Below, one piece after another: positions 1-64,000 of a stretch of 64,000 nt of DNA. Below the pieces are notes generated by a model. It saw only the letters and a program-made list of their open reading frames with translations. It ran no database searches and had not been told where the DNA came from. The stretch spans positions 22,452,326-22,516,325 of the forward strand of contig CM034598.1 of NCBI GenBank assembly GCA_020091685.1, written 5' to 3'. A program made the translations under genes and the position numbers. Numbering within the stretch: position 1 is the stretch's first letter; each line of letters begins with the position of its first letter. This stretch comes from Lutjanus erythropterus. Its lineage: Eukaryota > Chordata > Actinopteri > Lutjaniformes > Lutjanidae.

Positions 1-606
1 ACACACTTAATTGTAACACTTGTGAACCGTCTTTTACAAAGCCGTCACTCCTTGTTTATCTATACAAATATTACTAATCTCACATCAAACATTTAATTAA
101 TTTAAAATCAAGAGGATCAACATTTTAATGTGACAGAATTTATTTTTAATGAGGATCACATTTTTTTGACAAATATATAGAAGTTTCAAATGTATGAATG
201 TGTCAATGCAGCAATAACTTTCCATAATAAAAGAAAAAATAAGCAGGAAAATAAAGACAGCTTGTTGTACTTAATCATATTTACTGATCAACACAGCCTT
301 AATGAGTCATTGTGTGTCCAAAGGAGATTTATCGTACAAAAACAAGAAACATTGTTTTAATCTGGCTGTTAATGACATGGAGAAATAATAAGAAGGAAAG
401 AAACCCAGTGGTGCCCCTGTGTGGCAGAAAAGAAGAATTGCACTGTCTAGTCATGGCTGTCATTACCTTATAGATGTAGTTTTTAAACATTGCAAGTTGA
501 CAACAAAAAATATGAGCATAAATTTTGCTATTATATAAAACTTGTCCCAGATTTCATTCACTGTTACTTTTCTTTCTGTTTCTCTCGCTGCCTGTTTCCC
601 TCTCAG
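1..606 (+). other. rad9a intron, left edge
   Basis: AT-rich DNA ending in a pyrimidine tract and the AG at 605-606 that opens the first visible rad9a exon. No other gene or clear repeat is seen here. Confidence 0.6.
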
Positions 607-3600
607 ACCAGTCCAAGGCCATGCTGACAGAACTGTGTCTAGCCTCAGACGAGTTTGACCATTTCGCCGTCCGAACTCAGAACAGCGTCACCTTTTGTCT
701 GAAGGAGTTGCGGGTAAGACCAAGGACACAGTGAGGGATGACAGAATGAAAGAATAGGAAGTCAAGAGGGAGAAGATACTGAGAGCAATTTGCAGTTAAA
801 ATATGCTTGGTTGAGTTCTTTTTAAAATTTGAGATTTCATGCGTTGATGTATTCATTAAAGAGGTTTGCTAAGTGACTTTTTGTTTCATCCAGGGTTTGT
901 TAGTGTTTGCAGAGTCTACTGGTCTCCCTATTTCTATGTACTTTGATGAGCCGGGCAGGTAAACATCCTCACATACAGATTTTAATTTGACCACTTGTGT
1001 CATTGCAGTGTACTAATATTTGCATTTTGTGTGTGTGTGTTTCAGCCCTGTAGTGCTTTCAGTAACAGACAGCGTCCTGGAGGGGAACTTTGTGCTGGCC
1101 ACACTTTCTGATGACCCCAGTCACCGAAAAAACACAAGACGGTAACGTTGAAACAGAACTGAATGTGTAAAATTATGTGTGGAAAATACTGTTATTGGGT
1201 GGAATCGGTAGTGCTGCTGACAGTTTTGTTTGAAACATATTTATCAGCTAATTTTCTTTAGATCTACTTAGGGACTAATCGTCTGTCTGTCTCTATCAGT
1301 CAGTGTTGTAAAAGGCCAGGGGCTGAAACTGATTTGCCTTTTATCCAAATGGTTTCTTCAGTTCTAATGAAATTTTCTAAGGAAATCCTCAGCAGTTACC
1401 CTGCAGAGATGCGACATGATGGAAAGGGTGACCAGGACCCATAAAATGACACATGGGACAAAGAGTGTGTTTGTGTTGGACAATGTGGAACATGTTACCA
1501 ATGCTGAGTCTAAAATGTTGATATAATGTTGATCTGACCTAACAGATAAACACTTCTATTCTGCCCCTTTGCTGACCCCTGGAACGGAGTTAGCATGTTA
1601 GCACTTCCAGCTCCCCCATTTCAAAGTCAATGTGTGGTTTGAATGTTTTTTGTTTTTTTTGGTTGTTATTTGCCTAAAATAATGTTCGTTGTCAACGCAA
1701 TCTAAAGAGGGATTCATGTTTCGTTCTAGCACATAAAATACATCAGTAAATGCTCCCCTCATGAATTTTGAAGCTTTTATGTGTCTTAAAAAAGGCGGTT
1801 GCTCACAAGTGGCAAAATGAGATCACAGAGGGACATTAGTAACTTAGTGGGTGGGGTGACACTGAGTCATGTGACTGTGGTGTAGTTCATTTATAGCATT
1901 AGCTTCTTACTTTTGGTGATTTCATTTGCACTTCAAAACTCGTAGAAGTGGTGTTTGTGAAGATTATCTTGCTGAACAAAACGTGTTAGTGTTATGAACT
2001 TTTGTTCACTTAAATCTGCATAGTTTCTGACTTTGCAGTTCCTTGTAACTTTCTCTGTCGTGTGCAGCGTAGGCAGCAAAGATGGGGACAGGTTAACCTG
2101 AACCCAACCCCTTTGTGTGCAGTTTGATTGACATCAAACGCCGCCCCCGTGATGACAGCCTTCCCTGCTTTCTTCACAGGCATTGGATAAAAGCCAGATT
2201 TTAGAAAAGAATCTTTCCTGCAGTGGTTTGACTTTTGAAAACTAAAGCCAATCAAAATATGGGACGTTGTCTTTCTATGTGGGACTAAAGGTGATGTGGT
2301 AGACTGGTGTTGACTATAACCATGATATTTGCAAAATAATTAAAAATATTGATATCATGCTGGTAATACTCATTATAATACTGTTTAAATAATTCAGCAT
2401 CTCTTAAACATAGTGTTTGCTTAAATTGTTTCTGTTTTTTTCCATTCTCGCCTTGTCTCCCTCCTCCGGCACACCTCACACACCATTTCACCATCCATGA
2501 GGTGTAGTTGCACATTTTGCAGTTATGGTTACAGTCTCTCTCTCCTCCCTACACTTGTATTTTGAGTGTATGTCCTTTTCCAAAAAACAGACAAAGCACA
2601 CAGTTAATAAAATGAAAAATTAATTTTATTGGCAGCATTATTTCCTTTTCAGATTTCTTATGGATATCACAATAATATAATTATAATGAATTATTTTGGC
2701 CTCGATACTCTTGTATTGAAAATCTGATATTGTGACAGCCTTATGTAATTTGCCGGTCTAGAGATATAAAAGCTGGACAGTTCCACATAAAGTGGGACAC
2801 CTGGTCATCCTAGGCGCATGGAGACTTTAGCAACACTTGTAGTATGAAGAAGAACTCTACTGGTAGATGGATGCATTTCCCTTGTGGCCTTCATCAGGAT
2901 CATCCCTGAACAAATGTGGAATGACCTTGCCAGTCACACCATTCTGGGTGAGAGGGACATCATTAGAAAGTAAATTAAACTTCAGAAAAAGTCTTCACCC
3001 ACTAGTTGGTGCCTCTTCTCTGCATGATAAATGCATAAGATTTTCTGCCCGATATCAGGACTACCAAAGCTCTTTGGATGGACAGTGAAACCTTTTCATT
3101 AACACATTTAGTAGTTATACACTGGTTGTGTAGAACTACCAGTAGGCTTCATTTTTAATTACCAATCAGGGGCAAAACCTTGGATCCTTTCTTTTTCTCA
3201 TTCATGTCATATTTGTCTTCCAAACCGTCCTCAGAGCACACACACCTCCGCCCCCTGATGACTTCATGAATGACGACATAGACTCCTACCTCATCGCCAT
3301 GGATACCAGTATCAAACCAGGTCCCTCAGACACGGGTCCGCCCACACCCCCGTTAGCTGATTCCACATGTTCAAAACAGCCCGCTGCAGCCGATCACCGG
3401 ACGAGACAGCACAGCGAGGAGGAGGAAGATGAAACAGATGATTCAGCCGGACCACCTAATAAGAAGGTATGGTTCAGTTTTCACATGAATAAATGCAGTA
3501 ATTAAAAATGTGTTAAGTCAGATAAATGTGTTAATTCATTTAATCTTGTTTTACTTGGGAAATCTCTACAGAAATGTAAATCTCCTTTTTAAGGACATAT

Positions 3601-5159
3601 TGCAGACTGTAACATACCACCTGTTGTTCCGTTGTTTCAGCCAGTTACATCCTGTTTTGTTCAATCATGTGAGAAACTCCACTACCCACCCTACACACAC
3701 ACACTTTCTTTAGTTATATCCCATTAAATGTCAGATAATACTTATTGTTATTTTATGTATATGAAACATGTTTTGCATGAATATGTAAAAATTTCCTCAT
3801 CATATTGACGCAGGAGTCCACAAAGTACTCAATGAATCTCAGACAATGTAACAAGGTATACAGATCTGTGACTGGAGCAAATGATGCTTCAATACTCACA
3901 AGCTACTCATTTGGTATTGATGCCTCAAAAACAAATCTTGATAATAAAATTAGAAATTATGTTATGCATCACTTATTATCAGTACCTTTGTATAATGTCT
4001 GTGCCTATACACAGTCCTGACATATTTAGCTGACCACATGAAATTAACCTGTGAGATGTGAGAACCGAGGGTGCAGCCACGTACACGTCACACTCGCCCA
4101 TCAAACCTTTGAGAGTGGCAGAAAGGAAATGTAATGTGGTGTGGTGCTACTTTTCACCTGTAGATAAAAATACAGCAAGGTGCACCGTTTGTGGCAGGAA
4201 AGTGTAAAGCCTTCAAGCGCTTTAAAACAACACAGTTGTTACAATGAAAGTTACAATGAAGCTGAACACAAACAAGATAATTTTGTGTAGTAGGTCTTCA
4301 AAATACTAGACCTCTTTTTTATATTTGCTTTTGTAATAATATGATAGTATGTGTTGTGATTTTCTAATGATTTTTTTTAAAGTAACAATTATTTTGAAAA
4401 ACCACATACCTATTTAAAGAGAGTTCCCTCCAGAATCAAAAATACATATTCTTCTCCTGGACTGCAGAGCTATCTATCAGTCTAGATTGGTTTGTTGTGA
4501 GTTGCAGAGTTTTGGAGATATCAGCTATAGAGATGTTTCTCCTTCTCTACAATATAATACGCCTAAATGGCTTTCGGCTTGTGGTTCTCAAAGCACCATA
4601 AAAATACATTCATAAAATTCAAAACCAGTGTCTTTTCAAAAATCATGACCCAGTTACTCAAGATAATCCACAAATTTTGTTGTGAGCAGGTTTATTTTTC
4701 TGGCAGGTGATTGGATGAAACATCTGTCTATTGTGGTGCAGACACAAACTGATAACTTGAAGCCCATTATACTGGAGAGAAGGCAGGTGACCCAACCCTC
4801 AAATTATCTGTATTGGTGTCAGTAAAATTGTTACAAAAAGTACCATCCAGTTTGGTATGGCCCTTCCCTAGTATCTCCTAACCACTCTAATTAGACAAAC
4901 CCCTGTCATGGACAAGTTGAGGATCTCTCTGTACTGGCAAATCACATCAGGACATGGCTTTGGGTAACAATTGGCTGCAGAAATGACTTGTTTTACATTT
5001 AAAATAAAACATATTCTAACAATAATCTCTATTTTTGTTTTCCTCTCACAGTTCTGTTCCCTGTTCTTTGGATCGGTGCTTCCTCCGCCTTCTCAGATGT
5101 CGACTCAACCTATGAAGAGTCAGGATGTGTTGGCCAGTGACAGCGAGGAAGACGTGTAA
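607..5159 (+). CDS. rad9a: RAD9A, checkpoint clamp (9-1-1) subunit, 3' part of gene
   Basis: Encodes the C-terminal part of RAD9A, the subunit of the RAD9-HUS1-RAD1 clamp loaded at damaged DNA, which activates ATR through TopBP1. Exons seen: 607-713, 894-958, 1046-1141, 3235-3466 and 5052-5159 (stop TAA 5157-5159). All have AG/GT borders and phases agree. The first exon enters in phase 2, so the start and N-terminal half lie left of the window. Exons 1-3 hold the end of the PCNA-like fold (TFCLKELRGLLVFAEST, then NFVLATLSDDPSH). Exon 4 begins the unstructured tail with PPPPDDFMNDDIDSYLIAMD and a Glu-rich run ending PPNKK. The last exon has FCSLFFGSVLPP, like the human FRSLFFGSIL segment, and ends LASDSEEDV, an acidic serine motif at the place of the human phospho-site that binds TopBP1. 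It converges on tbc1d10c. RAD9B is the alternative; the tail fits RAD9A better. Confidence 0.93.
1142..3234 (+). other. rad9a intron, no other gene seen
   Basis: A 2.1 kb intron between donor GT at 1142 and acceptor AG at 3233-3234. The sequence is unique-looking and AT-rich with short open frames only. I see no recognisable gene or well-defined element. Confidence 0.7.
3467..5051 (+). other. rad9a last intron with a half copy of a fold-back element
   Basis: Intron before the last rad9a exon. Positions about 4432-4690 resemble the left arm of the fold-back family found complete at 15947-16613: shared strings include ATACATATT, TCTAGATTG, GAGTTGCAGAGTTTTGG and GTTACTCAAGATAATCCACA. The right arm is missing. 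The rest is unremarkable. Confidence 0.55.
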
Positions 5160-5549
5160 TGAAGCAGAGTCACAGTGGACTTGATGAATGGAGAGAAAAG
5201 ATGGACTAACCTGAAACTATATTTGTGTGTGTTTGTTGTATTATTTTTACACACATGCTACCTGCACCACAAGAGATGGACACCCTGAACCCTTATTTTC
5301 AATCTTTACGGGCCTGTACAAGTGTTGTACTGGGATTTTTCTTTTTTGTACGTGGGCAAATATATGCAAAGACTGTTACAGTACAGAACAGGAGGGCCAC
5401 TGCAGGTGTATTCCAGATTTGTACTGGACTATAATGTAAATGGTGGAGTTGAAAAACTGGGATTATGTGAAACAGGACATGAAGCACTTCCTGTTTATTT
5501 TTCGTTTGGAGTTCAGTTTGTGATCAAGGTGCAACAAAAAGCTCTTCTA

Positions 5550-5555
5550 AATAAA
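5550..5555 (+). terminator. Poly(A) signal AATAAA of rad9a
   Basis: Canonical hexamer 391 bases past the rad9a stop. Cleavage would fall near 5565-5585, which abuts or overlaps the 3' end of tbc1d10c on the other strand. Confidence 0.75.
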
Positions 5556-5588
5556 AGAAATGTATTTTTCAGAAGTATGTAAACATTA

Positions 5589-5594
5589 TTTATT
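5589..5594 (-). terminator. Poly(A) signal of tbc1d10c (minus strand AATAAA)
   Basis: TTTATT on the plus strand, 130 bases past the tbc1d10c stop. A second TTTATT at 5714-5719 lies almost on the stop codon and is a less likely choice. The predicted cleavage near 5560-5575 meets the rad9a 3' end. Confidence 0.65.
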
Positions 5595-5723
5595 GTTTAT
5601 TTACACGTCAAAAGGTTCAAGTATAAAACAGATTTAGGATCTCTGTCCAACAACCGAAGTCTGAGGCACTCTAAAAAAAACGCCTCCTTATTCCTCCTGA
5701 TCCAACAACAAAGATTTATTTTG

Positions 5724-8700
5724 TCAAAAGTAAGATTCATCACGAGAAGCAGAATATCTAAGCGTCTGTGATCCAGTCTTTGCAGGTGGAGGCTCATCGC
5801 TGCTCCCTTTCTCTCGTTGCACCTGGAAACTTTTCCCCCTCGTCTGTGGTTTCCTCCTCTCCTTCTCCAGCTCCTTCTCTCTCTTCTTTCTCAGCCTCTC
5901 CTCCTCTTTCTCCCGTCTCTCTCGCTCCCGTCGCCTCCTCCTCCTCTCCCTGGAGCTCAGTTTCTCCTCCCCCTCCCCCTCCCCCTCTCCCTCGATGGGT
6001 TCCACCATCCCTGAACCATCACTGAAGTCCTGTATCAGGATTTTGGGGACTTTCATTTTGGCTTTTTTGGGATGCTCTCCTCTCAGTCTCCGGAAGAGAC
6101 CAAAACGTTTAGGGGGTTCCTGTTGTACCTCTGTCCTCTCAGTCGCTTCTTCTGGCACTGATGAGGTGACTTCAGGAGGAGTTTGGGTCTGGTTTACAGC
6201 TTCCGGATTGGACTGTGATTCTGGGTGATTAACTTCTGGTTGAGTCGGAACTGGTTGTGACTGATTGGTTTTCTGTGGCACGGTGAAGAGATCTTCAGAG
6301 AGCCGACGCCCTAACCTGGGCCCCCGCGAGCTGGATGGCTTGCGGATGCAGAAATCTCCTGAAGACCGGCTGCTGCGGCGCCCTGAGGCTTGCATCACGC
6401 CGCTGTTATTCAGCTCAAGTTCAAGGAGGGACTCTTTGTCTTGGACTTGTGGGTTAATGTCAGCGTTTGAGTCTGTTGGTTCAGGAGGAATGAAGACGTT
6501 GTCCTCACCTACAGCGTTGTCTTGAACATTTTCTGGAACATTTTGCATGCTGTCTTTCTCCACAGCAGCCGTCGTTGGCTGGATCTTTGGTTGTTCAGGT
6601 GCAGGTTCCTCAGCGGTGCTCATTTCTACTAAACTTCCTTCAGGTTCTGCAGTGAGATTCACTTCTTCATCCTGCTGTGGAGGTGCTAAGGTGTCAATAG
6701 GTTCTGTTGGTGTTTCCTCCACTTGCGTTTGATCATTTTCACCTTCTGATTGTGCAGTCTGAAATCTTTCTTTCTCTTCCTCTGTAGCTTCAGATGCTAC
6801 TGCATCACGTTCTGTCTCTGAACACCGAGTGAATGCTTCAGTTGGCTTGTTTGAAACTGGTATTTCTGCTTCAGTCTTTGCATCAGTGCCATCCTTTGAT
6901 TGGATGCATTCGGGTGAACATGGTATTAACGTCTCTGCTTCTGGCTTTAATTCTGTTTGTACTATTTCAGCCTTCAAATCATCCTGTGTGGCTGCATTTT
7001 TCTCTACCTCTTCTTGAGTCTGTGCCAGTGCATCAGTTTCTGTCTCTGTTTGGGTGTGCGACTCCGCTTTCACGTCCGTTTCTGCTAATGACTCAGTGCT
7101 GTAGTATTTTCCTTCTTCTATATCTCCCTGCTGTTGCTCTTGTGTCTCTGTCTCTTCTGCGGGTTCTTTGACAGCAGGAGATTTGACTTCACTGTCTGTC
7201 TCTGAGTCTGGACTTGTCTCAGTTGCTGCCTCCGAGACTGTGACTGTGTCCACCTGCGCGTTTTCAGTTTCTGCGCTCTCAGCTGGTTTAATGTCGGCCT
7301 GAATCATCCGTTCCTCGCTTTGGTCTACAGTTTCCTCTGTCTCCACCTCTGTGTTTGTATCTGCAACAGCATCTTTCTGCATGTCATTCTGATTTTCCTC
7401 CACAGCTGCTGTATATTCACTTTCTGCCTCTTGTTTTTCTGTCACAGTATTTGTGTCTTTGACCTTGATGTCCTGGTCCTGGCTTTTAGAGTCCAACTCA
7501 TCTACTGGTTGAGGAATATCTTCCACAGACTGATCTTTGGTTGGTTCTGTCTCCACATTTGTTTCTTCTGTCTGTTCTGGAGGCATTTTTCTTTCTTCTG
7601 TCTCTTTGAGTTCCTCCTCTTCACCAATATCTGCTTCCTCTTGTTCAGTCTGTTCTTTTACGGCCATTTCTTCTACCTGCTCCGTTGGTGTCTTTTGGAT
7701 GTCGTCTTCTACTGTGACTGTTTCTTCTACCTGCTCCGTTGGTGTGTTTTGGACAATGTCTCCTATTGTGACTGTTTCTTCTACCTGCTCCGTTGGTGTC
7801 TTTTGGATGTCGTCTTCTACTGTGACTGTTTCTTCTACCTGCTCCGTTGGTGTATTTTGGACAGTGTCTTCTACTGTGACTGTTTCTTCTACTTGCTCTG
7901 CTGGTGTGTTTTGGACAATGACGTCTACTGTGACTGTTTCTTGTACCTGCTCCGTTGGTGTGTTTTGGACAATGACGTCTACTGTGACTGTTTCTTGTAC
8001 CTGCTCCGTTGGTGTGTTTTGGACAATGTCTCCTACTGTGACTGTTTCTTCTACCTGCTCCGTTGGTGTCTTTTGGATGTCGTCTCCTACTGTGACTGTT
8101 TCTTGTACCTGCTCCGTTGGTGTGTTTTGGACAATGTCTTCTACTGTGACTGTTTCTTCTACCTGCACCGTTGGTATCTTTTGGATGTCCTCCATCTTTT
8201 TAGATTCCTTCTCATCACTTTGACCTGATAGTTTCGTCTCACTCTGTTTCTTATGCTCCTCTGAAAATACATCCTCCTCCTCCTGGACGCCCTGCACCTT
8301 CTTAAAGTTTAACTCAGTCCAGCTCCTTAAGTCCTCCTTCGCTCCCATTGAGAGATGCCGAACAACTCTGCTGCTGCCACTGCCCTCACATTCGCCGGTG
8401 TTAGCCTTTCCCCCTTTCCTCCACCTCTTATGCAGGATGGACGGAGACAGCGACAGAGTGGATGCTGAGCGAGCGAGAGGGACGGACAGGTTGCCTTTCT
8501 CTCTCTCCATCCTGTCACGTTCTTCCTCGTTCTTCCGAGCCTTCGCCCATGCCATCCGGTATCCCAGACAGCGCCCTCTGGGGTCGAAAGTGGATGAGGG
8601 TCTTTCTTTCCTCCACTTTTCTAACTCCTTCTCCGTCTGCTTCTCCAGATCTTTGGCTGACAGCGGAACCGAACACACCTGAGAGAGGAAGAAAAACTTT

Positions 8701-11700
8701 AGTCTCACTTTTGTTTTTACTGTAATTTTCCAAATGTAGACACTTAACAGTATTACAGTTGTACAGTTTTACATCATACTTCATGCAGTACCAAAGAGTA
8801 AATCATTTAATTAGTAATAAATAAGCAGTTTAGCCTGTAGATAGCATAATTATGACAAAATATGTTACATGATAGGCAAATCTAAGCTTGTGAACTCATC
8901 TGGATGTTTATATAGATTCAGATGGGTGACTCATTAAAGGTAAAACCAATAGAGTCATAGTAAGGAACATAATTGTCATCCTCAAGCATCTACATTTAAT
9001 ATATTTTTCCACTCTTGTGTTCAGGATTTCATTTCATTTGGTTCAGTTAAGAACTCAAATTGTGCTGTTTGTTTTGGATTCATATTTAAGCTGTAGTTTT
9101 GGCAGCTTCAAATGCCAGTTGTTGTTTTTTTTGTCCTGAAAGTTGTGTGGATAAAATCATAACATCTGCTGAGCTCACATGTCATCAGCTCAATCTCCAT
9201 GACATCTGTTAAGGACTGTGCGGTACGGTTTAAAGCTCCAGAAAACACCAGTAAGTCAGTCTTCAGTAAGTTAGATTTGTTTTGTTAAATTACTGTACAT
9301 GTGGTCATGTTTAAAAAGAAATTAAATTCAGCTGCCTTGAGGTAACTGGTAGCCAGTAAACAGATTTTCTTCACCACGAGTGCTCTCCTCAACAACTGCC
9401 ATCTGTTTCATGTTTACCTCTGCTACGAAGGCATCGTCGTCTTCATCTTGGATCTGTTCCCTGATGCCCCTCAGCCTCTCCAGAGTCTCCATCTGACCAG
9501 GACACTGCTTCCTCTGCTCAGCCCGGCCCAGTACCCGACGCACCAGCACCGCCGCCACCTGGAGCAACACCCGCACCCCTGTTCCAAAGAGAGGAGGGGC
9601 AAAAGTGGACGTAAATCATGGTATAACAGATAAAGATTTTTTTTACCACAGGCAACGTACCCAAAGTCACTATAACCAGGTGAAAAAGGAATGTTTTTAC
9701 CTTAAATATTATACCAAAATATACAATATAACATGATATAAGCTTCTGATTAATTTATCTAAGAAATTACATATTCTATTCCCTTTCAGCAGATAATTTA
9801 CTTTGTATGACCCACAGCAGCCGATATGGAGGACGTACCATAGCAGAAAAACAGGTCCCAGACTCGCAGCAGTGTGTTGAAGGGCAGGTGACGTGTGAAG
9901 AGACACATCAGCCAGTCTGTGGCGAACATGAGGGGCTCCACTCCATGGTGCTGTAGGTGTTTGTGTGCAGCTGGACACGTCCTTTTCAAAACCCAGGTCA
10001 GCATGGCCGCGTCAAACAGGACTCCCTCCTGCAGGAGCACACATGTTTAGTCAGCTGAGGACATCAGAGATCCAAGAAATTATTTATTTTATGGGTCTGA
10101 CATTTCCAGGGATGCACCGATTGCAAAGCACAGTTTTGCCAATAAACCATGCCAGTGGCAAAGTTATATTTTGTGGTTGTTTGTTTTGTTACTTACTACC
10201 CTTTTTGTGCCAGGGAAACAAAAAATCTTAATTCTAAAAACAGGGAACCCACTGCCCTCTTAAGTCATACCAAAGTTGTGTGCAACCAGTGGCTCTTTCT
10301 CTGAAACAGTGAGTGGGTGTGGTTGCTACTGTTGTCTTAGTCTTGCTGCAAATAAGTAACATAACATTTAGATAGTGCAAAATTGTTGTGACATAGTAGA
10401 CATCCATCCGCCACTACCACTGGCGAATGTCATTTTTCTTGTCAATAGGCTGAGTGCAGTCAACAAGGCAAATATTGGCTGATACTGATGTTTGTTGGTG
10501 CATCCCTAATTTCCCAATAATAGGAAGTTTCCTTGAAAAACTATTTAAAAAAACTAAACAATTTTTGAAATCTTCTGCTGACCTGCTGGACTAAAGTGTT
10601 CTAACTGAACATTGTCTCAATTTTACCTGTGATGAACAACTAATTAAATTTACAACAAACCTCTAAGAAATTATACCGGAGACAGGCAATGGAGCCACAT
10701 GCAGCCCTGGAGCCACAGGGTGCCGAGAAAGCTGAGTTCTCCTGCTCACAGTGCTGGGCCATCCCTGCCTACAAGTACCAGGATGCATTGCACGTGACCT
10801 TCTGATGCCCATTCCCATATTGTTGGGTATCGTCACACTACCTGATAGTGTTTGGTGACACGTCTCCTGGCTACCCAGAAGAGGAGACTAGAAATCCAAG
10901 CTGAAATACCCTGTAGTTCTTCTGTCAAAAACCAACAACATCACTGTGACATCACTGTGACATCACTGGATGCAGAAAGAACAACAGATTTTGCAGCAGG
11001 AGAGCTCAGCTTTCTCAGTCAATATAGCACATACTGAGGAATTTATTGCTTCACATGACAACATTTAAACATCAACACTAATTGGACATCCACACGAGAA
11101 GTGGTGAATTTTCCCTTTAATGAATCTGTAGATGTTTGCTGAATTGTGCTTAATTCATAGCAAAATTAACAGGGTAAACTAGTAGAAATAAGTGCAGTAT
11201 CAGGTACATTATGTTGGTCCTCACCAGCAGAGGGCTGTAATATCCGGGCAGGTACTGCTCACTGATCTGCACCAGACACCAGAAGGCCTCCTGCCAAAGT
11301 CACATGATTTTAGATGGCAGATAAAATGATAGTAAGTCAACATCAGATGCCACAATAGCTTATTGTGTTATCCACTGAAGCGTGTTTCCAGCTGATTTTT
11401 TTTTTATTGAGCAGAAGGGTAAACATTGTAATTGATTGCTACCTCAGCAGGCATGTTCATCAGCAGCACTGCAGCCACAGGCCCCTGCGCCTGGCAGTAA
11501 CCCTCTTCTGGTTGGTACTGAGTGTACGCTTTCAGGACCCGGAACAAACCACGCTGCCTACACACACGCACACACACACACACCACAGTCATCAGTCACA
11601 AATCACAAGTTTAACCCTCCTCATTGTGCTTAGATAAAATTAACTTTTAAACAGATAAATAAAGAAAGCGTTAATGTAAAGATGCTGCTGAGAGACCCTG

Positions 11701-14700
11701 AAGAAACTGTAGGATTGTTGTGTGGCTATCAGCTCTTTAACAGAGACAAAGAGAAGTAGAAATGGTTCCTACCCGTGTCCATCCTTTGAAAGGAACATTT
11801 CATGGAAAGGGAACTGTCGGTCCAGGTCTCTCTCGATCACATCCACCCAGCTCTGCAGAGCATGCTGCGCATCCAGAGACTGACACAGAGACAAAACACC
11901 TCGTCAACCACCACAAAGTCAACCACCTACAAACACTTCGCTATGTGACTTTAAAAAATCTTTTTATCTACTGTATGAAGCAGTAAAATAGTTCATGTAT
12001 TGCACTAGAGCTGCAAAAATGAGTCAATTGATCAATTAGCTGTCAGCTATTAAATTAATTCCAAACCATTTTGATAATTGATCTATTGTGTTCAGTCATT
12101 TTTTAAGAAAAAAAATCTAAATCCTCTGTTTTCAGCTTCTCAAATGTGAATATTGTCTGGTTTTCATACTTTTTGGACATTTTTGAACCAAATAACTAAA
12201 TGATTAATCGAGAAAATGATCAATAGATTAATTGATTAAGAAAATAATAGTTAGTTGCAGTCCTGTATTGCAGCGTGATGAACCTAGGTACAGTCAATGC
12301 TTCAAGTCTGTAATAATACATTTATTGATTAGTTGATAGAAAATGTATTAATGTCAATTGATTTTCTATTAAGCGACTAATTAAACAACTATTCATTTCA
12401 CCATCAACAAGCCAGAGAATAGTTCACAAAGCCCAAACTGTGAAAGATACTTTATTTACAGAGAATAGCAAGAAATCACCACGAGTTTAATTTGTTGTCA
12501 AATTGTGCCAGTGCATTTACTAATCAATTAATCAGTGAGAGTGTTTAGTTTTTCTTACCTGGTAAAGGTTTTCGTTTTGTTTCATCTTGTCAGTGGCTCC
12601 ACACAGCAGAGGCCAGCACTTCGCTCTGAGTGACGCTGGGATGCCTTTCTGACACTGTACTTTGACCTGAAGAGGACGTCAGTAACAGAAAGTATCAGTA
12701 TGAATGTTAACAGGCCTTTTTCACAGAAGACATTTTGACGTGTCGTGGAAGGAAAAGCACAGGTGTGACTAATACTGTTGCAAGTTAATTCCTGCACACT
12801 TTTTAACTTGCAGTAGCACATTAATTTAGGTGCAACATTTCAGTCCTAACCCCTCATCTGACAAAGTGTTTGCGATGAGAAAAAAACATCTTAAATAAGG
12901 AGTAGTTATTAGTCTGCAACCGATCCCATTTGACATAGTTAATAATCTGACACATTACAATCTCCAAAACAGAGGTAGAAAAATAAAGCACTCTGACTTT
13001 TATTTACTGTGCTTTTCCTACTGTGACATGTCAGAATGCCTCACATCCTTCGTTCAGTTTGAGAGTTTATTTACTCCAGTTTAATGATGTTAAGTATCTA
13101 AGTTGGGACACACCTTACTGGTCTTCTTCAGCAAGATGCGATCCCACTGGACGATGATGCTTATCCATTTGGCCTCCCTCTGCCTGACCAACTCAGGGGG
13201 TGGGCCCACACTCCTGACGTCAAAACAGCATGCAAAGCACCAGGTAAGTATATAAACATGAAACAACTATTTTCAAAACACAAATGAGAGCCTCATGTGT
13301 CTCATTCAGTAACCATACAGTAGTGAGGGTCTCAAAACTGCCATTTAACTGAAGACCCTTTATGTCAGCTTGCAAAGTTCCTGCAGACTGTTTTGTGTGT
13401 TGTCATGATACAAAGACAGCGCTCTGAAAATCAAGACAGGAAACAGGAAAACCACACGGTAGCAGTTTTAAGTCTCCATAGCAACAGGTCAGGATGTTAT
13501 CAATGGGGAAAGTGTGAAGATGACAGGTAGCAGTTTGTTCAGCTGGTCCTATCCTCAATTCAGACGGCTGCATCTTGTCCACCTCCAGGATTTTTTTGTT
13601 CGATTGGTGATTAAATATAATGTAAATATTTAGTCAGTTGATTCTGATCAACTCTGCTGCTAATATCTAAAAGTAAAACTGCTCCAGAATTTTCATGTAC
13701 GTGATCTTAATTCTAGTTTGCTCTCATTCTGGCCTGGCTTATATGCACCTCGACATAACTGTAAATCCACATTAACACAGCGACCCCAGAAGGTCGCCGT
13801 CCTGCTTCAAATGAATCCCTTTCTACACCACGTATGGCATGTCTCTGCAAAACAGAGTATTAGTGTTTTACTGTAAATGTCCCTATAAAAATTACCACAT
13901 ATAGACATTTCTTCCAACAGTTTATTGACTTTTCATGTGGCTGTCTCCTTGTTAAAGCTCTCCCACTGCAACTGTAAAGTTCAAACTTTACTTGCTGTGT
14001 AAACAACGCTTTCTTTCACTCTAGCAGAAACATTTTGCTCTTTTGTTTTTTTGGCCCATGCTTCACGTTTAGACTGTGCCTTTTTATTCTCAAATAAATG
14101 GTTTGGAAGCTGCAGCTTTCTCATTAAGACCGGTTTACTAATTGTCTTTTGACTGCATTTTTCTAATGGCAGTACTGTGCTATTTGGCCAGTTGGCTCTG
14201 TGTCTTGGAGGCGCTGTTCTTTCTCATAAAAGTGTTGGATTAAATTACTGTTTTTCAGATACTTGGTCTCTTTAGAAATATGTCTGCTTTGGAAGAAAAT
14301 GACTTTAGGGTACGCTGTACACCCCCTTGGAAACTTTCAGCATTCACAGTAACAGTTTGTTTTGAATCATATGAAAGAAACAACTGGAAAATATTGAATC
14401 TAAAAGTGTTTTAAGGTTAAAAAAACACAAGCAGAAGTGACAGCCCTACAAAGAACAGTAGTTCCCAACTAAGAAGAAAATCAGGGGTCACCAGATACTA
14501 TATTTACACAAAATAATGTAGCCTTTTCAGTCCCCCCCTTTTTGAAATCAGGATTTTTTCACCTTTAAAATCCTTCAAATGAAACAACAGGAGAAGGAAA
14601 ATTGATCCAAGCCATAAACAAAGATCTAGAACTAAGGGCCCATATTATTAATGCAGTAGCACGTAGTATTAATTGTTAAATCATTCGATGAAAGTGTAGT

Positions 14701-15383
14701 GGGATCATGAATGCATCAGTTTATTTTGGTGTTGCAGCAGCATACTGGTTTCACACTGTGGTATGATACCTGCCAGTCCTCATACTATGTACAATATATT
14801 AGCTTATTTTTGGCATTGTATTCTGGTGTAGTTGTGTCATTAAAAGAAACTAAGTTTATGTCATGTGTCATGTCTGTCAGGACATAATATTTTGTGAAAT
14901 TCTAATGAAGCATTTGTTCAACCAAAAAAAAGAAAAGGAAAAAACCCTCGTATTTTTAGTAATTTACGTGTCACTGTAGCTAACAACAACAACAACAACA
15001 ACAATAATAATAATAATCATTTTATTTATGTAGCACCTTTAAAAACTGAGTTTACAAAGTGCTTTGACACACGTAGTGTTAATTGTTAAATCATTCGATG
15101 AAAGTGTAGTGGGATCATGAATGCATCAGTTTATTTTGGTGTTGCAGCAGCATACTGGTTTCACACTGTGGTATGATACCTGCCAGTCCTCATGCTATGT
15201 ACAATATATTAGCTTATTTTGGCATTGTATTCTGGTGTAGTTGTGTCATTAAAAGAAACTAAGTTTATGTCATGTGTCATGTCTGTCAGGACATAATATT
15301 TTGTGAAATTCTAATGAAGCATTTGTTCAACCAAAAAGAAAAGGAAAAACCCTTGTATTTTTAGTAATTTACGTGTCACTAAC

Positions 15384-15439
<56 letters not shown>

Positions 15440-16946
15440 TAACTATGTGATGACAGAATACATCTTGTTTGGAGTAGGGATGCACCGATACCAACACCAG
15501 TATCTGTGTCATGTACTTGTGCATAAAACTAATTTCACCACACCTGTACCACTTTATGAAAAGTACTGCCTTCATCACAAACAATTTGATTAAAACATCT
15601 AAGGAACCACACAGAGTTCAAAGAGTTTACTAATGCTAGCCACAGGAAACAGCAACAGCAATTTGTTTGCGAAGTGAGGAACAACAGATAAAAAATAAAA
15701 CATGTTTTTAAAGTCATTGTAAGAACTGTAAGAACTGTAATGGCATTATTAAGTACTCATATCAGTACTTGGTAATGGCAAATTTATGTACGGGGGAGCT
15801 CTTGTTGACTGAAATATAAATATTTGTGATAAAAAAACGTATGAAAACCATACTTGTCACCTATGTTTCAATTCAATCACTAACACATTTTTAAGACTTT
15901 TGAAAATTAATGAAAATAGATAAATCTTTCTAATGGATTGATATTTTAAAGGGACAGTTCACACCACAATCAAAAGCATATTTTTCCTCTGGCCTGTAGT
16001 GCTGTTCACCCATCTAGATTTTTTTTTATGAGAGTTGCAGTGTTTTGGGGATATCTGCTGTAGAGATGTCTGCTTTCTCTCCAATATAATGTAACTAAAT
16101 GGCACTCGCCTTGTGATGCTCCAAGCACCAAAAAAAAAAAAAAAAAAGAAAGAAAGAAAATTTCAAAACCAATGTGTTTTTCCAAAACTCTTGACCTGGT
16201 TACTCAAGATAATCCACAGACCTTGTTGTGTCTAGTTTCATGTAGGAACTATTTTCTTTCTATTAGAAATAAAGTAACTCTTGTATATTTTCAAGTAGTG
16301 CTGGTAGATTCTACTGCAGAAACACAATAGTTCCTACATGAAACTAATCACAACATGGTCTGTGGCTTATTTTGAGCAACTGGGTCATTATGTTTGAAAA
16401 AATACACTTAATTTGAATTTTCCAAATGGATATTTTTATGTGCTTGGAGCAACACAGGACTTTTTTTGCCATTTGGACCTGTTGCATTTGAGAATAGTCT
16501 TAAGCTGATATATTCAAGACTCTGCAACTCACATCAAAACAGTATAGATAGATATATAGCACTACAGGCCAGAGGGAAAATATGTGTTTTTGGTTTTGGT
16601 TTTGTCCCTTTAAGACCTTATGGTGCATTTCCTATACTGCATTTGAAACCAGTTGTACCTATCTCAGCCATCATTTGTCTCTCTACATTTGACCTATTTA
16701 AATGAAAGTGTTCAGACAACAGAGAAGAAGTATACCTGGTTTTGATGACAGTGCTAGGTTCAGTGACAGTATAGTAACAGTGCACCAGCACAAATGTGGA
16801 ACTGCTCACCCAGCTGTGGATCCATTGGTCACAATGAAGCCAAACCGGTCTGTTTCAGGTTCCAGACCAAACTCTGAGCCTGCGTCAGATCCAGAGCTGT
16901 CCTCTTCACAGAGGGTCTTCTGGGCTGGACTCGACGCACTCAACAT
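5724..16946 (-). CDS. tbc1d10c: TBC1D10C (carabin)-like RabGAP with expanded repetitive tail
   Basis: Encodes a TBC-domain Rab GTPase-activating protein. Mammalian carabin (about 446 aa) also restrains calcineurin and Ras in lymphocytes. Nine coding exons, in transcript order: 16946-16810, 13213-13114, 12666-12559, 11879-11773, 11557-11443, 11290-11225, 10028-9839, 9578-9418 and 8678-5724 (stop TGA 5726-5724). The lengths sum to 3939 bases, giving 1312 aa with all phases matching. Residues 30-37 (PETDRFGF) fit the TBC1D10 N-terminus. The TBC domain runs from about residue 80 to 310, with the arginine finger in IERDLDR (130-136) and the glutamine finger in YCQ (171-173). Exon 9 encodes residues 329-1312: a TBC1D10C-like start ([14 protein letters not shown]), an acidic Glu/Thr/Val-rich region with nine 18-residue repeats, a VPKILIQDF motif, a basic coiled stretch, [11 protein letters not shown] as in human carabin, and a C-terminus ending YF. 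The ATG lies three bases after an acceptor (16951-16953), so a non-coding exon lies upstream. Confidence 0.92.
7666..8190 (-). repeat. Coding minisatellite, 54-bp (18-aa) repeats in tbc1d10c exon 9
   Basis: About nine complete tandem copies of a 54-base unit encoding variants of [18 protein letters not shown], with partial copies at both ends, covering roughly residues 491-666. Copies alternate between IVQNTPTEQ and DIQKTPTEQ endings, so the array probably also grew as two-unit blocks. Every copy keeps the frame. The antisense frames stay open for over 300 codons only because of this repetition. Confidence 0.93.
8679..9417 (-). other. tbc1d10c intron 8
   Basis: AT-rich intron between the 9418 donor side and the 8679 acceptor side. 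No element or gene recognised. Confidence 0.6.
10029..11224 (-). other. tbc1d10c intron 6
   Basis: 1.2 kb intron. About 10113-10150 and 10470-10510 read as opposed, degenerate ends of an old element (GGGATGCACCGATT versus GGTGCATCCCTAAT), with a fold-back appearance. No gene is seen. Confidence 0.45.
12006..12265. mobile_element. Short inverted-terminal element, family A
   Basis: Starts TAGAGCTGCAAAAATGA and ends TTAGTTGCAGTC. This is the recurrent family A unit: outer GCTGCAACTAA-type inverted ends, an internal AAAATGTCA/CAAATGTGA core and multiple ATTGATTAAT strings. A partial second copy follows at about 12325-12405. It lies in tbc1d10c intron 3. Confidence 0.6.
14661..15380 (+). repeat. 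Recent direct duplication, offset 410 bases
   Basis: Unit 1 (14661-14975) and unit 2 (15071-15380) are nearly identical over about 310 bases, with only a few substitutions and small A-run or T-run length changes. The 95-base spacer is an (AAC)n(AAT)n tract followed by TTATTTATGTAGCACCTTT-like repeat sequence. Unit 2 ends in a long (AAT)n run, so both copies end on the same type of microsatellite. Confidence 0.9.
15381..15437 (+). repeat. (AAT)n microsatellite
   Basis: About 18 near-perfect AAT/ATA triplets directly after duplication unit 2. Confidence 0.9.
15947..16613. mobile_element. Fold-back element, family C (667 bp)
   Basis: Outer ends TTAAAGGGACAGTTC and its near inverse TGTCCCTTTAA. 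Further inverted pairs nest inward: CCTGTAGTGCTGTT with ATAGCACTACAGG, GCTCCAAGCACC with TGTGCTTGGAGC, and AGTTTCATGTAGGAACTA with TAGTTCCTACATGAAACTA. Nearly the whole length could pair into one hairpin. No transposase is encoded. Related copies are at 31557-31809 and 42786-43232, with a half copy at 4432-4690. Confidence 0.8.
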
Positions 16947-16950
16947 CTTT

Positions 16951-18100
16951 CTGGAAGAGAACAGGAGGCTCCTCAATATTCATGTGACCGTGTGTGTACT
17001 CAATCATCATGATTATATAAAGATGATGCATCAGAGACTTGTGACTTTACAATACCTCCTACATCAATGTTCAATACCTTGACCCCATCCAAAAACGCTG
17101 CTCTGAATGGAGTATGTTCAGGTTGTAAATGTTAGTACTATTAGTGTGCAAATGACATGCCTGCTGGGCTTTGTAACATTTTAAAAGTGGTATGCTTTAC
17201 CACCCGTGTTCAATTCAAGCCAAGGATATGACATCTACTGGCTCAGTTTTAATGTAAAGTAGTTTACATCAACTTTCTGCCCTCCCACCAACCACAAACA
17301 CAACCACAACAAGAAGACAGTTGTTAAATCTCTTAAAATGTGCTTTTAAATTAATTACCTTTCACGTTTCCGTCATGTTTCATCGCTCGGTTATTGAAGA
17401 GCTCAAATGTGAGATCCTCCAGTAGTGAGAGGAAGACAAACTTCCTCTCTCTCTCTCTCTTTGCTTGTTTGCTCTCTCTCTCCCTCTGCCTCCCTCTGTC
17501 AGTACTATAAATGCATCATATCTATTTTAATTGTCCTCCCTTATAGCAGCAAAATTGACAATTTATGGAATGTAATATTCCTTTTTAGCTGTCGTGGAAG
17601 TGATTCTCAGTTGCTCAAATATGGTTCATCAACATAACAGACTTGTAAGCTCTCTTGGTATTTTTTAAGAAAGTTACAGACCTATCTGTAAAATCTGGCT
17701 TTTAATTTGGAGTAATCTTATAGGCTTAGTTTTTAACCTACCATCACTGGTTACACCATTTTTATTCCCAGGTGTTTCTCTTATTTTATTATATTGACTT
17801 TTATGTATTGACTTTTTGACACCTTATCGCTTGTTGTTGTAATTTTAATTCTTGCAGCATATTTTATTTATGTTTTTTTGTTTTTATTTTTGTTTGTGTT
17901 ATTTCAGTTCTGCTATGTGAAGCACTTTTGGCCTGCATACGAGTGATATATGTAAAATGTGCTTCTCTTGCTTCCTCTTTAGTGTACAGAACGTATGATG
18001 CTTTTGCTTGCTGTAGGAAAGACGACAACCAGCTATACGTGCCTGGAGGTAATTTAAACTGAGAACGGGAAATTTACGAGGAGTACTTGAATGCAACATA
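16951..18100. promoter_or_regulatory. Divergent tbc1d10c/ndufs8 promoter interval
   Basis: The two genes are transcribed away from each other. A possible non-coding first exon of tbc1d10c ends at 17359 on the minus strand (GTGAAAG followed by GTAATT). A CT-rich tract covers about 17443-17490. No TATA box or coding sequence is evident. The transcription start sites are inferred, not seen. Confidence 0.4.
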
Positions 18101-18174
18101 AATACAATTGCGCAGTTCGGTGACAGAGTTGTCAGCGTGTTGTCGCCTGTTGCTCATCAGAAATTGTGATAGAG
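18101..18174 (+). other. Probable non-coding first exon of ndufs8
   Basis: The strong donor AGAG/GTAAGT at 18174/18175 has no coding potential before it, and the first ndufs8 coding exon begins exactly after an acceptor. This makes a leader exon ending here likely. The left boundary is not determined. Confidence 0.45.
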
Positions 18175-19071
18175 GTAAGTCTAGCAGAGGGTATTTATAA
18201 ATGGGAACAACTTACTGTGACGAGTTTAGGCTTCGAGGGTACAGGCCATGTTGAATGCATAGAGCTGTTTTTCGTATTCTGATAAATTGCCCTTAATTAA
18301 GTAGCTACTATGACAGTAACGTTAAGTGTGGATATAGTATGTTATAAAGTTTGGACTCACAATTTGATTTTACGTACATGTGTCATTTGCTCAAATTAAA
18401 GGAAATTACCAAATAAACGTTTTTTTTTTAAGAAAATTGCGTGCTCATGTAACCATTACGTTTCAATTTTCGCTAACGGTTATTTAATTTTTAATGAGGC
18501 GTTCAGGATCTATCGGACAGAAGAGTATTACGTATTAAGTAGCCATTTTAGCGGAAAGGATTGTCCACTTGCCCGTAAACCGGTTGCAAAATTTCAGCAG
18601 CGGCGTTATCATAGACAGCATATAAATAGCATATATATTCGTATGTTATATGGTACAGTTTGTTTAGATTTGGTTGAACGTGTCAAAAACGCCTACCAGT
18701 ACACGATAACAATATAGCAGATTCAGATGCCTTTTCCGTTTATGTGGCGTGACTGCTGGTCTAGCAATAAGGGTACTAATTGTAGAATAATCCTCGAATG
18801 CCTCAAAAGAGGACTTGTTTCGATTCTTCCCATTCTGCCGGCATGCAGTGAACGTATCAACCTGCTGACGTAATGGCAGGGATTTGGGGCGCGAGATTAC
18901 AGGACGTCTGTGTTGGCAGTCTATCCATCACTCAGTCCTCTATTGTTTTCAGTGAAGAGCTTTGTTTCTGAGTTGCAACACATGAGGTTTCCTGTATGTA
19001 CTGTGTACACGTTAGTTCCTCAAACGAGTCTCGTCTATGTCAACATGCTTTCCACTGTCCTCTTTGCTCAG

Positions 19072-22448
<3,377 letters not shown>

Positions 22449-22799
22449 ACTCACTGCCTGCAAAGATGTGTCATAAAATGAGATATCTTATCATCTTTCT
22501 ACGCATTAAAGAAATTATTTGTAGTTTTACAGATATTCCCATGAGTCACATGTGAGCAGTGAAGCCTTGCTGCCTCAGACTCTCAGAACTGAGAGAAAAT
22601 ATAAACACGCACAAATCATATGTCTTGTGTCGTAATGATGGATGACATTGCACTTTTATTATATTGACAGCCTGTAACCCATGTAACCTATGCACAGTCT
22701 GTAATAGACTATTTTCTGCTGCACTTTGCACATTTTATCTGATGTAATAGTCTGAAAGAGTATATGTATGTAATGCACTGAAGCTATTTAAGATCGTAA

Positions 22800-22805
22800 A
22801 ATAAA
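22800..22805 (+). terminator. Poly(A) signal of ndufs8
   Basis: AATAAA 352 bases after the stop. An earlier variant, ATTAAA at 22505-22510, could give a much shorter 3' UTR. Confidence 0.65.
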
Positions 22806-22861
22806 TCAAGCTTTAAAACTTTAACAGTTCATTCGCCTGTTGCATTAAAGCTGATTCTGAA

Positions 22862-24300
22862 ACAATAACTGATTAACTGACCCCAGTTGGGAATAGTAAT
22901 TGCCAATAATTTGACTATTCAATTAATTATTTAAGTTATTTATCAAGCAAAATGCCAAAAAAAGGTTTGAATATTGGGCTCTGGAACTATTTTCTGATAC
23001 GCTGATCAAACAATTAAGTAATTTATTGTGTAGGGGTGAGCAGATCGATCCTCAAAATATACCACTACAGAATCTTAATCTCATATTAACACCATCATCA
23101 TCATTATCAGTAGTATCAAAACTAACAAATGGATCCATCACATGTTTGATGACAGCCTGGGCACATAAACATTCTTCATGTTCTTCATTCTTTTGCTTGC
23201 AAAATTTGCATCTCTGCTGCTATTGTTTGCATATAGACAGTGGTCATTCACATTTAGTAATGAACATTTCTTTACCATTAAAAACTATGTTGTGATTAAA
23301 GGGATAGTTCGTCCAAAAATGAAAATTCAGTCATCATCAACTCATCTTCACGCTGATTGAAGTTTGGGTTTAGTTTTTTAGTCCACAAAACACTGCTGGA
23401 GTTTCACAGGAAAACACTGTTGCAGAATTTCCCAAACAATGTAGCTAAGTGAATGTTGACCAGTTAAAAAAACATCCAGGAAAAAAAAAGCACAAAATAC
23501 TTTTATACTGCTTGTCTGGTGTAATCCAAGTCTCCTAAAGCCCTAACATGCCAAGTTAACATGAAAAATGTAATTTACACAATGCTTTTTAGCCTAAATC
23601 TTCACTGTAGAGCCTTAACTTGGAGCCATGTGAGCATGAACACTGTCTGAACTGGGTATATGTGGTGTGACGGTTTGCTCATGGAAGTGAATGGCATGTT
23701 GGAGCTTGAGGAGACTTGGATTACACCAGACAAGCAGTATGGAGGCATTTTGTGTTTTGTTTTTTTCACCTGTTTTTTTCTGGTTGAAAACTGTTCACCA
23801 TTCACTTACATTGTTTGGGAGATTCTGCAGTGCTGTTTTTCTGTAAAACTCCAGCAGTGTTATGTGGAGTAAAAAATGAAACCCGACCTTCAATCACCAT
23901 GAGGGTGAGTAGATAATGACTTAATTTTCATTTTTGGGTGATTAACATAGAGTTGTAAAAAGAAATGCCTCATGTTTGAGAAGTGATTCGATGGAACTAT
24001 ATATAGAAGAAGAATAGTAGCAAATTCTGACATATTTGCTGCTTTTAACAATACAAAGTATCAATATCAGTATTGATATCAGTGATCCTGGACCTGGTAG
24101 TAGTTGGTATCAGTTTGAAAAGAAATCATGTATTATCTCCACCCTCATTATCAAGAAAATAATTGAGCAAATGAGTCTTCTTTGTTACATGGTAAGGATC
24201 AGGAATTGCATTTGCTTTTAGTTTGTCATTGAAGATGTTTAAAACACTATAGTGAGCCATGATACTCTATTAACTTTAATACTGGGGGCTACATTTACAA
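22862..24300. other. ndufs8-ran intergenic region, repeats only
   Basis: About 22862-23020 is a degenerate partial family A copy. 23296-23947 is a family B fold-back element. Its flanks (about 23030-23290 and 23950-24220) share a microsatellite-like ATCAGTAGTATC/ATATCAGTATTGATATC character and may be one older element split by the insertion. No gene is seen. Confidence 0.5.
23296..23947. mobile_element. Fold-back element, family B (652 bp)
   Basis: Ends TTAAAGGGATAGTTC and CATTTTTGGGTGATTAA. Inverted internal pairs include CCAAAAATGAAAATTCAGT with ACTTAATTTTCATTTTTGG, AACACTGCTGGAGTTT with AACTCCAGCAGTGTT, GCAGAATTTCCCAAACAATG with CATTGTTTGGGAGATTCTGC, and TTGGATTACACCAGACAAG with CTTGTCTGGTGTAATCCAA. 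It can pair along most of its length and encodes nothing. A second copy lies at 40845-41407. Confidence 0.8.
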
Positions 24301-24399
24301 CATTTTCTAGATAGACGTGCCTGTTTAAGATTAGCAGACCTGCTGAATCATGGTCTGCTTCATGGTGCATGCTCTAAAATCAAATGCGTTTTCACCATT

Positions 24400-24515
24400 G
24401 ACTGTTTTGCCGCTGCGGTGGTCACGTGACAAGGGCGGAAACTGACTCATATGTCCACGCTGAATCTCCCGCGAACGCTGCCATTTACCTCTTTTCTCTC
24501 TCAGTGGTGACACCG
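24400..24515 (+). promoter_or_regulatory. ran promoter and non-coding first exon
   Basis: An E-box CACGTG sits at 24423-24428 with a CTCCCGCGAA E2F-like string just downstream. A good donor (CACCG/GTGAGT) ends a leader exon at 24515. The acceptor just upstream of the ran ATG (AG 25288-25289) shows that the 5' UTR is spliced. The first base of the exon is not known. Confidence 0.5.
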
Positions 24516-24989
24516 GTGAGTCTCTACATTCTTCTCTCATTGTGACCGGTTCTATATTTAAGTTTGAGTTTCGGGGGAAAGTGTGTTAAACAACGGGAAC
24601 CTTGTAGATAAACACGGGATTACTGTGGCGTTACACATCTAACCATGTGAGGGTTGAGCAACTAGGTTAGGCCATTGATTTTTTTTCTTGTGCTAACTCC
24701 AAGCTAACTTAGCCGTTAGCTTGTGGAAAGAATGGCTTCCATGCCGTGCTAGCTAACAGGTTAGCACAGCTCTTCTTAATTTTACTGCTTTGTTCTTGAG
24801 ATGCGCTATTTCTCTTTGATTGTGTCGACTGTTGTTGACAAAGCAGCCGTGAATTTCTTAAGTTGGCTTAACGTCTGACAGTTGTTTTTTGCTTAAGTTT
24901 AACATCAACTGCAACATGGAACACATTGGATGCTCTACAGTCGATTGTTCCAGTCGAACAAGAAAAAGTGCGGTCGAGTGGCGTATGGC

Positions 24990-25215
24990 GCACTCTAACG
25001 TTAGTAGCTTGTTAGCTAGCTAGCTAGCAACGTAGCATTGCGTCCAAATGCGGCTACAGAGGCGAGCACGAGCAACGTTACACGTATTTGTAGCAAGTAC
25101 AGCATGATTTGAACACATTTAGGCGTTGACATAATGGCGACAATAAGCGTCAAACTAACTGGAACAAACCGTTAAATCAGGGTGTTGCTAACAGCGCGAA
25201 CGTTAGCGGGACGTT
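24990..25215. promoter_or_regulatory. TAACGTTA/GCTAGC motif cluster, ran intron 1
   Basis: Several copies of CTAACGTTAG-like and GCTAGCTAGC strings lie in CpG-containing DNA just downstream of the first exon (about 24998, 25010-25028, 25055, 25200), with another at 25430-25442. The same motifs cluster in kdm2a intron 1. Confidence 0.4.
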
Positions 25216-25307
25216 AATGATGCCTGTCTAACTTAGCGGACAGGAGGAAGACGGAGAACGTGCTAACCATCCCGCCTTGTTCTTTTCAGCTCAGATAAAT
25301 CGCGACC

Positions 25308-28648
<3,341 letters not shown>

Positions 28649-28953
28649 CCTGTTTGTTTCCCGAAACCCCTCCCCCAACTGTGGACAGGAAGTTGTTGGA
28701 GTTTTGCCCCCTTTACTGTAAAATCCCCTTTCAGATTTTTTATTTTTGAATTTTTTTGTTTGTTTTAAAACTAAAAAAAACTTGGTGGAAAAGTTGTGGT
28801 TCTAATTTCACTGTTTAAGACACACCCACCCTAGTGTTGTCGTCGGCATGGCAACGTGCTACTCTTCATCGTCGAGCACCCTTCACCGCACTTATCCAGC
28901 TCACATAATGCTGTTGTACGGTGTACTGGAAGCACTAAGGGGAGTAAACTTTG

Positions 28954-28959
28954 AATAAA
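28954..28959 (+). terminator. Poly(A) signal of ran
   Basis: AATAAA 306 bases after the stop, followed by a T/GT-rich stretch (ATGTCTGTCTTTCTC) typical of a downstream element. Confidence 0.8.
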
Positions 28960-28989
28960 AACATTCTCAATATAACATGTCTGTCTTTC

Positions 28990-31900
28990 TCTTAAACTTT
29001 CCTGGGTAACAGCGTCCCCAAGTCTTCGGGACACTTCTAGTTGAAGTTGGATCAAAAAGGCCTTTTTCATCAAGGGTATTTAAGTTGTCATAGTAGCAAA
29101 AACAGGTGAAACTGATGCAGCTCATCTGAATTTATCAATAATTTTATTTATATCCACGTTTCCAATTGTGACAGATGTCTTACGTGGAAAAAGTTACATA
29201 CAGAACTCCTTGCAGCATTGCTGTATTTCATGTCAAAAAGGCTGTTGTGAAAAAGGTCTATTATGGGCAAACAGGTGTTAATGATGTGACCCAAAATTCA
29301 CAATAGCAGCACCCTGACTCCGTTTGACCTGAATGGAACTGAGCCTTCATTAGTGTCATCTGTAACACCTGTTTATGCTACTGTTTCATGTCAAAATGGC
29401 TGCAAAGACCTTTTATGTTTCAAACCTAGGTGAATTGAAATGGTCTGGAGAATGCAGTTATGTAATTTGGAGGTACTGTCTGTCTACAGAAGCTGTTTAT
29501 ACTGTAGATGACAGGACTAAAAATACTATAAAATGTTCACATTTAAGAAGACAATTATTTAAAATATTGAATGTAAAGGTTTAAGAGGTCAACAACTCTG
29601 GGGTACTGACTGGAGAAATGAGCTAATATACAATAGATGTTAATGAAAACTGAATTGATCATCAGAATAGTGTGAGATTAATACAATGGTTGACAGTGAA
29701 TAAATTGATTAATCACTGTAGCTTTAGTGTTTGCTGAAGGTCTGGCACTACTGACGTAGTACATACTACAAAATAAAATTAATAATGCACCTATCACAAA
29801 GTAACAAGCAGAAAAACGTTTGGGACAAATTATCTGCCATATGTAGTCAGTCTGCTGGTATGTTGATGAAGAGTGGAGAACACAATACAAAGCAAGCAGA
29901 TTGGGGGCCACCACCAGTTAACGGGGCACTCTTGAATTAGAATTTTTTTTTTTGATTAGATTCCAACGAATCTTTTAGCCCTGGTTAAATAAATTGATAT
30001 GTTAAAAAAAGGAGTTTTAACAGATCGATATGGGAAAAGGTTTACAAAGCGGAGCATGTTCTCCACAGAGGTGGCCACCAGGTGTCAGTCATGTCCTTCC
30101 ATTCGGAGTCCAGTGAACATTCCCAACAGGATTACGTAACAGTTTTACGCTGCACGTTAATTGTGACGTGGACCTTCTACCGGCGGTTACTACACGGATC
30201 AGGGTTAGAATGCAGCTACGTCATACGTCCTCGAGATTCCACAACATATTCCGCGGATTCTCTTTAACCTGTCAGACCTACCGGTGTTTACTGCTTTAAA
30301 ATGTGTAAAATAGGACCACACAAGTTGTATACAGCGTTAATTTGTCAGCTTTATCAGAACAAGGACAACTAATTATACAGGCCTCCGCTCTGTGAGTAGA
30401 GGAGAGGGTGTTTTTAAGAAATAGAGAACTGTAACACAGCTGTACACATGTTTACTTCTGCGGTATGCATCTTGTTTAAATCAGAAATGACAGCAGTTAA
30501 CCGTGGCATCTCATTATAATATTCAGTTAGTTAACAGGATGCCTAAGGCTCAAATAAAAAAATGTATTTATGATGTACACAGCTTTCTTATGGCTACTTA
30601 AAGTTTTTCATGCATGAAAAAAAGAGTTGTTTCTCTCGTGACCAAATCAGTTTGCTTAACTTAAAAACAGGTTGTTACCCTCCTCTGATTGGCTGAGTTT
30701 CAAGCAATGACACCATCCTCTGATTAATGTTGTTTATTTGAATTGCGGATTAAAATCTATTTAGATCATTGCAGCTTTACGACACTGCTTTAAAAAGTCA
30801 AAAACACGGCCTGGCCTGGTGTACTGACTGTCACCACATCACTGCTAATATGATAAACCTATGTGTTGCATTCAAGTTACATTACAAAAGCCGAAATATG
30901 ATGTTCCTTCCCGACCACGATGCAAATTAGTTTCTCGATAATTAATACGAATTGGCAATTGTAGTTATTGCATTTACCATCCTACAGACAAAATGAATCA
31001 GCTAAGTAAGAAAACACAAGTGACAAAATGTATGATGGGCAACTCTTTAAAAAACAACAAAAAAACAGTTTTATTTTGATTTATTTTGAGTTTGCCATGG
31101 CAACACATCCTGTTATTGGTTGTGATGGGGCAGTAAAGATTTGAATTTGAGGTAATCTATTGCTCTTATTTTACCTTGCAAAAGGCCAGACAGGAGTACC
31201 CTTTGACTTCTTCACAAATTTGATCACGAGTTAGCTCAGTAAAAGGAAGACATCAAGAGATCAATGGGCAGTGAATAGACAGTGCGCAGATATTTAACAT
31301 GTTCTGTTTTGTGGTTTGTGTGGTAGAGAAAATATTTCGTCATAGCTCAGTTGCAGATAATTTTGTGTTAATTACACAATCATAAAAATAAATTGACTGG
31401 CCACAAGCTCTGCTCTCATCACCAGCCTTGATCTTCTTCTGATTTCTGAGTAAGATGGTATGATATAATACCCTAAAACTCCAGAGCAACTAAACTAGAC
31501 CTTGTGGTGAGATTGTTATCAATCTGCCTTTATCATTTTGTTCAACAGTCTGGTACCTTAAAGGGACAATTCACCCCAAAGTCCAAAATACATAGCCCTA
31601 TTTTCCCTCGTATCTGTAGTGCTATTTATCCATCTAAATTGTTTTTGGTGTGAGTTGCACCACAAGCCAAGTGCCATCTATTTTCATTATATTCAGGAAA
31701 AGGCAAAGGCAGCAAAAACTCAACATTCAGACAATCTAGATGGATAAATAGCACAACAGATAAGAAGTAAAATATGTCTTTTTGATTTAGGGGTGAACTG
31801 TTCCTTGAAAGCAGATAAATAGTTAAAGATTTTTTTTTAAAAAACTTAATTTAACAACAACAAAATAAACATAATACATTTGGTACATAAAGTATACATC

Positions 31901-32280
31901 ATACACAGAGAGCTGATAATAAGAACAAAACAAAATAAAATAATTCATATTGAAAAAGGGATGAAAACAAAATAAACCAATGTAGAGAAAAAAAAAATTC
32001 TACAAAAAATTAAAATTAAATAATACTAAACGGAACAGAAAACTTTAAATATGCTTTTAAAAAAAGATAAATGACAGACGTTAGAAAAGATCAGTTTATT
32101 TGATTTCACAAGGTTTCATCAAATATATTTTCTGTAATATTCTAAAAACGTGTTGCATTAGTTATTGTTCGTGATAGCAAGAGAGCTAATTCAAACAACT
32201 CAAAAAAGGAGGGCATGAGGGTCATGAAGTAAATACGTTATTCCTACTACGCCTGAATGCATCACTGCTGCAGGTGGCTC
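28990..32280. other. ran-stx3 intergenic region
   Basis: 3.3 kb without a recognisable gene. About 30100-30250 is locally CpG-rich with TGACGTGG and TACGTCATACGTC (CRE-like) strings. 31557-31809 is a short family C fold-back element. 31840-32080 is very A-rich. Confidence 0.55.
31557..31809. mobile_element. Short fold-back element, family C (about 250 bp)
   Basis: TTAAAGGGACAATTCACCCC on the left and GGGGTGAACTGTTCCTTGAA on the right are inverted repeats. Inside, GTGCTATTTATCCATCTA is inverted as TAGATGGATAAATAGCAC. This is a shortened member of the family at 15947-16613. Confidence 0.75.
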
Positions 32281-32705
32281 AGGGCGTGGCTTCATCTCAG
32301 TGAACAGCGACTCGTCTGCGCATGCGTGAGCCAGAAAAGTGCGTTTTAGAATGATTACTGGTGGCCAGCGGAGAGACAGATTATACGGCTCTACACAACT
32401 GTTGTTTTAATCCCCTGAGCGAGGAGATTTAGCAAAGAAAAAACACTGGTTTTAAACCCAGCAGCCATATTGTATGGAAAAACGACGGAAAGACTCCTCT
32501 TTTCAGAAAAACTCGTTTTCTCAGACACCTCTGTCAAGACTTCTGGAGAGTTTATTTCTTTTTCTTACTGGCGGTGGGTTTGTGCCGGACAGCTAGTTTG
32601 CCAGCTGGCTGAGGAATTCAGAGATTGGGACTAGTTTTTGAGCCATTTTACACAGTATTGCGATTATCTCTGTGGTGTAAAGGTGTGAAATTAACCGTGT
32701 AAAAG
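32270..32705 (+). promoter_or_regulatory. stx3 promoter and 5' UTR
   Basis: TGCGCATGCGTG at 32317-32328 matches the NRF1 binding consensus, just upstream of what reads as an unspliced leader running to the ATG at 32706. GC content rises locally. No TATA box is seen. The exact start of transcription is unknown. Confidence 0.5.
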
Positions 32706-35700
32706 ATGAAGGACCGATTGGAGCAGCTTAAAGCGGTAAGTAGCGTCCAGGAAACGTTAAATTTCCTTTCTGTGTCTGTTTTTCTCCAGTATTGTCTGTC
32801 TGTACACTGTGAAGGCCACCTGAAAAATGTTTCTAATGGGAAAAAAAAAAACCGAGAGGTCAAGATAAGCAAAGAAACATTTGACATTTCCACCTTTATC
32901 TAAGCTTCTTGCCTCAATTACTTTAAACATAACATAGTAATAATTTGTGTGTGAGTGCACCATGTGATGACATAACTGATATGATGGATGGAGTAACGCT
33001 GCAGGTTGGAAAGTGATTTTAAGTGGGGATGAAAAGTCAGTCAGACATCATTTTCAGCTGCTTTACATGCAGCCATGCTGTGAGTGCCAGAGGTATGCTG
33101 TGGGGGAATTAATAGTGTAATTGTTAGGAGTATCACTAGATGTCATTTTTAAATGTGTATATTTAGGTTGGTGCTCCTGATTCCTATAATAAGTTGTAGG
33201 AGAGTACTGATAAATCTATTCAACCGTAGGACTGGGCATACTCAGGTGAATATGACATTAGTGGAATCATTTAAGCTGATCTGAGCTCCTAAATGTGAGG
33301 ATATGCCGTGTAATTTTGTTTTATGTAACTGTTTATTGGAAATCTTTGGGTTTTGGATTGTTTCTCAGACCAAAAAAACAAACAAACAAACAAAAAAAAC
33401 ACTTTGAAGTGATGCCTTTTAGTGATTACTCACCTATCAAAAGAAATCTATAATGAAAATATTGGTTACTGCAGTCCTAGTCGTAATTACTGCTAGAAAC
33501 ATGTTCAGCTATTAAGAATATATTATGGGTAAAGCAAAGAGTTGTAAAATGATATATGATATATAATGATATAAGATATAAGACTACAACTAATGATTGC
33601 ATTATTAATTTGTTTATAAAATGTGAAAAAATTGCTTTTTTTGTTCAGCCAACAGTTCAAAACCCAAAGACTCTTTATTTACTATCATAAATGTCAAACA
33701 AAAGCAGCAAATCCTTACATTTAAGAAAGTGACACCAGCAAAGTTTTTTTTGAGTAATGACTGAAATGATTAAATAATCATCAAAAATAGTTGGCTAAAT
33801 TTCTCTTGATTGACTTATTGATTAATCAACAAATCATCGCAGCTGTAGAGTTGTAAAATTCATTCATTCATTCATTCAACCTTTATTTATTTCTTGGGAA
33901 TACATTGAGGGGTGGCCCTCATTTTCACTGATGTCAAGATTACATTAGGCAGCAAAGCAGAAATAGAATAGAGACAAAACAAGAAAAGACAGAGAAATAA
34001 TAAAATGAATAGCCAATAAGAAATCTACACTTGATTAATACAATTCCTAGTTAAAACATGTACATGTAAGAACATTAAAACTTCTAAGCATGTTTTTAAA
34101 ATCTCCCAAAGTTATCATGGACTCACACAAGGAACATGGAGTATTATCTAGTCCTAAGAATAACTACAGTATCTCCAGCTGAAATGGACTGAACCAAAAT
34201 CCTTCATACCTTTGAATTTATCTGTCACAGTAAGATTACAGGTCTTATCCAGCAGCAACAGAGAAGTCATTAGCAACAGAAACATCCTTTGCATTAATCT
34301 TTTTCCTATTCAAAATTGTGCTAATGGCAGTGAATACACTAGCTGCTGGTGGAGGTGAAGCCTTAATCCAATTCTAACTCAAGTCGGGATGTGTTGCCAT
34401 AGCTACCTGAAACTGCTAGCCAAATATTTGCTGTGTTTAAAGTTGTTGAACTGCGGTATCCCCCTCAGGCATCTGTATCTTACACAGCTGGCTCCTTTTT
34501 CAGGGCAAGGAAGTACAGATAGTAAGTGAAATGGGTCAGTCATTTGTTAGGGATTTGACAGTATGCTGTATATGTTCTATATTGTCCTGTTTGCCTCCAT
34601 CCCACTACAATTATTGATCTTTACTTGTCTTTCTCTATCTTTCCTCTTTATCCACACTCACCCACCGCCTTTGTTTTTCCTCATTGAGTTTCCTCTCTAA
34701 TGTTTAACTTACGGGCAGTAATCTAGGCTGTATATTGGTTCCTGTGTGTGTCCGTGTGTGACGGCATAGATTCATATGAATGTGTACACATGCCAACACC
34801 GGCATGGTCACCTGATACAGGCTACTGAAGACTTCAGGAAAGAGAAGCAACACGAAATGCTGCCTTGTAGTTTAACCTGGAGAAATGGCCACATGTGATA
34901 GCTTGGACTGCATGCTGCTTTCTCAGTAGGGTTGCAACTAATTGATTATTTGCATCATGGATTCATCTGTCAGTCATTTTCTCAATTAATTGAATTGTTG
35001 TTTGGTTCATAAAATGTCATGAAATGGTGAAAAATGTTGATCATCATTTCCAAAAGCCAGAGGTGAAGTCCACAACCCAAAGAAACCAGAAAACACTCAC
35101 ATTTGAGAAGCCAAAATCAGTGAATTTGGTCGATTTTTTCCCTTTAAAATGGACTCAGAATGATTAATCAGTTGTCAAAATAGTTGGTGATTAATTTCAT
35201 AATTGCCATCTAATTGATTAATTGACATACGTAACATTGTTAAGAAAAGTGCTATAGAAAAAAGTTTGTCATTATTACAGGTTTATACTGTTATCCTTTT
35301 TTAAAGACAAAGATATAAGATAATGGCTGGTAAGTGTCTTTGAAGTGTTTTTTTCCTTTGGTCAAGCAGGGGGAGAGGAAACAAATACTGGGAAAATCGC
35401 AGATTCTCCCCTTGATTTCGATTATTGAAATTGAAAATCCATTTGGATTAATTAACAATTTGAAACTGTGACACCTATACTGTAGCCATGTCTGCCATAA
35501 TTCATTACCAAGACATTAACATGACAGCAGTTTTGTGTAATTCAGGCTTTCTACTCCATTTTCTTTGTGATATTTTCAAAAGTGCTTTCAGTCAAACTCA
35601 TATCTTCACTTCTGTGTTTCCCTTCACTGTAACACAAGCATGGCAGGCTGCCACTGTTACTTTGCCTCCCCACCTGACTCAGATATCAGCCCAATGAATG

Positions 35701-38700
35701 AGAAAAAAAAAACTGTAACAGAACTGACATGGCTTCTTCTGTGGCACATGGAGTTTGTAAATCCCTTGTCAGATTTTAGCGTTGCATTAACACAAGTCCT
35801 GATGGGAGCATTTTGGCTTCTGTCACCACGCTGCTGTAAATCTGACCCTCAGGTCCCTGTCCTGCTGCTAGTAGCTCATTTTCTAAATCATCCAGTGGAA
35901 AAATCTAGTGCACAGGGCTGCAACTAACAGTTATTTTTAGTTATTGATGAATCTGCCTGAAATCACAATTTCCTAAAGCCCAAGATGATGTCCTCAGGTT
36001 GCTTGTTTTGTCCAACAAACTCTCCAAAGATAGTTAGTGTACTGAAATTATGACATGCAAATACGAGGAGTGGGCAATCTGACAGTTTTAGACTGAGATC
36101 ATGATCTAGGGCTGTCAAGTTTTCAGCTGATTCTGGAGATATTGAGGTATTTAATCTCCTCTTATTTCTGTTTCCAAACTTCACATAAACTTCATTAACT
36201 AGCTGATCCTTGCTTCATGAACAAATAGACAAATAGGGTGATGTAGGAGATGGCTATGCCGATTGAAAATTCTTATTTTATGAATATTATTGCTTTTGGC
36301 TTATGGTGTAATTGCTATTTTGAAACCTGTGTTGTATCTTTAATGTAATATTGTTGGAGATGTAAATGGAGACATTCATAGGCTATTTCACGTCTGGCTG
36401 TAGTCTACAGGGCATTTCAAAATTGAGAACAGAAATTGCACTTTATATTGTCAATCAGGATTGTGATTCATTATGATTGTAAATCAATTATGACGAGTTT
36501 TTAGTCTGATCGCCCACCCCTGTAATAAAAGCAGCAAATCCTCACAAACGACTGGCTGAAACTGGCTGAAATAGCTGTTGACTGACTGATTTATGAATTG
36601 CTGCAGCTGTACAAATATTACAACACATAATTTTTACTCTATATGACCATGTTTACAGCTCAGTTAAGCCTTTGTTAACCCTCTCAGGTGTCTTCTTTCT
36701 CAACCTTCAAGTAAAGCGTGTAATTGTATGGTAGTGTTTCGTCATTTATGATCCTCAGAGAGAAACTCTGACAGTCAGTCAGCTCCCAGTTTCCTAAAGA
36801 CGACAGAGTCACGGGAAAGACAGCGAGGGGGAGGGTTGGACATTTAACTTGGCTATGATTGGAGTCAGACCTGCTGGATTGTGTTTACATAGTTCAGTCC
36901 GTGATAATGAGTCTTGCAGGCCACAGCTGGTTATTGTGTTTGTGTGAATATATGCTCAACATATTTGGCCAGAGTAGTTTAAAGGCAGTTAGGATGACTT
37001 CAGTGTTTGTACCAGTGCAAGTGTCATTAAGTGCTTTGTTATTATAGCCACAGGTTTGATCACACTTTTACTTTGCTGAACATTTGATCTGTTTTTTCCA
37101 GAAAGACCAGTACAACACAGTCTTATAACTCCAGCTCCATTGAAACTGTGCGTTAAAGGGTTAATTTGGGTTATTTGGACTGGGCTTGTATGAGGTAATT
37201 ATCCATTGTCAGTGTATTGCAGAATCTGGCAATACAGTACATTGCAGGTTGTGATTCAGTATCCTGCTATATATTCGATACTACTGTAAGCAAGGTAATA
37301 AATCAATATTTTGTGTAGTGTGGTTGTCTTGTTTGTATTGTTTTTACGTTATATTTATAATACAGAAAGCCCTGTTTGATGGGAAACAGACATTATATAG
37401 ACCAAATATTGCTCTCTCCAAAGCAACCAGTCAGTAAATTTACCTCACAGGACACAGGAATTGCTGGTCGACCACTGCCTCGAATGCATAGTTTGTTTGT
37501 TATCATGTGACTTTGGTGATACCAAACTAACCATTTAAAACACAGAGGTCCCACAATAACACAAACAAGCTAACAGATTGAAGAAGTAGGAGAACAACAA
37601 CTCCTGTGTTTTGCACGGTAAAATGACTGATTGACCAAAGGAGTCTGGTTGAGCAAGAGAGAGCAGTATTTGTCATATGTGACAGTGGTCTCCTGCCAGA
37701 AAAGGCTGTCTGACCCAGGCCTGAACAATTAAAGGTGATAAAATATGTTTGTTTTGTTACTGGTCTTACTTGAGAAGGTATTTCTCCAGTTTATACACAA
37801 CGCTCTTCTGATAGTTGTCTATCCATCCAGTCAGGTCATGGTGGCAGCTGGCCGAGCACGATGTCCCTCTCCTCAGCAGCACTTTCCAACCCCTTCACCT
37901 CTGCTGGCTCCTTTTAATTCAATGGGAGGAGCTATTCTACTCTGAGTTCCCCCCGAATGTCTGAGCCCCTCACCCTCTGATAGCTGTCCGATTTAAAAAA
38001 AAAATCTTAAAAACTGCTAAACTGGCGAGCTGACCTGGCCTGTTTTAGCTATACTTGTTTTGTCACTTATGTCTCACGTGTTACTCCACACTGTTTCACA
38101 CGTGTCAGTGGGGCAACCCAATGGCACATCTGTAAATGATTGGCTGTTGGTGGTGTCGGTGTTAGCACCTAGGGTTATGACAGGCTGTTTATAAGGGTTA
38201 TTTTCTCCATCTTTGTTGGTGCAGATCCATACAAAAATCACACAGTAATCATTCTTAATATGTTTTGTCAATGGAAATAAGAATAATAATGTGTGGATCA
38301 TCATTCCCTCTAGCAAAACCCATTGCAATCACAGTATCGATCAGAATTGTTCAGCCCTAGTCTGGCAGCAAGGTAATACGGGAAAATATTCTAAATATAG
38401 TGTACACTTAAACCGATCTTGGTTTTCTGAGTAGGATAAGTGCCTCATATAACCCCACTTTAAAAAAAATCTGAACTATCCCTTTAAGAGAGCTAGTCTG
38501 TTTGTTGCGTCCACTCTGTCTGCTTCAGTGTAAAACCTGTCTAGTCATTGCCTTGTTGAGGGGAATTATGCAACATGACATATGGTGCTTTGTGGGCCGA
38601 ACAAGAGCAATTAAGTGATTTGAATAAAAGGAACAAGCCGACATGCAAGCTAACATGTCATCGCAGTGTGTGTCTTTAGTTATAATATTGATGTCCAGTT

Positions 38701-41700
38701 GTTCAAACGTTATCCAGTGTGTGTTTTTTAAGGTTTGGATGATTACATCATAGAACTAAGCATGAGATTATAGCATTTTGTTGATTTTGGTCAAAAAAAG
38801 AGAGAAAATCTAATTTGCTGCTTCGCAGTTCACTAAGTCAGTCAACATTTTGGTACGGTTGCACAGTGTGGCATTAAATCCAATTTGTTCAAATGTATAT
38901 ATATATATATATATTTTTTTTTGTCAAAAACTAATAATCAGAGGATGGATGTTATTTTCCCATAGCATTAGATAAGCAGAAAATGCTGTAAAATGTGTAT
39001 TTACTTGAATTTATTTTTACAATACACCAGAGCTGTGACTAACCATTATTTTCATGATCAATTAATCTGTCAGTTATTTTCTTGATTGATTGATTATTTA
39101 TGTGGTCCATAAAATGTCAGAAAATGGTGAAAATGTTTCCCAAAGCCAAAGGTGACGTCCTCAAATGTCGTTTTGTTCACAGCTCAAAGGATATTCAGTT
39201 TACTGCCAAAGATGACTAAAGAAACCAGAAAAAATCAGAGAATTTGCACATTTGTCATGACTCCAGATGATTAATCAATAATCAAAATAGTTGCTGATTG
39301 ATTTAATAATCAAACTAAACGTAACTCTGCAGTACACGCAGTACAACCACACTGCTAATCATGAATGGATGCACTGTGCACTAAACAATTTCCAACCATG
39401 TAGAGGCCAAAAACAGGAAAACTTTCATGTGTGCTGAAAAACATTTTGATCCAAAATGATAAAGGAAATGGATCTGTGTTCATGTTAAGTTTGCCCTCAT
39501 GTGTTTTGGAACAGTAAAGGTATCTGCAAGTTGAGTCATAAGATGAGCAAGTGAGTTTGAGGAGGAATATTGTGAAAGTTTCCTGCATACTTTAGATGAA
39601 GTTACTCCCCCTGACTGTCCGTGTCGGTATCAAACTGTTGTTACGTAGAAATGTCTGTATGGTCTTTGTCTGTTTGGTTTGTTACAGCATTTGTCGCACA
39701 CACATCAGTACTTTTCCTCTTATTTTTGCTGAATGACAGACAGTGGAAGGAAGTGTGTGTGCTTGTTCTTATCTCACTGCTGCAGAAATGCTGTGTGTGT
39801 GTGTGTGTGTGAGGGAGCATAATGTGTGGGCAAGAGAGCTACAGCTGTACGTTCAATGAGCAACTCGCTGAGAGATCCAAAAACAAGCAGCGTGTCAGCG
39901 TGTGTGTGTGTGTCCAGGGAACTCTGTGTTCACAACTGTTGTTAGTTACAGCAGCCTGAACCAAATATTCCCAGCTACATTTGCAATTCAAATTTCATAT
40001 GAGAGTGAGAAGGTTAAAGGCCGACTAAAACTCAGCATTTAAACAGAAGCGATGATGTGCTGTTGCAGTAAATTTTCCAGAGTTGTCACAATACCAGAGT
40101 TTTAAACTTTGATAAAATATTCGTATAAAAGGATGATACTCTATATCTCTATTGATACCCCACCAAAAAGAAAAAAAAAGTCCAAAGCACACAAAATACA
40201 ACGTTTATTTTCTTTTTTTTTGTTATTATTAACAACCTGCACACAGTGCTGGTGCAGAAGAAGTCACTGCGCTCTGTCTGGTTTTGCTGTAAACCAAATT
40301 TCGGGCAGGCAGGACAATAAAGACAGAACTGAACTGAGGCCTTGAATGAGCACTTGATCACTTTTTTTCAGCTATCAAATGTTAGTGCTGTGTTGCTTTA
40401 AACATGCAATATTAAAAGCGTGTATCAACACGTTGGACTACCTTTTAAAGTTGTCTAACGTGTCAGACATTTCAATGTTCCCAGTAAGGCTGCAACTGCC
40501 AGTGATACAGAAATGAAATGTCTTGAAATTATAAAAACACCCAGCATAATTTCCATGGATGAAGATGGTGTGTAAAATGGGTTGTTTTTATCTGTCCAAC
40601 TGTTTAAAACTCATGAAAGAAGCAAACAAAATCAGTTTACCAAGTAAATATGTCATAGAAAATCAGAAGATGCTCACATTTGAGAGGCTGGAGCCATCAA
40701 ATGTTGTTGTAAATTGCAGTTTTGCTTGAAAATGACTAATGCCAATAATCAATATAACGGACTACTAGATTAATCGACTAATTCAGGGTTTCCGGAGGTC
40801 CTTAAAACATCTAAAATACAATAATCTGAATTTTAGGCCTTAATAAAATGTTGCCCAAAAGAAAATTCAGTCATTATCTACTCACCCTCATGCTGTCCAT
40901 GAAACACTGCTGGAGTTTCATAGGAAAACAGCATTGCAGAATCTCCTAAACAATATAAGTGAATGGGTACCAGTTTTCAAATAGAAAAAAGATAGTCTCC
41001 TTAAACCCTGACATGTCGTTCACTTGTGTGTGCACACTGTCCCACCACACACACCCAGTTCAGACAGTGTGCACACAGATGTGATCATGGCTCCAAACTA
41101 AAGATCCACAGTGAAGATTTAGGCTAAAAACTTGGTGTAAATAACATCTTTCAAGTCAACTTGCATGGTGGGGCTTTAAGAGACTTGGATTACACCAGAC
41201 GAGCAGTATGGAGGCATTCTGTTTTCCTTTTTCCTTTGTTTTTTTTTCTGTTTGAAAGCTGGTCACCATTCACATTCATCATTTGGGAGATTCTGTGAAA
41301 CTCCAGCAGTCTTTTGTAGACTAAAAAACTAAACCCAACCTTCAATCAGCATGAGGGCGAGTAGATACAGACTAAATTTTCATTTTTGGGTCAACTATCC
41401 CTTTTAGCTTCAGTCTCCCTTTTAAATGTGTGGTGAGAAAACAACTTAAAAACAAAACTAACATGAAACCAGTAACCTCTAATGCAAATTATGCAGCCCG
41501 GTCAGAATTTATTGGAGCCCACCCAGTTAGCTTCATGCTCAACCTTGAAGTGTGGAAAAGGACAAGAAGTTATAAATTATGTGATTTGAATTAGCAAATT
41601 CCATTACAAGATTAATTAACATGCTGTTTTTGGATGTGAAATAGTTCATAAATTGCATTGCAGATACAGGGATTACAAATTAGCCTTGCTAGAAACCCTA

Positions 41701-44700
41701 CATGCAACACATCTGTATCTTACTATTATAACTTGCTAGTGTTTCTTGCATTTTCCCTGATAAATAAATATGTTTATAATGGTCCTAAAAAGTCTTAAAT
41801 TTGTCTTGTTGAAACCTACAACCTGTAACTGTTGCAGCCCAAGCTCCTAGTTTATTTTTAAATCATTGTATTGTGAATTATGTAAACTAATAAGAAACCA
41901 TTGAACAATGTACGTTCAGTTGGAAGTTAATGATTAATTAGATCTATATATTGAGTTACTCTAGTGCAGCATAAATGAAGTGTAATAATGATGTTTATTG
42001 AGATTAGGGGACTAGTTCACAGATTGGGGCTGAGTCAGGTGATATGAGAGAGCAGGGAAGTCGACAGGTGTGTTGGCTAACTTTTTCCACGCCTTGACTT
42101 TGATCCCGGCTGACGTTCTCCAGGAAAGTCAAGTGTCCAGACTTTAGACTCTTGGTCACCTGTTGCTAAACAGACACGCAGACTCCTACATGTTGAGAGT
42201 TTACCGGACCTTCAACACTCTTCAGGCGTTCAGTGGAAACATATTTGTCTGTAAAATGCAGAAGTCATTAGAAGGGAGCGTACAAAGTGCTCTCTCCTCC
42301 ACCTAACTCCGTCACCGCATAGCCCTGTGATGCCTGTTTACACTGTATCTGAGGCCGTGGTTTCTTCCAGTCAGTTGAAAACAGGTTGAGTTCCTGGAGC
42401 CCGGCCCTGTAGTCCTTATCGTGTAAATACTCAGCAGCAGCGTTGAGGTCTCCGTGGCCGACCTGCGGCACTACCCTGTGTTTACTGACTGTCCCTTGTG
42501 ACACATTTATGACTTCAGCAGAGTGATAGAATTTATTGGGTGGAGGCTGATTAGGGTCAGACCAATATTTCTGGAAGCAATTTCATTAGTAAGTGGTTGC
42601 TGATGGTCTAAATGCTGCTCTGTGGATTTTCCACCCTGACCAGAAATACATTTATAGAGAATCACTCAGTATTTTTGGAAATGAAATTAGAGCGCAGAGT
42701 CAGTCAAATACTCTATATTGCTATTGCCCTGTAAACACTCAGACTATATTATATGATGATCATTAAAAATATTTTTTGATATATTAAAGGGGCAGTTCAT
42801 TCTGTCCTGTGATGCTTTTTATCCTTCTAGATTGTTTTGATGGGAGTTGCTGAGTTTTTGAAATATTAGCCATAGAGATGGTCTGAGTTGTACAGGCTGT
42901 AAAAATGAATGGCGCCCTCCTCAACTAAGCTGGAATATTTGCAAAACTGAGCTAACTTGCGCTGTCAAACAGTTGGCGGGTGTAGTTTGTTGGAAAGAAA
43001 ATGGTTCCTACATGAGACAGGAGACACTGCTGTTGAGTTTTTCATGTATTTATTTGCGCTTTGAGCAACACAAGCCGAGTTTAGTATTTAGTCCCATTAT
43101 ATTCAAGATATTGCAGACACCTCTATGGCTCCAAAACTCTGCAGCGCACACTAAAACGGTCTAGATGGATATTTAACACTACATGCCAAAGGAAAATATG
43201 TATTTTTGATTTTTGATTTGACCCTTAAGACTTTAGAATATAGCTGGATATCAAATTTCAATACTTTATGTTAGTGCTGACCAAAATGGAGGTCTATCTG
43301 TTCGGCATAGAGCATCAAAAACTGTAAGGTATTGAAAGTTGGCATTGATTGGATCATAATGCAAACATAATTTTGCACATTTTTTACTTTTTTATGTAGG
43401 CAAAGTTCTTGTAAGATCTGCTACTGACTGCTGCATTGTTTTTGTTTTTCAGTTGTACACGCATAATTCAAACCTTCATTGCCAAAGAGAATTTATTCCA
43501 CATTATTTGGGTAAATTTTGCACATGTGAAGGTCATGTCTTGCTCCTCTCATTTTATCTTATTAAATAAGGAAAGCATTTTTTCAAGTTAGCATTTTGTT
43601 TGTTTTTTAATCCACTGAATATTGTATCAAAGACTCACGTCGTACTTTGAATTTTTGGTATCGTTGCTTTCCTAGTTGAGACAGATTTAAAGGAATAGGT
43701 CATTTTTAGAAATACAGTTATTTTCTTGTTAAGAGTGATATGAGAAGATTAATACCCCTCTCATGTCTGTGTGCTAAATATGAAGCTACAGCCAGGAGCC
43801 TTTTAGCTTAGCTTAGAATAAAGACCAAAAACAGAGAAACAGCCAGCCTGGCTCTGTCCACCAGTAACAAAATCCACCAGCACCTTTAAAGCTCACTTAT
43901 TAACATGTTACATTTTGTCTGTTAAAAAAACAAAGAGCAAAGAAATCAGGTTGGGGGTTTTGTGGTCGTTGTGTGTTGGACTACTTCTCAGCTGGGACCA
44001 GGAACTTCCTGGAGTCTCTGCGCTGCCTCGTAACCTCACTGTAATGGCAAGAGTCCAGGAAATAGTCCCAATGCCTTTGAGAAGTTTGGCTCATTTTTAT
44101 AAATAAAGTTGTTGTTAAAAACAATTATTGTATTTCTCAAAATAATGTATTGAACTTTTGATGTCTAGCCTGGTAAAGGAAATAGAGTGATCACAACGTA
44201 TCAAAAGGCACAAAAACAATCAGGCACACATGCTGTTTTGCACAGTCATGGATGTGAATGAGTTTTAAACGGTTTAGTTTGGAGCCATGTTTTGGCCTCA
44301 GGGTAGTTTAACATGATGTATCTCTAATTCTTAACTTTTGTTCTGCATATTTATCTGGGTGAATATATGAAAGATGTTGGATTAATGTCTGCTTTTTTTC
44401 CCTCAAAGTTTACTTGTAGAACACCTTTCCACAACCAGTCGATTTAAGTGCTTTACACAAAACCTAAAAAGGCCTTTAGACAAGATATAAGAACACAAGG
44501 TGATATAGAAACGCTGTATATACATAGGATTTAAGACGAGTTGTATAAAATAGAAGATGAATTATAAATGGTGTTACCCCTGGTGAACATAATGAACGAA
44601 TCCTTAATCCCGAGGTGCTGATGGACACGCTTTAGAAAAACATGTAATACCCCTCGCACGTTCTCACTGTCCAGCTGGAACCACCAGCTCTACTCTGATA

Positions 44701-45744
44701 CAGTCTTTATTTTCATCCCGTCAGACATGTGATCAAGATGACGACGAGGTGGAGATCGCTGTGGACAACGCAGCCTTCATGGATGAGTTCTTCTGTCAGG
44801 TCTGTGCAGTAATTTGTGGGCGCTTTACATCTTTTACTTCACCCGTGTGCAGCCTCATAAATACATGTGGAGAATATTTGTGATTGACTTATTTTTTTGT
44901 CATTTGAGATTCATTGTGTGTGTGTGTGTGTTTGTTTCAGATTGAAGACATCAGGAACAGCATTGATAAAATTGATGAGAATGTGGCTGAAGTCAAAAAG
45001 CTTTACTCGGTCATCCTGTCTGCTCCCACATCAGATCAAAGTAAGATAACCGACCACTTTTCCTCCTGTTCCCTGACCCTACTCACAAACGGTCATATTA
45101 AGGATTTTTTTCTTACCTAATTCTGTCCTCTGACTTAAATCAAACTGATGAAAAACAGCAGATCTTTGCCGAGCATCATTTAAAAGTCAACACGATATCA
45201 CTTTATTTGTTCTTAGGAGAATAGGGCTTTCCCATTGTCACTTTTGGCCATGCCGAGTTAAACCGTTTCACGTTGATTTGCATTTCCATTACTTGCTATA
45301 ATGCACCAAGCTGTGCCTTATTGCATCTGAGAGTTGGGCCAAAGTTCTGCTGACCCTGAACCCCCACGCGGGTTGCGGTGATGTCTTGCCAACCAGTGGC
45401 GACCCCCTTCTCCTCCTCAAACAAACGTGTGTTGTGAGACTCAACTCATGTTGAGTGTATATGCAGGTTTTTCAAACATGACTAAACCCCATAAAATTGG
45501 CTATTGACCCCTTTTCCATTGCCAGTAGTCCTGTTTTTTTCCCTGATGTGCACTGGAAAGCCTAGACTCAACTTGTGTCTGTGCAGGAGAACAGAGAGAA
45601 ATCCCCTCGCTACCATTTATAACTATATTGCTGCACGTCTCTTTCTTCATAGAAACACAGGATGACTTGGAGGCAATCACCAATGACATAAAGAAGATGG
45701 CCAACAATGCAAGAAACAAACTCAAGAGTGAGTCTGCCTACCAC

Positions 45745-45808
<64 letters not shown>

Positions 45809-46885
45809 CTTGTCAGTGACAATAATGAGGATGTTTTATCTGAAATGTTCCTGAAGAAAACTACAATGAGATGATGTATAGTTGATTTTAAGCTGAATCA
45901 TAAATCAGCTGTTTGAATTGTTCCACAGCCATCGAGAGGAATCTGGAGTCAGAGGAGCAGGAGAGGGTGTCGGCTGACATGCGGATACGTAAATCACAGG
46001 TAAATGATGTCCATCTTAAGTTTCAGGTGGCCTTGAGTTAACACTGGTTTCTTAGGGAACCTTTAATATGCAGAATGTAAACACTGTTGATATTTTGTGT
46101 TAGGCCTTATTTATTACTGTCCAGGGAATTTAAGATCTTTTTTTTTAATTAAACTCAACAGGCATGATCAAATTTAGATACATTATTGCCAAAGCACTGT
46201 AGGAATACAAGGAATACAGGAATGCTTCCTCTTTAGCATTCTTTTTATTCTTAACCATTCTTCTTCTTATTATTATTTCATTCTAATTTTTCTTCCATTC
46301 TTCTTCCATTTTTCTTCTTCTATTCTTCTTCTGTCATTCTTCTACCGTTCTTCTTTTACCATTCTTCTTCTTCTATTCTTCCTTTCTTATTCTCCCTCTT
46401 CATCTCCCATTCGTCATCTTCCATCTTCATCCTCCTCTTCTTCTAATTATCAAAAATATTAACATTATACATTTAGTTTCTCTTTGACATGAAAATGTAA
46501 GTTTTACATTTTTTAGATGTTTCTCAGTTCTGATGTTTCTGCCTGACAAATTTACAGTATATCCATTAAGTGTATTCCTGTGCTAATTAATTTTTTCTTG
46601 TTGTCTCCCAGCATGCAGTGCTCTCCAGGAAATTTGTGGAGGTAATGACAAAGTATAATGAAGCCCAGGTGGACTTCAGGGAGAGGAGTAAAGGACGTAT
46701 TCAGAGACAGCTAGAGATCAGTGAGTGACTGCCACATGAGTAACGGCCATAAAGTTATGTGAGAGTCCCATGGTCTTTTTTGTCATTAAATCTTTCCTCT
46801 CCTTTCCAGCTGGAAAAGCAACAACAGATGACGAACTGGAGGAGATGTTGGAGAGTGGCAATGCTGCTGTGTTTACTGCAGGGGT

Positions 46886-46924
<39 letters not shown>

Positions 46925-49900
46925 TGTGGATGCATTTCTGCTATTTTTAACTGCACCCTAACATTCACCTCGCCTTGACACTGATCATCATGTGGTTGAA
47001 CTGAGAGAAAGCCAATTTGTCAGTTGCTCAGTAAAACTAAAAATGCCTCACATCAACTGGTTAAAGATTAGCTGTGCTCGTGATCTGGCCTCGAAGTCAG
47101 TCTGCTGTCTTGTGCCTAACATGTCATTTGACACGATGTCCAACAGCCAACAAGCAATTCTTAAAAGAAAGAAATGCAGACTGAGGACAGGTGAAGATCA
47201 TGAACACATTAAATGCTCAATGACAAGAATGACACATCATAAAAGAGAGTGCTATATTCTGTTATACTGGAGCACCAATGTGTTGCAACCGATTAGACAA
47301 CATTTTATGAAAACGGTGAACTGCTACTGAAGCTGGGGTTTCCTAAGCCTACTCAAACTGCTAACACAATCCTTAAACACAACTATGACTATGAAAAACC
47401 AAACAGAAATGGCAGAATTTAAGAGTAAATGGAAGCAGAAGTTTAAGTAGCTGGAATATAACACATCTAAGGACATGATATACTGTAATGTGTGCCACCA
47501 GTTTCCTCAACTAGCCAAGATGTCTAGCTTGTTTTTCATGGGAAACGATGCCGTCAGGAAACACCACATCACAATTCCTGGGAAAAGTGGAAAACACAAG
47601 TGTCACAGTTAAAGAAGGCTGTGTTAAATTGCCTGACCGTATTGTTTTTACATAACTTTACATTTGGGCCACCAGAAATGTACTTTGGCCAACAAATTAT
47701 GGAGCTTGGTGGCCTGTGTTGCCAGTGCTTAAAAATCTTAGTCTATATTCCTGTGATTTCTTCTTTTTAATGATAATTTATTGACTTTTTTTCATGATGG
47801 CACCAGAATCACAACTGTCGAAGCACACGTTTAAAGTTAAACATGACGTGAAGGCAAACTTTAACGCAGTGATGCAGCAATAATCAGTATTCTGAAAAAG
47901 ATCATATTCCCAGTCAGCTGTTTACATGGCTAATAATAATGAATATTTCTTTAATATTTCCATTAACGTGCAGCTGTGCAAACTATTATGGATGCTTCTT
48001 TCAGTCAAAATTGTATAGTAGTCAAAGGTTTCCACTGGTAGCGGACTTATTTGACTGTGCAAACACAGCCTCCCTCTTTCACTCATTTAAACACCTGTCT
48101 GAAAAGGTCAGCATTGCAATATTTAGTACTGGAAAACTACTGTGCATGTAAACGTAGCCACTTAAACATTTTATTAGGTTTATTTTTCTGAAGTAGGATC
48201 CATTTGGTAAGGTTGGGAGCCTGCACCTACGGGACCCATGGGCTGCATCAATGTAGTGCTGTTATTCTAAGTGCTTTAAAACTAGTCTCTCATTCACCTG
48301 GTCGCACACATGCTCGCATATTAAGCTACCTTGCAGCTCACTGGCCTGACCATAGGGAACAACTGGAGCTCGATGGTTTGCTTAAAGACACTTTTGATAA
48401 GAGGAGTCATTAATCAAACCTCACAACCCTGCAATTATCAGATTCTAGATACTGAGCCACAGCCACCCCTCTTTATATCTAAAATATTTCTTAGTCAGTG
48501 AGCATTGGTTGCCAGGTTTTATAAAATGAGCTCTTATTTCTTGTTGAAGCACTGGTAACACTTTTCTGCGGGAGGATTTTATGCATTTCTCTGTATCACA
48601 ATGAGACACGTTCATTTTCAGTTCCTTATGATTTAGCTATGTGCACTTTCTGATACAAACGAATTCATATCATGGGCCATCTCTGCCACACAGATCAGAA
48701 GAAATAAAGGTAAAATAGTAGTAGTAGTAACAGCAAACCTCTCCCCTGCACAGATTGTGGACTCTGGCATCTCTAAACAAGCCCTGAGTGAGATTGAATC
48801 CAGACACAAAGACATTGTCCGTCTGGAAAGTAGCATCAAGGAGCTGCACGATATGTTTGTAGACATCGCCATGCTGGTGGAGAGCCAGGTACAGTGCGTC
48901 CACCTGCCAGTCATTTCATCCACCCACCAGTTACTTCAGGAACTCTTCATTTATCTAATTCATTTATTCACTCTTTGCATTCTTAACCTTTCTTCATAGC
49001 TTTGCGTTCCTCCCGACAATATTCAACTCTTTTTCTACTGTGTATTTCTCTTCCCGTCTCCACTGTGGTCTGACTATCAATCTACGTCTGTCTCTGTTTC
49101 CTCTTTTCCAGCTCCATGCATTTCTTATACCTCTCTTTATTCTCTTCTGCCACCACCACCACCTCCATCTCATCACCCAACATTGATGGAACCAACATGA
49201 ATGCATTTAGTAAGATGTATGAATAAGGCGTCATCGTAGACATCAGACTCCACACTAGAATGAACACAAAACACATATTGTTGAACAGTCACTGTTTGTA
49301 TATGCACACTTAAGTCTAATAACCACATATTTCCTGATGCTTGCGCCATGCTTACTGAGGAGAAGTCTTGTTTGAGGTAAGGGCCACACTCCTTCTGTTT
49401 GTGTTGTGTGATTTGTTTGTCTTGACCATTTTTATTTCCAGGTCTTAGTTTGAAGAGGTTTATTCCAAAGGAAATTCAGGATTAACATGAATATGAATGC
49501 TTCTCACATGAAATTAAAAACAGAACTCCTCATGAAGTCATTACTGAAGCTGTCTGAAGTCCTTAACTAAAACAACAGAGTAATAAATACAAAGTGTATG
49601 AGGAATATGTGCAAAACCAGTGCCTAACAGGATAAACAATAAAACTAAGAAAACTTAAGTAAAATAAGTAACTAAAATAGAAAAAAGTATTGGTAATGAT
49701 ATTGAAAAATAATAAAAACTAATATTCCAAATGATTTTGAAAAGTAATATTAAAAATAATGTCTAAAAGTAGTGTTGCACATGATATTGATATTATTGTT
49801 CTCAGTGTTTGATGTTTCAGCTGTCCTTCCTGCAGAGGGGGAGGAGTTATGTAGTTGAAACTAGGGCTGCACTATCTTGGTATAAAAGTCATATTGTAAA

Positions 49901-51360
49901 TATTTTGACTGAATTGGCGACATGTGATATGATAAGAGGAAATGATCAGTTTTGCATTACAATTTTACAAAATTACAATTATTTGTGCAGCTCTAGTTTA
50001 AACCAATGCACTGTGCTTTCCTTCTGATCGTTAAGCGTTAAGCTCTGGATCTCACTGTTTGTTGTGTTTTTTTTCAGGGTGACATAGTAGACAACATTGA
50101 GCAGAATGTATCCAAGTCAGTGGACCACGTTTCAGTGGCTAAGGAACAGACCAAAAAGGCTGTAAGGTACCAGACCAAAGCACGTAAGGTAATGTAATTT
50201 AGCCAACTGTTGCACCAGTCTGCTCTTGACTTCTTCCTGTTTTTTTTTTCTGCTTATTTTCTAGACACATTTTTCACTGTTTGACACATTTTGACCACAC
50301 AGTGTGCATACGCATCACACCCCCCCTTGCACTACAGGCACATTATCGATCGTTGCATCCTGTGTGCTTTGCTTTTTGTTTCACTCTCTCTCTTTTTCAT
50401 TTGCTTTCTTTTGTTACTTTTCGTCACCTCTGACATCGCACCCCGTGTTAGGGTGGAATGATTGACAGGATTGAGAGCAACATGGACCAGTCAGTGGGCT
50501 TTGTGGAGCGGGCCGTAGCAGACACTAAAAAAGCGGCAAAGTTTCAGCAAGAGGCTCGACGTGTGAGTGACCAAAGTCAGGAAGAGCGGTGCGGTTTCCC
50601 AAAAGCAACGGAAATAATCATTTAGAGTAGAACAGCAGTGACTTGATTGATTTTTGTTGTTGTCTTTAACAGGAAATACAACCAAGCGACAGACAGGGAA
50701 AATGAAATGGACAAAATTTGATGCCACGGGACAAAGATGGAGAGATCAAAATCTGGCCTTGTAGTAGAATATGATTAAGCAGTACAATCCGTGTGGCTTA
50801 AGTTTTGCAACAACACAATGTGATGTAATTCGGTAATTCGTATTTGTTTTCCAATAAAATACATGCAAGAATTACAATACATTCCTGGTAAATAACTTTG
50901 CAACAAAAACGCTGTAATTGTAGTGCTTTACCTTTCAATTATCACAACGAAAAACAAAATGTTTGTAATTATGATATGTTGCAAAGTATGTTCTGCTCTG
51001 CAGTGTTTTAGTATCTGAACAACTGGATCAAATTTCATAGTGTCACCAGTTCCTAAAACAGCACGCCTTTTTTGGTGGGGGGTAAACTCCCAGTTACTTT
51101 ATGGAAAGTGGAAAGAACTAAAATTCCTCTTTAACACCAAGATGCTTTTGGGAAACCTGCCTGACAATGTGAAGTCCATCCCCGCCATCAAGACCCTGAC
51201 CTTCACCTTGATCCTGCCCTGTGATGACCCCCGTCCCTCCTACCTGCTGCTCTGTTCCTGAGCCTCCACCACCATGTGGCCTGTGGACCCCTGTGCTTTG
51301 AAAACCACTGACCCCCCCCGGCTCCAAGACCCAGAACTAAGACCACTACCCCACACCTAC

Positions 51361-51414
<54 letters not shown>

Positions 51415-54400
51415 ACAGCTCCCACACTCTTTTCTCTCCAGCTTTAACCTTTACTTTGTCTGTGTTTACAGTTGACTCATGACGGCTGCATTATTCCTCG
51501 GTTTTGTCTGTTTGAAGATGTTGCTCATGAGCTTCAGGCTGTTTGTGTGAAAATAACATTTGTATTAACAGGTTAACATAAAGACTGGGTTGCTTCAACG
51601 AAGATTTAATTTAATCTATACGTAGCTCTTATCAGACTTTAGTAAAACTAGGTTTAAAATAAGTAAAAAAGAGCTCTGTAGCACAGTCTACATGTTGAGT
51701 TTAATCAGCATGGTGATGCTTGACTAAAATAAATTTGAGTATTTTTGAGACCTAGTAAGTATACCTAGCTAAAACATCAAACAAAACCTTACATTGTTTG
51801 CTAGCTAGCTAAAATGTTGACAAAAATTTAAATTGTTTTCCAGCTAGCTAAAATATAAAAAAACCTTTACATTATTTGCTAGCTACTTATAAAGTTAGCA
51901 AAATGTTGCGCCATTTGCTTGTGAGCTAAAAAGTTATTTCAGGGTTCTTTTGAGGTTGAATTCTTAATTTTGAGATAGTTTGGTGCAACATAAATAATAG
52001 TTAACTTGACTTAAAAAACGAATCCTTGTTGCTGCAAGCCAGCCAGAGTTTACACTTGTGCTACAACAAAACTGGTTTATCAGACTGTAGCAAGGTCGAT
52101 GTACTGAGTTTGTGTGGTTACCAAGCTACAGAGAGTTTTCAGGATATATGATACAGCCATTGTTGCCATATACAGTACATTTTCCTTTATGCATAACTAG
52201 TAAGGAAGGAGATATCATAATTGTTGCACGTATAGATTAAAGATATGCTGTACTTATTGTTGTTTTCCCACCGAGACTGGTCCTCATGGTACTGTATGTA
52301 CTTGTATGTTCCCAACAGAAAGTGGTGATAATAGTGGTGATTGTGCTGGTCTTGCTGGCAATACTAGCTCTGATAATCGGGTTGTCAGTGGGATTGAAGC
52401 AAAGCTGATGAGCTATTTGAATAAGAGGAGAGCTCAGGGTGAGTAAATAACCACTGTAGTGCCACAGTGGGTGTGGGTATATGAAGCATGCTTTGGAAAA
52501 GGGTTTGCACCTTCTTTCTGTCTATCCAGAGGGCTTACTTGAGGTGTGTTTGTCTGTATTTGAAGTTCTTGGGTGTGTGTTTTATTTCTCCTATTCTGTA
52601 GCACTCGCCTCTGGTTACTGCTGAACAAACAAAGCAGTGCTAGAAGTCAATTAGCTTCAGCTGGTGTTTGGTTTGTGGGCTCATTTCGGTGCTCGTGTTC
52701 CCCATCATTAACACTATTCTCTCCTTTTTCTCTGTGTGTCTCCCTCTCTGTAGAAGATGATCATTATTGGTGCACTCTGTGCTGTGCTTGCTCTCATCAT
52801 CCTCATCGTCATCCTCACCCAAACACTATAGCAGGACTGCCATCATCCACTCTATCCTGTCCTCCATCAGCTGTCCCACCAAAGAAATGGATTGATAATC
52901 ACTCCATGTGGATATTATAACCCACAGAAAAGAAACCTGAAGGTCTAGTTGTATGTAATCTCTTAAGAAAAAGAAGACCTACGAGACCTGTGATGATCAT
53001 AAAAACTTTTTGTCCCAGTTAGAACTGTCCTTCCTGGCGTGTTAGTGACTCCCTCAGTTTGAGGATGTTCTACTGCAAATGAGGAAATGAGACTGACGCC
53101 GACACGAGGTACAATACCTGTTGTATTTCTGCGGAGGTGGGAAAAGGGAATTGAAAAATAACTGATGACGACGTCACTCCGGTGTCACTAAACATTTCAT
53201 TGTTCAACACTCGGTGCCAAAGAATCTGTCAGGAAATGTTTGTTGTCTGAAGTCTAATGTCCAGTAAGTCTGACCCATTGGCTGTAAATAAAGATGGACG
53301 ACGATGTCTCCACTGTACAAAGATGAAGCAAGAATATCCCTTGACTTTTTTGGGAGTCGTCTTGATGTCCATCTTTATATAAGTCACTGATCTGACCCTT
53401 GTGAAGCCCTGTCAGAGCACATCACCTCCCGCATCTTTTTGTTTGCCTTTATGAGCCTTGATACATTTTGTGATTGAAAAGCTAGCTACTGTATGTTCAC
53501 TGTTATTGGCATTTTGTTGTTTTTTCTGGGAAGAGTTCCAGCACTTCCACATTTTAAAACATGTCTCATTTCTGTAATGAAGCTCAAATGATCATGTAAA
53601 TAACTGAATTGTTATTTTGAGTGTTGTGGAGTTAGCAGTCAGTTCCTTAACTTGAAGAGGATCGGTGTGCTCACTTATGATTCTTCAGTGGACCTGCTTT
53701 TTAAATGTGAAGGGTGGTGCTTATAGAAACACATCTCACTGACAGGTGGAGCTAAGATAAGCAAACAAGCAAGACAGAGACGGGCGAGACAAGTTTTAGC
53801 TAAACAATGAAACATCTGGGAGGAATGCCTGAACATCTGTTTTGCATCTTTGCTAACCTGTCACAGTTTTAGCCATCTTGACCTTTTACATGCAGAGACA
53901 TGATTGTTTCTCTTGTTAAAATGCTGTAAAAAACAAAATATTTTAATGCTAAAAGGTGTAAAAAGAGACTGTTAGTAACACTAGCTTTTTTCACCATATG
54001 TGCCAGGATAGTCTTTGTATTTATTATACTTTTTGATGACGTGTTGCTAATAAAGTTACACAAACAAGATGAGGTGTAGATGGACACTCAAACATGCAGT
54101 GAAGCCTCCCAGACTGGTGGCTCTTTATTCATATGAGATGCATTTCCTGGCTTGTTTTAGATCTCATAATAAATAACTAGCTGTACAACTCAGTTACCAG
54201 TTTATTAGGTACAGACATCTGAAATTAATGCGCTCTAATACAGCAGCCCTGTAATAAATTCTGTGCTCCTGAAGGTTATAAAGTTCACTTTTTGTTTAAG
54301 CAGCTTCAGAGATATGTTGGTTAAACTTTCTGAAAAACTTGGAGGCTGCATCTTGTGATGCTTTTGAATTGTATTGTATTATACCAGAGCTGCGATTATT

Positions 54401-55890
54401 GGTCAATTTAACAAAAAATTAGTTAGCAAATAATTTAAATAGTTTCAGTCATTTTTAAAGCAAAAATGTCAAACATTTGCTGGCTCCAGCTTAGTAATTT
54501 GAAGACATTACTTTAAGCTCTGGGAAACTGAGACGAGCATTTTCCACAATTTTTTGATATTGTCTAGACTAAAGTTATTTGCAGCCCTATTGTCGTCGAT
54601 ATTTAGAATTGATAAATTGCGTAATTCTTCAAATAAAACTGCAAATCGTTCGATGGCTCCAGTTTCTCAAATGTGAGCATTTTCCGCATTTCTTGACCAT
54701 ATTTGAGAGTAAACTTTTTGTTTTTCCGTAAAAAAAAAAAAAAAAAAGTGAAAACATTTGTCAGTTGCAGTCATACATTATGCTTAAGAGGTTTGTCTTA
54801 TAATTAGTCTGTCTTCATTTATATAAACATAATATTCAGCACATATCTAAAAGAGTTGATTTTATTTTTCCAATTTTTAGTCCCTGTTGTCAGAAACACA
54901 ATGATGAAAATCAGTATATGAACTTAATTGACTTCATCTGTCCCTGACAAACACTGATATGTTGTATTATAGAAATATGTCAAAAAAACAAACCAAATGA
55001 CGGTAGGGTTTATTGCAGGGGTGTTGAATGAGGCTGCATTAGTTTTAGCTTGATGTACCTAATAAATTGGCAGTTGACTTTCACTCTGTTTGGTCATCAT
55101 CATTTCATCAGGCCTTTTCTTCTTGGTAGAGGGAAGGCGTCGAACTGAACTGAAACCACATGCTGTCACCAAATGGCTTTAATGAATCAGTTAAAGCAGG
55201 TGTTTCCAGCTGTGCCTTCAAGGTCCAAGATGTTCCATTTTATTCAGCAGGTATCGACCACATCTGGGGGGGGTTTGTATTGCAGAGACATCATTTGAGA
55301 AGTTTAATGCACGTTATGAAGGTCGCTGTCTCTGAGAGAAGCCTTTGTTTCAGTCAGACCAGAGGCTGAATGGTGCCTTTAATTCTGGCTGTGCTGGGAG
55401 CACTTGAAAGTGAGAGCCCCCCCCCCTCTCTCCCCTGCTTGGTCCTTTGACCGGGCAGTCTGCTCGTTTGGCTTCTGTCCTCTTATGTTCAACCCTGATG
55501 CTTCTATTCAGGCCTTTTAATTCACACCACTTTAGCCATCAGCGTGGGCTGTAATGACTGAACAAGGAGAAAAACTGAAGCTGTTGTACACTGTTTAATG
55601 ATTTTAATGGAAATTAAAGATTTTATGTTTTTTAATGACTTGTTCACAGTGTTTCCTTTGTGATCTCGTGCCTGTCTGCTGTGCTTTGTAAATCTTTAAC
55701 TGAATTTTAACACTTTTTGATGACTGATGAGCTGTGTGACTGTTTTTTATGGGAGGTCGTAGCTGTTGTCAGCAGATTGTTGATACACCATGTTAACCAC
55801 TGTGTTGTAAAGTACAGCTTTTAAAGGTTGGTGCCAAAGAGGAGGTAAGAGTGTTTATGTTTTCTCACCTTTCTTCTCGCTTTATACACA

Positions 55891-55921
<31 letters not shown>

Positions 55922-56148
55922 TATCCTCTGTGATCCTTGGTTCTCCTTTTGCTCGGTCATTTCCTCAAACCAGCGTGTCCATAAATGTGAATAATTGTTC
56001 TGTGTTTGTCTGTGTCTCATTACACTGACCACTGTTGTTGACTACTGTCTATTTTTGACTAAATCCACAGAAAAAGATGATGATTACGTTGTGCTGTGCC
56101 ATCATTGGAATCGTTGGGTTCTCCTATCTCTACAGCTTCTTCTCATAA
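32706..56148 (+). CDS. stx3: Syntaxin-3, t-SNARE with alternative SNARE and anchor exons
   Basis: Encodes a plasma-membrane Qa-SNARE that pairs with SNAP-25/23 and VAMP in exocytosis; STX3 serves apical membranes and ribbon synapses in vertebrates. Constant exons: 32706-32735 ([10 protein letters not shown]), 44725-44799, 44941-45040, 45653-45727, 45929-45999, 46612-46720, 46810-46883 and 48754-48888, all in phase. Then either 50078-50188 or 50452-50562, followed by one of three anchor exons: 52319-52408, 52754-52831 or 56071-56148. With the first SNARE exon and first anchor the product is 289 aa, the same as human STX3A. The Habc domain lies in exons 2-6. The linker LE (RQLEITGK), open/closed switch region and SNARE motif (about 188-253) are clear. 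The zero-layer glutamine is residue 223, the last residue of exon 8. Intron 1 is 12 kb. Confidence 0.94.
33582..33850. mobile_element. Family A element
   Basis: Begins GACTACAACTAATGATTGC and ends AAATCATCGCAGCTGTAG. Contains the family core (AAAATGTGAAAAA, CAAAGACTCTTTATTTACT, TAATCATCAAAAATAGTTG). Confidence 0.7.
33857..34110. repeat. Degenerate interspersed repeat
   Basis: (ATTC)n followed by AACCTTTATTTATTTCTTGG and ACATTGAGGGGTGGCCCTC resembles the CTTTATTTA-type repeats common in fish. Boundaries are uncertain. Confidence 0.35.
34926..35224. mobile_element. Family A element
   Basis: Begins TAGGGTTGCAACTAATTGA, contains AAAATGTCATGAAATGGTG and AAGCCAGAGGTGAAGTCC, and ends in ATTGATTAATTGAC. 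The right terminus is decayed. Confidence 0.65.
35912..36611. mobile_element. Family A element split by a family G insertion
   Basis: Left half 35912-36050 (ACAGGGCTGCAACTAACAGT, CCTAAAGCCCAAGATGATG, AAAGATAGTTAGTGTACTG). Right half about 36524-36611 (AAAGCAGCAAATCCTCACA, TTGCTGCAGCTGTAC). The halves are collinear with intact family A copies, so the 36062-36523 element entered later. Confidence 0.65.
36062..36523. mobile_element. Family G inverted-terminal element (462 bp)
   Basis: Left end TACGAGGAGTGGGCAATCTG and right end GTCTGATCGCCCACCCCTGTA are inverted repeats over about 20 bases with few mismatches. No transposase frame is present. Confidence 0.7.
37716..38360. mobile_element. Family H element, possibly composite
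   Basis: CAGGCCTGAACAATT at the left and AATTGTTCAGCCCTAG at the right are inverted. The interior (about 37820-37960) holds GTCATGGTGGCAGCTGGC and CTCAGCAGCACTTTCCAA, which read like part of another dispersed fish repeat. Confidence 0.5.
39030..39331. mobile_element. Family A element
   Basis: AGAGCTGTGACTAACCATT at the left, ACGTAACTCTGCAGT at the right, with the core AAAATGTCAGAAAATGGTG, CAAAGCCAAAGGTGACGTC and ATTCAGTTTACTGCCA. Confidence 0.75.
40228..40345 (-). mobile_element. Retroposon-like 3' end, minus orientation
   Basis: Matches the inverse of 63811-63912: ACCTGCACACAGTGCTGGT, CTGTCTGGTTTT, GGACAATAAAGACAGAACTG. The shared sharp edge and AATAAA-like tail suggest the 3' end of a LINE- or SINE-type element. 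Confidence 0.5.
40485..40785. mobile_element. Family A element
   Basis: TAAGGCTGCAACTGCCAGTG at the left; GATTAATCGACTAATTCAG at the right. The internal CAGAAGATGCTCACATTTGA and GAGGCTGGAGCCATC are typical of the family. Confidence 0.65.
40845..41407. mobile_element. Fold-back element, family B (563 bp)
   Basis: GAAAATTCAGTCATTATCTA is inverted at 41345-41385 (GTAGATACAGACTAAATTTTC). AACACTGCTGGAGTTTCA pairs with GTGAAACTCCAGCAGTC. CTACTCACCCTCATGCTG pairs with CAGCATGAGGGCGAGTAG. Non-coding relative of 23296-23947, here inside stx3 intron 1. Confidence 0.8.
42786..43232. mobile_element. Fold-back element, family C
   Basis: TTAAAGGGGCAGTTCATTC opens it. The end carries GTCTAGATGGATATTTAACAC and GGAAAATATGTATTTTTGAT, as in the other copies. 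GGGAGTTGCTGAGTTTTTG and AACTCTGCAGCGCACAC are its inverted inner arms. Confidence 0.7.
43686..44158. mobile_element. Family D element
   Basis: TTAAAGGAATAGGTCATTTT and TAGAAATACAG at the left match, inverted, CTGTATTTCT-type sequence at the right (TTGTATTTCTCAAAATAATG). The inner GCTTAGCTTAG, CAGCCTGGCTCTGTCCA and AAATCCACCAGCACCTTTAA are hallmarks of a repeat seen widely in percomorph fish. Confidence 0.6.
44403..44530. repeat. Degenerate interspersed repeat
   Basis: TAGAACACCTTTCCACAA then AAGTGCTTTACACAAAACC resembles the GCACCTTTAAAA...AAAGTGCTTTGACA repeat at 15030-15070. Confidence 0.4.
45747..45807 (+). repeat. (AC)n microsatellite
   Basis: About 30 perfect AC units starting 20 bases after the donor of stx3 exon 4. 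Confidence 0.95.
46239..46442 (+). repeat. TTC-rich pyrimidine tract in stx3 intron 5
   Basis: Degenerate array of CATTCTTCTTCT-like units over about 200 bases on the plus strand, roughly 170 bases upstream of the acceptor of exon 6 (46612). Confidence 0.8.
46888..46928 (+). repeat. (GT)n microsatellite overlapping a splice donor region
   Basis: The donor GTAAGT of stx3 exon 7 (46884) runs straight into about 17 GT units. Confidence 0.95.
46929..48753 (+). other. stx3 intron 7, holds a transposase zinc-finger relic
   Basis: 1.8 kb intron. A broken zinc-finger fragment lies at 47421-47615 (own entry). A 112-codon open frame at 46992-47330 shows no recognisable family. Nothing else is evident. 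Confidence 0.55.
47421..47615 (+). pseudogene. Relic of a TTF-type/hAT-associated zinc finger
   Basis: Conceptual translation of the plus strand gives KSKWKQKFK, a stop codon, then [16 protein letters not shown], followed by [17 protein letters not shown] and KSGKHKCHS. The spacing (W, two Cys in CNVC, then LF.GN...R..HI..H-like and KSGKHKC) resembles the N-terminal zinc finger of ZNF862-like and hAT-type transposase proteins. It contains an in-frame stop and has no ATG. This is a decayed fragment; what lies before it is not recognisable. Family assignment is by pattern only. Confidence 0.5.
48889..50077 (+). other. stx3 intron 8
   Basis: 1.2 kb intron before the alternative SNARE exons. A T-rich run (TTTTTTTTCAG) precedes the acceptor at 50076-50077. 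No repeat or gene recognised. Confidence 0.55.
50078..50188 (+). CDS. stx3: stx3 alternative SNARE exon 9a
   Basis: 111 bases, phase 0 at both ends, residues 224-260. Starts [18 protein letters not shown] and ends YQTKARK. Supplies heptad layers +1 to +8 and the juxtamembrane basic segment. Reads like the STX3A version. It cannot be joined to exon 9b without duplicating the half motif, so the two are almost certainly mutually exclusive. Confidence 0.93.
50452..50562 (+). CDS. stx3: stx3 alternative SNARE exon 9b
   Basis: 111 bases, same phase and length as exon 9a and only 263 bases after it. Encodes [20 protein letters not shown] and ends FQQEARR. Reads like the STX3B (neuronal/retinal) or syntaxin-1-like version, with the MIDRIE.NM.QSV pattern. 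Acceptor TTAG at 50448-50451, donor GTGAGT at 50563. Confidence 0.93.
51364..51412 (+). repeat. (AC)n microsatellite
   Basis: About 24 perfect AC units. Confidence 0.95.
51588..52042. mobile_element. Family F element with TAGCTAGC minisatellite
   Basis: GGTTGCTTCAACGAAGATT at the left and AATCCTTGTTGCTGCAAGCC at the right are inverted repeats. The middle (about 51750-51930) is a degenerate tandem array of about 50 bases per unit: TTACATTGTTTGCTAGCTAG followed by CTAAAAAGTTAACAAAA-like sequence. A longer relative lies at 56575-57982. Confidence 0.65.
52319..52408 (+). CDS. stx3: stx3 anchor exon 10a (STX3A-type C-terminus)
   Basis: 90 bases, 29 residues then TGA. Begins [12 protein letters not shown] and ends [11 protein letters not shown], a hydrophobic anchor close to the STX2/STX3A C-terminus. 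A strong donor (CTCAGG/GTGAGT) lies 30 bases after the stop at 52438/52439, so this exon can also splice onwards within its 3' UTR. Confidence 0.92.
   Translation, partial: KVVIIVVIVLVLLAILALIIGLSVGLKQS
52754..52831 (+). CDS. stx3: stx3 anchor exon 10b
   Basis: 78 bases, 25 residues then TAG. Acceptor CTCTCTGTAG at 52744-52753. Begins [16 protein letters not shown] and ends ILTQTL, an uninterrupted membrane anchor. It is preceded in phase by either SNARE exon. Poly(A) signals at 53287-53292 and 54049-54054 would end its 3' UTR. Confidence 0.8.
   Translation, partial: KMIIIGALCAVLALIILIVILTQTL
53287..53292 (+). terminator. Poly(A) signal, proximal, stx3 10a/10b isoforms
   Basis: AATAAA 456 bases after the exon 10b stop. 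Confidence 0.55.
54049..54054 (+). terminator. Poly(A) signal, distal, stx3 10a/10b isoforms
   Basis: AATAAA in GTTGCTAATAAAGTTAC, about 1.2 kb after the exon 10b stop. Family A repeats begin 330 bases beyond. Confidence 0.55.
54385..54774. mobile_element. Two abutting family A elements
   Basis: First copy CAGAGCTGCGATTATTGG to TTTGCAGCCCTAT (54590). The second starts directly there and ends TGTCAGTTGCAGTC at 54774. Both keep the CTGGCTCCAG/TGGCTCCAG...AAATGTGAGCATTTTC core. Confidence 0.6.
56071..56148 (+). CDS. stx3: stx3 anchor exon 10c
   Basis: 78 bases, 25 residues then TAA. Acceptor AAATCCACAG ends at 56070. Begins [19 protein letters not shown] and ends YSFFS. The KKxMI.CC start resembles syntaxin-1/STX3B anchors with juxtamembrane cysteines, which are typical palmitoylation sites, but the last eight residues are aromatic-rich and unfamiliar. 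A donor CAG/GTAAAA at 56162/56163, 14 bases after the stop, could splice to an acceptor TTTCTGTAG ending at 58085. Confidence 0.85.
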   Translation, partial: KKMMITLCCAIIGIVGFSYLYSFFS

Positions 56149-56574
56149 AAGGTTTTACACAGGTAAAAACAAAAAACAAAAAACAAAAAAAAAAAAACAC
56201 CTGCATCAGCCTTTAACACTGTAACTGGGTTTCACCAACAAAGATTAAAGCTACTACCAAAAGTTTTTCCACTGGTCATGAAATCATCTCAGTTTATTAC
56301 TGATGCCTCTATATAACCTACATAAGCAAACAAGACAAGAAGATGATGTATTTTGATTAAGTTGTTCCTCATGTCTGCCACTGGGTTGGATTCTCCTCAA
56401 AATCGGATGAAACAAACTTGTGTTTACATTTTTTCCAGGTAAAGTTACAGTGAGTAGTACAGTAGCCAGTTAAAGGGAAGAAGGAGCAGATTTTTATTTT
56501 GATAATTTTATTATCGATGTTATAATTTGTGCTTACGGCAGAAGAAACACTACCACTTTTGTCCACAGGTGCCT

Positions 56575-57982
56575 CAAAGTCAATATAATATGAAAGTTCC
56601 TTGTAGTAACTTTAATTTTAAGATTAGCTCTAATGAGAGTTTAGCAAAAGTAGGTTTAAAATGTGAAAATCCAGATTTAAAATTAAGCAGTACTCCGTTG
56701 CACCATAAAAACTTATCTTGGTTTGTAAATCCATGTTTATGGACATGAACCAAAATTAAGTACAGATTAATCCGTATGAAGATGCTTGGTTAGAATAAAT
56801 AAATTTAAGTGCAGGTGGGACCCAGTAAGTATAAAAGAGGGACGGAAACAGTTTAATCTGGGTATTTGTGTCTTCCTTTACAAAATGTTACGTTGTTATA
56901 TTGTTTATTAGCTGGCTAAAAAGTGAACAAATTTCTACATTGTTGTTGTGTAGCTAAAAAGTTAATAAAATGTTATATTGTTTGCTTGGTAGCTTAGAAA
57001 ACAAAAAACAACATTACGTTGTTGGGTAACTAGCTAAAAAGCTGATAAAACGTTCTATTGTTTGTTGGCTAGCAAAAGTTAAACTGTTACATTGTTTTCT
57101 AGTTAGCTAAAAGAAAAAAAGAAACAACAAAAACATGTTACATTGTTTGGTAACTAGCAAAACAGTCAATTAGCCCAGTTCAGTCATTCCCAAACACTGG
57201 GTCATGACCCACAGGTGGTCACAGGAGATTTTATTTGGGTCCCCTAAAAGATAAAAGACTATGGAAGAGATTCTGCAAAATTTAAGGTTTTAAGGTTTTG
57301 CTGAGATAATTTAGATTTCTTTATTAGGTAAACTCGAATCTTTGCCTCTCTCTGCCTTGACATTTTGAGTTATTTCAACTTTTTTTTAAGGTTTGTTTTC
57401 TTGAGGAGAGGAAAGATTCAGATGGCCTGTTAATTCAGCCTAAATGCATTTATTTTTTTAATTATAAAGTATTTAATGAGTATATGAATGCATCGAAATA
57501 ATAAATGGTGATGTGGAGATGGCTGTAACAATGGTCAGAAACATTTATTAATGCACAATTAATAAGACCTGTCGTGAACTGGGTCACAGTGGTTTGTAAT
57601 TTTTAAAAAGCAGGTCCTCAGAAAAAAAAAGTTTGGGAAGCGCTGGCCTAGTTAGCCACTCATGATGGCTCACAGAAGCTATCATTTCTTCTTCTTTGAG
57701 AAAAAAACGTGTCAGCCAAGTTAAGGTTAAGTAAAAGGAGCAATATGGCTGAATAACAGAAGACAGAAAAATTAACATTTTCAATTGGAGTTTAAAGGTG
57801 GTCCGAGGTAAATAAAATTAAATCTAGAGAGCTGTGAGAACTAAACTGAGGTTTAAAGAGGGGTTTAAAATGGAATATTTCTTAACTTAAAGCAAGTTTA
57901 AAAGTTTAGTGCAGCACAATTTAAAGTTAAAACATGGTTTAATTATTTTAAAAAGAAAAAAGAATCCTTGTCGGTGCAACCC
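56575..57982. mobile_element. Family F element, long copy, interrupted by family E
   Basis: Shares AAAAGTAGGTTTAAAAT, the CTAGCTAAAAAGTTAATAAAATG minisatellite (56879-57165) and the right end GAATCCTTGTCGGTGCAACC with 51588-52042. The left end is decayed. The interval 57175-57655 is a separate insertion. Confidence 0.55.
57175..57655. mobile_element. Family E element nested in family F
   Basis: CAGTCATTCCCAAACACTGG at the left and GTTTGGGAAGCGCTGGCCT at the right form inverted ends. ACTGGGTCATGACCCACAGG and ACTGGGTCACAGTGG are inner parts. TTAGCC occurs on both sides (left TTAGCCCA, right TTAGCCAC), fitting a short target duplication. Confidence 0.65.
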
Positions 57983-58387
57983 AGCCTGAAAATGTTGTTC
58001 TTTTGCACTACACGGTCAATTAATGTGATTCCTTAATTTTCTTTCTTTCTTTCTTTCTTTTTTCTTTTTTTGTGTGTTTCTGTAGTGTTTAGAAGTGGAA
58101 GGAGGGTTTCAAGAAAAAGATTTCCTGAGGTGCTCCCCTATATTTACCCCGACCATTATATTTGAATCTGTTTGAAAAATCTAACAAAATATATAAAAAA
58201 TATATAAATTGAACCGCATCAGTCCTGTGCACTTACCCTTCTATTAATCATTTGAGTTTAAATTAATTTCTTGCTGTATGAAGTGTTTGAAAACGTGTTA
58301 TAAATGTGTAGATTTTTCTCAGTCTGCTTGTTCACAAACAGATGGCCCAACGCGCGACTTTAAACCATTTTGAATGACTGTAGTCTG

Positions 58388-58402
58388 CTGCCTCCTGGTG
58401 GT
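58388..58402 (-). promoter_or_regulatory. CTCF-like motif
   Basis: The minus strand reads CCACCAGGAGGCAGC, one mismatch from the CCASYAGRKGGC core. It lies between stx3 and kdm2a. Confidence 0.35.
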
Positions 58403-58724
58403 GCATAGAGGGGATAATCACACATAGAGAAATTACAATTATCAGCAAAATATTTCTAAGGATTCATTTAAACTTATTAAAACTGCATGGAGATGATTTT
58501 TGTGCCGTCTAAGTCCATTAATGCACATACACGTTATTATGCTCCGGTGAGAAATATCCAGTCAATAAGTAGTATTTTCTGACTTGTTTGTTGTTATAAT
58601 TTTAATAAACTGTGTGTGATGTTGTTGTGTGTGATGCTGAAATGCTTGTACTGATGGTCTTTTCTGTAACAGCGGCTGTCACTCACTCACTGGCTGTGTG
58701 TCAACCCAGTAAAGCCTGTTATGT

Positions 58725-58730
58725 AATAAA
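58725..58730 (+). terminator. Poly(A) signal, far 3' end of stx3
   Basis: AATAAA followed by a TGTGCGTTGT downstream element. It would end the longest stx3 10c transcripts. Confidence 0.5.
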
Positions 58731-58869
58731 AAGATTTCTGTGCGTTGTACCAAGTGTTGGTGGTTTTATTACACGGCTCAGCTGATCGCCTGTGTTCATG
58801 CAGGGATTTATTCTGACAGACTGTTTCTATCACGCAGCACCTTTTTATTTTCAGAGCATCGCTCGTGTT

Positions 58870-59175
58870 ATTTGTCCCCGTTTTGTTACTCTGTGTGAAA
58901 ACGACAGTGAACGTATGGACGATGCGCGACGTGACATCCGTGCTCGAACGGCTTCCGTGACCTCATTTCATCCCCCCCATCTCGATGCTCCTTCCCCACC
59001 AGAGGCAGACTCCGCCCATCGGCGCCGTGCGGGGCGGGGTCTGCATAGGGATGCGTTTGTTTTACTGCTTCGTGTGTGGAGGATAATCGGGGTTGGGGAG
59101 CGCTGATAAGATAAAAGGGTCCCTCGATAAGAAATTTTAACATTACAGCAGCACGAGTGCGACAAAATAGGTAGG
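58870..59175 (+). promoter_or_regulatory. CpG-rich segment with GATA and TATA-like motifs
   Basis: Rich in CG dinucleotides and containing GGGGCGGGG, then GCTGATAAGATAAAAGGG at about 59102-59119 (two GATA sites and a TATA-like box) and a donor-like AAATAG/GTAGGA at 59170. It is isolated from both neighbouring genes. It could be a promoter plus first exon of an unidentified transcript or an alternative kdm2a start. Confidence 0.4.
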
Positions 59176-60290
59176 ATGCGTGTTCATAGAAAAATACATA
59201 TTTATAAATAAATTAAGTTAGAAAATCTACATCAAGTGACACCATTGTGTTTATGTAAAATGTACATCCAATACCACATATTCCTGACATGTTTAATTTG
59301 TTGTATTAGGCAAATAAATAAATGAGTCAAATAATCAAACTGTAAAAATTACTTTTAAGAATATTAAGACAATGTGAAGCAATATCTACAATAACGTGTT
59401 AGAATTACATATGCATGTGACTTGTGTAGATCTGCGCTATTATACTATATCTAAGCTATGTTTCCAATTCATTATAGTTTCATTCAGTTTCCAGAGTTTA
59501 CTTGTTTCAGTTTAGTTATTATTGTTTAGTTTTTGATTGGTATGAATTTCATTATTTTCATCATCATTATTATTATTATTATTATTATTATTGTTATATT
59601 TATCTTATTTGAGTTGACTAAAATGTACTTTGTCACACCTAATTTTAGTTAACAATAATAACACCGGCATTGTAGATTCTATATTATGGAATAATATCTA
59701 TTATCCAATGTGCTGGCATATTGGTCCTTAAATGTAATTATGTGTGAGACTGTGGTGGAAAGAAGTTCATTTACTCAAATACTGTTCTTAAGTACATTTT
59801 AGGTTCAACTAAAGTACTTGATTCCATGTACTTTTTTTCATTTTATGCTAATTTATTTCAACATTAAACTACTGCTTACATACTAATGCAACACTAACAA
59901 CTAATGACAGTTGGGCATAATAAGTACTTCTGATGCTTTAAGTACTACATTTTGTGGCTAATAATAATGTACTACAGCAGAACTTTGCAGGACCTTGTTG
60001 TATAATATGCTTATAGAGCGGGGTTACCACTTTGAACTGATTTGAATAGATCTTGCACCGATGCAAAGAAACCCGCCCCTCCACCGTCAAACCGGTGAAA
60101 ACAAACCAAGCACACCTGTTTATTAACATATTCTAATCTGGTTTAAATAACACATGTTGTATCCAATGAGAGTGACTCGATGCTAATATATTTGAGCAGT
60201 GGAGTAAATAGTGGGTGGGTCATAAGCTTTTTTTTTTTTTTTTCCAGGTCTGTGTGTGTATGTATGTGTGTGTGTGTGTGTGTGTGTTTT
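59176..60290. other. stx3-kdm2a intergenic AT-rich DNA
   Basis: Contains (TTA)n at about 59568-59592, a poly-T run at 60228-60245 and (TG)n at 60253-60288. No gene is seen. Confidence 0.6.
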
Positions 60291-60299
60291 CTGACCAGC

Positions 60300-60477
60300 T
60301 GAAAATGGCGGCTCCGAGCTTCGAATCGTCCTAACTTTATCGCACAATAATAAACATAACAATATAACACAGCTGTTATCACATAACATGGGGAGGAACT
60401 TTACAGAGAGGCCTCAGACGCTCTAGGTGGGAAGCATTACTTTGACCACTACGGCTAAAAGGAGTTAAAACGCAGAG
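60300..60477 (+). promoter_or_regulatory. kdm2a promoter and non-coding first exon
   Basis: AAAATGGCGGC at 60302-60312 matches the YY1 motif typical of TATA-less promoters. The exon ends at a donor CGCAGAG/GTAATG (60477/60478). The first base is estimated. Confidence 0.55.
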
Positions 60478-60504
60478 GTAATGATAAAGAAGCTTACAAC
60501 TGCC

Positions 60505-60790
60505 GTATACAGGCTAACGTTAATGTCAGCTAGCTAGCTAGCGTCAACGTTAGCCGACGACTCATGAAAGAGATTGTCAACTGAGCTAGTGCCCGATAGC
60601 CGTTAATGCCAGCTAAACAACGTCAGTAAATAGACACGTTGGTTCAGAATATTCCTATTAAAATGCGGTTGCTCTGGTCGGCACTTGTCTTCGTACAGTG
60701 ACGCAAGTTCAACGTAAGTGTTTTGTGTTGCTAACGTTAGCTGGCTGCTAAAGCAACACTGTTGGCTAACGTGAACAGGGCTAGCTAGCA
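60505..60790. promoter_or_regulatory. TAACGTTA/GCTAGC motif cluster, kdm2a intron
   Basis: GCTAACGTTAATG, GCTAGCTAGCTAGCGTC, CAACGTTAGCC, GCTAACGTTAGCTGGC and GCTAACGTG are packed into 290 bases next to the first exon, as in ran intron 1. Confidence 0.45.
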
Positions 60791-60909
60791 TCTACTCAGA
60801 GAGAGGTGTGTGTATCTGTCCGGTAGAATATAAAAACATATTGAAACATTTCAACACCGATACGCTGTTTGATAAGTATAACTTAAACTTTGTTTTCCTT
60901 CTAGAGATT

Positions 60910-63606
60910 ATGGAGGATCCTCATACACGGTACAGCAAACGGCTGGTGAGTAACTTAACAAAACTGTTAGCTAGGGCTCCGGAACACTTGTTTTATGTTT
61001 ACAATACAGCTGTGAAGTGTTTTTAAGTCCAACTTGTGTGTGTAATGTTAGCCCCTTTAATACACATGAAACAATGTGTGTTAAATCTATGTATTTGATC
61101 GTATTGGGCCACTTTCTCGTGGCACATTGTGTCATGGCAGTGGTCCTCTCCTCTCTGTTTTGCTTGGCACCTTAATGAGGGTAATGAACTTGTCTAAAGG
61201 TTCAAGAAAGAGTCAAGTTCACTGTCTAACCTGCAACATTTGTGCTGTGACCTTGCTTCACCTCAACAATTTTATCCCCGTGTTGTAAACTAATTAACGC
61301 AATACTTTTATGCTTCTCAGTATGTACTCTGTATCTCACTAGGGGTATTAATAATATTGATACCTCATAGACCTGCAACTAATGATTATTTTAATAGTCA
61401 ATTAATTGGCCAACTATTTCCTCGATTAATAGTTGTTTGCAAATAAAATGTCAGAAAATGTTGAAAAATAATTATCACTGTTTTCCAAAGCCCAAGATGA
61501 CATCCTCAAACGCCCCGTTTTGTCCACAAACCAAAGATAATAAAATTATTGTTGTAGAGGGGTAAAGAAAGTAGAAAATTTGGAATCAGAATTTTGACTT
61601 TTTTTCTTTAAAAAAAAAAAATTGCTCAGACCAATTAATTGATTATCAAAATAGTTGTTTTGATTGATCTAGTAATTGATTGTTTGATTAAGTATTGCAA
61701 CTTTAATACCTAAAAATGTATTTAATACGGCTAATTTCTGCAATTGTTGATAAGATTTTTTTAAGAACATGTCTAGGCCTATTTGTTGAACACAACAAGA
61801 CAGGGCTGGCTGCAACTAATGATTATTTTCATTGTTGATTAATCTATTCATTGTTTTCTTGATTGGTCTATAAAATGTCATAAAATTGTGAGAATACCAG
61901 TCAGTGTTTCCCAAATCCTAAAATGACATCCTTTGTTGTTTTGCCCACACCCCAAAGGTAATTTAGTTTACTGTCATAGAGGACTAAAGAAACCAGAAAG
62001 TATTACAATTTAAGAAGCTGGAATCTGTGAATTTTTGACTTATTTGCTCCCTAAGAAATTGGTCAAACCAATATATCAAATCTGAAAATAGTTGGTTATT
62101 AATTTAACCTTTGTTGTTCTACACCAAAATTTAATAAAGGCACCCAATAAATTATTCCTTAATTGTAGCTACTTGATCCCCTTTGTCGTTTTTATTACTT
62201 TATGACATCAGTGGGTGTTGCTTTCATAAAACTGAATTGTTTTCAGTTGCAAATAAATATGTGTTGTGCAGCCCTTGGTTATGAGAGTGAGGAGCATCAG
62301 AGTTTAGATAATACCACATTTGTGGTAAAGGGTTGGGGGTGGGGAGATCTGAGAGCGGGGGTGTTGTGCTTGATCCATCTGTCTAGCCAAGCAGTTCTGC
62401 ATAGGATGAATGGCAGGAGGGGAGTAAAAGGGGGGGGGCAGTGTGTGGAAGATTAACCCCAGCTATTGTAATGCTGTATTGTTTGGTTCCCACATGAACT
62501 GATTTGGTAACTCGCTGCCTGACTGATCAGCTTGGATTGATTTATTGTGATTTTATCCTTGTCTCGGGTGAAAGCATTAGGTTTGTCATAGCAGTTTTTG
62601 TTCCTTTTTACCACTGTGATATAAGGGACAGATCCCATGAGTGTAACCTCATGTCTTAGCAATTAGGAAGAACATTTTAAAAAGACACTCACAAATGTTG
62701 CATTTATACGAGATTCAAATGAGCTTGGTTTTGTATCAATCACTCAGGAGCTGAGTTTTCCTGCCAAGGGTAGTTTGGTGAAAAATTATTGATACTAGCA
62801 CTAGATACTAGTAGTCATCTAGATTCTGAGTTAGAGCACACTTTTTAGAATTTACCTTTTTCTTTGCAACATGTCCATTAAGTCCTTTATATTATGTTAC
62901 TTTCTGTGATCTTGACCAGCATTGCTGTCTATCTGATAGGCTGCTGTAACCCAGTTTTTGTCATGCACTGAAATATCTTACCATAATTCTCACTGCCAGT
63001 TATTCCAGCCCTTGCCTCCTGCCCTCTTTCTGTTTCTCGCTACAAATCCTATTTTTTCATGTCTTCCATAGAGCCTAACAAAAACCTTCTTTTGTCCTCA
63101 GCGTACGGGTACGCGGCGCCGCTACCAGGACGATGGAATCTCAGATGATGAAATTGAAGGGAAGCGAACGTTTGACCTGGATGAAAAGTTACAGGCTTCC
63201 CGGTTTAACTGTGACTTGATCAAACACATGGAGGGTAAAGGTAAGATCTTTCCACAAGTAAACTGGGAGTAAACTGGGAAAAGGGATTTTTTGGAATATA
63301 ATTTCAGTGAAACATTACATGAATATATCTGATGCCATGTACAAGTAGTTAAGACAAGCTGTTTGTTCTCTGTTCTGTGTTGTTCGATAATATTATTTTT
63401 TAACATTGTGTTGATTGGAGAACAGTTTCTGCCAGTCCTTTCTGGTTAATGTAAATTTTGTTGTTGAAAGTGTGTGTTTTTTATGACGGTTTAACTGTAT
63501 CACTGTGTCTGTGTGTCTCCTGTCTAGATTTCACATTTGAATACATTCAGAGAGAAGGACTCAGGGATCCCATTGTCTTTGAGACAGGGGAAGGCCTTGG
63601 AATACA
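60910..63606 (+). CDS. kdm2a: KDM2A-like lysine demethylase, first coding exons (gene continues right)
   Basis: Encodes the N-terminus of a JmjC/CXXC/F-box histone H3K36 demethylase. Exons: 60910-60945 (MEDPHTRYSKRL), 63102-63240 and 63528-63606, joined in phase and leaving the window in phase 2 before the donor GTAAGT at 63607. Exon 2 gives RTGTRRRYQDDGISDDEIEG then KRTFDLDEKL, and exon 3 gives FTFEYIQREGLRDPIVFE then TGEGLGIQ. These match the conserved start of KDM2A/KDM2B; the short MEDPHTRYSKRL start and linkage with rad9a/ndufs8 favour KDM2A. The demethylase, CXXC, PHD and LRR parts lie beyond the right edge. The start codon follows an acceptor CTAG at 60901-60904, with a non-coding exon upstream. 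KDM2B cannot be excluded from 80 residues. Confidence 0.88.
60946..63101 (+). other. kdm2a intron with two family A elements
   Basis: 2.2 kb intron with two family A elements at 61368-61700 and 61804-62110 in the same orientation. The rest is unique. GTTGGGGGTGGGGAG and a G-run lie near 62330-62440. Confidence 0.6.
61368..62110. mobile_element. Two family A elements in direct orientation
   Basis: Starts TAGACCTGCAACTAATGATT and GGCTGGCTGCAACTAATGAT. Both have AAAATGTCA, CAAAGCCCAAGATGACATC or CCAAATCCTAAAATGACATC, and an ending CAAAATAGTTG/GAAAATAGTTG before ATTAATTTAA. Confidence 0.75.
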
Positions 63607-63810
63607 GTAAGTGTACTGTGCAGTGTACTTTTTTTTTCTTTAACACATTCTTTATTATTTTTTGTTTGTGTTCATGTGGAGATTAAGATTGTCAAAAGTA
63701 TCAATACTTCAATGTTTTTCCATGTTTAAAATGATACAATATCTGTTTATCATAGCATCAGATGTACTGAACCTATTCAAAAATTCTAAGTGCTCATTTA
63801 AGACCTCAGT

Positions 63811-63912
63811 TCAGTTCGGTCTTTATTGTCCTGTCTGAAATTTGGATTGCCATAAAACCAGACAGTGTTCAGAGACTCTTTCTGTACCAGCACTGTGTGC
63901 AGGTCGTTAAAT
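63811..63912 (+). mobile_element. Retroposon-like 3' end, plus orientation
   Basis: TCAGTTCGGTCTTTATTGTC, AACCAGACAGTGTTCAGAG and ACCAGCACTGTGTGCAGGT are the inverse of 40228-40345. Confidence 0.5.
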
Positions 63913-64000
63913 TTAAAAAATACAGTATCCTGGATATGATTGGCTTTTTGAAGTATCCTGGTTCACATGGTTTTGCTCATGTAAACTGGATAAGGGCTTA

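Follow-up and report, generated by a model that had tools for sequence, protein, structure and literature searches.

Alternative membrane anchors are established for the syntaxins STX3A and STX3B (PMC11119284, PMC11476516, and PMC8263458, as excerpted). In mammals, the two proteins share exons 1–8 and differ in their SNARE halves and anchors, which are encoded by exons 9A and 10A in STX3A and by exons 9B and 10B in STX3B. In human STX3S, exon 10A is skipped and 9A is joined to 11A, which, in the excerpted text of PMC8263458, encodes a short non-hydrophobic tail (KLISLQTGVATLVFR) and yields a soluble protein. Mammalian STX2 has two splice-chosen anchors, and the available part of PMC4946901 places the alternative anchors of mouse Stx2 and exons 8a and 8b of Caenorhabditis elegans unc-64 under CELF control, exerted in unc-64 by UNC-75/CELF.

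The fish stx3 gene described here resembles mammalian STX3A/STX3B in having common exons 1–8 followed by alternative SNARE halves and anchors, and differs in carrying an extra anchor exon, 10b, that lacks a counterpart in that mammalian set. Like unc-64 it has apparently splice-chosen C-terminal anchors, three rather than two, and relative to mammalian STX2 it has an additional SNARE exon and anchor (9b and 10c). Skipping of exon 10a would, as in STX3S, join 9a to the next exon; in the fish gene that exon encodes an anchor instead of a soluble tail. STX3S is reportedly the subject of a 2018 study by Giovannone. Our searches of an open-licence library turned up no description of a third STX3 anchor, and those with anchor letter strings and for epimorphin isoforms returned nothing matching; gene-prediction databases may already list such a transcript.

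Anatomy of the stx3 gene and its anchor exons

The window, that is, the whole 64-kb stretch of DNA analyzed (C8:22452326-22516325), carries on its plus strand an intact fish stx3 gene with three in-phase anchor exons. The genome it belongs to measures 938 Mb and, judging from the genes present and their duplicates, is probably that of a teleost. Exon 1 is coding from an ATG (32706–32735; 10 residues; donor GTAAGT). Exons 2–8 span 44725–48888 (exons 2–5 at 44725–44799, 44941–45040, 45653–45727, and 45929–45999; exons 6–8 at 46612–46720, 46810–46883, and 48754–48888) and maintain an open frame when joined to exon 1, giving 223 open codons after in-silico splicing of exons 1–8. Two alternative SNARE exons of 37 codons each follow on the same strand, the in-frame 9a (A type, 50078–50188; acceptor 11.1 bits, donor 7.0 bits) and 9b (B type, 50452–50562; acceptor 5.1 bits, donor 7.2 bits), with acceptors scored by an ad hoc matrix. 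Predicted proteins are 289 aa long with 10a and 285 aa with either 10b or 10c. The full-length isoforms 9b-10c and 9a-10b matched Pfam Syntaxin (PF00804) and SNARE (PF05739) above cut-offs; 9a-10a, tested as a 66-aa tail, matched SNARE, and the top PDB match for 9b-10c was Syntaxin-1A (E 4.8e-100). Habc and SNARE domains, together with common exons 1–8, alternative 9A/9B exons, and A and B anchors, identify the gene as syntaxin-3.

Exon 10a (52319–52438) is coding to a stop at 52408 and has a donor after 52438, the coding part of 10b lies at 52754–52831, with AATAAA at 53287 and 54049, and 10c (56071–56162) is coding to a stop at 56148, with a possible donor after 56162. All three are plus-strand exons in phase 0 that encode 29, 25, and 25 residues, respectively, before the stop. 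An earlier note on this DNA had placed the coding parts at 52319–52408, 52754–52831, and 56071–56148, correctly to the base. It also held up in describing 25 to 29 hydrophobic residues before a stop (all three exons pass the hydropathy filter below) and a start in the phase left by the SNARE exons: 9a and 9b each join in frame to 10a, 10b, or 10c. Its description of every acceptor as good fits 10b clearly (10.4 bits), 10a moderately (5.5 bits), and 10c weakly (3.3 bits). The anchors differ in cysteine content, with none in 10a, one in 10b (residue 9), and two in 10c (residues 8 and 9, the CC to which that note had drawn attention).

Our strict filter, whose thresholds were chosen with the anchor exons already known, required an acceptor of at least 3 bits, K or R as first residue, a stop at codon 22–32, a 17-residue hydropathy of at least 1.9, and no charge at residues 3–20. 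In the window, exactly three plus-strand sites passed (10a, 10b, and 10c) and none on the minus strand. Sixty dinucleotide shuffles (3.84 Mb) produced a single site, and with a second shuffle seed 2 of 46,574 shuffled acceptors passed. In 80 kb surrounding four paralogous genes (on C3, C19, C4, and C20; both strands searched), the filter returned five sites, every one a syntaxin anchor. A looser version (acceptor at least 4 bits, hydropathy at least 2.2, first-residue and charge rules dropped) also picked up unrelated frames in the window, returning five plus-strand sites, which included 10a and 10b and missed 10c, and four minus-strand sites. Comparison of the anchor region with viral_contigs gave 116 pattern matches, none of them a relative.

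Elsewhere in the window, a 54-bp (18-residue) unit is repeated 9.6 times with 89% matches at 7667–8185 on the minus strand, inside a long open frame (5727–8768) that lies near TBC-domain exons (RabGAP-TBC pieces at 9801–10046 and 11407–11595, minus strand). The first exons of a gene that we take to be kdm2-like lie at about 60913–63606 on the plus strand; an 85-residue piece of it had no Pfam match, and a relative lies downstream of a second stx3 copy on C3.

Identity of exons 10a and 10c

Comparison with human exon sequences assigns 10a as the fish counterpart of exon 10A, the STX3A anchor, and 10c as that of exon 10B, the retinal STX3B anchor, in line with the two STX3 anchor types that the earlier note took as established. 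Exon 10c begins KKMMITLCC, and its relation to the pieces of human 10B given in PMC8263458 includes the cysteine pair. It has an in-exon stop and ends in aromatic residues; human 10B was compared over the probe length only, and an exon 11B has also been named in the human gene. This aromatic end, unlike anything in the compared part of 10B, is what would favor reading 10c as a third kind of anchor, novel and rich in aromatic residues, with 10b as the STX3B anchor. We consider that assignment highly improbable, since the comparison with the human exons, in which 10c relates to 10B, contradicts it. The second stx3 copy likewise carries a 10c-type exon, aromatic end included, as the only anchor found there. 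The earlier note had singled out the anchor at 56071 as the unusual one; by these alignments the extra exon is instead the middle one, 10b.

Between the window gene and the C3 copy, the 25 codons of 10c comprise 8 identical, 3 synonymous, and 14 nonsynonymous, too short and diverged a set for a ratio, and the proteins encoded by exon 9b and its C3 counterpart are identical. No recognizable relics of 9a, 10a, or 10b were found in the 30 kb surrounding the C3 copy. Exon 9a is 57% identical to each of the SNARE exons of the stx2-like, stx1-like, and stx4-like genes.

Exon 10b and its relatives

Downstream of the 10a stop lies a strong donor, and the next exon is 10b, at the place of human exon 11A. 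Because of this donor, 10b is probably spliced as a 3′ UTR exon of 10a messages. A search for similarity between human 11A and 10b found none, and 10b was not classed as an STX3S tail exon. The same donor, and the fact that human 11A at the same place encodes no anchor, would agree with 10b being a mere 3′ UTR exon behind 10a. Its hydrophobic frame would then have arisen by accident or belong to an anchor silenced recently, and the gene would be limited to the two known protein forms. We regard this as unlikely. An accident is disfavored by the rarity of such frames among shuffled acceptors, and in 4,000 runs of simulated neutral change the 10b anchor pattern survived in 37%, 14%, 6%, and 1.4% at 0.1, 0.2, 0.3, and 0.5 substitutions per site, respectively. 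The speed of this decay makes it unlikely that 10b is an old fossil, though it may still be an exon silenced only recently. A further argument against a UTR-only role is that a gene on C9, which we infer to be stx2-like, has an anchor at the equivalent place.

In that gene, a pair resembling 10a and 10b lies at 3789 and 4049 (reversed L035+L036), compared with 52319 and 52754 in the window; the order recalls the two splice-chosen anchors of mammalian STX2. Both fish genes thus have a second anchor exon in the same phase right behind a 10A-type exon, and this position, together with weak sequence similarity, suggests that 10b may share ancestry with the second anchor of the stx2-like gene. Exon 10b adjoins 10a in the same phase at a distance of 315 nt, as would a recent tandem copy of 10a made within stx3, an origin to which we give very little credence.

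Elsewhere in this genome, a stx1-like gene on C4 carries an additional SNARE-like exon and an additional anchor ahead of its usual CC anchor (L021:5007–5117 and 8694–8771). In the region at C18:13367821 (reversed L039+L037+L038, 2280–2486), the last SNARE exon of a divergent stx2-like gene continues into a basic tail that terminates at a stop codon. No donor above 4 bits was found in the stretch after this exon, and a loose scan of the next 9.7 kb gave four hydrophobic frames, none judged syntaxin-anchor-like; the gene is perhaps a soluble syntaxin or decaying.

A broader and doubtful possibility is that the window gene retains the full tail set (9a, 9b, 10a, 10b, and 10c) once present in the shared ancestor of vertebrate STX1, STX2, and STX3. 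Its paralogs would each have lost part, the stx2-like gene keeping 9a-10a-10b, one stx1-like gene keeping both modules without 10b, and the C3 stx3 copy keeping 9b-10c, and the soluble-tail exon of human STX3S would be a decayed former anchor.

Proposed splicing scheme and likely effects

The observed gene anatomy, the reading frames and splice-site scores, the assignments of 10a and 10c, and the similar 10a-10b order in the stx2-like gene lead us to favor, with some confidence, a scheme of alternative C-terminal exons after common exons 1–8. The 10A and 10B counterparts, 10a and 10c, would normally be used with 9a (STX3A) and 9b (STX3B), respectively, and 10b would be an extra anchor whose role depends on 10a. 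In ordinary STX3A messages, which include 10a, 10b would form the 3′ UTR; skipping of 10a would instead join 9a to 10b in frame and yield another A form, also anchored in the membrane and with one anchor cysteine. The fish gene can thus probably make one more protein version than expected, and 10a skipping would produce a differently anchored protein, in contrast to the soluble one of human STX3. For 10b, we infer a coding role in mRNA and a pairing with 9a rather than 9b. The intron between 10a and 10b contains two copies of UGUGUGU (52574 and 52733), described in the available part of PMC4946901 as a motif of mouse CELF2 and UNC-75, and no copy occurs in the three remaining introns between 9a and 10c; with 70 sites on the plus strand of the window, the pair is a lead only.

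As the excerpted parts of PMC9183232 describe, palmitoylation and spontaneous fusion depend in part on the syntaxin anchor and on the residues that precede it. There, STX3B, which carries EARRKK, failed to rescue release in neurons lacking STX1 and migrated as a poorly palmitoylated protein would; release was restored when the glutamate of this motif was replaced by lysine. EARRKK is also present at the 9b-10c junction of the fish gene, and a 9a-10b junction would give KARKK. By analogy, the three anchors may differ in sorting or palmitoylation.

One protein body with three natural anchors would offer a ready-made comparison set. The C3 stx3 copy, in which only B exons were seen, raises the possibility of divided labor between the duplicates, along the lines of B forms (retina in mammals) versus A forms (epithelia). 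For human STX3S, the fish gene suggests a testable origin, in which the soluble protein arose when an anchor still present in fish was lost.
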